The notes beneath the pieces are model-generated. The model made no database searches. It was not told the DNA's origin and was given only the letters and a program-made list of their open reading frames with translations. A program made the translations under genes and the position numbers. Positions 1 through 64,000 of a stretch of DNA of 64,000 bases are shown here, piece after piece. Each line of letters starts with the position of its first letter. Position 1 is the stretch's first letter. The stretch covers positions 32,917,739 through 32,981,738 of the forward strand of contig OZ029918.1 in NCBI GenBank assembly GCA_964023275.1, read 5' to 3'. This DNA is from Norana najaformis (Eukaryota > Annelida > Clitellata > Crassiclitellata > Hormogastridae).

Positions 1-2
1 TG

Positions 3-512
3 TCACCTGAAGGACATTTGTTGATCCTAAAGGTCGAAAATTCCATCAATCAACTTGAGATCTATGGATCGAATGCTGCTCTCATCAGTAGCATCCGGTT
101 ACCCGACCACATCCGACAGCCAAAGCATGTCATTCAGACTCCCACTGGTGGCTTCTTCATTAGTCATAGCATGAAATTGTCTTCATTGGAAATATGGGTC
201 ATTAGTAAACTGTCCAGCAGTGGACAAGTCCTCAGCGTCTTTATACCCTGGAATGTGTCGGAAAGATTAAGCCAGCCGTGTCACTTGGCTTTCGATTCCA
301 TCAACAATCGCCTTTTTGTGATCGACATCTGGCTTCATAAAGTAATTCTACTTGATGGAGATTTTTCTTGGAGCCGAACTCTTCTTTCAAAGGATAAGCA
401 TGGAATCTCTACACCAACGAGAATATGTTACAATCCAGAGAAATCTCAGTTGATTGTAGGCCTGTGGGGAAATGGAACCAAAGTCTTCGAAATTAATCAA
501 GAAATTAATTGA
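3..512 (+). CDS. NHL-repeat protein, C-terminal end (partial)
   Basis: The frame is open from the window edge (codon at 3-5) to a TGA at 510-512, about 169 residues. It reads as the last blades of an NHL beta-propeller: the segment HVIQTPTGGFFISHS is followed by repeats with hydrophobic strands and LFVIDIWLHKVILLD, matching the usual NHL pattern in which a variable residue-VADxxNHRV-hydrophobic strand recurs. Such ends are common in invertebrate TRIM/wech/TRIM71-like proteins, many of which act as E3 ligases or RNA-binding proteins. No RING or B-box is visible because the gene starts outside the window. The protein ends FEINQEIN. Family assignment is firm at the fold level; the specific orthologue is unknown. 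Confidence 0.6.
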   Translation, partial: SPEGHLLILKVENSINQLEIYGSNAALISSIRLPDHIRQPKHVIQTPTGGFFISHSMKLSSLEIWVISKLSSSGQVLSVFIPWNVSERLSQPCHLAFDSINNRLFVIDIWLHKVILLDGDFSWSRTLLSKDKHGISTPTRICYNPEKSQLIVGLWGNGTKVFEINQEIN

Positions 513-597
513 AATAAGTTTTTGCTCACTGGATTTATGGAGGCACTCCTATCGAGGATTGTGGCCTCCGAAATTTAACATAATTCGACAATATGAT

Positions 598-690
598 TTT
601 ATTCGGATTAAAATGGCGGGCTGAGGTTTCAACCCGGGTTGCAGAGGTGGAAAGCCGATGCGTCTCCGCTCTGCTACCAAGCTAGCTTTA
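598..690 (-). repeat. tRNA-derived SINE head (fragment)
   Basis: Read on the - strand, this has an A-box-like stretch (TAGCTTGGTAGCAGAGCGG) followed about 30 nt later by a B-box-like GGGTTGAAACC, the arrangement of a pol III tRNA promoter. There is no complete cloverleaf, so it is a SINE head rather than a tRNA gene. Confidence 0.4.
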
Positions 691-1560
691 AGATAATTGT
701 TAAGAACGCATATACTATATCTTCGTATATCTTCGGAAAATTATGAACATCAGAAGTAGAACTGTTAATCCACCGTATGCTTTCTTAATACTATTTGAAA
801 ATCTAGGATGGATTGTTTGATATTTGATATTTAGTTGAGAATATTCTTTAACGTTGTTGTTGATTATTATATGTGTAGGATGCAGCGTGTGAAATTGGCA
901 GTTGATATATATTGAGCATGACTGAACCAAGGTTTAACAAACGATGTCGTATGGCTACTGTGGCCGTTGACCTCTCCTTCTTGAACCGTGTTACTTGTTG
1001 AAAATAGTTTTTAGTTGTTTTTGAAAGAAGTCCTTTGGAAGGGGTAAGTTTTAGTCAATTGAAAGGACAAGTATATTGAAAGATATTAATTTCTTGAATG
1101 AGGTAGGTTTTTTAAAAGAGATAAGTATTTGAAAAGGTAAGTTTTGAGTTCAGATCGACTAGGCCTACATAATATGTTAAGACAAAATGCGCTTCAGAAT
1201 CTGCAATTGAATAAACATAACTCACCCGATGTAAATACTGAATAACAACAGACAACAGTTTAAACGATATTCAGCGACATTGCGGTTTTGAAAAACCGTA
1301 CGCAGAAAGACTCAATATATCTTGCTAAGCCATCGGCGAGGTAATGGTTTGCTAGGTCTGATAAAAGCTATACGCAATCGGTTGTTTTTTCACATTTGGA
1401 CTTCCTTATGACTCGCCTCTTTACATGTCCAGTGATAAGCGATCGCTGCACAACAGGAGGCCAGGAATTGATCGATGTGATACAGTTCCACATGTGTTAT
1501 ATGCCTGAAGAATAGTGTTAGTTCAAATCTAATGTCGGCATTAATTGTTCACCCTTATCG
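691..1560. other. No gene seen
   Basis: AT-rich intergenic DNA. Stop codons are dense in all frames and I recognise no repeat family or RNA. Confidence 0.5.
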
Positions 1561-1572
1561 TTTAATGTGTGG

Positions 1573-1935
1573 TACTCTATTGGTTAGGGTGCAGCTGGTG
1601 TGTCAAACGATAGGTCTGGGGTTCAAATCTTACCAATGATTAAAATATATTCCGAGATTCTGTTCAAACGGCGCCTTCTACCGAACTCCGCTAAAAATAA
1701 GTACACTGGCAGTACACTTCGGTGGGAAGTGAGGCGGCGATTGTAAGGATTGGCAACCCACCCTCAGACGTCTTCTAAAGCGTTTGCGAGGTTTATTAAA
1801 ATGCGATATATAAATAACCATATGCATATACACATACATGCATATATTTGCCGAGACTGAGAAAAAAGGTGTCGCTAACGCTTCATACACATGTTTGCCT
1901 CTCGGGGGTTATCCTGGGAAACAGTTCTTCTTCAG
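1573..1935 (+). repeat. tRNA-derived SINE copy
   Basis: The head has GGTTAGGGTGCAGCTGG and a B box GGGTTCAAATC. It is followed by the body found elsewhere in the window (15985-16235, 34287-34537), including 'actccgctaaaaataagtac' and 'tgccgagactgagaaaa'. A diverged copy with an AT-rich insertion in the middle. Confidence 0.5.
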
Positions 1936-1964
1936 TTAGTGGTAAGTTTGCATATACGTATGTC

Positions 1965-2170
1965 CGTGGCACGGCGGTCTAACGGGAACGCGTTTAGTCA
2001 ATGATCATACGGTTGCGGTTTCGACTCCGGGTAACGACCCTGGGCAAGTTGTTTGCACACACTTGTCTCTGTCACCAAGCAGTACACTTTGGTACGGACC
2101 GTACGGGCGTAAGCTGAGAAGTAAACGGCAAGTCCTGCGATGCACTGACCCCGTGTCCAGGGCCTTGGGA
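1965..2170 (+). repeat. SINE copy, second family
   Basis: Head with B box GGTTTCGACTCC, then 'gaccctgggcaagttgtttg' and 'gtaaacggcaagtcctgc'. The same body recurs at about 8000-8160, 45380-45500 and 60090-60345. Confidence 0.5.
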
Positions 2171-2330
2171 TTCGTCCTAAAAGGGAGATGAACGCCTTCC
2201 CGACGTCTCACTTGATTTATCAAACTTCCAACCTGACTTGAAGTCTGATCTGGGTTGATACCTGTTTCCAGATTGTTTATTCTCAACGAATTTAGCCCTG
2301 TTTTCATCTTGACCTTGCGTCTTCTCATTT

Positions 2331-2945
2331 TTATTTGGGCTTGTTTCCTTTGGTTTCCTCCTTTTGAACCCACTCAGATTCCTCAATCATATGGGCGTCG
2401 GTATATGCTTCGACACTTGCGAACATCTCTTCCAAAGACATTTTTCCTTTCTGCTTAAGGAAAGTCCTCATATCCTTTGGATAGGTTATGAAAAACTGAT
2501 CCATCAGAATCAGTGTTTCGAGGTCTTCATATGTCTCTTCTAATCCAGCCATCTGGAACCACTCTTTAAGATATAGCCTCAGTCTTTCAACGAACTGTAC
2601 CGACGTCTCACCAACTTCTATTCGGCTTTGCGTGAACTTTCTCCGATATCCACCGTCTTTACGTTTTCTCTCCTCGAATTCCATTTCCTGTAGTCGCTTC
2701 CTCTCTGAAGCCTCTAATTCCACCCGTCACCTTCTTGCTTCCTCCACTCTGATCCTCTCTTGGGCTTCTTCAGCTCTTTCCCTCTCTTGGGCTTCTTCAG
2801 CTCTTTTCCTGTCTTCGGAGTCTTCCTGCCTTCATTTCTCTTCCTTCACCTCCAATTGTCTTTCGCTCACGAAACTCCTCAGACCCTCGTCTTCATAGCC
2901 AAGGCCCTGTCCTATCTTCATCCACTTTTGGAATTCTCCCGCCAT
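2331..2945 (-). pseudogene. LTR-retrotransposon gag-like relic
   Basis: Reading from ATG at 2945 on the - strand gives MAGEFQKWMKIGQ, then a charged Glu/Arg-rich coiled segment, then a SCAN/capsid-like helical segment with YRRKFTQSRIEVGETSVQF and DQFFITYPKDMRTFLKQK. That is the order seen in gag proteins of Ty3/gypsy-type elements of many invertebrates. Two in-frame TGA codons interrupt the charged segment, and no pol follows, so the copy is dead. It is fused at its 3' side to SINE sequence. No LTRs or target-site duplication could be defined around it. Confidence 0.55.
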
Positions 2946-3854
2946 GATAAGTTATTTAAGAATAACAATGCCCAAAATAATAGGCAAAATACAGCGCTAA
3001 ATAACTCTTCGGCCACTTACTAAAATCGTGCCCCTATCACCTCGCTAATCTGCCCCCAACCTGCCCACCAGCAACAGTGACGTAAAATGTCAACGTCACA
3101 ATCTACAGGCTAGCGTGAAGCTCCGCCCAAAACACGGACTAGCGTAGAGCTCAGCCCAATATAGACTACTGCACCAGGTGCCACGTCAATATTCAAAAAC
3201 CTATGTGCTGTAAATTAATTCTCAGCACAGAATCACACGAAGAACTTACTAACGCACCTATAGCCACTAAATCAGACTCTTACTAACAAATGGATCTCGA
3301 AATGTGGAACGCAATCCCTCCAACGAGCATCCCAGATATATGTAGCGGTTACCTTCATTTTTAACTGAAATCTCTTTATCTGTATAAATTGCTTACTTAT
3401 TTATGTTTGATGTCTACAGATCACTATATAATTACTTGAGTCCGCTACGTAATACAGACATTGATCATATGCTGTTGTTCACTTTATTCAAGTATTGACT
3501 GTTATCATTAGTTTATCAATAGTTTATGGCTCGCTAAATGTCTTTCAAAAGTTTTATTAAAGACAATACAATGTAATATATCCAACAGTCCATTTACATT
3601 TATGCAATGAAAGAATCTCATTACCTTACATAGAAGGCCAGCATTTATCTATGCTAAAGGTAATATGTAATTTAACTTCCCCAAGATGAGCTTCTCCACG
3701 TCAGATACTCCAAAGTCCTTCAGCAGAAGTATGGATCCGTTTCCATCTTTCATGTGGCAGTGCGATTTTCCCAGAGTCCTTCAACATGAGGCAATATGGC
3801 GATTCCTGTAAAACACACTGGGTTACTACTTGGTAGACAAGCAGTTACTGTTCT
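2946..3854. other. No gene seen
   Basis: Probably in part the 5' leader/LTR side of the gag relic read on the - strand, but I could not define LTR ends. The remainder is AT-rich with no recognised feature. Confidence 0.35.
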
Positions 3855-3990
3855 TTCATTTCATTTTCATTTCAGTTTTTATTGCTTCACAAAAAGACAA
3901 CAGCATATAACATATTACATTTTAAAAGAAAATTCATGTGGGATACAACAGGCAATCCCAGATAGAACTATGTTCCGCTTATTAGGGACG
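3855..3990 (-). repeat. Dispersed repeat, inverted copy of 56070-56200
   Basis: The stretch from 'attgcttcacaaaaagacaa' to 'gggatacaacaggcaatccc' matches the reverse complement of about 56070-56200 with scattered differences. At 56.2 kb it ends in an ATGAA-rich tail, suggesting the 3' end of a LINE or SINE. Apparent ORFs across it are incidental. Confidence 0.5.
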
Positions 3991-4789
3991 CCTACGTCAC
4001 ATGGAATGCTATTTGTTGATCGAAAGTTTCTTATTTTGACGACCAAACTCGATGATGAGTTAGTCCACAGTTTCACGAACAAAGACACGTTCGAATACGA
4101 CGCTCTAAGTTCCTTCGATTAGTACCCACCCGCGACGAATCGACATTGTCTGATATCAGCTTCAAGTTCGACACACTTCGAAAGGTACGTCCTTAAGACT
4201 GCTCCTTGCAGCTAAGACTTCGATTCTACAAATCGTAAACGGCGACTTAGTACCATCAAATCGATCGAATAGACTCCTACTTGAGAATTACGAGGCGTCC
4301 ACAACGACCTTCGCGTCTGCTACCTTTCGAAAGACTGTCGATTTTCAACCGTTTTCACGCTTAAATCCTTTTCAGAAGATCGTCTGCTGATGATGTCAGA
4401 ATTTTCAAATTCTTCACTACGTTGCTTAGCCTTGCAGTTTCAACGGTTAGACCGATCGTTTGGTGAGTTATGGCTGCCGTTCAAATTCGCCTTGTCATGG
4501 TTAAAACTGTCCACGTTGAACAACAGATCTCTTTGGCGTGATTAGTCAATACATAACAAACCCCAGTAAAACCTATTTAATATTCATAAATTAGCTAAAC
4601 TGGCCTCCATTTAACTATTTACTTATATTGTTGCTGGCCGGCTTAAGCTAACACTAAATCTAATCATTCTTGACTAACTTTAAACCAATTATGTTAACTA
4701 GTCAGCTAGATATAAAACTATTCAAGTAAGTATGTCAAGATTACAAAGCAAATGCGGATTAAGGAGGACGGCTCGCTACGCTTCATGTA
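3991..4789. other. No gene seen
   Basis: No ORF with recognisable domain, no RNA and no repeat matching the rest of the window was found. Confidence 0.4.
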
Positions 4790-5092
4790 GCTATTGTCAT
4801 AATATGCTGAAATTTAACCAAACAATTGTGCTAATGTGCACACAATGTCAAACGTGAACAATAGGCTTTAATCTATCTGCTTGTCCAAAAAACAAACCCT
4901 ACAGTCTTTACTACCAGAAAATTATGACTGCCAAAATAAGTTCATAAAGACTACTAAAGTTTTAATGTGACAGAAAAGTTAATGGTTTATATTTGAGCTA
5001 GCATTCTACACAGTACTCAAAGATAAACTAAAACAATTCTCAGTAGTACCAAAGAAGCTAATGGTTACATTTCACTCAGCTGGAGAATGTCA
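4790..5092 (+). repeat. Diverged copy of the 8.5/46.5-kb sequence
   Basis: Matches 8520-8850 and 46450-46790 along its length, for example the run encoding FYTVLKDKLKQFS before the 'gagaatgtcacct' motif. In this copy the frame is broken by stops. Three copies in one window could be a dispersed repeat or a decayed exon. Confidence 0.5.
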
Positions 5093-5330
5093 CCTAGATC
5101 CTATCCTTATTCCTCTTCTTCCCCTAGTCTATCTCGACGCCCAAAAGACCATCCTTCGTAACCCTCTGACGGTCTGCCTGCCTTCTTCTTGTATCTTGAC
5201 ATGAAGTCGATTATGACCTTCCTACCTATCGATTTTGTTTTTATTGAGCACCTGTGAATAAACTGGTTCCCCCGACTTAGCTTTCGAAGGGCGCGGTAGG
5301 AATCTCGAGTTTACCATTAGGATGATTGTT
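5093..5330 (+). mobile_element. CR1/L2-like LINE 3' end
   Basis: Carries the 3'-terminal module repeated many times here: 'cctatcgattttgtttt', 'gcacctgtgaataaactggt', 'cttagctttcgaagggcgc', then a short tail derived from GATTACGA-type repeats. The module follows a recognisable reverse-transcriptase C terminus at 11642-12290, which identifies it as a LINE 3' UTR. Confidence 0.55.
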
Positions 5331-5499
5331 TCACGTAGCTTCACCCGGGCAATGCCCGAGGCCTGGGGTGTTGTGTTTTGTTAGTCATGTGCCACAGATT
5401 TATCGTTTTATTTATGCGCGACGCACCTGTGCTCATCCATCTGGTCCCCCTCATTATTCAGGCTTTATTAGGACTGATTAGCCAGCTGTTATTGATTTC

Positions 5500-5720
5500 C
5501 GGCTAGGCCTTTCAACCTGTCTATGCGGTATTTCAATTAATCGGCTACTTTCATCACTGGTAGCACAGCCTCAGCAATCATCCCTTTGTTCAATTGTTCA
5601 CTTCTCAACTACAATAACGTATGAGTCGATCCTTGATCGATCGGATTTCGATCGAGTTTTTCCAACGGATTATAATTTTGACTGCTTTTCAGGTGAAGTG
5701 ACCACCTTCATGCGTCATGA
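5500..5720 (+). promoter_or_regulatory. GT61-1 5' flank with RTE-like module
   Basis: The stretch from about 5555 to 5640 is homologous to the flanks of the other two GT61 genes and to the 5' end of the RTE element at 25515-25612. Shared words include 'cacagcctcagca', 'gttgttca'/'attgttca' and 'gtatgagtcgatcctt'. By eye the identity to the RTE is about 70%. Being upstream of the coding exon, it may hold the promoter or a 5' UTR exon; that is inference. Confidence 0.4.
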
Positions 5721-5926
5721 TAACGAAGTGATTTAGTTAAAATGGATGAAGGGGTAACGTAATATACAAATATATATATATATTCATTTATTCTTACTAG
5801 TACTTAAACTAATCCTTCATCACCCTGTAATGATGGATCAGTTTGTCAACATATTGATATATTTGCTCGATATAATGTTTTTGTGCTAAATCATTGTTTT
5901 CATGTAATTAATTGGTTTAAATTTCA

Positions 5927-7650
5927 GCTCCGCGCACGTGTTTTAGAAAGTGAATTAATTAAAGGAATATCAACAACACAGCATGCAGCAAGTTCAGGAT
6001 TTGGGCTCAAAACGCATAGTCGTCTTCCTATTCTTCACAGTAACCTTTACAGCCGTCATCCTGATGAATATTTTCGACGCTTCGCTGATGCAGTTTCAGT
6101 CGAATATATGGAATAAAAGTGGTGCGCAGATATTGTTGGGTGGTTCTAGCTGTCACCACAGCGAGCCAACATTAAAGGAAATAACCCATCCATTTTCGGC
6201 CCTTCTCCTTCTATCGTGTGGAAGTACGCTGGAACGCATTCATCTATTGAACGTCGCACTTGAACGCTTAAGAGTTCAACGGCTGATGCCACTTAAGAAA
6301 ACTCAAGACTGGAATATAAGCGCACCAAATCAATTAGAATTGTTAGCCGAGTGGAACGATACCTTCTTTAAGGATCTATCCAGTTACTCGCAAATAACAA
6401 CCGTCATTCTACCGTGGCTACGCAGTCCTCAACAAAAAGAAGAGGAATGGAGTTCGTTAACCGATTCTTCAAACCTGCTCATTCAAGAGTATTACGAGTC
6501 GACTGCCACTGATCCTCTGTGTACTTGGATTGAGATCCCTGGAAAGGTAGAATTTAGCTTTGACGTTATTAATAACTGGACGTGCAATCGAAACACAACT
6601 CGTGGAGCCATCCCGAAGTCGCTATCTCTGCTCGCACTAAACGCAAAGCCTCCCTACAAGGGATATTATTATCCGGCCGCATTTCCACCCCAATTTTTTA
6701 CCGAATTGCCTCGTGTACTTCTCCCGTTGCACATAATCAGATCCGGAATAGCAAATGGTGTCGGCAATGTTTTCATTCGGAATGCCAAGATTGTTCCGTA
6801 TGCGTGTTTTCCTGATGAGAAATTAATTCCCCCGGAAAACATTGAGAACATTCCCCTCTATAATGAGGTTTTCGTCATTGCTCAGTCGTACGGTTCCCTT
6901 AACTACCACCGCTTGGCAGAAACGACACCCAGAATAGCCATCTTTATTGAATTTCTACTTCAAAACCCATCGATAATGATCCTTGCACCGGAGAACAAGG
7001 GCCGAATTGTTGAACTACTGACGGTCTTGGGAATTAAGAGCGATCGTATCATTAGTGGTTGGTGTCGAGCGGAGATTATCTATTTACCGAGAGCCACTAC
7101 ATGCTGCTTTCCGCATTTTCTCGAGACCCAATTTCTATCTCTACTCTACCGGAAATACCTTAAGAAAAACTTCCCGTCCAACACTCGCAACAAAGTCGTC
7201 TTCATCCGACGAACACAGTATCGTTTTTTCAACAATCAATCTGTAATCGAAAGAGTCGTGGAAATGGCGGCGCATGCGCATAATCTGAGTTATGTAGTTT
7301 TCAGGGATAATCCGTCGCCCTCCTTCATTGACATGATGCGTATGTTCAACGCGGCCGTCATGGTTGTCGCACCTCACGGAGCTGGTTTGGCTAACCTCGT
7401 TTTCTCCGAACCTGGAACGTTCGTCGTCGAAGGAGTCTGCAATCGTCCTCACACGAACCTCTTCTTCCAGAGAACCGCTCAGGTTCTCGGACACCGATGG
7501 CACGGAATTCCGTCAAGTCGTGGGTGTTTACTTGGAGGGGTTCACGGAGTGGTTGGCGAGGTCACAGTCGAGCCTTCCATCATCAACGACACGATTAGGA
7601 CCTACTTGGATTTCTGGGATGAGACAACTTACAGAAACAAGTCATTGTAA
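5927..7650 (+). CDS. GT61-family glycosyltransferase, copy 1 (GT61-1)
   Basis: One coding exon, ATG 5983 to TAA 7650, 555 residues; the first ATG after an in-frame TAA. A 3' splice site (tttaaatttcag, ending at 5927) precedes it, so a 5' UTR intron is likely. Residues about 10-30 form a hydrophobic anchor (VVFLFFTVTFTAVILM), giving a type II Golgi/ER membrane topology with a lumenal catalytic domain. The C-terminal half has GT61/DUF563 hallmarks: NYHRLAETTPR near residue 307, VVFIRRTQYR near 406, and VVAPHGAGLANLVFSEPGTF near 461. This family includes EOGT, POMGNT2 and plant xylosyl/arabinosyltransferases, which use nucleotide sugars. Donor and acceptor cannot be read from sequence. Several N-glycosylation sequons occur (for example NWT, NTT). 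First of three tandem copies and apparently intact. Confidence 0.8.
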
Positions 7651-7814
7651 TAGTTGCCTTATAGTATCAGGCCTACTGTTTAAGACTTATGCCTTCACGA
7701 TGCTCAAGTGCAATTTCTTTAAAGCCATAACTCAGCAATATCACTTGGAAGAAGGATTTTAAAATTTTCAGCTCCGATTGAGAAGCATGAACAGAAACTA
7801 CATAAGGGGCAGGG

Positions 7815-8250
7815 TTGGTGACTTTGTTAACAGAAGTCGATGTTCGAAGCCCCACCAGGACAGAAACTATGTATTTGTTCCACTAGTGCCAACTAGTGGA
7901 ACAGAAATATTGACACATCGAAAATACCACTGTGCGACAGGGTGGTCAAATGGGTTAGTGCGCCGTGTCTGTGATCGAGAACTTGCTGAGCGGACACCGT
8001 GTAATGAACGTGGGCAGCTGTTTTCTCGCACTTGCCCTATACCCAAACAGTAGAATTTGGTATCTGCGTATGGTGGGATGTAAATGGAAAGTCATGCGAC
8101 GCACTGGGCCATGTCCAGGACCTTGGCATTTGTCAGTTGCTGGCTTAGGGGCCGATTAGCGTGGGAAGATCAAGCAACCCCGGAGGACTGTCCTCTCGTC
8201 CTCATTAGGCCAATACGCCTATACCTATACTAAGAAAATGAAACTTGCAA
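7815..8250 (+). repeat. SINE cluster downstream of GT61-1
   Basis: Nested SINE pieces: a head with 'gttcgaagccccaccagg', a second with 'gtggtcaaatgggttagtg', the shared body 'tgcgacgcactgggccatgt', and a tail 'actaagaaaatgaaac'. The same parts recur at 26700-26815 and 45010-45690. Confidence 0.5.
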
Positions 8251-9186
8251 CTCTTCGTGCCCACGGCAGTTTTCGGGAGTTAGATCGAGTGAGTGAAAAT
8301 TACATCATGCCTGGAGGGTATCAAACGTGCAATAGTTCATTAAAATGTGACAGTGGAGGTGGCAGTGAAAAGTAGTAAAGAAACTAAAAGTCGCAATCCT
8401 CAAATTCCCCTCAATTGCAGCATAGCAAAGTGTAGTGTACGAAGTCATAAAAACTAGCACACATACGCTTCGTATTTGGAAAGCCATCGTAGTAATTTGC
8501 TCAAAATGGACCGGGCAATTGTCATAATATGCTGAAAAATTGCACTAAGGAATTGGCGGACTCAGAGAGCTATCCATAAAACAGAAGGCCTACGCTTGAG
8601 CTTGTGTCCAAACCATGCCTAAAGTGAACAACAATTCATCTAGCTGTCCAAAAAAACCATGCAGCTTTTACTATGAGAAAATAGATACTGCCACACAAGA
8701 TTATAAAGATTACTTAATTTTTAATGTGACTGAAGAGTTGATAATTACATTTGAGCCAACATTCTACACAATACTGAAAGATAAACTAATTGAATTCTCA
8801 GAAATTCCAAAAACGCAAACACTTCACTCAGCTTGAGAATGTCACCTACAGACCAGCGAGGTGAAGATGAAGCCATTGAACTTCAGCAGCCTAGAGAAAA
8901 TAAAAAATAAAAACGGTGTGAGATAGCAAAATATTCAGATTGCAAAGGAAAGTGAACAGATGGCAGAACTGTTCTGTTTGACCTGTTAACTGTGTTTTTC
9001 ATTTACCAGAGTATTATGCGAAACTGGCTTTTGAGAATAAAGTCAATGTGAATTAGAAACTCGTTTTCGTGCATTTAACCTGTGAAAAATTGTACATTCG
9101 GGTGATTACTGTTGCCATGTTTGTGCTTCAGGGCTGTTGGGGATCCAAGGCAAAAGGTAATGTGATACCCTTCCTCCCTCACCCCG
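8240..9186 (+). repeat. GT61 3'-flank segment shared with 46225-47085
   Basis: Colinear with the DNA downstream of GT61-3, starting at 'cgtgcccacggcagttttcgg' and running to 'ccctcaccccgtagtggtt'. It contains an ORF at 8615-8836 (73 codons, SSSCPKKPCSFYYEKIDTAT and so on) that is shifted and truncated at 46.5 kb and broken at 4.8 kb, so I do not call it a gene. The homology stops abruptly at about 9187. Confidence 0.6.
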
Positions 9187-9187
9187 T

Positions 9188-9437
9188 AGTGGTTCACTTA
9201 CAGCGGCTCACGGAGTGGTTGGCGTCGTCACAATCGAGCCTTCCATCATCAACGACACGATTTGGACCTACTTAGATCTCTGGGATGAGACAAATTACAG
9301 AAACAAATCATTGTAATAATCGCCTTATTGTGGTTGGCCTAATGTTTAAGACTTATGTACACACGACGCTCAAGTGTAATCTTTTTATAGCCTTAACTCA
9401 GTAAATTTTACTTGGAAGAAGGGTTTTGAAATTATGT
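9188..9437 (+). pseudogene. GT61 C-terminal fragment (fourth, partial copy)
   Basis: From 'cacttacagcggctcacgg' this matches the last 40 or so codons and 3' UTR of GT61-2 (26406-26640) almost base for base, including LTAAHGVVGVV-coding sequence that distinguishes GT61-2 from GT61-1. There is no upstream part of the gene. At its right end it is fused to the IHO1-like exon 4 relic. It marks a recombination junction in the array. Confidence 0.75.
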
Positions 9438-9449
9438 TTTTTTGTTTGA

Positions 9450-9523
9450 TGCATTATTTTTATTGGACAAAATTTCCACGATGGAGTTTCCACGATGACA
9501 CTCTGGCTCTTCTCAAGATTAGA
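9450..9523 (-). pseudogene. IHO1-like exon 4 relic (block A)
   Basis: Corresponds to parent exon 4 at 52148-52246. It still encodes SNLEKSQSVIVET, then a 13-bp duplication ('ttccacgatgga' repeated) shifts the frame. The exon's 3' part is missing because the block starts here. Confidence 0.75.
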
Positions 9524-10450
9524 CTGAACTAAAAAAATTGCAAATTTCCTTAGTCTATTTAATTCCCAGACGGCCCCATTCACTGAGCAAACAGCTAGCC
9601 CACACTGTGCCTCTGGTGTTGACTGGTGGTCATCTATATGCCTAATGTGGACGGAGCACTGGTGGCTGTTAGTTTAACTAAGCGCAACATAATGGCTGAA
9701 TTTAAACACTGCTAAACCAGCACAAACAGATGTCTGCAATAGAGCAATGCTGAAATTGCAAATGCAGATGTCTGCAATATAGCCATGCAGAAGTGCATCA
9801 TTGCCTCTTACATAATTTGTATTGTGCTTACTATAGCTGCTGCTGCTTTCATTAAGTTGTATTACAATGTATTGAAATTGTAAAATTATTTGTATAGCGC
9901 TCCCCAGAGATAGAACTATTCAAAGATGCACACGGCATGAAAACCATGAAAACAGATCAATCTTAAGACAAATGAGCCACAGAACTGCCTATTTATTTCA
10001 CAGTAAGACTCAGTTATTCTTAGCTAAATGTTTGCTATTTTACTGTCAACATGTAACCACAAATCTAACAGTCCATCTACGAAACAAATGCTACATATCA
10101 GCACACACTGCGACATTTTTAATAGTTTGCATCGTTTTACAGCTAGTGCTACATAAGTATGTTACAGCAGTTAACTACAAGGTTATGGGTTCTTACTTTT
10201 CTCCATGAATGTTGTCAACTGGCACTCAGTGGATCCTATACCCAGCTGCGTGCTCTCTTTCAGACAGGCCACAGCGACCCGGACTTCAGCAGAACATTCT
10301 CTTATACCAGATACCAAGCTGTTCCACAAATCCCTCTATCAAAGAAAAAATCCAGCCAATCAAAATATCAATCAATACGCCAATCAAATCAACCGTTTAA
10401 AAGATTCTTAAGTAACTCAACGGTGTCACAGTAATTAATCAGAGCACTTG

Positions 10451-10830
10451 AGACTTCCTGCCTATCAATTTTGTTTTGACTAAGCGTATGTAAATAAGCT
10501 AATTTCCGCGACCTAAGCTTCTTTGGGCGCTGGTAGAAATCTGTAGTTTAAGATTAAGATAAATTTATATTGCGCTTTTCAACGAATCTTCTCAACTGCT
10601 ATATTTACAAATTTTTTCGCTTCCTAATTTATGCAATCGTAGTTAAACCGGAAGAACTCTAACAGTTTTCCCATACTGAAGTCGATATATGACAATATCG
10701 CCGTACACGCATCTATGAATAAATTATTTCCTAACGGTAATAGTGGCATTGGGCATTTTGACAAAAAGTTTAACAAGCACACCATGCAAAATAAACTCTA
10801 TCCACTCGTCAAACATGCTGTTGTAATTTG
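10451..10830 (-). pseudogene. HS1BP3 intron 1/exon 1 relic (block A)
   Basis: Aligns with 62270-62640: the LINE 3' end in HS1BP3 intron 1, then exon 1 and upstream DNA. The exon 1 relic is at 10731-10756 and would encode MPNATITV plus a split Arg codon, against MPVATVTV in the parent. The donor GT is changed to GA, so it cannot splice as before. Confidence 0.75.
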
Positions 10831-11641
10831 TTTAAGCCCATCAGAAGACAATCGGTGCCTATTTATGGGGTTGAATAGCTTTATCAATGACTATCACCAA
10901 CACCTCTAGTTACAATCAGACGCTCAAATGCTGCCTGAATCCGTAAACGGTCAATTTTTCGTTGGATTTTATTTTAAAATTGCACAATATTCGACTGCCC
11001 TACAGCTACAGATTAAAGGGCAATTGTAGCCTAAAGAAATGTAATAGTAATGTTAATATAGCACGTGACTCTGTAACGCTGGCGAACATCCACGAAAAAG
11101 CTTACTGTCGCGTTCGCTGAAGACAATGACGTCGGTGCGTGGGTTCACTGGTTCCCTCTGGTGTTCATGGATGATAGTTGAAGGCGCACCACTGGCCCGC
11201 GCAAATGAAGACACGTACCTGTGGAAATGGGCTAGTCACGTGACCAGTTTCAACTCAAGTTCATACGGCGCTCGGCTGATAATAGAGCAGGTTTACCTTT
11301 ACCGCTGGTGCTAGAACTCTGAAATTACCCTCGGGTAAGCTATTTGTTTCGTTAACGGATTCCTTGTTACTTTTATGTGAGGTACTATTATAACTATTAA
11401 AACAAACGTTTCAGTCATCTGAATCATCTTCTTAAATCGAAAACTGTTTCTTTATAAGACATGTAGCTATGATAGGGCTTTTGCATAACATTAACCTAGT
11501 TTTTTTAAATATCCAGTCACCCGCTCACTGTCCTAACCAGTTACATCCTGCAAAAGACCCACAAATAACATTAAGCTCATGGCAAATGGAGCATACTGTA
11601 ATTCACTTTTCCTCAATATTGACAAAACCCAGATAATCGCC
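10831..11641. other. No gene seen; promoter-like patch
   Basis: Identical in block B (28980-29790). At about 11060-11345 there is a GC-richer patch with two CACGTG E-boxes and a good donor-like 'gggtaagct' at its end. It could be a displaced 5' exon/promoter, but nothing downstream in the window continues it. Confidence 0.25.
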
Positions 11642-12290
11642 TTCAATGATTTCAGAATGCTCTCGCTCATGCCGTCACCAAATCTCCCAAATACCGTCGC
11701 ATCACTCCTTTTGTGAAATCACTTCACTGGCTTAAAATACCAGAACGAATAGAGTACAAAGTCTTATCCCTAACCTACGACACACTTCAATCCTCCCAAC
11801 CCTCCTACCTTCGTCAGTTATTTACAATCCAACCACTTTGTTCATCTCGCTCCTCATCTTTCCTAACACTTCTTCGCTCTCCCGTCACCTCATCCTTAAA
11901 ATTTGGAAATCGCTCCATAGCCATAGCTGCCCAACCCTTCTGGAATAAACTCCCGCCAGAATTGCGACAGCTGTCTGGTCCATCATACGAACCATTAACA
12001 CTTAACCTCTTTCAGTTTCTACGCAGATCTTTCACTCTAGACTGAAAACACTTCTTCTCCAAAAACTTATCCTGATTCTTCCTCTTCCCCTAATCTCTCT
12101 TCTCGCTTCAATTTCAAACAACATCCACCGTAGCCGTCCGACTGTCTGACTGCCTGACTCCTGGATCTTGACCTGGAACCGAATCCTTTTGCCTATCGAT
12201 TTTGTTTTGCCTGAGCGCCTGTGAATAAGCTGGTTCCCGCGATTTAGCTTTCGTTATGCGCTGTAGAAATCTTGAGATTACGATTACGAT
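11642..12290 (+). mobile_element. CR1/L2-like LINE 3' fragment (block A)
   Basis: The end of a reverse-transcriptase ORF is readable: QNALAHAVTKSPKYRRITPF, KSLHWLKIPERIEYKVLSL, PSYLRQLF, then a segment with FWNKLPPELRQL, typical of the C terminus of CR1/L2/jockey-type elements. It is followed by the 3' UTR module and a GATTACGA-type tail. 5'-truncated as usual for LINEs; it was present before the blocks duplicated. Confidence 0.75.
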
Positions 12291-13569
12291 ACACTTGATT
12301 TCCCATACTTCCATTCACAGCTGCATAAGAATCGTTCATCAGTCGCTCAAAAGATATATATTGGTAAATAAATTGTTTCATACAACTGCTCCGACATTAG
12401 GGCCTATATCCTGAATAAATATTAAATTTATAACTTAGACTTTTAAACTCTCATACAATATTGGTTGATGCCTTGTGCATTAGACATTGGCGCATTAGAA
12501 GTTGCTAATTATTATTATTATTATATCATTTTAAGCAAGGGTGTCTGCATAACCTATCAGTCTATTAAGTTTCTGTGTTGGTTTAAAAATGCAAATGAAT
12601 ATTCGATTCTTCTGTATGACATGATTTATTATGATCATGTCAAATGGCTCTTTAATATATTTTTGTTACCTTTGCTATTACGAGTTCGCTGAGTAACACG
12701 GATACGTTTTTTGTATGTGTTCTTTCGATATGAATTTACTTATCTTTCACGAGCAAAACTCGTATGCGAACAGTAGTTGATCAAAAACGACACTCTATAG
12801 AAACAATGCGACAATCTTTTCCACGTGCACCTTCAACTTAAGAAACTGTTTGCTTACATAAGTGATTGGAGATTTTCGCATCACGTCTGTGATTGTATAG
12901 TAGTTTAGATCTTGTTACAAATCTTTTGGTAACTTTACAGGGTCCCTCACCGTCTGGTCGGGGGTATGTTACATACACACGGCGTATGGGATAGGACCGA
13001 GTGAGTGTGTTATAACTTAGACTTTCAAAATATTATACAGTCTTCTGTAAATTTTGCTGGGAAAGCCAATTTTATTAAAAGGTGTTATGTTTAACTTCTG
13101 ATAAGACTGAATTATGGCTGTTGGTCCGGCGCCATCTTTTTCTTTTGCGGTTCTTCGACTAATCGAGCTTAGTCCATTTGCGTAAATGATTTGTTTGATT
13201 CTTTTGAGACGGATTGGTTACCTTGGAGCTGTGTTTTGTTACCGTTTCGTGGTGGACGTTTTGTTTTCTCTTTGTGAGGTTTTTCGCTGGTTTCATCGCC
13301 GTCTGAGGCCGATGTCTTGTTGCTCTACTTGAGTCATGTTACACCTGTACATAGCTTAGGAAATAGATTTTGTCCTAAAGCTGTTATATGGCTACATGAG
13401 GCCAGTCACGCCATTGTACGACAGGGTCGATTACGGCAATGCCAGCTACGCGCGGAGCCTCACGCACATATTGATCGATTTTTATATTCTGTTGTTCTGG
13501 TTTATGTGGTTGGTGTAGTATAAAAGTTGGGCACATCCTAGCCAGCTTAGTCATAATTTTTTTATGGGA

Positions 13570-13590
13570 CCCATATAGGGCCTATATGGG
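13570..13590. repeat. 21-bp palindrome
   Basis: CCCATATAGGGCCTATATGGG is an inverted repeat around a single central base. Block B has the same palindrome at 31704-31724 with the central base changed from G to C. Confidence 0.6.
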
Positions 13591-13959
13591 AATATGATCA
13601 AAATTTAATTAAGGTGGCCGTTTTCTATGTATAATAAGCTGGATTGGCTATACAGTTCTCATGCAAGATCTTGAACCTTTTCAATGTTTTCGTTGCTTCT
13701 CGCAGTTCGTGATCTGCCGCTATCTGTCTGACGACCTGATGATCCGGTTCGATCAACCCTTCTCAGAAGCGGCTTAAGTCCACCGAGTTTCCGTCCCTTT
13801 TCTGGAAATTATCTTAGGAAACTTTTGGCCCCGAAATTCTTATTTTGGTGTAAAAATTAATTTTATCATCTTTCTGTTCTCTTCGATGAACCCCATTTTT
13901 ATCGTAGTTTGTCCATACATGACGTCACAGTGACATCATATTTAACAGGGAATTTCAGT

Positions 13960-14013
13960 CTGACTTAGCTTATCTGACTTACCTATTCTGACTTACCTAT
14001 TCTGACTTACCGT
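13960..14013 (+). repeat. Short tandem repeat, about 14-bp unit
   Basis: Three to four copies of a 'ttctgacttaccta' type unit. Also present in block B at about 32088-32144. Confidence 0.6.
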
Positions 14014-15179
14014 ACTATGTGTGAGCGCCTGTGGTGAGTTTCTCTTTCTATAAATTTGCGATTACAGTTACAGTTGTAATCAACATCATACACATATGCA
14101 GCCAATTAAATGTGAAGTATTTGTGATTTACCATCTTATTTCTGAATTACATAGGCAAACATTACTTAACACTTAAAGTTTATGCAACTAAGGTAAGCGA
14201 ACTTTTGAACACTTGAAGTTATATGCAACTCAGGTAGGCCTGCAGGGAGGACTTTGTAGCCCTTGTCGTTCCTGTACATGTAGCTTTGCAACTGCCAAAT
14301 GCAGTGGAGCATTTTGCAATATTCGATGATAGGTTAAAGAAGAGAAAGAATTGCATCAGGCGTACCATAGCAGAGTTTTAGTTTTACTCCGAACAACTAC
14401 ACGGAAGGACAATTGCGAAAGGTAAATCTCTTTGAGTAAGTCTATTACGTTTGCGTCTTGGTTTTAAAAATGCAAAGATGTGCGGTTCTCTTGTATAACA
14501 TGATTGTTATGATCAATGTCTAATGTCTCTTTAAAATATTGTTACTAATTCAGCTGTCAACGGCCCCTCAGAACTTTTCCGATACGCTCTTCGTATGAGT
14601 TGCTTCGACGACTGACCCTCTCTTGCACGAGTAACTTTGTCTCTTTGAAAGCGTTCTTCACGGTTAAGAAACAGAAGCAGTTGTTGGCATTCTGTTGCAC
14701 TGTCGGTTGCTTGGTTTGTTGTTCGAACAGATCAAGTTCTGAACTGATCGTGTAGAGCAAAATGTAGCCTGTTGTGTTTGATGCTTCCCCAACTTCAATA
14801 TTGACCTAGGAAACTAATACTTGTTTTCGGCTCAGTTAGTACACCCCCCTATAAAACAGCCCTACGTTTTCAGAAAGGCTTCAGGATGTCTGCGAAGTAT
14901 AAGGCGTAGCTTTGGCGGGAAAAACTCTCACGAAAATCAAGGCATTTAGTGATACTTTGCCTTAACCTACTTCAATCCGAAGCTCATTTTGTTTGATGGT
15001 GGGTTTATATTGTTCGGTGGAGAGCTGAGGGGCGTAAAGTTACATTGCATTCATGAAGATGTTCCATTATTCCCTAAAGTGGCGTTATATAATGCAGGAC
15101 AGGCATTCGTCGCTCCAATTCTTTGAAACAGACTGGCGCCATGTAGGGTTACGGGAATTTGTCAGATTCTGTCGCTTGG

Positions 15180-15545
15180 TTCCAGCTCACCGACTGTGCT
15201 TCTTCACGGGCGAAACTTCACTTTCACTTACTGTTAAGACCTCCCACTCAAAATTTAAAAAAGTAACTTCCAAGAAATTCTATCCACGCTCTTCCTCTTC
15301 TCACGTCTTCAAGAAATCCTACCCTTATTCGTCTAATCTGCTGTCTTCCCGTTTATCTCAGCTTAAACACAGCCCACCCTAACAGTTCCTTTCCCCCTTC
15401 TCTCTCTGGTCTTCTGGCAACCGGACTTCGTTCTTGACACGGCATCTTTGAACAACCCCACTGACTTGCCGCAGCGCTCGTGAATAAGTTGGTGCCCTGC
15501 GCTTAGTTTTTAAGTAGCGATTTATAAATTTCGAGTTTACGATTT
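15180..15545 (+). mobile_element. LINE 3' end, second subfamily
   Basis: Contains 'ggcaaccggacttc', 'ttgccgcagcgctcgtgaat', 'ggtgccctgcgcttag' and a TTACGATT tail. The same module occurs in block B at 33365-33750 and at 45180-45325. Immediately downstream (15550-15760) is a piece of another related 3' end. Confidence 0.5.
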
Positions 15546-15984
15546 ACGATTATTTTGTTCTCTTTGTTCGCTCCAATTCTAAACACCATCCACCGTAGTC
15601 GTCTGACGACCTATACGTGGCTGCCTGATCTGTTGGTTCTAGCTCGGACAGAAACTTGATCATACCTACCTCATCAATTTTGTTTGTGACTGAGTGCCTG
15701 CGAATGAGCTGGTTTGCACGACTTTGCTCTTTTGGCGCTGAATAAATTCGGAGAAAACGATTACTATGAGTGTACAATAGATTATCATTCATGCAGATAT
15801 GTGTTCCAGTCTTACGAATTTATTTTGATAAATAATGAACTTGCGATGGACCTATGCACGCCCCGCCGACATGCAATGTTTTGACATAGGCCTGTGTCTC
15901 TCTTGCTAGTTCCACCAGTTCCACTTGTGTTATCCACCTGAAGTCTAATGACGCCAGTCGTCTTATCTTAAAGAACGTTTTCTA

Positions 15985-16235
15985 AAGGGTTAGCGTGCTG
16001 GACTACCAACCACACTCTGGGTTCAAATCCCCACCAGATCTGAAAGGTGTTTCGAAATTTCTGCTCTACTTGCGTCCCCTAGCGGACTCAGCTATAAAAC
16101 GAGTACGTTGACTGTACACTGTCAGTGGGATGATAAGACGGCAAGGCAACTGACTGGCCACCGGTCCTCATATGCCGAGGCTAAGAAAAATGAAGTCGGT
16201 AACACTTCATGTCCATGGCTGCCTCTCGGAGTTGG
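15985..16235 (+). repeat. tRNA-derived SINE (block A)
   Basis: A box GGTTAGCGTGCTGGACTACC and B box GGGTTCAAATCCC, then body 'gcggactcagctataaaac' and 'tgccgaggctaagaaaaatg'. The block B copy at 34287-34537 is nearly identical. Confidence 0.65.
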
Positions 16236-16307
16236 CTTGTATTTAGGTCGGTTATATAACCGTGTATGTAGCACCTTTACGAGGTGTTACGAGGTGCTAT
16301 ACATTAT

Positions 16308-16650
16308 GTGCCTTCATACATACATACATACAAACATAAATACATACATACATACATGCATGCATGAATACATACATACATGCATGCATACATAAATGCA
16401 TACATACATACATACATACATACATACATACATACATACATAATACATACATGCACTACGTAATACATACATACATACATGCGTGCATACATACATACAT
16501 GCATAAATACATGCATACATACATACGTAATACATACATACATGCATGCATGCATGCATACATGCATACATACATACATGCATACATAGATGCATGCATG
16601 CATACACAAACATACATGCTTACATACATACAGACATACATTCATATATA
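16308..16650. repeat. TACA-type microsatellite
   Basis: About 340 bp of imperfect (ATAC)n mixed with ATGC units. Long ORFs on both strands here (YVCMYVCM or HTYIHTYI peptides) are by-products of the repeat. The 60-bp flank 'taggtcggttatataaccg' onward is shared with the microsatellite at 37275-37505. Confidence 0.9.
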
Positions 16651-17280
16651 ATTCTGAGGCATGAATGCTGATGTTCTCTATAAAAATGATTAGCACGAAA
16701 TATTAGGTATATGTGATTTTTGTCAACATTTGTCCGTACCAGTTTATCCATGAGATTATAGCTGATGACATTGTAATTGTAATTGTAAATTTGTATTGCA
16801 CCTCTTCATGAAAGCTTACATGAATCGTGTACTCGTAGTAAATTAAGTATCAGATTGGGCACGACGTTTCGGCCGGCCACCGGAAAAATGCAGTCACTAA
16901 GACGTATTGTGGTCTTCTTTTTGCAATTTTAAGGATGAGGTGACGGGAGGGGAGAAACGATAGAGCAGAAGAGCAGCGGGTTGAACAGAATGGTTGAATT
17001 GTAAATAACAGACGAAGATAGGACATTTTGGAGAATTGAAAAATTGTGCTGTAGACCTAACGCTAAACTAATTTCTTGGGTAAAAATCGGACCAACCAGA
17101 CTTAATATCTTAAGAATTAATTTATACTTATCAGTCATATGTACGGATTTTTACTGACGGGTCTAAAGCGGGAAAATAGTTCATGTTGCGTTTACCATTC
17201 CTAGTCTACCGATAGAGTGTAAATGTCGGGTTAGTGAAAATTGTAGTATTTATTCAGCCGAACTCACTGACATTAGGGAA
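16651..17280. other. No gene seen
   Basis: No recognised feature; no counterpart in the matching position after the 37.3-kb microsatellite. Confidence 0.4.
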
Positions 17281-17395
17281 CCGAACCCTTTTTGCCGATC
17301 AATTTTGTTTTGACTGACCGCCTGTGAACACGCTGGTCCCCGTGATGTGGCTTTCGTTGGGCGCTGTAGAATCTAGGGATTACGATTATGATTCT
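17281..17395 (+). mobile_element. CR1/L2-like LINE 3' end
   Basis: Only the terminal module remains: 'cgatcaattttgttttgact', 'gcctgtgaacacgctggt', 'ggctttcgttgggcgctgta', ending in GATTACGATTATGATT. Confidence 0.55.
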
Positions 17396-17424
17396 GAAGG
17401 CTTTCTTCGGGAGGATTTCAGAAG

Positions 17425-19575
17425 CGTGTAATAAAGGAACAATAGAATTCGCCGTCCAGACAATAAACTTATATAGCCATTTCCATTCTTACAGAGCTTG
17501 GCGAGCGAACTAGGCTGCCTCGCCACTTCAAAGTATGCGATCGCATATTGAGAGCATGCCAATGTGGCTTGTATCGGTTGACTGCAGTTTTATACAATAT
17601 GTCTAAACTGGTTGTAGTCTATTTTTAGATTCACATGACATGTACCTATAGATTAGTTTGTTGACTATTAATCCGATGTATTTTTGCATATAAAACTTTC
17701 GGCCACTTGTTGAAAATAATTCAGTTGAAACGGAGTTGTGTAAATGGTTGTTAGGGTGGGGTAGGAAATTGGATAGAGGGGTGAGGGGAATGTATTTCGC
17801 AACGTAGTTTCGGTGAATGGCCACAAATGCACTTAGACAATCAGATTCTTTTGTCCACAGAAGTACTGTTCCTCTTAGGTATGTACAGATAGGTATTTCT
17901 GAATGATCACTATTTGCTAATTGATGTATATTTCTGTCAGTGAAATTACTTAGAAAATTTAATAGTTCACGCAGTTGTGAAGTTTATTTTGTGTAGGCCT
18001 ATACATAATCAGAGACTGTTCTTACATTCTAGTGTATAAACTATTTCTATTTCTATTCTGTGAATGCTTTTGCTAATTAAATATATATTTCTGTACATCG
18101 CAATTCAGTTAGGAAATGTAAATCTACGCACTTGTGAAGCTACTCGTATGTATAAACAATCAAAGACTGTTCTTCAGTTTGTAATGTATAAACTACTTCT
18201 ATCCCACACATATCTATTTGCTAATTGATTATATACTTCTGTACATTGCAAGTAGCTTAAACATTGTAATAGTTTACGCAGTTGTTATGCTACTTAAAAG
18301 ACTCTTCTTGGTAATGTTAATTCATAGACGTTAACGGCCAGTGATACTAGATGATGTCCTTAGATGTCCTGTGGACCTGTGGTAGCTTGCTTGAACTTAA
18401 GTTAAGCAGTTATTAATCACGCACACACGTGGTAATCGACCACTGGTATGAATTATTTTGATTATTTTTCTAATGACAGCTGCGTAGAGCTGTAAATTAA
18501 AAATTGGCAAAACACTATTGCCATAATTTCAATGAAAGAAGAAGATGGAAGTGAGTTATCGCAGTGAAAGAGAGCTTTTTCGTGCCATGTATCTGTCGGA
18601 TACGTTTGTTGAAACGAAACTACGATGAACAGCCTCATAGTGTGCAACCAAAGATCTTATAGTACACTAAGATGTGACACTCATTGATCCCAAAGTACAA
18701 GGTCTTTCATTACCTTATAAAATGCCAATCGCATACTGGCGCGGCTATCGAAAAAGTTGTGTGGCCAGTCAGCGAGGTCGTATTACTTAAAGCGCTAGGT
18801 GGCGCTGCTGTTTTGTTTTCTTGAGCACCAAACACACGAATGACACAGCAGTGATAGGGAGCGTCACTCCTTCTGTACACTAAGATCTTTGATGCAACTG
18901 TGCCTGAAGGAGACAACTAGACATAATAGTCATAGTCACATAGGCAGCACAAACTTAATGCGAATGTAAACAAGGTAGTTTAAAAGTTGGGCGTTGAAAG
19001 CTAATACATACAGACATTGTCACCGTTTTCTCAGTCTGAGCAATACAAACACAGTAACAGCGGCATGTGTATTCAGCTCAGAGATTTGAAATGTTTTCTC
19101 ACTGGTTGTCAGAATTTAACAGTTGCATAAAAAGCAATGAACATTACCTAAAGAATATTACTCGTTATTTTATTTCAGGGGGAAAATTAATAATTACACC
19201 TGTTATGTAATCATTCAGTGCCCATTTTGCAGTATGATCAAAAGTAGTTACAGAAGTAGTTTAAAAATTAGTTTACTACTTTTTCTAAACCTAGTCAATA
19301 ACTACTAGTTATACTCCTTCAAAAGCAAGTGAAAAGTAGTTGCAGTTAAACTGCTTTAATATATTTAAGCACTTAGTGCCCATCATTGCTAACTTACCTT
19401 CTATACGCATAACCTTCTTTTGACCTATACTTTACAATACTATGTACTACACCTCATCTTAATGTTGAATTTTGTATGATTTATTCCCGCTGCTGAGAAA
19501 GTACTAAAGTTTCCAATTTATAAAGGATCGATAGACGATAATTGGACAAACGGATGTGGCAGTTAGCCGTACAAA
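17425..19575 (+). repeat. 2.1-kb arm, inverted copy at 37720-39700
   Basis: Left arm of a long inverted repeat. Matches run from 'aataaaggaacaatagaatt' at the left edge to 'aattggacaaacggatgtgg' at the right edge. Differences and small indels are frequent (roughly 10-20% by eye), so it is older than blocks A/B. No transposase or other domain is readable. It contains a tandem array at 17900-18300. Confidence 0.8.
17900..18300 (+). repeat. Tandem repeat, about 150-bp unit
   Basis: Three imperfect units, each with 'tttgctaattgat', 'atttctgtacat', 'cgcagttgtgaag' and 'gactgttctt...gtataaact'. Anchor words start at 17916, 18072 and 18220, giving periods of 156 and 148 bp. Inverted counterparts lie at about 39000-39340. 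Confidence 0.7.
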
Positions 19576-20480
19576 ACAGATTGTCAGCTCAATTGTTTCT
19601 TCAGGCTTAGTTTGTTCGCATTTGTGTACTTAGCGGCGCGTGAGGGATGTGTGTGTGTGTGTGTGAAACTGCTCGCTAGGCAGGGTTTGATTATTTGCTG
19701 GCCGCCCAGGTGTAGGATAAAGCGGGAACGCGCACTTGTTAATTGTGGAAAGGGCTAGAGCTGACATACGGCTCGCTTCCTGATTGGCTGACACCTGTTT
19801 AGCGTAAATAAGGAGGCAGCTGTTTTCCATTTATCACTGCTTGCATTTTAATGAACTGTATATATTGTATTAGTACTGGTCGCACGTTAACAGACCTGTC
19901 CAGACTGAAATTTGAATTAAGTATGTGAAGTTGATTTTGAAGAAGTGCTGATTGTCAGACATTGTTTAACTGCGACTATCTGTAGATGTGAAAAAGCATC
20001 GTACTGTTAATAAATGAAGTTAAGTTTCGACATTAAAGAAAGAATAGAGAACCTGGTCTTTCAATTTTGAATAAGGACGACCAGCATTTTTGAACTAGGA
20101 GTAACAGAGTAAGATTATATAGTAAGGTTACAGTGCTAAGTCCATGGTAAGCATTGTAAGATGATTTCTGCACAATATTCAGCAAACATCCTGAGCTCAA
20201 TAGTTTGCCTACCACTTGGACACGTTACCCTTTGTCAGCCTAGGAAGAGGAGTTGACTGAGATGTTAACTTCGAGCAAACCACTAAAAGCCTTTAACTGT
20301 GCATTACCAGTTGTTCAAATTCTTCATGATTAGGCTCTTAAATCTGCATCCTAAAGCAGACGACAGTTAGCTTTGAACATTCATGCGGTTTGTTTAGACT
20401 TCGTAAACAGTAGTACACGTTGTCTGCACTTAGACATCTCGTATGATCGCAGTCTATTCGTTCAGGTATTTTAGCTTCGT
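19576..20480. other. Unique spacer with short GT repeat
   Basis: Holds a (GT)n run at about 19650-19664, an ATTGGCT CCAAT-type motif near 19785 and an AATAAA near 20010. This could be an old LTR, but I found no terminal repeats or target-site duplication. Confidence 0.3.
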
Positions 20481-20499
20481 CATCAGGCCATTCTACCCA

Positions 20500-21402
20500 T
20501 TAGTGTGCGCCCGCCTCACACTTAAATATAGTCCAAGTTCTGTCTTTAAGCTAGACTGCGTTTCAGTTTTGAGTAGAAAATCCTCTTCATATAATGAACT
20601 GCGCGTTTGTGTGGCGTGTACTATAAAATATATTCCCACGTTGGATTGTTTGGTTTGTATGCATTTTGGGTGTGTCGAGATGTAGGCCTACTCTCAACCA
20701 ATGCCTCTTCTGTCCTTTTTCTTCTATAACTAAAGAATTCTTGCACCCAGGTACCAAGACTCGTTATTCTTTTATCGAATGAAAAGTCAATGAACAGGCT
20801 AACTATTCAACTCACAGTTCTAGTCTTTAATACAGCATTCATGCGCAAAAGTCTAGAACATGCGGCTCTACCACGGTATTGCAAATTTCACTTGAAAAAA
20901 TTCTTTGGAAACACGAGGGTATTGTCATGCCGTGCCGAGCCATTCATTGTGTTTCTTTGTATTCATTTCAACATGTAACGTACTAAGCCGAAGTTCCCTT
21001 AATATTTTCGCCACTGAGGGCATAGCCTCAGCATTCATTGCTGAGCTCAGTAATTTGTTTACCCCCTCATCACAATGAATCGATCCTTCATGCATCGGAT
21101 TTCTGTCGGGCTTCTCCAACGATTTATAACGTTTACTATTCACCGGAAGTGGCCACCGATTGATGCATTATGTCTTACGATAACGAAGCCATACGATTAG
21201 ATTCGATGGAGTAAAATAATATATATATATTTGTTTATATATCTATAAATTTATATATACACTTGTTTGTATATATATAAACAAATGTTCATTTTAGTAT
21301 TGTGATGACGGATTAGTTTGTCAGCATACTGATATATTTGCTTGGTGTACTGCTTTTGTGCTAAATAATTGGATTCATGTAATTAATTGGTTTAAATTTC
21401 AG
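20500..21402 (+). promoter_or_regulatory. GT61-2 5' flank
   Basis: Matches the GT61-3 flank (about 41120-42337) along its length apart from a solo LTR in the latter. The part at about 21005-21105 is the RTE-5'-like module ('gggcatagcctcagca', 'ttgtttaccccctcatcaca'). The 3' splice site tttaaatttcag ends at 21402, so a 5' UTR intron probably occupies the 3' part. Confidence 0.5.
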
Positions 21403-22218
21403 TTCTGCGCACATGTTTTCGGAGGTGAATTAATTAAGCAGAAATCGACAACCCAGCATGCAAGAAGTTCAGAACTTGGCTTCAAAACGCTGCGTCATCT
21501 TTCTGTTCTTCATAGTAACCTTTACGCTTGTGCCTCTGATGAATATCTTCGACGTTTCGCTGACGCAGTTTCAGTCAATCATATGGAGTGACAGTGGTGA
21601 GCAGATACTGATGGGTAGTTACAGTTGTCCCCACGCCGCACCGACATTTAAGAAAATAACCCATCCATTTTCGGCCCTTCTCCTCCCAGCGTGTGGCAGT
21701 ATACTCGAACGCATTCATCTGTTCAATGTTGCGCTTGAACGCTTAAGAGTTCAACAGCTGATGCCACTTAAGAAAACTCAAGACTGGAATATAAGCGCAC
21801 CAAGTCAATTAGAATTGCTCGCCGAGTGGAACGACACCTTCTTTAAGGATCTATCCAAGTACTCGCAAATAACAACCGTCATTCTACCGTGGCTACGCAG
21901 TCCTCAACAAAAAGAAGAGGAATGGAGTTCGTTAACCGATTCTTCAAACCTGCTCATTCAAGAGTATTACGAGTCGACTGCCACTGATCCTCTGTGTACT
22001 TGGATTGAGACTCCTGGAAAAGTGGAATTCAGCTTTGACGTTATTAATAACTGGACGTGCAATCGAAACACAACTCGTGGAGCCATCCCGAAGTCGCTAT
22101 CTCTGCTCGCACTAAACGCAAAGCCTCCATACAAGGGATATTATTATCCGGCCTCATTTCCACTCCAATTTTTTACCGAATTGCCTCATGTACTTCTCCC
22201 TTTGCACATAATCAGATC

Positions 22219-25200
22219 TGTTCTGTTCTCAGCCTTCCTCGTTCCGAGATTCGGCCGCATCATGCACAATGTTCCTCCAGTGTCCTCTGTCCTCCACCAG
22301 CCTGAGCATCTCCTCCATTGTTAGCCCAGTCCATGCCCTGATGTTGCCCAACCAGTTTATTCTCGGTCTTCCTCTTTTCCGTTCTCCCGGTATTGTGCCC
22401 TGTATTATCTCCTTCTCGATGCATGTTCCCTCCTTCCTCATGATGTGGCCAAAATAGATCAATTTCCTTTTCCTTACTGTCTTCAAAAGATTCCTCTCTA
22501 CTCCAGCCGCTTCCAGTACCCATTCATTTGACCGCATTTCCATCCACGATATTTGCATGATCATTCTTAGACATTTCATCTCGAATGCTTCTATCCTCCT
22601 CTCTTCCTCCTTCCTCAAAGTCCAACTCTCACATCCGTACAGTGCCACCGGCCATACTAATGTCATCAAGAGCCTCATCTTTGTTACCAGTGATATGCCA
22701 TGGCTTTTCCATATTTTTTTAAGATTTGTAGCCATTGCATATCCCTTTGCAAGTCGTACCCTTATCTCTGCTCCACAATCGCTGTCCCTGTCGATCCTCG
22801 AGCCCAAGTACATGAAAGTATTCACCTGCTCCACTGTTTCCTGACCTATGCTGATCTGACACCTGGTTTCTGCTGTTGTCATGACCTTTGTTTTATCCGT
22901 GTTAATCCGCATTCCATATTTCCTTCCTGCTCTGTCTAATCTTTCAACCAGTGTTTGTAATTCCTTCTCAGATTCTGTTATTAGTACTATGTCGTCTGCG
23001 TATCTTAAGTTTGTCAACCGCCTTCCCCCTATCTGCACTCCTCCGTCAAAACCCTCCAAAGCCTCTCTCATTACCCTCTCCGCCAGAATGTTAAATAAAC
23101 TTGGAGACAACACGCATCCTTGTCTCACCCCTCTCCTGACTCTGAACTCTCCAGATAGTGTTCCTGCCACTTTGATCTTTGCGTTTTGTTTCTTGTACAG
23201 CTTGGATAACAACTTTATTATGTGTCCAGGAAATCCCATTTCTATCATTGTTGTCCATAATGTTTCATGTGCTATTGAATCAAAAGCTTTTTTGAAGTCT
23301 ACAAAGCACATGAAAAGAGGTTGTTGATGTTCATTTGCCTTTTGCATAATAATTCTCAGGTTTGTTATCTGGTCTCTTGTCCCTCTAGCCTTCCGAAAAC
23401 CCGCCTGTTCTTCCGCCACTTCTGCTTCCGTCTGATTCCTTATTCTTTCCAAAATGATCCTCAGCATAATCTTACTTGCGTGTGCGACCAAGGCCACTGT
23501 TCTATAGTTTGTACATTGCCTGGCATCTCCTTTCTTTGGTATGGGTACAAAAATTGAATCCGCCCAATCCTCTGGCCATTCTCCATCTTCCCATAGTGCT
23601 GTGCATATAAGATGAAATCTGTCTACTGTAGCTTCTCCTCCGTATTTAAACAGTTCCGCAGGTATTCCATCCGGCCCCGCTGATTTCCCGTTCGCACACT
23701 GTTTTATCGCTCTTGCCACTTCTGATCTTAAAGGGGGTGGCTCTCTCTCGTATTCATTCGTGTCCTCCTTCACCTCTTTGTCATCGTACAGTTCTTCGCA
23801 ATACTGCCTCCAACGTTCAGCAATGCCTTCAGTGTCCGTGATGTATTCTCCATTTTCTGCCTGTATGCAGTGTATTTTTGGCTGGAATTTGTTTGTAATT
23901 GACCTGACTGTTCTATACAGATATCTACTGTTCCCCTTCTTGTTCTCTATTTCCGCCTTTTCACACACCTCCTCCAGTTGTTTCTGTTTGTCGTTTCTTA
24001 GATGTCTCTGTACCTCCGCCTTCAGTTCTTTATACTCTTCTCTGTCCTTTTGCTTGGCTTCACGCTTCTTGTTGATGAGTTCAACAGTTTCTTTGGTAAT
24101 CCATGGCTTCCCTTTGTCTCTCCTCCTGTAACCGACTATTTCTTCGGCCGCAGTGAAAAGTATGTCTTTTGTTTCCTTCCACAATTCGTTGGGTGACCTT
24201 TCCTCTATTACCGTGTTCAAAGCTTCGAATCTGTTTGCTACTTCTATCTCATAGGTGATTCCCTTGTTTCCAGCCAGATCCTCTACATTCAGTCTTTTTA
24301 TCACCTCTTCCTGCTTTTTCCTTCCTAATCTGATCTTCAATGTTGCCACCAGCAAATTGTGATCTGAATTGCAGTCCGCACCTGGGTATGTCTTGCATTT
24401 GTTGATACACGTCTTCCACTTCCGATCGATACCTATGTAATCAATCTGGTTTTTTGTTCTTCCGTCCGGAGATGTCCAAGTACTTAATCTCCTTGGATGT
24501 TGTTTAAACCATGTATTGGCCAGACCCAACTCCTGTTCCATACAAAAATCTATTAGCCTCTCCCCTCTCCCATTTATCTCCCCCAATCCTTCTCCACCCG
24601 TCACTGGTTCTATTCTACTTTTTCCCACTTTAGCATTGAAATCTCCCATTACCATTGTAATGTCTCTTTTCGGAATGTTTTTTAACGCTTTTGCCAGCAT
24701 CTGGTAGAACTCCTCAACTTCATCTTCCTCTCCATCTGTTGTTGGCGCATAGACCTGTATCATGCTTATGCATCTTGGCTTTGCTTTTAATCTTACCACC
24801 AAAATTCTGCTGCTTATTGTTTCATATCCAATTAGGGCCTTAATCCTGTTTTTCTGTATCCAAACTCCTACTCCTCCATGTCCCTGAGTCTCTTCTCCTG
24901 AATATACAATCATATGTCCCTCTGACGTTATGAAGTGTCCCCTGCCTCCCCAACGTACCTCTGCCAAGCCACATACCTCCAACCTCATTCTCTCCATCTC
25001 CTTACCAAGAACCTGGGTTTTTCCCAGCTGTATCATACTTCGCACGTTCCAAGTGCCTACTCTCATCCTCTTCCTGAGTTGAAAAATGTCATCGTCCGAC
25101 TTCCCTCTCTCTTCAATCTCCTCCGTCCCTGTATTACCTCCTCCTCTTCTTCCAGTAGCCGACTTTCCGACCCTGTCCTGGTTGCTCAACAGGGGACGCG

Positions 25201-25612
25201 GACCTTGTGAACCCGGGCGTCGTCCGAGCCGGTATGGATTAAGTTTGGATTCCATTTTTCATGATGCTGTTTGGGGATGATAAGATGGTAGGCCCCCTAG
25301 TCTTTCCATCTCGCAGTAAGGAAGCCCTGCTCCAGGTGTACCGGAAGTGCCCTCCTGTCTCTGTAGACTCGCCGTTGTCCCTTGTAACAGGATCTTCCGT
25401 CTAATCTACTGAAGTCTCGCTGCTGCCCGAGACCTGCCGCTCACGTTGGCCAATCTTTCAGAGTTCCTGCTGAGCCTGTCCAACTCGCGAAGCGCCCGAG
25501 GTGGTACTTCAGTCAAGACTTTCACCACTGTTGGCATAGCCTCAGCAGGCATTCTCCTACTCAGTTGTTCACCCCCTCACCACGTTGAGGTGTGAGTCGG
25601 TCTTTGAGGGGG
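22219..25612 (-). mobile_element. Full-length RTE/BovB-like non-LTR retrotransposon
   Basis: About 3.39 kb, oriented opposite to GT61-2, flanked by the 10-bp duplication TAATCAGATC (22209-22218 and 25613-25622). The 5' end is at the right with about 357 bp of leader. The 3' end is at the left: the stop codon is followed by only a GAACAGAACA short repeat, the minimal 3' end typical of RTE elements. Intact GT61-1 and GT61-3 serve as empty sites. Confidence 0.9.
22229..25255 (-). CDS. RTE ORF: AP-type endonuclease plus reverse transcriptase
   Basis: 1008 residues with no interruption. The N-terminal endonuclease/exonuclease/phosphatase domain starts near residue 65 (RVGTWNVRSM), with VYAPTTDGEEDE, VMGDFNAKVG near 205 and a GADCNSDHNLL motif near 300. 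The reverse transcriptase follows: FVPIPKKGDARQCTNYRTVA, AGFRKARGTRDQ, FVDFKKAFDS, RRGVRQGCVLSPSLFN and the catalytic YADDIVL near residue 750. A C-terminal segment has YFGHIMRKEG and KRGRPRINWLG. This layout is that of RTE/BovB elements, often annotated as craniofacial development protein 2-like. It nicks target DNA and primes reverse transcription from it. All key motifs look intact, so the copy may be young and competent; activity is not shown. Confidence 0.9.
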   Translation of the reverse strand: MESKLNPYRLGRRPGSQGPRPLLSNQDRVGKSATGRRGGGNTGTEEIEERGKSDDDIFQLRKRMRVGTWNVRSMIQLGKTQVLGKEMERMRLEVCGLAEVRWGGRGHFITSEGHMIVYSGEETQGHGGVGVWIQKNRIKALIGYETISSRILVVRLKAKPRCISMIQVYAPTTDGEEDEVEEFYQMLAKALKNIPKRDITMVMGDFNAKVGKSRIEPVTGGEGLGEINGRGERLIDFCMEQELGLANTWFKQHPRRLSTWTSPDGRTKNQIDYIGIDRKWKTCINKCKTYPGADCNSDHNLLVATLKIRLGRKKQEEVIKRLNVEDLAGNKGITYEIEVANRFEALNTVIEERSPNELWKETKDILFTAAEEIVGYRRRDKGKPWITKETVELINKKREAKQKDREEYKELKAEVQRHLRNDKQKQLEEVCEKAEIENKKGNSRYLYRTVRSITNKFQPKIHCIQAENGEYITDTEGIAERWRQYCEELYDDKEVKEDTNEYEREPPPLRSEVARAIKQCANGKSAGPDGIPAELFKYGGEATVDRFHLICTALWEDGEWPEDWADSIFVPIPKKGDARQCTNYRTVALVAHASKIMLRIILERIRNQTEAEVAEEQAGFRKARGTRDQITNLRIIMQKANEHQQPLFMCFVDFKKAFDSIAHETLWTTMIEMGFPGHIIKLLSKLYKKQNAKIKVAGTLSGEFRVRRGVRQGCVLSPSLFNILAERVMREALEGFDGGVQIGGRRLTNLRYADDIVLITESEKELQTLVERLDRAGRKYGMRINTDKTKVMTTAETRCQISIGQETVEQVNTFMYLGSRIDRDSDCGAEIRVRLAKGYAMATNLKKIWKSHGISLVTKMRLLMTLVWPVALYGCESWTLRKEEERRIEAFEMKCLRMIMQISWMEMRSNEWVLEAAGVERNLLKTVRKRKLIYFGHIMRKEGTCIEKEIIQGTIPGERKRGRPRINWLGNIRAWTGLTMEEMLRLVEDRGHWRNIVHDAAESRNEEG

Positions 25613-26689
25613 TAATCAGATCCGGAATAGCAAATGGTGCCGGCGATGTGTTCATTCAGAGCGCTAAGATTGTTCCGTATGCGTGTTTTCCAGATGCGAA
25701 ATTAAATCCCCCGACACATGTTGAGAAAATTCCCCTCTACAGTGAGGTTTTCGTCATTGCTCAGTCGTACGGTTCCCTTAACTACCATCGCTTGGCAGAA
25801 ACGACACCCAGAATAGCCATCTTTATTGAATTTCTACTTCAAAACCCATCAATAATGATCCTTGCGTACGAGAACAAAGGCCGGATTGTTGAACTATTGA
25901 CGGTCTTGGGAATTAAGAGCGATCGCATTATTAGTGGTTGGTGTCGAGCGGAGATTATCTATTTACCGAGAGCCACTACATGCTGCTTTCCGCATTTTCT
26001 CGAGACCCAATTTCTATCTCTACTCTATCGGAAATATCTCAAGAAAAACTTCCCGTCCGACACTCGCAACAAGGTCGTTTTCATCCGACGGACAAAGTAT
26101 CGTTTTTTCAACAATCAACCTTTGATTGAAAAAGTCGTGGAAAAGGCGGCGAATGCGCATAATCTGAGTTATGTAGTTTTCAGGGATAATCCGCCGCCCT
26201 CCTTCACTGACATGATGCGTATGTTCAATGCGGCCGTCATGGTTGTCGCACCTCACGGAGCTGGTTTGGCCAACCTCGTCTTCTCCGAACCTGGAACGTT
26301 CGTCGTCGAAGGAGTCTGCCATCGCCCATACACGAACCTCTTCTTCCAGAGAACCGCTCAGGTTCTCGGACACCGATGGCACGGAATTCCGTCAAGTCGT
26401 GGGTGTTCACTTACAGCGGCTCACGGAGTGGTTGGCGTCGTCACAATCGAGCCTTCCATGATCAACGACACGATTTGGACCTACTTAGATTTCTGGGATG
26501 AGACAAATTACAGAAACAAACCATTGTAATAGTCGCCTTATTGTGGTTGGCCTACTGTTTAAGACTTATGTACACACGACGCTCAAGTGCAATCTTTTTA
26601 TAGCCTTAACTCAGTAAATTTTACTTGGAATAAGGGTTTTTAAATTTTCAGCTCCGATTGAGAAGCATGAACAGAAACTACATGAGGGG

Positions 26690-26815
26690 CAGGGTTGGTG
26701 ACTTGGTTAGCAGAAGTCGATGTTCAATTCCCCACCAGGACAGACAGCTATGTAGTTGTTCCATTTGTGTGAAATAGTGGAACAGAAATATTGAGACACA
26801 CCGAAAATACAGTTT
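26690..26815 (+). repeat. SINE remnant in GT61-2 3' flank
   Basis: Matches 7795-7930 ('gttggtgact', 'cgatgttcaattccccacca', 'gtggaacagaaatattga'). It is cut at about 26815 where IHO1-like sequence begins. Confidence 0.55.
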
Positions 26816-26985
26816 CAAGGTGACTCAGAGAATTTTGGTTGTGACAGAAAACTGCCTCCAAGCTTGCGGTTATCTTTTAATACAAATCTCCACTGGTTGC
26901 CTGTAAGTTGTTGATGGTACGGTCCTGCTTTTCTTGCATGACTTTCTGAACCTGCTTCTCCAACTTTTGAATGTTTGCATTTTTT
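26816..26985 (-). pseudogene. IHO1-like exon 5 relic (block B side)
   Basis: Corresponds to about 51420-51583, the 5' part of parent exon 5. The acceptor has changed from cacag to cacca and several codons differ. Intron 4-derived sequence continues from 26986 to 27541. Absent from block A. Confidence 0.75.
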
Positions 26986-27541
26986 GGTGAGACAATAAAC
27001 ATGCCCTACGCAAGCTTGAAAGAATCTGATAGTTTTAAGTCTCATAAACAGATTTACATTAGAGAACGCTATTACTTACCATTATTTTGTAACCTGTTCA
27101 TTCATATTGCATTATGAAGCAGGGATATTGGTAGGTTATGGGTTAGACCAAATAAACACAAATGTTCTTGAGCTACAGATCCTAGTTAATGTCAAGATTT
27201 TACAAAACTCAAATTTAAAGTCTAAACCTTTGTGAACTTCCACTTGAAGTAAAGTTAAAACTATTTTTGTCTCAAACTAATATCGCGCAAAACATGTCAT
27301 TAAATGTTTTTCTAATAGAGTAGATAATTAATGTACTGCAGTTTTTTTAGAAAGCTTAAATTTCAAGTGAAAACAAGTAACGCATTTGTTAACACGCCAT
27401 GCTCCAGCGGCTGAATGATGAAATGTAGGCGTATAAAACTTGCTACATATTTACTCCTTTACCACTGTTGGTCAAATGTGTTTGCTCCTGAACAAGTATG
27501 TAAATTCAGAAGAATAGACAATTAGATAAGCATTTTCTTAC

Positions 27542-27654
27542 TATTGTCATTTATCGTTGAAGTTCTGTTTCTTTGGTTGTTGCATTATTTTTATTGGACA
27601 AAATTTCCACGATGGAGTTTCCACGATGACACTCTGGCTCTTCTCGAGATTAGA
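27542..27654 (-). pseudogene. IHO1-like exon 4 relic (block B)
   Basis: Same exon as 52148-52246 with both splice sites recognisable (ttcag acceptor, GTAAGA donor). It carries the same 13-bp internal duplication as block A, which shifts the frame, and a later stop. Confidence 0.75.
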
Positions 27655-28599
27655 CTGAAAAAAAATTGCAAATTTCCTTAGTCTCGTTAATTCCCAGAGT
27701 CACGTGCTATATTAACATTACTATTACATTACTGAGCAAACAGCTAGCCCACACTGTGCCTCTGGTGTTAACTGGTGGTCATCTACATGCCTAATGTGGA
27801 CTCAGCAGTGGTGGCTGTTAGTTTAACTAAGCGCAACATAATGGCTGAATTTAGACACTGCTAAACCAGCACAAACAGATGTCTGCAATACAGCAATGCT
27901 GAAATTGCAAATGCAGATGTCTGCAATATAGCCATGCAGAAGTGCATCATAAACTCTTACATAATTTGTATTGTGCTTACTATAGCTGCTGCTGCTTTCA
28001 CTAAGTTGTATTACAATGTATTGAAATTGTAAACTTATTTGTATAGCGCTCCTCACAGAAAGAACTATTCAAAGATGCACACGGCATGAAAATTATGAAA
28101 ACAGATCAATCTTAAGATAAATGAGCCACAAAACTGCCTATTTATTTCACAGTAAGACTCAGTTATTCTTAGCTGAATGTTTGCTATTTTACTGTCAACA
28201 TGTAACCACAAATCTAACAGTCCATCTACGAAACAAATGCTACATATCAGCACACACTGCGACACTTTTAATAGTTTGCATCGTTTTACAGCTAGTGCTA
28301 CATAAGTATGTTACAGCAGTTAACTACAAGGTTATGGGTTCTTACTTTTCTCCATGAATGTTGTCAACTGGCACTCAGTGGATCCTATACCCAGCTGCGT
28401 GCTCTCTTTCAGACAGGCCACAGCGACCCGGACTTCAGCAGAACATTCTCTTATACCAGATACCAAGCTGTTCCACAAATCCCTCTATCAAAGAAAAAAT
28501 CCAGCCAATCAAAATATCAATCAATACGCCAATCAAATCACCCGTTTAAAAGATTCTTAAGTAACTCAACGGTGTCACAGTAATTAATCAGAGCACTTG

Positions 28600-28980
28600 A
28601 GACTTCCTGCCTACCAATTTTGTTTTGACTAAGCGTATGTAAATAAGCTAATTTCCGCGACCTAAGCTTCTTTGGGCGCTGGTAGAAATCTGTAGTTTAA
28701 GATTAAGATAAATTTATATTGCGCTTTTCAACGAATCTTCTCAACTGCTATATTTACAAATTTTTTCGCTTCCTAATTTATGCAATCGTAGTTAAACCGG
28801 AAGAACTCTAACAGTTTTCCCATACTGAAGTCGATATATGACAATATCGCCGTACACGCATCTATGAATAAATTATTTCCTAACGGTAATAGTGGCATTG
28901 TGCATTTTGACAAAAAGTTTAACAAGCACACCATGCAAAATAAACTCTATCCACTCGTCAAACATGCTGTTGTAATTTGT
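28600..28980 (-). pseudogene. HS1BP3 intron 1/exon 1 relic (block B)
   Basis: Equivalent of 10451-10830. The exon 1 relic is at 28880-28905, encoding MHNATITV before the split codon; the donor is again GA instead of GT. The junction with IHO1-like intron 3 is at 28600-28602. Confidence 0.75.
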
Positions 28981-29790
28981 TTAAGCCCATCAGAAGACAA
29001 TCGGTGCCTATTTATGGGGTTGAATAGCTTTATCAAGGACTATCACCAACACCTCTAGTTACAATCAGACGCTCAAATGCTGCCTGAATCCGTAAACGGT
29101 CAATTTTTCGTTGGATTTTATTTTAAAATTGCACAATATTCGACTGCCCTACAGCTACAGATTAAAGGGCAATTGTAGCCTAAAGAAATGTAATAGTAAT
29201 GTTAATATAGCACGTGACTCTGTAACGCTGGCGAACATCCACGAAAAAGCTTACTGTCGCGTTCGCTGAAGACAATGACGTCGGTGCGTGGGTTCACTGG
29301 TTCCCTCTGGTGTTCATGGATGATAGTTGAAGGCGCACCACTGGCCCGCGCAAATGAAGACACGTACCTGTGGAAATGGGCTAGTCACGTGACCAGTTTC
29401 AACTCAAGTTCATACGGCGCTCGGCTGATAATAGAGCAGGTTTACCTTTACCGCTGGTGCTAGAACTCTGAAATTACCCTCGGGTAAGCTATTTGTTTCG
29501 TTAACGGATTCCTTGTTACTTTTATGTGAGGTACTATTATAACTATTAAAACAAACGTTTCAGTCATCTGAATCATCTTCTTAAATCGAAAACTGTTTCT
29601 TTATAAGACATGTAGCTATGATAGGGCTTTTGCATAACATTAACCTAGTTTTTTTAAATATCCAGTCACCCGCTCACTGTCCTAACCAGTTACATCCTGC
29701 AAAAGACCCACAAATAACATTAAGCTCATGGCAAATGGAGCATACTGTAATTCACTTTTCCTCAATATTGACAAAACCCAGATAATCGCC

Positions 29791-30436
29791 TTCAGTGAAT
29801 TCAGAATGCTCTCGCTCATGCCGTCACCAAATCTCCCAAATACCGTCGCATCACTCCTTTTGTGAAATCACTTCACTGGCTTAAAATACCAGAACGAATA
29901 GAGTACAAAGTCTTATCCCTAACCTACGACACACTTCAATCCTCCCAACCCTCCTACCTTCGTCAGTTATTTACAATCCAACCACTTTGTTCATCTCGCT
30001 CCTTATCTTTCCTAACACTTCTTCGCTCTCCCGTCACCTCATCCTTAAAATTTGGAAATCGCTCCATAGCCATAGCTGCCCAACCCTTCTGGAATAAACT
30101 CCCGCCAGAATTGCGACAGCTGTCTGGTCCATCATACGAACCATTAACACTTAACCTCTTTCAGTTTCTACGCAGATCTTTCACTCTAGACTGAAAACAC
30201 TTCTCCAAAAACTTATCCTGATTCTTCCTCTTCCCCTAATCTCTCTTCTCGCTTCAATTTCAAACAACATCCACCGTAGCCGTCCGACTGTCTGACTGCC
30301 TGACTCCTGGATCTTGACCTGGAACCGAATCCTTTTGCCTATCGATTTTGTTTTGCCTGAGCGCCTGTGAATAAGCTGGTTCCCGCGATTTAGCTTTCGT
30401 TATGCGCTGTAGAAATCTTGAGATTACGATTACGAT
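29791..30436 (+). mobile_element. CR1/L2-like LINE 3' fragment (block B)
   Basis: Block B copy of 11642-12290, with the same reverse-transcriptase C terminus (one Ser to Leu change) and the same tail. A 3-bp deletion follows the ORF. Confidence 0.75.
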
Positions 30437-32653
30437 ACACTTGATTTCCCATACTTCCATTCACAGCTGCATAAGAATCGTTCATCAGTCGCTCAAAAGA
30501 TATATATTGGTAAATAAATTGTTTCATACAACTGCTCCGACATTAGGGCCTATATCCTGAATAAATATTAAATTTATAACTTAGACTTTTAAACTCTCAT
30601 ACAATATTGGTTGATGCCTTGTGCATTAGACATTGGCGCATTAGAAGTTGCTAATTATTATTATTATTATATCATTTTAAGCAAGGGTGTCTGCATAACC
30701 TATCAGTCTATTAAGTTTCTGTGTTGGTTTAAAAATGCAAATGAATATTCGATTCTTCTGTATGACATGATTTATTATGATCATGTCAAATGGCTCTTTA
30801 ATATATTTTTGTTACCTTTGCTATTACGAGTTCGCTGAGTAACACGGATACGTTTTTTGTATGTGTTCTTTCGATATGAATTTACTTATCTTTCACGAGC
30901 AAAACTCGTATGCGAACAGTAGTTGATCAAAAACGACACTCTATAGAAACAATGCGACAATCTTTTCCACGTGCACCTTCAACTTAAAAAACTGTTTGCT
31001 TACATAAGTGATTGGAGATTTTCGCATCACGTCTGTGATTGTATAGTAGTTTAGATCTTGTTACAAATCTTTTGGTAACTTTACAGGGTCCCTCACCGTC
31101 TGGTCGGGGGTATGCTACATACACACGGCGTATGGGATAGGACCGAGTGAGTGAGTTATAACTTAGACTTTCAAAATATTATACAGTCTTCTGTACATTT
31201 TGCTGGGAAAGTCAATTTTATTAAAAGGTGTTATGTTTAACTTCTGATAAGACTGAATTTTGGCTGTTGGTCCGGCGCCATCCTTTTCTTTTGCGGTCCT
31301 TCGACTAGTCGAGCTTAGTCCAAATGCGTAAATGATTTGTTTGATTCTTTTGAGGCGAATTGGTTACCTTGGAGCTGTGTTTTGTTACCGTTTCGTGGTG
31401 GACGTTTTGTTTTCTCTTTGTGAGGTTTTTCGCCGTCTGAGGCCGATGTCTTGTTGCTCTACTTGAGTCGTGTTACACCTGTACATAGCTTAGGAAATAC
31501 ATTTTGTCCTAAAGCTGTTATATGGCTACATGAGGCCAGTCACGCCATTGTACGACAGGGTCGATTACGGCAATGCCAGCTACGCGCGGAGCCTCACGCA
31601 CATATTGATCGATTTTTATATTCTGTTGTTCTGGTTTATGTGGTTGGTGTTGTATAAAAGTAGGGCACATCCTAGCCAGCTTAGTCATAAATATTTTATG
31701 GGACCCATATAGGCCCTATATGGGAATATGATCAAAATTTAATTAAGGTGGCCGTTTTCTATGTATAATAAGCTGGATTGGCTATACAGTTCTCATGCAA
31801 GATCTTGAACCTTTTCAATGTTTTCATTGCTTCTCGCAGTTCGTGATCTGCCGCTATCTGTCTGACGACCTGATGATCCGGTTCTATCAGCCCTTCTCAG
31901 AAGCAGCTTAGGTCCACGAGTTTCCGTCCCTTTTCTGGAAATTATCTTAGGAAACTTTTGGCCCCAAAATTCTTATTTTGGTGTAAAAATTAATTTTATC
32001 ATCGTTCTGTCCTCTTCGATGAACCCCATTTTTATCGTAGTTTGTCCATACATGACGTCACAGTGACATCATATTTAACAGGGAATTTCAGTCTGACTTA
32101 GCTTATCTGACTTACCTATTCTGACTTACCTATTCTGACTTACCGTACTATGTGTGAGCGCCTGTGATGAGTTTCTCTTTCTATAAATTTGCGATTACAG
32201 TTACAGTTGTAATCAACATCATACACATATGCAGCCAATTAAATGTGAAGTATTTGTGATTTACCATCTTATTTCTGAATTACATAGGCAAACATTACTT
32301 AACACTTAAAGTTTATGCAACTAAGGTAAGCGAACTTTTGAACACTTGAAGTTATATGCAACTCAGGTAGGCCTGCAGGGAGGACTTTGTAGCCCTTGTC
32401 GTTCCTGTACATGTAGCTTTGCAACTGCCAAATGCAGTGGAGCATTTTGCAATATTCGATGATAGGTTAAAGAAGAGAAAGAATTGCATCAGGCGTACCA
32501 TAGCAGAGTTTTAGTTTTACTCCGAACAATATACACGGAAGGACAGTTGCGAAAGGTAAATCTCTTTGAGTAAGTGTACTACGTTTGCGTCTTGGTTTTA
32601 AAAATGCAAAGATGTACGGTTCTCTTGTATAACATGATTGTTATGATCAATGT

Positions 32654-32713
32654 CTAATGTCTCTTTAAAATATCGTTACTAATAATGTCTCTTTAAAATA
32701 TCGTTACTAATTC
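32654..32713. repeat. 30-bp tandem duplication specific to block B
   Basis: The unit beginning 'taatgtctctttaaaatatc' occurs twice in a row; block A has a single copy at about 14520-14550. Confidence 0.7.
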
Positions 32714-33774
32714 AGCTGTCAACGGCCCCCTCAGAACTTTCCGATACGCTGTTCGCATGAGTTGCTTCGACGACTGAGCCTCTTTTGCACGAGTAACTTT
32801 GTCGCTTTGAAAGCGTTCTTCACTGTTAAGAAACAGAAGCAGTTGCTGGCATTCTGTTGCACTGTCGGTTGCTTGTTTTTTTGTTCGAACAGATCAAGTT
32901 CTGAACTGGTCGCGTAGAGCAAAATGTAACCTGTTGTGTATGATGCTCCCCCACCTTCAGTAGCCTATTGACCTAGGAAACTAATAATTGCTATCGGCTC
33001 AGTTAGTACACGCCTCTATAAACAGCGGCTCTATATTTGGAGAAAGGCGTCAGGGCTGTACGCGAAGTGTAAGGTGTAGCCCCCTGCAGTTGGGTTTAGG
33101 TGGCTGGCTTTGGCGGAAAAATCTCTCACAAAAATCAAGGTATTTATTGAATAGATACTTTACCCTACTCTACTTCAATTAGAAGCTCATTTTGTTTGAT
33201 GGTGGGTTTGTATTGTTCGTTGGAGAGCTGATGGGCGTAAAGTTACATTGCATTCATACAGATGTTCCATTACTCCCTAAAGTGGCGTTATATAATGCAG
33301 GACAGGCATTCGTCGCTCCATTTCTTTGAAACAGACTGCCCCCATGCAGGGCTAAGGCAATTGGTCAGATTCTGACGCATGATACCAGCTCACCGACTGT
33401 GCTTCTTCACGGGCGAAACTTCACTTTCACCTACTGTTAAGATCTGCCACTCAAAATTTAAAACAGTTACTTTCAAGAAATTCTATCCACCCTCTTCCCC
33501 TTCTCACCTCTTCAAGAAACCCACCCTTATTCATCTAATCCACTGCCTTCCCATTTCTCTCAGCTTAAACACAACCCACCCTAACAGTTCCTTTCCCCTT
33601 CTCTCTCTGGTCTTCTGGCAACCGGACTTCTTTCTTGCCATGGCATCTTTGGACAACCTCACTGACTTGACGCAGCTCTCGTTTATAAGCTGATGCCCTG
33701 CGCTTAGCTTTTAAGTAGCGATTTATAAATTTCGAGTTTACGATTACGATTCTTCTTTCTCTTTCGTCGCTTCA

Positions 33775-33978
33775 ACTCTAAACACCTTCCACGGTAGTCG
33801 TCTGTCTGCCTACATGGCTGCCTGATCTGTTGGTTCTAAGTCGGACAGAAAATTGATCATACCTACCTCACCAATTCTAAACACCTTCCACGGTAGTCGT
33901 CTGACGACCTATACCTGGCTGCCTGATCTGTTGGTTCTAATTCGGACAGAAAATGGATCATACCTACCTCATCAATTC
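33775..33978. repeat. 98-bp tandem duplication specific to block B
   Basis: Two units, each starting 'tctaaacaccttccacggta' and ending near 'catacctacctca'. Block A has one copy near 15580-15680. Confidence 0.7.
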
Positions 33979-34286
33979 TGTCTGTGTCTGAGCACCTGCG
34001 AATGAGCTGGTTTGCACGAATTAACTCTTGTGGCGCCGAAGAAATTCGAATAAAATGATTACTATGAGTGTACAATAGATTATCATTCATGCAGATATGT
34101 GTTCCAGTCTTACGAATTTATTTTGATAAATAATGAACTTGCGATGGACCTATGCATGCCCCGCCGACAAGCAACGTTTTGACATAGGCCTGTGTCTCTC
34201 TTGCTAGTTCCACCAGTTCCACTTGTGTTATCCACCTGAAGTCTAATGACGCCAGTCGTCTTATCTTAAAGAACGTTTTCTATGGG

Positions 34287-34537
34287 GTTAGCGTGCTGGT
34301 CTACCAACCACACTCTGGGTTCAAATCCCCACCAGATCTGAAAGGTGTTTCGAAATTTCTGCTCTACTTGCGTCCCCTAGCGGACTCAGCTATAAAACGA
34401 GTAAGTTGACTGTACAATCTCAGTGGGATGATAAGACGGCAAGGCAACTGACTGGCCACCGGCCCTCATATGCCGAGGCTAAGAAAAATGAAGTCGGTAA
34501 CACTTCATGCCCATGCCTGCCTCTAGGGATTGGCTTG
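34287..34537 (+). repeat. tRNA-derived SINE (block B)
   Basis: Copy of the SINE at 15985-16235, with A and B boxes preserved. Confidence 0.65.
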
Positions 34538-36108
34538 AGAGATTGTTCTATAGCGACCGTACAGTCCTCACACTCCTCCTCATTTTTAATGATTTTACCG
34601 GGTGCGATACTTCACCGCCGCTGCTTGTTTCGAATGGGCACCAACCCATTTTAGCTCCCCATAGTACGGACCATGCGTGTTAGCCCGAGCTACAAAATCA
34701 GAGCTATCATGGTCCGTGAGGACCTCTAAGAGTTTTTTGTGTATATAGGCGGTGCTATATAAATGCACAATACAATTACAGGCGGCGCACAACACCCTTT
34801 CAAAGCTTATTCCTATATAGTCGAAAGAACGCTCTACGGTTGAGTTCACTCTTAACCGTGCGTGCCAGCGCCCTGTCACGGTTGAATGCATGTAACGGTA
34901 GCTTGTGACCAGAGACATTGAACCACTATTCAGATCAGGTTTCAAGCGGTTTGAAAGCTTACTGTAAGTATCAACGTGAATTAGACGAATGTCCTGCAAT
35001 TTTTCTCGATGCTGATCTTTAAAAAATTAACCCTAAATTTATGGGAATGTGTCAAGTACACGAACTCAGATTTCGATAAACAAAAAGGCCCAGTGTCAAG
35101 TTGCTAAAATTACTAAGCAGGGCGAGTTTGTTCATTAAGGACAGCATTTAAGCTTGTCCAATAGGCCCATATACCTGAGGCCCTTAGCAATAGAAAGGTA
35201 AGCTTTTCATTCCGACTCTCTCGCAGCGAGTTTAAAACTTTCAGCTTTGCGCCGCATGGAAAGTTCGTAGTTGTTCTCGTGCGATATGTTGGAAACTTTT
35301 TCGTGCGTGGTTGTACGAGAATCTAAATCTACTTAAGATGAGGCAGTCTAACTAATTTCGTCTGTAAGCCACTCTAGATCGACAAATTAGCCAAACTGCT
35401 GAGTGCTACCTGAAGCATTGTTCATCGGAGGTAAGTTTTGAAAAGTTTTAGCTCTAGAGAGATTCGTAATTTAAATTCGGGAAAGGAGGCGGGACTAATT
35501 TAACCCGTATCAAAGTTTTGCATTATGGAAAATTTTTGACGACCCGGCCGGTTTTCACAGCTTCCTCTGACTCTTTTCTCTATTGGGTGCCTTCTCGCTG
35601 TCTTTCCCGGTGAATTTCCAGACTTCTCCTGTCCTTTTTCTCACTTTCGCACAGTTCCACGAATTTTTCGCTTACGTTTTCCTATGTTCTTTTTTACTTC
35701 CTTTAGCAGTATTATCAAAGGCGTTTCTTACTTCAGAAATTTCTATGGGCGATGGAAACCGGTTTGTGCTGGTCAACTCCAGGGCGTGGCCCCATGTAAA
35801 ACAAATGATGGGATTCCTCCTGGATCCGCTCTTGAGTAGCGTAACCATAAACAATGGGTGCTAAACGAGATTATTATTACCTCCGGTTTGTGATAATAAA
35901 GAGCTATAGATTTCTGGCCCTATGTGGTCAATATCCACAAACTTGCTGACTAATCATCGTAATATTACGATTACATCTAATTAGTTTCCACTCAAATTCT
36001 TTGAAAGTGTCCACTGAGGCACTACTGTCAATCGAAGCAGTCCACATGTCCACAACTCCTCAGTTGACGAAATTCTGTCCTAATGTTCCGGTATATTTTT
36101 TTAATTGA

Positions 36109-36327
36109 TTAAAAATCTGAGTCACAGGTCGCCTTGTTTGCCGATAATTCTAAGAACCTCTCATATCTCATTGCTTTCTTTCCAGTCATAATCTTATAAA
36201 CTTCAATTACATATCCACCGCTCCTCCTTCTTTCCAGTGTTGTTAGTCCACATCTTCTCAACCTTTCTTCATAATTCAGATCCTTGTGTCCCGAATTCTT
36301 TTTTATATCTCTACTCTGCACTTTCAC
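36109..36327 (-). mobile_element. LINE reverse-transcriptase C-terminal fragment
   Basis: The - strand reads NYEERLRRCGLTTLERRR and GGYVIEVYKIMTGK, matching the 'YEERL..LgL.tLe.RR.RgDlIevYKil' stretch near the end of CR1/jockey-type reverse transcriptases. About 70 residues, no upstream domain. Confidence 0.65.
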
Positions 36328-36474
36328 TATTTGTTAGGTGCACCTTAAGATATAAAGAGACTAACTTGAGATACGTGGCTGGGCCTGGTCTGCCATTGAC
36401 AAGTATCTGTATACAAGAAAATAACCAGGGTCCACATGTGTTTACGTGCCCCCATGTTTAGGACCATCTTAACA

Positions 36475-36625
36475 TTGAACTGAATCTTGACATGGAACTG
36501 AACCCTTCCTCCCAATCGATTTAGTTTGGATTGAGCGCCTGTGAATAAGGTGGTTCCCGCGATTTGGCTTTCGTTGGGCGTTTCAGAAAACACAGTGGGA
36601 AAATGTAGGCTTATAATGTCCGATT
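36475..36625 (+). mobile_element. CR1/L2-like LINE 3' end
   Basis: 'caatcgatttagtttggatt', 'gcgcctgtgaataaggtggt', 'ggctttcgttgggcg', then after about 50 bp a GATTACGATTACGA tail. Confidence 0.5.
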
Positions 36626-37274
36626 ACGATTACGAAAAGTGTGACGCAAAAGGGACCGACCAGACAACACAAGACTTTTAAGTAACAATAAAATGGGAGG
36701 GGACAAAAATGATTGGCCGATTATAACACTGCTATACAATTACAAATGACCATAACCTTTGGCTTTTCTAAGAAACGTCACGTAATGTTAAGTAACATTG
36801 TGAAAAGGGGTAGATACTTTTTACCCCATGTTTGTGAGCGGCAGCAATAATCCCTTTACCCTGCACTGCACTGACGTCACTGGTGACAATAATAATAGGG
36901 TGTAACTTTCTATGCGTCAGTGTAACGGGTAATGGGTGTTGTGCGCCGTGAGAAAACAATGGGAAAATGTATGCACGCAGAAACTGGCTGATGTGTATTC
37001 TTGCAGATGATATGACGTGCCATGAAATAACTACTTGCTTGCTTACTTACTTACTGCATGTATATATGTATGAAAGTATGTATGTATGTACTTTATGCAT
37101 GTATATATGTTTATATGTAGGCATGTTTCAATGTGTGTATGTAAATATGTATTAGGACACTTAATACAACTCGTTTAGATGAATGCTGAATACCTACCCA
37201 AAACCTATTTAGGTCGGTTACATAGCCGTGTATGTAGCATCTTTACGAGGTGTTAAGAGGTGCTATACATTATT

Positions 37275-37505
37275 TGTCATTATACATACAAACATACATA
37301 CATACACACATACATACATACTGTACATAATACATACATACATACATACATACATACATACATGCATGCATGCATGCATACATACATACTTAAATACATA
37401 CAAAATTATATATATACTCGTACATACATACATACATACATGCATACATACATGCATAAATACATACATTCATAATACATACATACATACGTACATACAT
37501 ACACA
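37275..37505. repeat. TACA-type microsatellite (unit B)
   Basis: Imperfect (ATAC)n with interruptions, in the same flanking context as 16308-16650. It is a little over 100 bp shorter, so the repeat has changed length since duplication. Confidence 0.9.
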
Positions 37506-37719
37506 TATGGCCTACAACGTGGCCTTCTTTTGCTGCAATCATACAATATGTTTGAGTGCAGGCATCATGTACTACTGCTTACAAAGTCTGAACAAACTGT
37601 ATAAGTGTTGGAAACTATATGTCGTCTATTTGGGATGCAACATTAGAGAGCAAAATCAATTGAACAACTAGTGTTAAACAGTAAAAGGCTTCTAATTTCT
37701 TGCTCGAAGTCTACATCTG

Positions 37720-39700
37720 TTATGTGCGGCTAAAGCCCACGTCCGTTCGGCCAATTAACTTCTATCGATGCTTCATAAACTGGGAACTTTAGTACTTTCT
37801 AGGCATCAGGAATAAATCACACAAACTTCAACCTTACGATGAGGTGTAGCACATAGTATTGTAAAGTTGAGGCCAAAAGAAGGTTGAACATATAGAAGGT
37901 AAGTTAGCCTTGATTGGCACTAAGTACTTAGATATATTAAAGTAGTTTAACTTCAACTAATTTTCACCTGCTTTTGAAGGAGTGCTACTAGTAGTTATTG
38001 ATTAGGTTTAGAAAAAGTAGTAAACTACTTTTAAACTACTTCTGTAACTACTTTTGATCATGCTGTAAAAATGGGAACTGAATTATTATTGGATAACAGG
38101 TTAATTGATTATTAATTTTCACCCTAAAATAAAATAACGTGTAAAATTCTTTAGGTAATATTCATTGCTTTTTATGCAACTGTTAAATTCTGACAGCCAG
38201 TGAGCAAGCATTTCAAAACCGTGAGCAGAATACACATGCCGCTGTCATTGCGTCTGTATTGCTCAGACTGGGAAAACGGTCACAGTGTTATATGTATTAC
38301 AGCTTTCACCGCCCAACTTTTAAACTACATTGTTTACATTCGCATTAAGTTTGTGCTGCCAACGTGGCTATGACTATCATGTCTAGTTGTCTCCTTCAGG
38401 CACAGTTGCACCAAAGATCTTAGAGTACAGTAAGACATGAGGCTCCCTATCATTGCTGTATCATTCGCGCGTGTGGTGGTCAAGAAAACAAAACAGCAGC
38501 GCCACCTAGCGGATGGTATGATAAAGGTCAGGGGCACTTTAAGTAATACGACCTCGCTGACTGGGCCCACAACTTTTTCAATAGCCGCGCCAACATGCCA
38601 TTGATATTTTATAAGGTAATGAAGGGCCTTGTACATTGGGATGCAATGAATGTCACATCTTAGTGTAGGCCTACTATAAGATCTTTGGTTGCATATTATG
38701 AGGGTGTTATCGTAGTTTCGTTACAACAAACAACGGACAGATATAGGGCACGAAAAAGCTCTCTTTCACTGCAATAACTCACTTCCATCTGCTTCTTTCA
38801 TTGAAATTATGGCAAAAGTGTTTTGCCAATTTTTAATTTACATCTCTACACAGCTGTCGTTAGAAAAATAATCAAAATAATTCATAGGCCTACTAGTGGT
38901 CGATTACCATGTGTGTGCGTGATTAATAAGCGCTTAACATAAGTTCAAGCAAGCTACCACAGGTTAGGACATCACCTGGGGTCATTGGCCGTTGACGTAT
39001 TTGATTTAACATTACTAAGAACAGTCTTTTAACTATCTTCACAACTGCGTAAACTATTACAATTTTAAGCTACTTGTAACGTACAGAAGCATATAGTCTG
39101 ATTAATTAGCAGATGTACAGAAATGTATATTTATTTAGCAAAAGCATTATCAGAATAGAAATAGAAATAGTTTATACACTACAACATAACGACCAGTTTT
39201 TGATTATGTTGTATAGGCCTTCACAACTGCGTGAACTATCATATTTTCTAAGTAAATTCGCTGGACAGAGATATACATCAATTAGCAAATAGGGATCATT
39301 CAGAAATACCTATCTGTACATATATACGAGGAACAGTACACCTGTGGACATAAGAATTTGATTGTCTAAGTATATTTGTGTACTCGTACATATGACTCTT
39401 ATTTTCTCTATTGACAAACATTTAAACGTAGTAGTTTAGTTAACCCAAGCACATATGGGCACTCACCGAAACTACGTTTCGAAATACATTCCCCTAACTC
39501 CTCTATCCAATTTCATACCACACCCTAACAACCAGCTACACAACCGATACAAGCCACTTCTGCATGCTAATGACACGCGATGCAAAGTATGAAATGGCGA
39601 AACACCCCAGTTTATCTCGCCTTGCTGTATAAGAACGGAAATGGCTATATAAGTTTATTATTGCCTGGAAGGCGAATTCTATTGTTCCTTTACTACAGTG
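37720..39700 (-). repeat. 2.1-kb arm, inverted copy of 17425-19575
   Basis: The reverse complement aligns with the left arm from 'aaaggaacaatagaattcgc' (39.69 kb) to 'aattggccgaacggacgtgg' (37.74 kb). It includes the 150-bp tandem units at 39000-39340. The homology stops at 'tactac', where 'agtggcgtcgatcatatgg' begins, possibly a hAT-like fragment. Confidence 0.8.
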
Positions 39701-40209
39701 GCGTCGATCATATGGATGCCCTTGGGGCCCGGGCATTAGTTGAGCCCCGGCAATATTTTAGCTGTAAAATCGATACAAGGTAGCTCTGGACTGACAATTT
39801 TAGTTGTTAGTCTTCACTTTAAGACGTTGGTAAACAATGCCAGTACGTAATTTACAATTTTACCTCTCTATGTATTGCTGTCTATGCCTACCTTTGCTTA
39901 GGTAGACAAACAGACAGAAAGACAGATATATGAGTATGTACTACATCAGTACATATGTACTTATAATTATACGCAGGTCAACCAAGCGAACTAAGTCACC
40001 GGCAGTCAGACATACAGGTCGCCAGAGGTCACAGATCTATAGCAAAATTTGACAGAACCCCAGAAAAATTAATGGAATGCAGGTCAGACAATTCGCCCTC
40101 ACATCACTGCCATCGCCATCTGGATGTCATCTTTGACCAGCCAGGCAGTAGGGATGTAAGCCAACCCTCTAAAATAGTTTCTGCAGTTACAAAACCATAT
40201 ACATGTACC
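39701..40209. other. No gene seen
   Basis: Begins with a CAGTGGCG word and a short GC-rich patch resembling the end of a hAT element. The rest is unassigned. Confidence 0.35.
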
Positions 40210-40625
40210 TTATGTACATTTAGTTTTGTAAATATGGGGTGGGTACATATATACCCATAATCGTATCACCTTGTCACCTTGTGCGTCGGTTCCTGGAACC
40301 CTAGCGACCGCCATGACCAGCCTTCTCCATTCTCTCCTGTCCATTGCCACATCCCTCAGCTGTGCAAGATTCATCGCCGTCCTTCTCTGCACCTCCTCCA
40401 TCCATCTAGTTCTCGGTCGTCCTCTTCTCCTCGTTCCCTCTCCACACGCCAACATCATCGTCTTCTCCAGTCCATCAGCGCGCATCACATGTCCAAAGTA
40501 CATCATCTTCTGCCTGCTGGCTCTTTGATTCAATGTCAGATCACCTCTTAGGTCACCAATCTCCTGTAGCACTGACTCATTTGTTCTCTTTTCCCTCCAC
40601 GATATCCTCAGGAGTTTCCTCGAGA
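40210..40625 (-). mobile_element. RTE/BovB-like LINE C-terminal fragment
   Basis: The - strand encodes RQKMMYFGHVMRADGLEKTM, RRRGRPRTRWMEEVQ and LAQLRDVAMDRREWRRLV, the conserved end of RTE/BovB ORFs. It is clearly diverged from the full-length element at 22.2 kb, so it belongs to another lineage. 5'-truncated. Confidence 0.75.
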
Positions 40626-40909
40626 TTCGTATAGTCGCCCTTTATAATTATAATTCCCCACACAGTTTCTGCATCGCTAACCGCTAGCGGAAGAAAGCTC
40701 CCTCTGTTAAATGTATAAATATAGGATTTCGTTAGGCTCATCAGCTTTCATCACTCTTGCAGTGTAGATGCAATGAATGGGCTTAGGTAGCCAGTCACTT
40801 AGTTTTCCAAGGTTCAACTCCAGATACAGAAAATTTTCATAAGTTGAGTCAACTATTCATCTTATCTGTATAAGCTTAGTGCCTTACGTCGGCTAAAGAA
40901 CTGGATGCG

Positions 40910-41095
40910 AAGTACAATGACACAGGAACGAAGAGGCAGGCAGACAATCAGACAGCTACGATGGATGGTGTTTGGAATCGGTGCGGCAAGATAGGCTAGA
41001 TAAGAGAAGGGATCTGTGGAAGAGTTTTCAGTTTTCAGTGAAAGACCTGCGGATAGATTACAAGGTGTGAAATGGTGGTGAGTTCGCAGGATGGG
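40910..41095 (-). mobile_element. CR1/L2-like LINE 3' UTR fragment
   Basis: The reverse complement matches the 3' UTR seen at 12046-12180 (from 'ctgaaaactcttccacagat' to 'accatccatcgtagctgtct'). Confidence 0.5.
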
Positions 41096-41119
41096 TCAGA
41101 TAGCTGTTGTAGTTATTCT

Positions 41120-42337
41120 TAAATATAGTCCAAGTTCTGTAAAAGGTTGGCTGCGACCCAGTTTTCAGTAGAAAAGCCTCTTTGTATGATGAACTGCGCG
41201 TTTGTGGGTGTCACGAACAAACGTGTTCAATCGAGTTCGAAAATTTATTTTAAAAACCTTTCAATATATATACACTTTACATAAACTTCACATCACTTTC
41301 TAACCGCTCAGGTCTCCCTCTTTCATCACTGTCTTGTCACCACCGTCTTACTTTGTTCTCCTTCAGTTCTCTCATCAACTCTTTTTATAGCCTATGTAAC
41401 CTCTTACCACTCCTTTCTTCCTTCTAGAGCTTTCTGTCTGAAGGCCTGTTCATACTGTTCAAAATTATACATGACCTCATGGCAGTCTTTTGTGACAGTG
41501 GGGGTGTACCATAAAAATTTTCCCCACGCTGAATTGTTGTTCGCTTTGTATGCATATTGGATCTGTCGAGATGTAGACCTACTCTCATACATTAACGCTC
41601 AGTAACAATCAATCGAGACTTCAAAAATGACTCGTCTGACCTTTTCTTCTATAAGTGAAGGATTCTTGCACCCAAGGGTTCAGACTCGTTATTCTTTTAT
41701 CGAATGAAAAGTCAATGAACAGGCTAACTATTCAACTCAAGGTTCCAGTCTTTAATACAGCACTCATGCGCAAAAGTCTAGAACATGCGGCTCTACCACG
41801 GTATTGCAAATTTCACTTGAAAAAATTCTTCGGAAACAAAGGGGGTATTGTCGTGCCGTGCCATTCATTGCGTTTCTTTGTATTCTTTTCAACATGTCAC
41901 GTACTATGCCGAAGTTCCCTTAATATTTTCGCCACTGAAGGTATAGCCTCAGCATTCATTGCTGAGCTCAGTAATTTGTTTACCCCTTCACCACAACGAA
42001 TCGATCTTTGATGCATCGGATTTCAATCGGGCTTCTCCAACGATTTATAACGTTTACCACTATTCACCGGAAGTGGCCACCGCTTGATGCATTATCTTAC
42101 GATAACGAAACCATACGATTAGATTCGACGAAGGAGTAACATTATATATATATATTTATATATTTGTTTATATATATACACTTGTTTCTATATATATATG
42201 CATATATATATAAAAAATAAATGTTCATCCTATTATTGTGATGACGGATTAGTTTGTCAGCATACTGATATATTTGCTTGGTGTACTGCTTTTGTGCTAA
42301 ATCATTGGATTCATGTAAATAATTGTTTAAATTTCAG
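41120..42337 (+). promoter_or_regulatory. GT61-3 5' flank
   Basis: Homologous to the GT61-2 flank. The RTE-5'-like module is at about 41930-42030 ('ggtatagcctcagca', 'ttgtttaccccttcacca'). Runs of TATATATA occur at 42140-42215. The 3' splice site tttaaatttcag ends at 42337. Confidence 0.5.
41209..41497 (-). mobile_element. Solo LTR, 289 bp
   Basis: Starts TGTCACGAAC and ends TTGTGACA, flanked by a perfect 5-bp duplication GTGGG (41204-41208 and 41498-41502). Read on the - strand it has a TATAAAAAG box near 41385 and an AATAAA near 41255, giving the orientation. The paralogous GT61-2 flank near 20615 is the uninterrupted site (gtggcgtgtac). Confidence 0.85.
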
Positions 42338-42392
42338 TTCCGCGCACATGTTATCAGAAGTGAATTAATTAAGCAGAAATCTATAACCCAGC

Positions 42393-44039
42393 ATGCAAGA
42401 AGTTCAGAACCTGGCTTCAAAACGCTGCGTCATCTTTCTGTTGTTCACAGTAACCTTTACACTTGTGCCTCTGATGAATATCTTCGACGTTTCGCTGATG
42501 CAGTTTCAGTCGATTATATGGAGTGACAGTGGTGAGCAGATACTGATGGGTAGTTACAGTTGTCCCCACGCCGCACCGACATTTAAGAAAATAACCCATC
42601 CATTTTCAGCCCTTCTCCTCCCAGCGTGTGGCAGTATACTCGAACGCATTCATCTGTTCAACGTCGCGCTTGAACGCTTAAGAGTTCAACGGCTGATGCC
42701 ACTTAAGAAAACTCAAGACTGGAATATAAGCGCACCAAGTCAATTAGAATTGCTAGCCGAGTGGAACGACACCTTCTTTAAGGATCTATCCAAGTACTCG
42801 CAAATAACAACCGTCATTCTACCGTGGCTACGCAGTCCTCAACAAAAAGAAGAGGAATGGCGTTCGTTAACCGATTCTTCAAACCTGCTCATTAAAGAGT
42901 ATTATGAGTCGACTGCCACTGATCCTCTGTGTACTTGGATTGAGACCCCTGGAAAAGTGGAATTCAGCTTTGACGTTATTAATAACTGGACGTGCAATCG
43001 AAACACAACTCGTGGAGCCATCCCGAAGTCGCTATCTCTGCTCGCACTAAACGCAAAGCCTCCCTATAAGGGATATTATTATCCGGCCTCATTTCCACCC
43101 CAATTTTTTACTGAATTGCCTCGTATACTTCTCCCTTTGTACATAATCAGATCCGGAATAGCAAATGGTGCCGGCATTCAGAGTGCTAAGATTGTTCCGT
43201 ATGCGTGTTTTCCAGATGCGAAATTAAATCCCCCTTTAAACATTGAGAAAATTCCCCTCTACAATGAGGTTTTCGTCATTGCTCAGTCGTACGGTGATCG
43301 CACCTACCACCGCTTGGCAGAAACTACACCACGAATTGCCACCTTTATTGAATTTCTGCTTCGAAACCCATCGATAATGATTCTCGCGCCGCAGAACCAG
43401 GGTCGAATGGTTGAACTATTGACGGTCTTGGGAATTAAGAGCAATCGTATCATTAGTGGCTGGTGTCGAGCGGAAATTATCTATTTACCGAGAGCCACTA
43501 CATGCTGCTTTCCGCATTTTCTCGAGACCCAATTTCTATCTCTACTCTACCGGAAATACCTCAAGAAAAACTTCCCGTCCAACACTCGCAACAAAGTCGT
43601 CTTCATCCGACGGACGGGTTCTCGTTACTTCAACAATCAACCTTTGATTGAAAAAGTCGTGGAAATGGCCGCAAATGCGCATAATCTGAGTTATGTAGTA
43701 TTCAGGGATAATCCGCCGCCATCTTTCATTGATATGATGCGTATGTTCAATGCGGCCGTCATGGTTGTCGCACCTCATGGAGCTGGTTTGGCTAACCTCG
43801 TTTTCTCCGAACCTGGAACGTTCGTCGTCGAAGGAGTCTGCAATCGTCCACACACGAACCTCTTCTTCCAGAGAACCGCTCAGGTTCTTGGGCACCGATG
43901 GCACGGAATTCCGTCAAGCCGTGGGTGCAAGCCTGGAGTGGTTGGCGAGGTCACAATCGAGCCTTCCATCATGAACGACACGATTTGGACCTACTTAGAT
44001 TTTTGGGAAGAGTCAACTTTCAGAAACGCTTCGTCCTAG
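42393..44039 (+). CDS. GT61-family glycosyltransferase, copy 3 (GT61-3)
   Basis: 548 residues in one coding exon, with the same type II anchor (VIFLLFTVTFTLVPLM) and GT61 motifs (TYHRLAETTPR, VVFIRRTGSR, VVAPHGAGLANLVFSEPGTF). The first 60 residues are nearly identical to GT61-2 and clearly different from GT61-1. It differs from both neighbours in three places: a 9-nt in-frame deletion (GIANGAGIQSAK instead of GAGDVFIQSAK), YGDRTYH instead of YGSLNYH before the HR motif, and a shortened stretch GCKPGVVGEV near the C terminus with a different end (NASS). It may therefore have a shifted acceptor preference; that is inference. Apparently intact. Confidence 0.8.
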   Translation: MQEVQNLASKRCVIFLLFTVTFTLVPLMNIFDVSLMQFQSIIWSDSGEQILMGSYSCPHAAPTFKKITHPFSALLLPACGSILERIHLFNVALERLRVQRLMPLKKTQDWNISAPSQLELLAEWNDTFFKDLSKYSQITTVILPWLRSPQQKEEEWRSLTDSSNLLIKEYYESTATDPLCTWIETPGKVEFSFDVINNWTCNRNTTRGAIPKSLSLLALNAKPPYKGYYYPASFPPQFFTELPRILLPLYIIRSGIANGAGIQSAKIVPYACFPDAKLNPPLNIEKIPLYNEVFVIAQSYGDRTYHRLAETTPRIATFIEFLLRNPSIMILAPQNQGRMVELLTVLGIKSNRIISGWCRAEIIYLPRATTCCFPHFLETQFLSLLYRKYLKKNFPSNTRNKVVFIRRTGSRYFNNQPLIEKVVEMAANAHNLSYVVFRDNPPPSFIDMMRMFNAAVMVVAPHGAGLANLVFSEPGTFVVEGVCNRPHTNLFFQRTAQVLGHRWHGIPSSRGCKPGVVGEVTIEPSIMNDTIWTYLDFWEESTFRNASS

Positions 44040-44570
44040 CAGTCACCTCACAGTGGTAGGGTTTTAGACTCATGAATACACGATGCTCGGATGAGTTCTC
44101 TTTAAAGCCTTAACTCAGCGCTGAATTTCATCGGGAAGCTGGGTTTTAAAGTTTCAGCTTCGATTGAAAGGCGTGAACAGAAACTACACGGGGCAGGGTT
44201 TTGGTTAGCTGACAGGATGTGAGGTCAGAGTTGCCGTTTAATTTTGAGGATATTATTCCAGAGGCGGATTGACTATGCCTCTTGAGTAAATAGAACTGAG
44301 CTATAGGCCTACCGTATTTCAGCAACTGTAAGAAGTGATATGAAGGTAGAATGGCAAAGGGTTTGCGGATTGTAGGCTACGTGTAGCTGGTAGTCTTGAT
44401 GACTTAGCCATAATTTGTTCGGTAGGCCTATTAATTTATTTTAAGCTATAAAACTAATTTTGTATAAAGCTTGCTTTTCTGCTTACATCTGCAATAAACT
44501 GGCATAGATCCCACTGGTGAAAAGTAGTGCCTAGTGAGAGAAAAATTAGGTACATCTCAGCCAAATTTGG
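44040..44570. other. GT61-3 3' flank
   Basis: The first 170 bp matches the 3' UTR of the other copies ('cctcacagtgg', 'ctcagcgctgaatttcatcg', 'gtgaacagaaactacacggg'). Beyond that it is unassigned. Confidence 0.4.
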
Positions 44571-44582
44571 CAACATCAACCC

Positions 44583-44747
44583 AGTGGCGGATTTAGTTAA
44601 AGGCGTGTGGGAGCGGTTCGCTCCCGCGCCCCTCTTGGTTATATGCCTGGCCCCTCAGACCAGACCCATTCATGGTGGACTGTCAGTATGTGGAAACCCC
44701 CTGGAAATGCTCTAGGCCCCCACGCAAGCAATTCTAGACCGCCACTG
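44583..44747. mobile_element. hAT-type MITE, 165 bp
   Basis: Terminal inverted repeats CAGTGGCGG...CCGCCACTG and an exact 8-bp target-site duplication CATCAACC (44575-44582 and 44748-44755). The 8-bp duplication and the CAGTGGCGG ends are those of hAT elements. No transposase; non-autonomous. Confidence 0.9.
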
Positions 44748-45009
44748 CATCAACCTCGAGACGTCTGGTCTCCAGCCCATTGAAGTCAATTGTCATATTA
44801 CTTGGTAGATTACATACTATGTATTGCATCCGACAACTGATAGACAACATATCGACTGCCCTGGGTAAAAGGTGGTTGTTTTTGGGTAGGCAGACCTAGG
44901 CGTACCCCTACCTTGCGGAATAGGCCTAATCGTGGCAGACTCTGTAGTGCTGCACGTAAAGGAGTATCTACACAAGGATATGTTATGATGAAAGCTAACG
45001 AAAGTGCCT

Positions 45010-45690
45010 AAATGCTCCATAGTGTTGACAGTGTGCTGGATTGTCCACCCCGAGGTCGAAGTTCAAATCCACGCCCGGAGACAAACGTCGGATTTCTGTT
45101 CCACTGGCGCCAAAAATTGACATAGCTGCAGCGCTAACCGAAAATACCACCGTGCGACAAGGTGGTCAACTGGGTTAGTGGCAACCGGACTGGGTTCTTA
45201 ACATGGCATCTTTGGACAAACCTAGAGACTTGACGCAGCGCTCGTGAATAAGCTGGTGCCCTGCTCTTAGCTTTTAAGTAGAACTTTAGAAATTTCGAGT
45301 TTATGATTACGATTATTGCGCTGGGTCTGTAGTTGAAACATTGCAGGTTTGCACCATCTGAGCGAACGCCACGTAACGATTCTAGGGAGTTGTTTGCGCG
45401 CACTTGCCTTTGTCACCAAACAGTAGAGCTCAAAGTCCTGCGATGCCCCAGCCCCGCGTCCAGAACCTCGGTATTCGTCCATTACTGGCTGAAGGGCCCA
45501 ACATGAAATGGAAATGAGCACTTGCGCCGTGTTCAACAAAGAACACAGGAACTTTAATTTACTAGGTCCTTCTGGCGAATTCAGCTATAAAATAAGTGCC
45601 AGTACAGTTACCGCCAATATTGGTGCAAAGATCAAGCAACGATGGAGGACTGTCCTCCTGTCCTCACTATACCGAGACTAAGAAAATGAA
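45010..45690 (+). repeat. SINE cluster with LINE 3' end inside
   Basis: Heads at about 45010-45080 (B box AGTTCAAATCC) and 45155 ('aaggtggtcaactgggttag'). The LINE 3' module occupies 45180-45325 ('cttgacgcagcgctcgtgaa'). The SINE body resumes at about 45330 ('tctagggagttgtttgcgcg') through 'actaagaaaatgaag'. In unit A the same SINE lacks the LINE piece, so the LINE landed in it later. Confidence 0.55.
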
Positions 45691-45695
45691 GCTAC

Positions 45696-46224
45696 TGTGA
45701 AGGTATACCCCGACATTAATTTCGGCTTATAGTAGGCGCATGCTGGCCGCCATTTTATTTGACCTAATTGCCTTTAGTGACGTAGTGACCTAGTTGTCTC
45801 TGTGACCTAGTTGTCTTTAGTGACGTAGTGACCTAGTTGTCTCTGAGTGACCTAGTTGTCTTTAGTGAAGTAGTGACCTAGTTGTCTCTAAGTGACCTAA
45901 TTGTCTCTAAGTGACCCGTCTTGAAGGAGGGCTATAAAAGCGCAGCAGTAGCCCTGCGTGAGCACCGTAGTTGCAATTGGAGTTGTAGTAGTTCGTAGTC
46001 CCGGTATACCGTAGTGGTAACTCAGTAGTTCAAGTCGCTAGACAAGTGTTGTTCATAATAAAAGATTGAACGTAGGACTTTCGTCAATTCAGTCTCTTGA
46101 AGACCCCAAGAGCCTTACCCCGTGGACCGAAGAGTTGGCCGGGCGCTGATAGCGGTAGCCCTGGTATAAAACGTTATTTCTACCCAGCATCTTGAGGAGG
46201 CCCAGACGAGGAAGGAAAACGCCA
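45696..46224 (+). mobile_element. Solo LTR, 529 bp
   Basis: Begins TGTGAAGGTATACCCC, ends ACGCCA, flanked by CTAC (45692-45695 and 46225-46228). Has a TATAAAAG box near 45931 and an AATAAA near 46058, so + orientation. The unit A flank (8230-8250) is continuous at this place, an empty site. Related in its start and 3' part ('ggccgggcgctg') to the LTR at 56929. Confidence 0.7.
45757..45918 (+). repeat. U3 tandem repeat in the solo LTR
   Basis: Six or so imperfect copies of 'agtgacctagttgtctct', some with an extra 'ttagtgacgt' spacer. Repeated U3 motifs upstream of a TATA box commonly act as enhancers in LTRs; function here is inferred. Confidence 0.75.
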
Positions 46225-46228
46225 CTAC

Positions 46229-47085
46229 CAAAACGTCGTGCCCGCGGCACTTTTCGGGAGTTAGCTTGTGTGACTGAAAATTACTTAGTGGTTGGAGGGT
46301 ATCAAACGTGTAATATTTAATGACAAACCGTGACAATAGAGGTGGCCTAGTATGTAAACTAACAGTTGCAGTCCTCAAATGTCACAAAAACTAGCACACA
46401 CGATACGCATTTGGAAGGTTGTGATAATAATTTGCTCAGAGTACCTAGCAATTGTCATATGCTGGAACTGCACAAAGCAATTGTCAGATTCATTTAAACT
46501 ATCCATAAAACTGTCTCCTGCTTGTGTGCAAACCATGTCTACAGTAACAATAATTCATCCGGTTGTCCAAAAAAAACACGACCTTTACTATGAGAAAATA
46601 GTTACTGCCAAACTAGGTCATAAATACTACTTAATTTTTAATGTAACAGAAAAGTTAATGGATTACATTTGAGCCAACAAGCTACACAATAAAACTAAAC
46701 CAAAGATAAACTAAATGAATTCTCAGAAGTTCCAAAAACGCAGCTGACTACACTTCACTGAGCTTGAGAATGTCACCTACAGACCAGCAAGGTGAAGATG
46801 AAGCACTTGAACTTGAGCAGCCCTACAGAAAAGAAGAACAAGAATTCAAAAAGAAAACTGTCAGGTAGCAAAACAATTCACATCGCCAAGGAAAGTGAAT
46901 GGCTGACATAACTGTTCCATATGACCTGCTACCTGTGTTTTTCATTCACCAGTGCAATATGCGAAATTGAGTTCGTTTTCATGCATTTAACCTGTAAGAA
47001 AGTGACCTTTTGTTTGATTACCTGCTGTTGCCATGTTTGTGATTAAGGGCACAAGATAATGCGATACCATTCCTCTCCCACCACG
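46229..47085 (+). repeat. GT61-3 3'-flank segment shared with 8240-9186
   Basis: Colinear counterpart of the GT61-1 flank, diverged with indels. The ORF seen at 8615 is shortened here (VQKKHDLYYEKIVTAK, then stop). Confidence 0.6.
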
Positions 47086-47993
47086 AAGCAGTTCCCCAGA
47101 CTCGGAAGAGGTCTGGGGGCGTGCAGAACCCCTAGGGCCACCAACGCTCTTCCATGCACTTACATACTAATCTTAGCTTTCGATAAGCCAAATTAAAAGG
47201 TCAACTCCCAACAGGTGACAAAATGCTGTGCATAAATTTTGCTATTAGGTGCTAGTCCCCTGATGTTGCAGGGGCCCTAGGCAGCTGCCTAGCTTGTCTG
47301 TTGGGCAATACCGGCTTGCACATTAGCCACAGCACCATACCTTTGAGGACTACTGTTGACAGAGGGGTAATTACCTTACTATATTTTATTAATACAATTT
47401 TATTACATTTATTTGCTTGCTATTGACAGTTCAGTGGTTCCATAATTTGCTTTGCTGCTTTACTGGTTCCACATTTTACTTTTCTAGCTCATTTCCCATC
47501 AAAATAAGCAGTATATGGTCCATGTATCTGCCTTTCCAATCTTAAAGACTTCAAATTTAGCTTACCTCATTTGAGCAAGGATTTCTTGGCATACAGTTGT
47601 TATTCTTCTGATCAGCAGTGTCACTGAAACAAAAACAAAATACTAACAGCATTTATCATCTATAGAAAGATGTTTCAAATTGTGTCCTAGAAGCTGTACA
47701 TGCAGATTTAATGCAATTTAATAACAGGAAAGTATAGAAATTAACAGTCAGTTTAAATTCTCCAAATTTCACAGTCCTGCCAAAACGGTCGCAGCTCCAA
47801 GAGCAATAGAAATGTTCAAAGAATGATTAAACTATAGTCTTACCTTACAACAACCAACAACTATTTAGCACAGAAATGAATTCTGTTAGTAGATCATACA
47901 AGCATTCATAAGTTTTCTACAATTAAGTTATCTTTAGAAAACTAAAACATAACATGGAGCCAAGAAAAATATGGCATTAATGTGATCTGACTT
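47086..47993. other. No gene; possible hAT remnant
   Basis: At 47250-47330 'tgcaggggccctaggcagct' and 'gggcaataccggc' resemble the internal end of widespread hAT elements. The rest is the 3' flank of the IHO1-like gene, with AATAAA-type words absent or weak. Confidence 0.3.
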
Positions 47994-50900
47994 TTATGTT
48001 GCTGACCTCTGTAAAGCTCTAGTTTTTCCAACTGTTGAAGACTTTGAGCGGGTGGAATATGAACTACGACAATTCACTGCTCTGGAATATGTTTCCAAGA
48101 AATCTTGAGTTTTTTGTGCTGGATGACTTTTTGAGATCTCAAAAGTTGCTGGAGTCATTCTGTTTTTAAAGGTTTCCATACTGTGTGTGGAAAGCTTAGT
48201 TCTATGCTTCACAGTTCTTTTCTTGGTGATAGGCGGATTACTGTCACTTTCATCAGAAGTGTCACTATGAAAATCAAAGACTTCTGCTGCTGGTGATACT
48301 GCTTTACAGATGACGATGCTCTGTTTCTCAGTTGGTTTCTTAGCTGATACTTTTTCATTTTTCCCATCACTGTTTGTCACTAGCTTCCTGCTGTCAGCTG
48401 CACTGTACCTTTCAGAAACTCTTACCTCCACAAGTGGCTGCTTTCGAGCACGCTTCCTGCTCTGTGAGGCATGTGACTGCTTTCCTCGTTTTTTCTTTGA
48501 GACTTTCCTGCCGCCTGTAGGTGAGTTGGATCGCTGCATTTCATAATTACAGCTCAATTCCTTTGTTGCACTTGTTTTCAGTGCTGGAGCAAGTGATGTT
48601 GGAGCGTTTGTATAGGCTGCCATAATTGAGGCAGATGAAGTCTCGACTTGAGGAGTAAATGAGGCTTTAGCCCTTGCAACAGATGATGGTAGAGCAGCAG
48701 GTATCGACACCGATGTTGCAGACGATCCTTTCTTCACCTCTGACAATTCCATTGGTACAGTTCTTGCCTGGACTTCTGGTATATGTGTAGTCGACTGGAC
48801 TACGCTGGCAAATAGCAGCGAGTTGTCTTTCTCTGGCTGCAGAGTTTTAATAGCTTGAACCTGTGGAAACACTAAAGCAACTGGTGAGGGGTTCACTTTG
48901 CCATCACTGCAAATGTGAGAATGGCCTGAAAATCTTCTGGAATTTCCTGATGGTGGGGGAGATACAAACTTAGCGTCCACAACTTCAGGCAGCTGCAACT
49001 TTCCTCTGATTACTGGTTTGTTTCCCTTACAAGCGGTGTTGTTCAAACTAGTCAGGTTAGTCTGTGCCATTGCTTTCCTGTCTGTAAGGACATTGTCAAA
49101 TTTATTATTTGTACATGATACTGCAGCTGGTGCAGGGTCAACAGGAAATTCATACGATGAAGCATTGGAAGGCATTTTTTTAGCCTCGACACTGTGTGCC
49201 ATTCTCTTAGTTGGTTCTATGCACACATTGTCCGTGTCAGCTTGGACTTTTCTAGGAATAAACAGTACTTGGTGTGCTTCCATAGGTTGTTCTATTCGGG
49301 AATCATTTTTGTTTACATTTCTAAGCAGATCAGTTGCTTCTGGACAAATGACATTGGTTCTGTCACTCAGACGTGGTTTGGATGAAGTAGGATCTTTGTC
49401 AACCTCCAATCCTTGTCCACATCTAATTCAATGAAACAGCAGAAAAGCAAGATTTCTAACAGAATTGTTTGTACTTTTAAAATGTAGGCAGTTTTTCAAA
49501 TTGTATCTAAGCTTACATATCTTGGAATACTTATATCTTGTCAATAACGTACAAAGTCAAACCATTTCAACACTTTTGTAGCACCTCCTTTGTACTGTCC
49601 AGGTTTAAACAGCACAGTGCGATCATACATATTTATTTTTGTGACACACTGACAGCCATTCTAAATGAGATATCTTACCACTTTTCACAAGTAATTTTTG
49701 CATCTTAGAGATAAAAGTTTCAACAACATTATTATTAAAGAAAAACCTGTGGCACAAGCTGTTCAAGTGCTCCAGTTCCTTAAGAAGCTGAGAACATCTG
49801 TTCTTTTCTTCAGACATGCAGTCCTCAATTATGCTTAGAAAATGTTCCTTCTGTTCGCTGTTTGAACGTTGTATCTAAAAAATATACTGTGTACTGGCAG
49901 TGAAATGCAAAAAGAAACATCAGTGTAGCAGAATCCCATATGAAGTTTAAGTTTTTCAAGATATAGTGATTTCTAACTTGGTGTGATGTAATCTTGTAGT
50001 AGTAGGGCAGTTTAATTTAAACAAAGTATTAGAAATATTTTACAGTGGATCACTGTACATTACGATTTCTATTTTGCTAGCACATTTATGAGTCTTTAAT
50101 AACTTTTGATGCATTATTTCATTTTTCTTGAAATTTTAACTGAATACATCTACTGTTTAGCCTGATGCTGATATCCACTGTTACAGGCTGCTGTCAATGA
50201 GACCAAATACAACAAATGCATCTTCTATCCAGCCACATCATGCTTAGATACACATAATTTAAAGACATTAGTAACAAAACACTGCACACCTCTGATTGTA
50301 AAAACACTGGCATCTCATATCTCAGTTCCTGTTGTATTGCACTTAACCACTGATGCTGCTTTTCAAACAATTCCTTCTGTTGAAGTTCTTTCTTCTCAAG
50401 TAATTCTTTCACCTGAAAGCAAAGCCTTTCGTCTGGAGTTGTTTTATTTTACAACTGTAGGCCTTAAATTTTTCAAATTCATTCAACACCAATTCTGGAG
50501 AACACTGCTCCCTTAGAAAGAACAATATTTATATGAAAAACATTAGCATCTCATGTCTGAGTTCCTGTTGTATTGCAATCAACCACTTCAATTTTTAGAT
50601 ATGGAACCATCAGAAAGTGCTTTCCAGATAGGACAATAAAGTTTTACCCTTCCTTATCTATCATAATCTTATATACATGTAACAGCATAAAGAAACACAA
50701 ACATAGCAACATACCTGATGGATAAGCAACTCTTCTAGTCCTCTTTGCTGGTTTTCTTGAAAAGTTTGCAGTGATGTTATAATCTCTGATGTTAAAATGC
50801 CATTTTGCTTCTGCATATTTTCATTCTGGAGGTTGGTAAGTGTTTTAAAGCTGAAATTGCATTTAATATTAGTCACATAATCTGCCTAGAATAGCTAAAT

Positions 50901-53900
50901 ATAAACCAAAATCAGCCTAAAATTCAAAGTTTGCACCATAGATAGACAGAATTGTGGGTAATTTTACTATAGCACATTCAATTACAATTAACTGCAAAAT
51001 TGTGAGGCATGGTAACTGATTGGATACGGTGCTTGGCTTGTAAAGCGGAGAGTATGAGTTTGAGTCTCCCCTTAGATGGTTACTGTGTAGGGACCTTGAG
51101 CAAGTGCTTCACTCACAATTGCTTCACACCTCAGATTCAGAATTACTGACCTTGAGTGCGTAATAAATGCGACAACAACAACAATAGTAATAATAACAAC
51201 AACAGTCAGAATTTCAAGCAAGTATTGGCTCAACTAACAAAGTTCTATCATATTTAAATGAATGATATACACCTGCAAACACAGTGTCCAGTGACAAGAA
51301 AGACTCACCCTTCCAAGATACTTTTAACCGACTCTTTTTGGTCTTGGAGATTCTGCTGTAAATACTGCTTCACCTGGTCTAAAACATGCTGATTATTTTT
51401 TTCCTGAGCAGTTTCAAGACGAGTCAAAGAATTTTGGTTGTGACAGAAAATTGTTTCCAAGCTTTCTGTTATTTTATGATACAGATCTCCACAGGTTGCC
51501 TGTAAGTTGGCGATGGTATTGTCCTGCTTTTCTTGCGTGACTTTCTGAACCTGCTTCTCCAACTCCTCAATTCTTGAATTTTTCTGTGAGACAATAAATA
51601 CGCACTATGCAAACTTGAAAGAAACTGATAGGTTTAGGTCTCATAAACAAAATTACATAACAGCAACAGTGTTACCATTATCATTCATAATGCATTATAA
51701 AACAGGGCATGTTACGGTTGTCACAGGTTAAACCAAAGAAAAACAAATGTACTTATGCTAGAGTACCTAATTTATACACAGGTTTTTCCAAACTTAAAGT
51801 CTAAACCTTGGGTAAATGAATATTTCAACTAAAAGTAAAGTTAAAACTATATTTGCCTCTAACAAAAAGCAAGCAAAGCAAAACATGTCATTGAATGTTT
51901 TTCTGCTAGAGTAGACAATTAATGTACTGCAGGCTTTTTGAAAACTTGAAAATGTAAAGTATAAGCAAGTAATGCATTTGTTAACACGTCATAAGTCCAG
52001 TGGCTGAACAACGAAACGTAGGCATATAAACCTCGGTACACGTTTACTTCTTTAACATTTATTGTTAAAATGTGTTTGCTCCTAAACAAGCATGCAAATT
52101 CAGAACATGTCTTTAAAAGACATTCAGATGAACTTTTCATCTCTTACTATAGCCAGTTGTTGTTGAAGGTCAGTTTCTTTGGTTCTTGCATTATCTTGAT
52201 TGGACAAAGTTTCCACGATGACACTCTGGCTCTTCTCAAGACTAGACTGAACTAAAAAATTGCAGATGTGCTTAGACTAGTTAATTCACTGAACCCACAG
52301 CTAGTCTACACTGTCCCTCTGGTGTTAACTGGTGGTCAACTACATGCCCAGTGTAGACTCAACACTCTGCGATGTCAGTTACACTGAGCACAGCATAATG
52401 GCTGAATTTAAACACTGCTAAACCTGCACAAACAGATGTCTGCAATACAGCAGTGCTAAAATTGCAAATGCAGGTGTCTACAATATAGCCATGCAGAAGT
52501 GCATCATAAACTCTTACAAAATTTGTATTTCGCTTACTGTAGCTGCTGCTTTTACTAAGTTGTATTACAATGTATTGAGATTGTAAACTTAATTATATAG
52601 AGCTCCTCACAGAAATAGTTAATCAAAGATGCACATGGCATGAGAACCGCGAAAACAGATCAACCTTGACAATAAGCTGTTTGTTTCACAATAAGACTCA
52701 GTTATTCTTAGCTAAATGTTTGCTGTCAACATATAACCAAAAATCAATAGTCCATCTATAAAACAAATGCCGTGCACATATTTCAGCACACACTGCGACA
52801 CTTTTAATAGTTTGCATCGTTTTACAGCTAGTGCTATATAAGTATGTTACAGCAGTTAACTATCAGGTTATGGGTTCTTACTTTTCTCCATGAATGTTGT
52901 CAACTGGCACTCAGTGGATCCTATACCCAACTGCGTGCTCTCTTTCAGACAGGCCACAGCGACCCGGACTTCAGCAGAACACTCTCTTATACCAGATACC
53001 AAGCTGTTCCACAAATCCCTGTATCAATCAAAATAAAAGTCCAGTCAATCAAAATATAAATCAATACGTTCTTCAAATCAATCATTAAAAAAATTTTCAT
53101 TAGTTAGTAACTCAACAGTGTCACAGTAATTAATCAGTGCACTTGAGAAGCTTTCAAACTGTCACCAAATTCCAGTTTAACCGCTTATTAAGCAGACCAA
53201 AAAGTTCATCCTTTTACTCAGCTCTTATTATTAAGCCCTAACTGATTGAGAAACATTTAAAGGCTGATGTAGTTTAAGGTTACAAATAAACAGCTTTACT
53301 TTTAAAATTGTAATTGTAATTTAGAATTTATATAGCACACTTCAAGAAAGACTCATCAGAGGCGCTCCAGGCCCGATGCCCCGAGCTTGTATATCAGCCT
53401 GTATAGAAATAAACTAAAATAGCTAATTTAATTCACCAAAAAATCAATTCATAGCACCATGGATTTATGGGCTCGCTTAGTAATGGATAGGCAAGTCTAA
53501 GATACGAGTACATCAATAACTTGGAACTAGTTCACACAACACCAGTATGTATTACTATACACACAAAATTACAAAAGAAAGAAAAGTTTTAAACTAATCA
53601 CAATAGCAATGTAAACTGTTCTGTGCCTTTCATCTTGTTCCTGGGTTCTGGCTTTGAGTAACTGAATTTGTTGTTGACTAGGCAGCTTTGGCACAGCTGA
53701 GGCTGAGTAAGACCTTCCAATCTGTGACTGTGAACCGTCACGACCAATAACTGATCCTTTAACCGTGTAGCGATTAAAAAATCTGGTTGCTGGTGACTAA
53801 CAAATTAGAAACACATTAATAAAGTTATTAGTAAAAAGTTTGTAACAGTCATGTTAAAACTATAAGCAAAGTAAAACTGTCAAATAACTTTATTTCTACT

Positions 53901-55374
53901 TATTAACCATCTAAAATATGCTTTATTCAGTTAAGTAAAAAGTATTCATTTTTAAAAATAAATTTGCAACTCTCGAGGTGTTTTGAAGTTCACTGTTGCC
54001 ATTTGAAAATACATGTAACTGGTTATTTTCTATAGCTCTACAATTCCAGTAAAAATAATTTGTTTAACTACGTATAATAGTAATGATGATGATGATGATA
54101 ATGATAAAATAATTATGTTAAAATAATAATAATTATTATTATTGTTATTGTCATCATCATTATAATTATTTTACCCTATGTACACATGGTCCCCCAGGAC
54201 TACAAAAATTAGGGGAAGCATTGTTCTGGAATGGTTTGTCTTCACTGATGATTTTTTGGTAGAAAAGACGCTGCAAAGAGATTGCATCGAAGCACTAGTA
54301 GGCCATAGATAAATGTTATTATTATGGTTTGCTTATCAGTAATGCAAAAACTGAAGAGCATTAGTCTTCCTCCAGAAGACCCTTTGCAGTACTTATATCA
54401 CAATTAAAAGCTAATTTAGCAAAACCACTGAAAGATTTAAAATCAAAGATTCATTCATAGAGATTTAAAATCAAAGATTCATTCATAGAAGATCGAGTCA
54501 CTGTGTCATAAAGTGGTGGGAATCTGATTTTACAGGGAGGGACACTTCAGAAAATGGAAGTTAGCATATCGTTTCTCAATGACTTCTTCCAGTGATGCTT
54601 ATGTGTTTTAACTCCAGTCCCTTAACGGCCTTTGGGACTCAAAATATCTTAAAATGAAAAACTTATGACAAAAGTGCAGAATACGTATTATTGGTGTGTC
54701 CCTCTGCCACAGGGACAGATTTCCCTGACATTTGGGATCACGGCCTCTGGTTCAATTCATTGTGTACATCACTTACTTGGGATAAGTTCTGTGAGTGGGG
54801 TAGCTGTTGGCCATCCTGAGAGTCAAAAAACTCTGCTTGAGAAAACGGAAACTGTGAATTTCCCTGACTTGCACTGTCCAGTGCCGAGTCACTTGCATAT
54901 CTTGCACCAAGTAGCTCCCTGTAACCAAAAAGTTCAATTTCTGTAAGCCAGACTTGTCCAAAATATTTCAGTTGCTTTAGTTACCAAGAATCAGCCATCT
55001 GATTTTCAGGAAAAAACTCATTACCATTAAGGCTTTTGAATATTTTCCTCGCTATCTTCACTGTTACTTCATTGTTGCTGTAATTTCTTGGCTTTTCATA
55101 GCCACTTGATTTCTATATTTATAAGAGTTTATTTTAGAAGACTAACTCTGAGCCATGACAATCCTTAATGAGCATAAGTTATCATTTCATTAAATATTTT
55201 ACCTTTAGCAATTTTCTTATTTTCCCTGTATTTAAATGATTCTTCAATATATATGTAAATACAAGAGCCACCTTTTCCAGTCAGATACTCTAGTCAGAGA
55301 AGGATAGAAAATTCTTACCCAGGATTGGTGGTGAACAAATCTTTGAGACTAACTTGATTGGGGCGTCTCGACAT
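47994..55374 (-). CDS. IHO1: IHO1-like (Mer2-family) meiotic coiled-coil protein, 9 coding exons
   Basis: Exons (- strand): 55319-55374, 54777-54918, 53617-53796, 52148-52246, 51309-51583, 50715-50850, 50290-50412, 49679-49874, 47994-49411. Phases join without a stop to give 874 residues. The N terminus MSRRPNQVSLKDLFTTNPG, the SQGNSQFPFSQAEFF segment and TRFFNRYTVKG resemble, in order, the conserved N-terminal motifs I know from vertebrate IHO1/CCDC36. Exons 4-8 form a Gln/Glu/Leu-rich coiled coil. The last exon is long, Ser/Thr/Lys-rich and probably disordered, with KKRGKQSHASQSRKRARKQ. IHO1 binds HORMAD1 on meiotic chromosome axes and promotes double-strand break formation. Weak points: exon 3 donor is GTTTAC, and the exon 9 acceptor (caag|GA) was chosen by phase. 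The family call rests on short motifs. Confidence 0.55.
51005..51210 (+). repeat. tRNA-derived SINE in IHO1-like intron 5
   Basis: A-box-like 'ggtaactgattggatacggt', B-box-like GAGTTTGAGTCTC, a body and an (AAC/AAT)n tail. It lies in the intron between 50850 and 51309, opposite to the gene. Confidence 0.6.
54077..54175. repeat. GAT/AAT microsatellite forming an inverted repeat
   Basis: (GAT)n and AATAATAAT on the left are mirrored by ATTATTATT and (ATC)n on the right, including 'aaaataattat' against 'ataattatttt'. Could fold into a long hairpin. In intron 2 of the IHO1-like gene. Confidence 0.65.
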
Positions 55375-55689
55375 CTATTAAAACAAAATCATAATTCTCA
55401 TCAGTATCAAAATTTATAGATGCCTTGAGTAACTAATTTCAAACAGATCAATTAATCGTGGTCAAAATCCATTATCACTACATCCTTCAATGTACCGGCA
55501 TGGTAGAAATAACATCTACGATAACCAATGCTTGTACCGTAACTCATTCAAGGTCGCTGTATGGTGTTATTCAACTACAAAAGATTGATCACAGTAATGT
55601 TCTGCTCATAATCTTGACTCCATAGGTTATGCCCTGTATGTCTATAAACCTATACAGTAAACGGCTTAGATGCGTACGAGAGCAGAGGG

Positions 55690-56010
55690 AAAAGTGGAAA
55701 AAGAACAGGTGGGAAAACGAAAAGCAAAAGGGATTTTATAATGCAAGAGAAGCGGGAGTGGGAGAGGATGGAAAGAGCAGGGAAGATTACAAAGAGGGTA
55801 ATGCATGGGAAGGGAAGATTGGGGCGGATTGTTGAGAGTGGAGTGGGAAAACATGCTGAGGGAGAGCGAGAGGGAGAAACGGAAAGCAAAAGGGAGTTTA
55901 TAATGTAACGGATGGAGCTGGAGAGGCCGGGGAAAGGGATGAGGAAGAGAAGGGGGGTTGAGGAGGCGTTGTGGGCGGGCAAAAAGGGAGAAACAAAGGA
56001 GTTTCTCCAG
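55690..56010. repeat. Purine-rich imperfect tandem repeat
   Basis: The + strand is strongly A/G. Two related units of about 150-170 bp each contain 'aaagcaaaagggattttata'-like sequence (at about 55720 and 55885). It lies in the presumed 5' UTR intron of the IHO1-like gene. Apparent ORFs on both strands follow from base composition. Confidence 0.5.
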
Positions 56011-56069
56011 AAGGAACATTTGGAACTAGCGCTGAGCATGTGCCTAGTATTTTTTAACATTTTAATAAT

Positions 56070-56200
56070 CTGCAATGTGGGCTGCCGGAACATGGTTCTT
56101 TCTGGGACTGCCTGTTGTATCCCACATGAATTTTAAAAAAAATGTAATATGTCATATGATGTTGTCTTTTTGTGGAGCAATAAAATGAAATGAATAAGAC
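56070..56200 (+). repeat. Dispersed repeat (inverted copy at 3855-3990)
   Basis: 'gggactgcctgttgtatccc' to 'gtggagcaataaaatgaaat', with the ATGAA tail at the right giving + orientation of the repeat. Confidence 0.5.
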
Positions 56201-56269
56201 AGACTGAAAGGACGGAAGGAGGAACATTAGAATAGCGAGACACAACAGACAAAATTGATATTTTCTTAC

Positions 56270-56465
56270 CTTATACACGAAACCCCTGAAACTTATGTTT
56301 AACAGGTATCAACCAATATAGTTATTTAATTTCGTGCAAGAAATTTAATCAATTAAGAAAAATGGAAATATACAAATTTAGATAAATCCATATTACGCCA
56401 CAAGTTGCCACAGCAGACGACTTCCGGATTTTCCCGCTTTAGCCGCGATGTAACTTCCGATGTAA
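56270..56465 (-). promoter_or_regulatory. IHO1-like 5' UTR exon and promoter candidate
   Basis: On the - strand a donor-like AAG|GTAAGA ends at 56270. Upstream at 56410-56465 are an ETS-type CCGGAAGT, an E2F consensus TTTCCCGC (antisense GCGGGAAA) and a second GGAAGT. E2F sites often occur in cell-cycle and germline genes. The coding exon at 55374 starts directly after an acceptor, so a separate 5' UTR exon is required. Confidence 0.4.
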
Positions 56466-56928
56466 AAAAAAATTTCCCAGGCAAATATTTTCTACATTTT
56501 AATCCCGTCAACGTAATTTTAAATTATTTTTAAAATAATACTCCGATGGTTTAATTTACTATCGACGTAGCAGTTCTTACCTTCACCATATAATCTGTGA
56601 TGCTGCCCCCGATAACCAGTGGTTCATTCGACTCTTTGGACAACTTTGATAGTGCCGACTGGTGTATGGTTTAGGTCTAATTACATAAGATGCTCGAACT
56701 CAACATTCCAAGCAAATATTGTTCTTATCAATAATAACATACTTCAATCAATCGCATTACTTGTAACCACACGCATTTTAAACCCAGATGACTGCAAGTC
56801 TATTGAAATAAACTGATCAAACTGAGTTACATCAATTTCTGTCCTCATCAATAAAATATAGGCCTACTTCAAACCAGTCACATCGTTAAAACCACTTTCA
56901 GTGCATTTTTATGCAAAGAAGCAAATAT

Positions 56929-57427
56929 TGTAACGATTTACCCCCCTGTATGTAACCATGCCTTTGAGTCGACCAGCCGGCGTGCGCACTTGGCCCGCCA
57001 AACTTTAATGCCTGTTAAATGCCTTTAGTGCCTCTAATGACTTTAATGCCATTAAGAATGCCTATAAGGACTTGACATTGGCAGTTGTTATTCATGTGCT
57101 GCTGCTCGTTTGGTGGTTTGACTGGTTGGACATTGACCCAGACGGAGGCTCGACTTTGGAACGACATGATGGAGGTTGTCCACACCGTCTAGTACTCTGT
57201 ACTCGCAGTTGCGACTCAAGGTTTGTTTTATGTAGATATTAGGTTAAGTGTTTGTTGCGAGTTAACAAACGTTGAAATGTAAACAGTTTCATCGACTCAG
57301 CCTCCTGGCAGACCACGGATACCTTGCCCCGCAGACAGAACCTTAGGCCGGGCGCTGGTTAAGGTCATCCTGGTGTACACTGTCGTTTGGACCAGCTGCC
57401 CACGCACTCGGGGCGTTTTCTATCACA
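56929..57427 (+). mobile_element. Solo LTR, 499 bp
   Basis: Ends TGTAACG...ATCACA with a 4-bp duplication ATAT (56925-56928 and 57428-57431). A TATAAGG occurs near 57060. The start (TGTAACGATTTACCCC) and the 'ggccgggcgctgg' region match the LTR at 45696, so both belong to one diverged family. It sits between the IHO1-like gene and HS1BP3. Confidence 0.75.
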
Positions 57428-57715
57428 ATATTAAGCTGAGAAAATGACTTAGAACTACCTTTAAATATTAATCTCTCAACTTGTATGAAGCTAATGAATA
57501 AATTAACTGCTTTTCTATATCAATCAGACATTCCTCTCCTGATTCTACTTTCTGGACAATTTGCCAGATGTAAACAATATCCCTTGAAATTTTTCACTTG
57601 CAAACTTATTTACATTCATTCTGGCAAATACACTCAGAGTGTCAGTGTGGTTATGAAAAATTCAAGACTAAATCAACTTGTTAGATCACAGTCATATTAA
57701 TATTCAAGTAACATG

Positions 57716-57925
57716 CAAATCAACAGAATTCAAATATTCAAATCCTTGAATCTCAAATCATTAACCTTAATGAAACGGAAACTAATAACAAGATTAGATC
57801 TCAGTTATGCTAATAATTGATGACTGTCCAAATCAACAGAATTCAACTGTTTAAATTCTTGAATCTCAAATCATAAATTTCATTAACAAAGAAACTGAAA
57901 ACAAGATTAAATATCAATTATCCTT
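57716..57925. repeat. 112-bp imperfect tandem duplication
   Basis: 'caaatcaacagaattcaa' followed by 'ttgaatctcaaatcat' occurs twice, starting near 57716 and 57828. The surrounding 57432-58239 is AT-rich without a recognised gene. Confidence 0.6.
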
Positions 57926-58239
57926 GCGCTGGTAAGCCAACTTTTGCATAGAAATGTAGCTTTTGGTGCAATGAATATTAATACCAAAATGGTATTACGT
58001 TAACCAATAACAAGCAAAAAATCATGTTTATAAATATTCATAAGCCAATGCTATGAAAAGCTTCATTCATGCATCAATGGCCTTGGCATTCATAAAAATT
58101 GGATAACACTTTGCTCTGGCTGGGTTATGAATATATTAAAAGCAGAAATACTGACAGTATGTGTGCTGGATGAAAAAAGCGTGAAAACTAAAGGAAAAGA
58201 CTGTCCAAAATTGCTCGTTCATTCTCAAAATCTGCTGAC

Positions 58240-61200
58240 TTAGGAAAACAAATCTGGTTCTCCTTCATTCTCTACCGGATTCTCATTAATATACTTTAAG
58301 ATGGCATCAAGTCCCATCTCTGAAGCTGGAGGTTTTCCTTTCTCGTTCCGCTCTTCATTTGCCTTGGCTGTTACCTGTCTATATGAAGCGTCAAGAGATG
58401 ATGGCTTTTGAGGAATCGATGGCTTCTTGCTGACAGCTGGTTTCGGAGGCAGAGAGGGTTTCAGTGGACTCACTGGTGATGCTGGAACCGGATGGCGCGA
58501 ATCTGCTGTGCTGTGAACTCGTTGTGGCTGGGAAGTAGGTATGGCTTTCATCTTCTGCCTTGACTTAACTGCCTCTTCCAGTTTCAGCAACTGCGTGATG
58601 TCATCCTCAACTCTGTTAAAGAGCAGCCATAGATAATGTTCCTAAGAGTTATAAGACAATGCAGACATGTTAAACAATACACATTAAGTACTTTTGGCCA
58701 AAACAACGACTCTTGGAACTGGAATCAAAGAACACAATTTAACGTGTAAATTAAAATAAACTATAATTTAAATAATAAATCTTTTTGAACTAGAGCAATT
58801 TATGATTATATTATTTAACCATTAGAAATGAATTTCAAATATAACACATTGGAAACACAAAATGAAACAGCCCAGGAACTTACTCGAAAAGGCTAGAGAC
58901 ATCTTCTGTATCTGCTTTGAAGGCATTTCCTGAGGTTTCTGTCGAAGGAAGACCTAAAATCTTCAGGTCTTCTGGACTGGCAGCCGCATCCAAACCACTT
59001 AATCGTCCCTCAAACAACTTAATCTTTCCTACATCAATAAAAACGATAGTTTCAGTTATAAATGAGTTCAAATATGTTAAACATGTTTTGTGTCTAAAAA
59101 CAAAACTGAAATGTCAAATATGCCGACAGTGGATATATTGAAAACAAGCTTTCGACAGTCAAAGGTCTTTGATTGGTCTTTTTGTCAGAGAGCTTGTCAG
59201 CAGATACCTTATTAATCTTCAGTAATATCAATCTCAAACTCTAACACTGCATAAAGTAATCACCCTTAAGAACAAACACTTCTTTCAACAGCGCTGCCAA
59301 AATGGTTGATCTATTGGCTCAACTGGAAACAACATCAACCCATAAAGTGGAATACCTTCCTTATTTCAGTTAATTAGTTATCTCTACACTTTGAAGTTCT
59401 TCACAACGCATTGCCTACACTAGTCTACATGATTTTTAAGTTATTAAGAACAAAAAGTTCATCAGTAAGCAAAACAGTGCTCATACAACTAGAAGTGTCA
59501 CCATGGGCAGGCTTCCACACACATGCAGAGCCAAACCGACGGATTCCCATAGGTCCTATAGGTTACACGACTTGACAATGACACGTCAGTTTCACAAGAT
59601 GTGCCGATAGTCAAACCCCAGATGAAAAGGTAAATGACAAAGGCAATAGCAATCTGCCATCAATCAAGCAACCCATTTGTAAACAAACTGTTACCTGTCT
59701 TAGCAGTAGACAAGTTCTTTGTTGAGAAGATTTCCTCTTCAGTGACGTCTTCTTTGCTCGCATCAGATCCAAACAAGTCAGAAGACCTTTAGAAAATTTC
59801 AAATTTCAATACAAAATCATTTAACTAGTAAGGAAACAGCATACTAATTTGTTCACTTTTGTGCTTCTGATTGTTTTATCACTATAGTTAAGTCACTTTG
59901 TACTGCAGACAATGATAAATGAATGACAAATAAGCCTTACTCTCATTAACCCAACTCACACTACAGAAGTTATCAGACAAACTCTACCATATTATACCAA
60001 AATGGTGCTACATACGATAAGCTAAGTTATAGAACATAAAGAACAAGTTGTTTGGCTATTGCACAGCTGATGTCATGTTTCTGCTTCAGTTGCAAGATCT
60101 ATATCTCAGGACTAATGGGTCTATTCTGTAATCCAACAATTGTGAGTTTGAGCCTGCCAAGTGGACTCCATGTAATGACCCTGGGCAAGTTGTTTGTGCC
60201 CATTTGTATCTATCACCATGCAAGAGAACCTGGTACTTGTATAAACTGGGAAGTAAACGGCAAGTCCTGCAACGCACTGGCCTCGTGGCCAGAACACCGA
60301 GATTCATCCACTGCTTGCTCAAGGGCTAAGAGTAGGACATGCATTCCACTACATTCTACTATTGGATATGGAAGACTTTATTAAATGTAGATAGAGGCAT
60401 GTGATGAATGATTGTATGTTATGTACAAGTAAAGAGTAAAAGTTGCTGCTACAAGCATCTAAGGATGAGCTCACTCGTCTTCATTTTCTTCAAACAATCG
60501 CACGCGTGAAGGCTGACTAGCTGATGACTTTTTGGATGACCCCTCCTCTAGACCACTTGTTCCTTTAGCACTGGTATATTTTCCAGCAGTGAGAGGATTT
60601 ACACCTGAAACAACAGACAGGTAATTACTTTACTTTACACAGGTCAGTAACATGACTAGTACAACTGCTCTGCTAGGCTTTGCAGGTCTCTTCTTAAGAA
60701 ATCAATGATTCTGTGAATTTTGGAGTCACCATTACCTTAGACACAGAGAAGACAACACCATAGTTGACATTGTCACTATAACCAACATCATCATCATTGT
60801 CATCATCATCATCAGCAGCAGCAGCAGTAGCAGCCGCAGCAACAGGAGTGTAGCATCAGCAGTTGAAAGGAGGTATTACCCAAGAACTGTACATATAAAT
60901 AAAACGATAGAAGTTCCATACATAATGTTCCACCAACCCTGAATAATTTAATCATGGCAAAAGAAACTGCTTGTTAATCATATTTTTTATTATTATCATT
61001 ATTATTGTGCATTTATTCATGTGCAAAGACTGAACCCAAGACACAGTCAGGAAAGCATGACAAACAAACCATGCTGCAAACTGTATAATTTTAACCTCAA
61101 AAGTAAATATATTTGCGAGAGATGCAGAGTAAATTGGTCTGAACCTAAAAATTCCAGAGTTACGTGAGACGATGCGAGTTTAGGCGTCACTGCAATGAAC

Positions 61201-62588
61201 TTAAGAAATGCTTCCAGTTCTGTGGTTCTTTCGGTTGTATTTGGTTCAAGGAAGGATGAAAGGATTGATGATGATACTGTGGGCAATACTGTTCCAGGAT
61301 ACTGAATGATCAGACCTTTGCGAAGATTCTCAAAATCTTCAAAGCGTTTAGGAATCTGAAACAATGCATAAGCTATTTCATTATTATTATTTTATATGTT
61401 ACTATACCACGTAATACTATGATGAAGATGGAGATGATGAAGATGATGATTAATGATAATATTCATTCTCTGGAGAATTTTAAATCCCAAGGGATCAAAT
61501 ATACCTCAAATAAAAAATAATAAGTATCTTTTCTATGTCCTTGATATAAATTTTTCCTATTGGACCAGCTGTACATTGTGGAAAAAATAAATATTAACAA
61601 TTATAGTAATTGTTATTACGTCATTATTAAACTTTATTCTTTTATATCCTCATCATCTATATCATTCTCAATAACAAAAATGCAGCATATAGCAATACAA
61701 ACAAAACAAATAAAAACAATAGCAAAGCAGAAAAAACCTACAACAAACTGCACAACATCAGTCTCTTTGTGTTGCGGCAACTTAAAGAATGACAAATTTG
61801 AAACGACGAGGACATGGTACTCGACAGTGTCCACGAGAATGCCAGGAATCTCCTTAACTGTTGGGATGCTTAAGTCCAAACCACTCAACTGGTTCTTCAG
61901 CTTTCTAAAACATTAATCATTATTGTAAGAACTAAATAATAAATTAATAAATAAATAAAAATAACTAATTAGAACAGTATTGTCAGAATTGCACTAAGAC
62001 TGCTCAAGGTAAGAATTATACTATCAACCCTTTACATAGCTCCTTAACCCTTCTGGAATAAACTCCTGTGAGAATTACGACAATTATACATGGCTCATCA
62101 ACACTTCTCCCTTACAATTTCTGCACAGGTGTTTCACCCAAAACTGAAAACACTTCTCTTCCACAGTCCATCCTAATTCCTCCTCTTCCCCTGCTCTATC
62201 TGCTCCAATACCAAGCACCATACACCGAAGCCGTTTGCCTGCCTGATCTTGACCGTGAACCAAATCCAAGACTACCTGCCTATCGATTTGTTTTGACTAA
62301 AAGCATGCGAATAAGCTGGTCTCTGCGACTTAGGCTTCTTTGGGCGCTGGTAGAAATCTCTTGTTTACGAGTACGATAAATTTATATAGCGCTTCTTCAA
62401 AAAATCTTCTAAACTGCTATATTAACAGATCTTTGCGCCTCATAATCGAAGTTACCGTAGTTCAAGCGGGAGGCGTCTCACGGTTTTCCCACACTAAAAC
62501 CGATGGATGGCAAATGGCCGCAAACTCAAAAGTAACCAATATCGCGTAACTTAAATATTTACCTAACAGTAACCGTGGCAACGGGCAT
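58240..62588 (-). CDS. HS1BP3: HS1BP3, PX-domain protein, complete, 7 exons
   Basis: Exons (- strand): 62563-62588, 61742-61904, 61145-61355, 60475-60604, 59695-59786, 58884-59028, 58240-58612; all phases agree, giving 379 residues (vertebrate HS1BP3 is about 390). It starts MPVATVTVRKLKNQLSGLDLS. A PX domain covers roughly residues 10-135: VEYHVLVVSN, TDVVQFVIPKRFEDFENLRK, ELEAFLKFIAVTP, LEFLG. Then acidic linkers with SSDLFGSD and a Pro/Lys-rich segment (SLPPKPAVSKKPSIPQKPS), a candidate SH3 ligand, ending EGEPDLFS. HS1BP3 binds phosphoinositides/phosphatidic acid, interacts with cortactin/HS1-type proteins and restrains autophagosome formation in vertebrates. Exon 3 uses a GTTCAG donor. 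Exon 1 is short and was placed by phase and by its resemblance to the family N terminus. Confidence 0.85.
60090..60345 (+). repeat. SINE copy in HS1BP3 intron
   Basis: Contains 'tgaccctgggcaagttgttt', 'aagtaaacggcaagtcctgc' and 'aacgcactggcctcgtggcc', the family seen at 1965-2170. Located between exons 4 and 5. Confidence 0.55.
60785..60842. repeat. Compound (CAT)n(CAG)n microsatellite
   Basis: Imperfect CAT repeats run directly into CAG/CAA repeats, intronic in HS1BP3. Confidence 0.8.
62040..62385 (+). mobile_element. CR1/L2-like LINE 3' end in HS1BP3 intron 1
   Basis: Matches the 3' part of 11642-12290 from 'cccttctggaataaactcc' through the terminal module and a TTTACGAGTACGA tail. The 3' half of this LINE is also present in blocks A and B because their junction falls inside it (about 62270). 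Confidence 0.65.
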
Positions 62589-62897
62589 GTTGAAAAGTTT
62601 AACATGCACACTACGTTAAAATAAACTTTAACCACTTCGTTCTGCAGTGAAATGTTCCATTACTAGTAGGTATAAATAAAACCCGAAGGTAAACAAATTT
62701 TTAATTCTATGCAATTATTTTTATAGCGCTACGATTCAAGTCACAAACCCAAAATCACGTCATTAGCCACTGCAATCCAAGTAGATTTTACTGAGCCTTG
62801 GTAACTGTAATTTCGGTTCGAGCGCCAAAGTTTAGGCCTATTCATCTATTTGTCATGGCTTGCCAACAATAAGAAACATGCTTAGTTATGGTAATTG
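62589..62897. other. HS1BP3 upstream region
   Basis: The first 50 bp upstream of the ATG is conserved in blocks A and B. No clear TATA box; an 'atttttatagcgctacgatt' stretch belongs to a dispersed repeat. Probable promoter by position only. Confidence 0.35.
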
Positions 62898-63125
<228 letters not shown>

Positions 63126-63544
63126 TTAAATAAACCCATTTCCAGCAGTGGAACTACATGTACTACTACCACACGCCGGAGCTCCGCCGCTGCCTTTAGT
63201 CGGGTAGTGCCAGTCCCAAGCATGGCTAAAAGAGGAGGGCAACGTCAACGGCCTTTGATGCCATAAGACGTCGTTAAACACTGAAACTACTAATGCCACG
63301 TGACAGTAGAAACGTCTGCAAATTTTCAGGTGAGGTAAGGTCAACGTCAACGGCCCAGGCAGCCACAAGATGTCGCACAAGAGACGGATGGCAACCAATG
63401 GGGGTATGCTTACGATGCAAACTGGTAAAATTCGAAGACCTACGGGGTGAGAGTGTTTACCACGCTTCGATGAAGCTGGGGTGAAGTGGAGGAGATAATC
63501 GCAGTTGCTGAGATAATTGCCCTGCATCACTGGCCACCCAAGTG
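63126..63544. other. No gene seen; short direct repeat
   Basis: Contains 'caacgtcaacggcc' followed by 'gccataagacgtcg' (about 63240-63276), repeated as 'caacgtcaacggcc' and 'gccacaagatgtcg' (63340-63376). No ORF I would defend. Confidence 0.35.
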
Positions 63545-63657
63545 GTGTCAAGCGATGCGGAGGAAGAGGAGGAGGAGGAGAAAGGAGGAGGAGGAGGTGG
63601 AGAGAGGAGGAGGAGGAGAAAGGAGGAGGAAGAGGAGGAGGAGGAGGAGATGAGGAA
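63545..63657. repeat. GGA-rich polypurine tract
   Basis: About 110 bp of GGA/GAG repeats with no pyrimidines for long stretches on the + strand. Followed to about 63840 by degenerate 'gaatgagcgaat'-like short repeats. Confidence 0.8.
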
Positions 63658-64000
63658 TAGAATAACACGCGTGAATGAGCAACTCAGGGAATGGACAAGG
63701 GAATTAATGCGCAAATGTTTGAATGAGCGAATGCGATTGAAGGACTGAGTAGATGAGCGAATAAGTGAACGAGTTAACGAGTTGAGTCATCGAGTCAAAA
63801 GTAACGAGTTAATAAGCGAATCGGTAATCGAGGCAGAGACGAATATTCAAAGTACGTATGCAAGTATCTAAGGACTTAATATAGCGCCTTTTAAGCACCT
63901 CAAATCTCGCAATTCGATAGCCTTCAATTGCTGACGATGGTTATAACCAGAACCAATTGAAGAGCTAACAACCTATTAGAGGGGAGAAATTCTCAAATCA

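Follow-up and report, generated by a model that had tools for sequence, protein, structure and literature searches.

A composite of coiled-coil and PX-domain gene fragments repeated in a GT61 array of Norana najaformis, probably left by partial tandem duplication

Within a 64,000-nucleotide stretch of the Norana najaformis genome (the window; contig OZ029918.1), two blocks of an array of GT61 genes, here called A and B, each carry a fragment in which part of a coiled-coil gene (labelled IHO1-like) runs into the 5′ end of its neighbour, a PX-domain gene (labelled HS1BP3-like). This composite is probably a non-coding relic of partial tandem duplication, later homogenised and converted, and our verdict on the locus is that it is ordinary debris of partial duplication with an instructive conversion history. 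It clearly illustrates how the junction left by a deletion could pass from one array block to another by conversion, and how a single exon could be renewed in an otherwise dead copy, so that breakpoints found in both copies cannot safely be read as inherited, nor well-kept exons as functional.

Both parent genes lie on the minus strand. The coiled-coil gene spans 47994-55374, with coding exon 4 at 52882-53018, in a model whose boundaries and translations were set by eye and script and in which at least two splice joints (between exons 3 and 4, and before the last exon) are uncertain. The HS1BP3-like gene has seven coding exons across 58240-62588, with exon 1 at 62563-62588 and a product that opens MPVATVTVR, all joints having been set by eye. 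In a self-BLAST of the window, positions 9485-10453 of block A (minus strand; part of exon 5, intron 4, exon 4 and part of intron 3 of the coiled-coil gene) align to parent 52208-53148 at 85% (E 0.0), and the continuation at 10451-10809 aligns to parent 62269-62640 at 76% (E 2.9e-44). Block B repeats the arrangement, its coiled-coil copy at 27720-28602 (minus strand) aligning to 52276-53148 at 86%, 28600-28852 to 62269-62520 at 79%, and 28871-28958 to 62553-62640 at 78%; the repeat tail and the HS1BP3-like intron 1, exon 1 and 5′ flank together occupy 28603-28958, again on the minus strand. Introns are retained in the copies, with parts of introns 3 and 4 in both blocks and part of intron 5 in B.

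The two sides of this join (J1) overlap by the three nucleotides AGA, at 10451-10453 in A and at 28600-28602 in B, and the same AGA stands at both parental edges. The parts are collinear with the parent and unchanged in orientation, with about 9.12 kb of parental sequence absent between them. An earlier note had described both junctions, the common AGA, the kept order and orientation and the size of the missing span, and it is borne out on each. A simple assembly error is rejected because the flanks of A and B differ, and it is very improbable that J1 is an assembly artefact, given that the same join is found in two separately placed copies with ∼6% flanking divergence.

When parent 53149-62034 was compared with 4800-40000, only two short matches were found (136 nt at 71% and 45 nt at 82%), and neither exons 1-3 of the coiled-coil gene nor exons 2-7 of the HS1BP3-like gene, which are modelled between the two edges, have a copy in that range, in agreement with the earlier claim that the 5′ IHO1-like exons and all HS1BP3 exons after the first were lost. 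The rest of the skipped sequence, 62035-62268, is dispersed repeat, of which the blocks do contain further copies (11922-12291 in A and the equivalent place in B). The joining had also been called microhomology-type; the overlap is indeed present, but it amounts to no more than 3 nt, which a random join would show about 5% of the time by our own calculation with equal base frequencies, and is weak evidence for microhomology joining at J1.

The HS1BP3-side break of J1 falls within the 3′ tail of a dispersed repeat (parent 62035-62378) that we take, by its look, for a putative LINE tail and that recurs at 11922-12291, 17277-17392, 5102-5323 and elsewhere in the window, the piece at parent 62269-62378 being found at some ten more places. 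In block A this tail, which in the parent belongs to HS1BP3-like intron 1, occupies 10454-10561 (plus strand; matching 12190-12291, 62269-62378 and others), and is followed at 10562-10809 (minus strand) by non-repeat intron 1, exon 1 (10731-10756) and 5′ flank, matching 62379-62636 with E 6e-32. Since the break itself lies within a dispersed repeat, the HS1BP3-side identity of the join is carried by the 262 nt past the repeat. At E below 0.1 those 262 nt match A (E 6e-32) and B (E 3e-30) alone, whereas no other match in the window exceeds 24 nt or has an E stronger than 0.16, and this specificity to A and B within the window rules out that the whole right-hand match is dispersed repeat. Parental exon 1 is identical at 21/26 positions in A and 20/26 in B, which are the two best non-self places for it on both strands of the window (next best, 18/26); 10731-10756, whose alignment to exon 1 the earlier note had set as a test, also lies inside the non-repeat alignment.

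The right-hand part starts within the 3′ tail of a repeat, with its 5′ side missing in the manner of truncated retroposed copies, and it might be proposed that the HS1BP3 part is such a tail with its 3′ flank, inserted into intron 3 by 3′ transduction. This reading is rejected as very improbable, as intron 3 does not resume past 10809 (10562-16240 gave matches to 53100-54100 of E 0.16 or weaker only) and the parental order and orientation are retained.

In block B another ∼7 kb is skipped, which the earlier account lacked. At this join (J2) the GT61 3′ flank meets parent 51409 at position 26810, within coding exon 6, and parts of exons 6 and 5 follow at 26810-27693 (minus strand); the size is an estimate, the alignable 3′ end of the third GT61 gene being at 44200. 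The skip takes in the 3′ part of the coiled-coil gene, its overlap is 1 nt against 3 nt at J1, and a search for parent 47051-51408 in 4800-40000 found no match at E up to 0.001. Block A is arranged otherwise, with intergenic sequence like parent 46236-47050 in three pieces at 8255-9134, then a scrap of a second GT61 3′ end at 9192-9433 (plus strand; 96.7% to 26405-26646, and 84.7% between 7526-7766 and 9192-9433), and then exon 5. Of the intergenic sequence, 8444-9134 corresponds to parent 46381-47050 and is absent from B. The intergenic pieces and GT61 scrap of A, set beside J2 of B, indicate that the array was rearranged several times.

Partial or chimeric gene duplicates occur in tandem arrays, and the present blocks resemble them in that the segment breaks within genes and joins parts of neighbours; they differ in that two collinear skips of one locus are seen and not a fusion of distant genes. 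It is possible, though rather unlikely, that replicative template switching produced the ∼7-kb and 9.1-kb skips together, in a single episode of faulty copying, and that they are not later deletions, a likelihood that overlaps with that of the debris reading, of which template switching is a variant and not a full alternative. Template switching would leave collinear skips with short overlaps, as are seen at J1 (3 nt) and J2 (1 nt), but overlaps of 3 and 1 nt are near chance, and the intergenic 8444-9134, present in A and absent in B, points to several events.

Divergence from the parent is informative about the age of the two halves. Block B differs from the parent at 124/532 sites of the outer intron (51586-52138) and block A at 75/354 sites of the HS1BP3 side, and these divergences are alike (Fisher p 0.51), as a single duplication age would give. 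In the inner intron, away from the surroundings of exon 4 (52255-52780 and 53019-53148), block A differs at 97/640 sites, which is lower than on the HS1BP3 side (p 0.018). The earlier proposal that one collinear segment was duplicated with loss of its middle gains support from the likeness of the outer intron and the HS1BP3 side, and the parent divergences taken together would fit a single duplication whose middle was in part converted afterwards. In the history favoured here, a stretch extending from a GT61 gene across the coiled-coil gene as far as the HS1BP3-like 5′ end would have been copied into the GT61 array, and the copy would have lost, or never have received, the ∼7 kb that include the coiled-coil gene's 3′ portion and the ∼9.1 kb from coiled-coil intron 3 to HS1BP3-like intron 1. 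The damaged block would then have come to stand in two copies, with a background A-B divergence of ∼6%.

Over positions 9440-16260 of A, the two blocks differ at 232 of 6,795 compared columns, and the best low-divergence segment, 10027-12968 on the A side, spans J1 and holds 9 differences in 2,939, against 35/584 in the left flank and 188/3,272 in the right. Its score was reached in 0/300 permutations, where, as in the permutation test on exon 4 below, sites were taken as independent and the tract edges had been picked once the pattern was seen. Divergence also varies within the right flank, from ∼2% as far as 14500 to ∼9% past it, and to speak of one clean A-B tract is a simplification. A later A-B conversion or double exchange may have rendered the ∼2.9 kb around J1 nearly identical. 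Interlocus gene conversion occurs between tandem duplicates, and a bounded low-divergence tract between paralogous blocks is what is seen here; unlike in the general case, the tract spans a deletion join, which blurs what was inherited and what was copied. Given that J1 lies inside this later, conversion-like tract, its presence in both blocks may reflect descent or conversion, and is no proof that the join is older than the block duplication. The earlier view that the deleted version was then multiplied thus remains the simplest order of events, but not the sole one.

A second bounded low-divergence tract, this time between the blocks and the parent, lies at parent 52783-53025 (6/239 in A and 5/239 in B; 0/2000 permutations each) and takes in coding exon 4 with ∼100 nt of the intron beside it. 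The exon 4 copy, at 10197-10333 in A (minus strand), retains its reading frame and donor and encodes the parent's peptide: A and B each differ from the parent at 2/135 positions, both silent, leaving 0 amino-acid changes in 45 codons; had the copy branch decayed freely, 8 to 12 such changes would have been expected (P 3.5e-4 to 5e-6). Because A and B are homogenised across exon 4, they count as a single observation and not two.

It might be supposed that the copied exon 4 remains in use, the HS1BP3-like 5′ end serving as the promoter of a chimeric transcript containing exon 4 and maintained by selection. The unchanged peptide, the kept donor and the position of the HS1BP3-like 5′ flank upstream of exon 4 in a shared orientation all speak for such use, and the right edge of the tract lies within 7 nt of the exon 4 boundary, a placement expected under selection but only a coincidence under conversion. 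The surroundings of the exon speak against it. The donor after exon 1 reads GA in place of GT in both blocks, exon 4 has an altered acceptor in front of it, an identical, frameshifting 14-nt insertion interrupts the exon 5 copies of A and B, and exon 6 of block B has an in-frame TAA and has lost its acceptor AG. Among the 58 codons of that exon 6 copy, 14 carry amino-acid-changing or stop differences and 5 silent ones, so that the decay expected without coding constraint is seen there and absent in exon 4 (changed codons, Fisher p 2e-4); protein-level selection on the whole copied gene is therefore not the cause of the exon 4 pattern. The adjoining ∼100 nt of intron are conserved as well (5/103 against 97/640 elsewhere, p 0.003), as conversion predicts, and the silent-site divergence of exon 4 (2/30) favours conversion, weakly (P 0.03 to 0.17). 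On this evidence continued use of exon 4 is improbable, and so, to a similar if slightly greater degree, is the idea that a captured HS1BP3-like promoter and the preserved exon form a new short transcript or exon under selection in the two blocks. Were exon 4 in use after all, the locus would show on a small scale how a gene can arise from debris. Judged from sequence, a protein from the composite is unlikely, and the low divergence of exon 4 appears to be best fitted by local conversion, in which a separate short event would have refreshed ∼240 nt around the exon from the parent.

The labels of the two parent genes differ in their standing. That the array carries broken copies of a PX gene, as the earlier note proposed, agrees with a PX domain in the HS1BP3-like product (PF00787 in Pfam, E 6.5e-8; 33.4 bits, the gathering score being 21.6), although HS1BP3 in the narrow sense is a putative label, and a search of the N-terminal 180 residues against PDB sequences gave 0 matches at E up to 0.001. 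The other half of that proposal, a meiotic-break gene, did not find such support: IHO1 is a putative label for the coiled-coil gene, given by the earlier note, and neither Pfam nor PDB sequences gave an IHO1/Mer2 match for its protein, libraries that may hold no IHO1 member. A 137-residue piece of the same protein gave only four unrelated matches among PDB sequences at E up to 10. The predicted protein resembles the Mer2/IHO1 family in being coiled-coil-rich in look, a likeness that no Pfam or PDB match supports. The family has a short conserved N-terminal motif and a central coiled coil (PMC8848140). A literature search found no paper on HS1BP3 together with IHO1, and Rfam gave 0 matches at gathering scores.

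The surrounding array has features of its own. The Glyco_transf_61 domain (PF04577) was found in the two GT61 copies scanned, with E 5.8e-15 and 2.4e-15, the LINE-split copy having been left out. Two uninterrupted long GT61 frames, 5959-7650 (563 aa) and 42387-44039 (550 aa), both measured stop to stop, flank the broken copy. The second GT61 copy is split by a LINE-type element at 22219-25612 (minus strand), which has an open 1009-aa frame (stop to stop) with endonuclease and reverse transcriptase domains and is bordered on both sides by TAATCAGATC, like a 10-nt target-site duplication. The spacers of the array units at 17427-19581 and 37715-39697 are in parts mutually inverted, with pieces 80 to 90% alike. 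A stretch of ∼140 nt is present in both blocks (15415-15554 and 33616-33751) and to the right of the third GT61 gene (45179-45317), the block stretches being ∼86% alike to the last and their end resembling the dispersed repeat tail. Just upstream of the HS1BP3-like gene, at 62898-63125, lies a perfect run of the four-base unit GACA of ∼228 nt.
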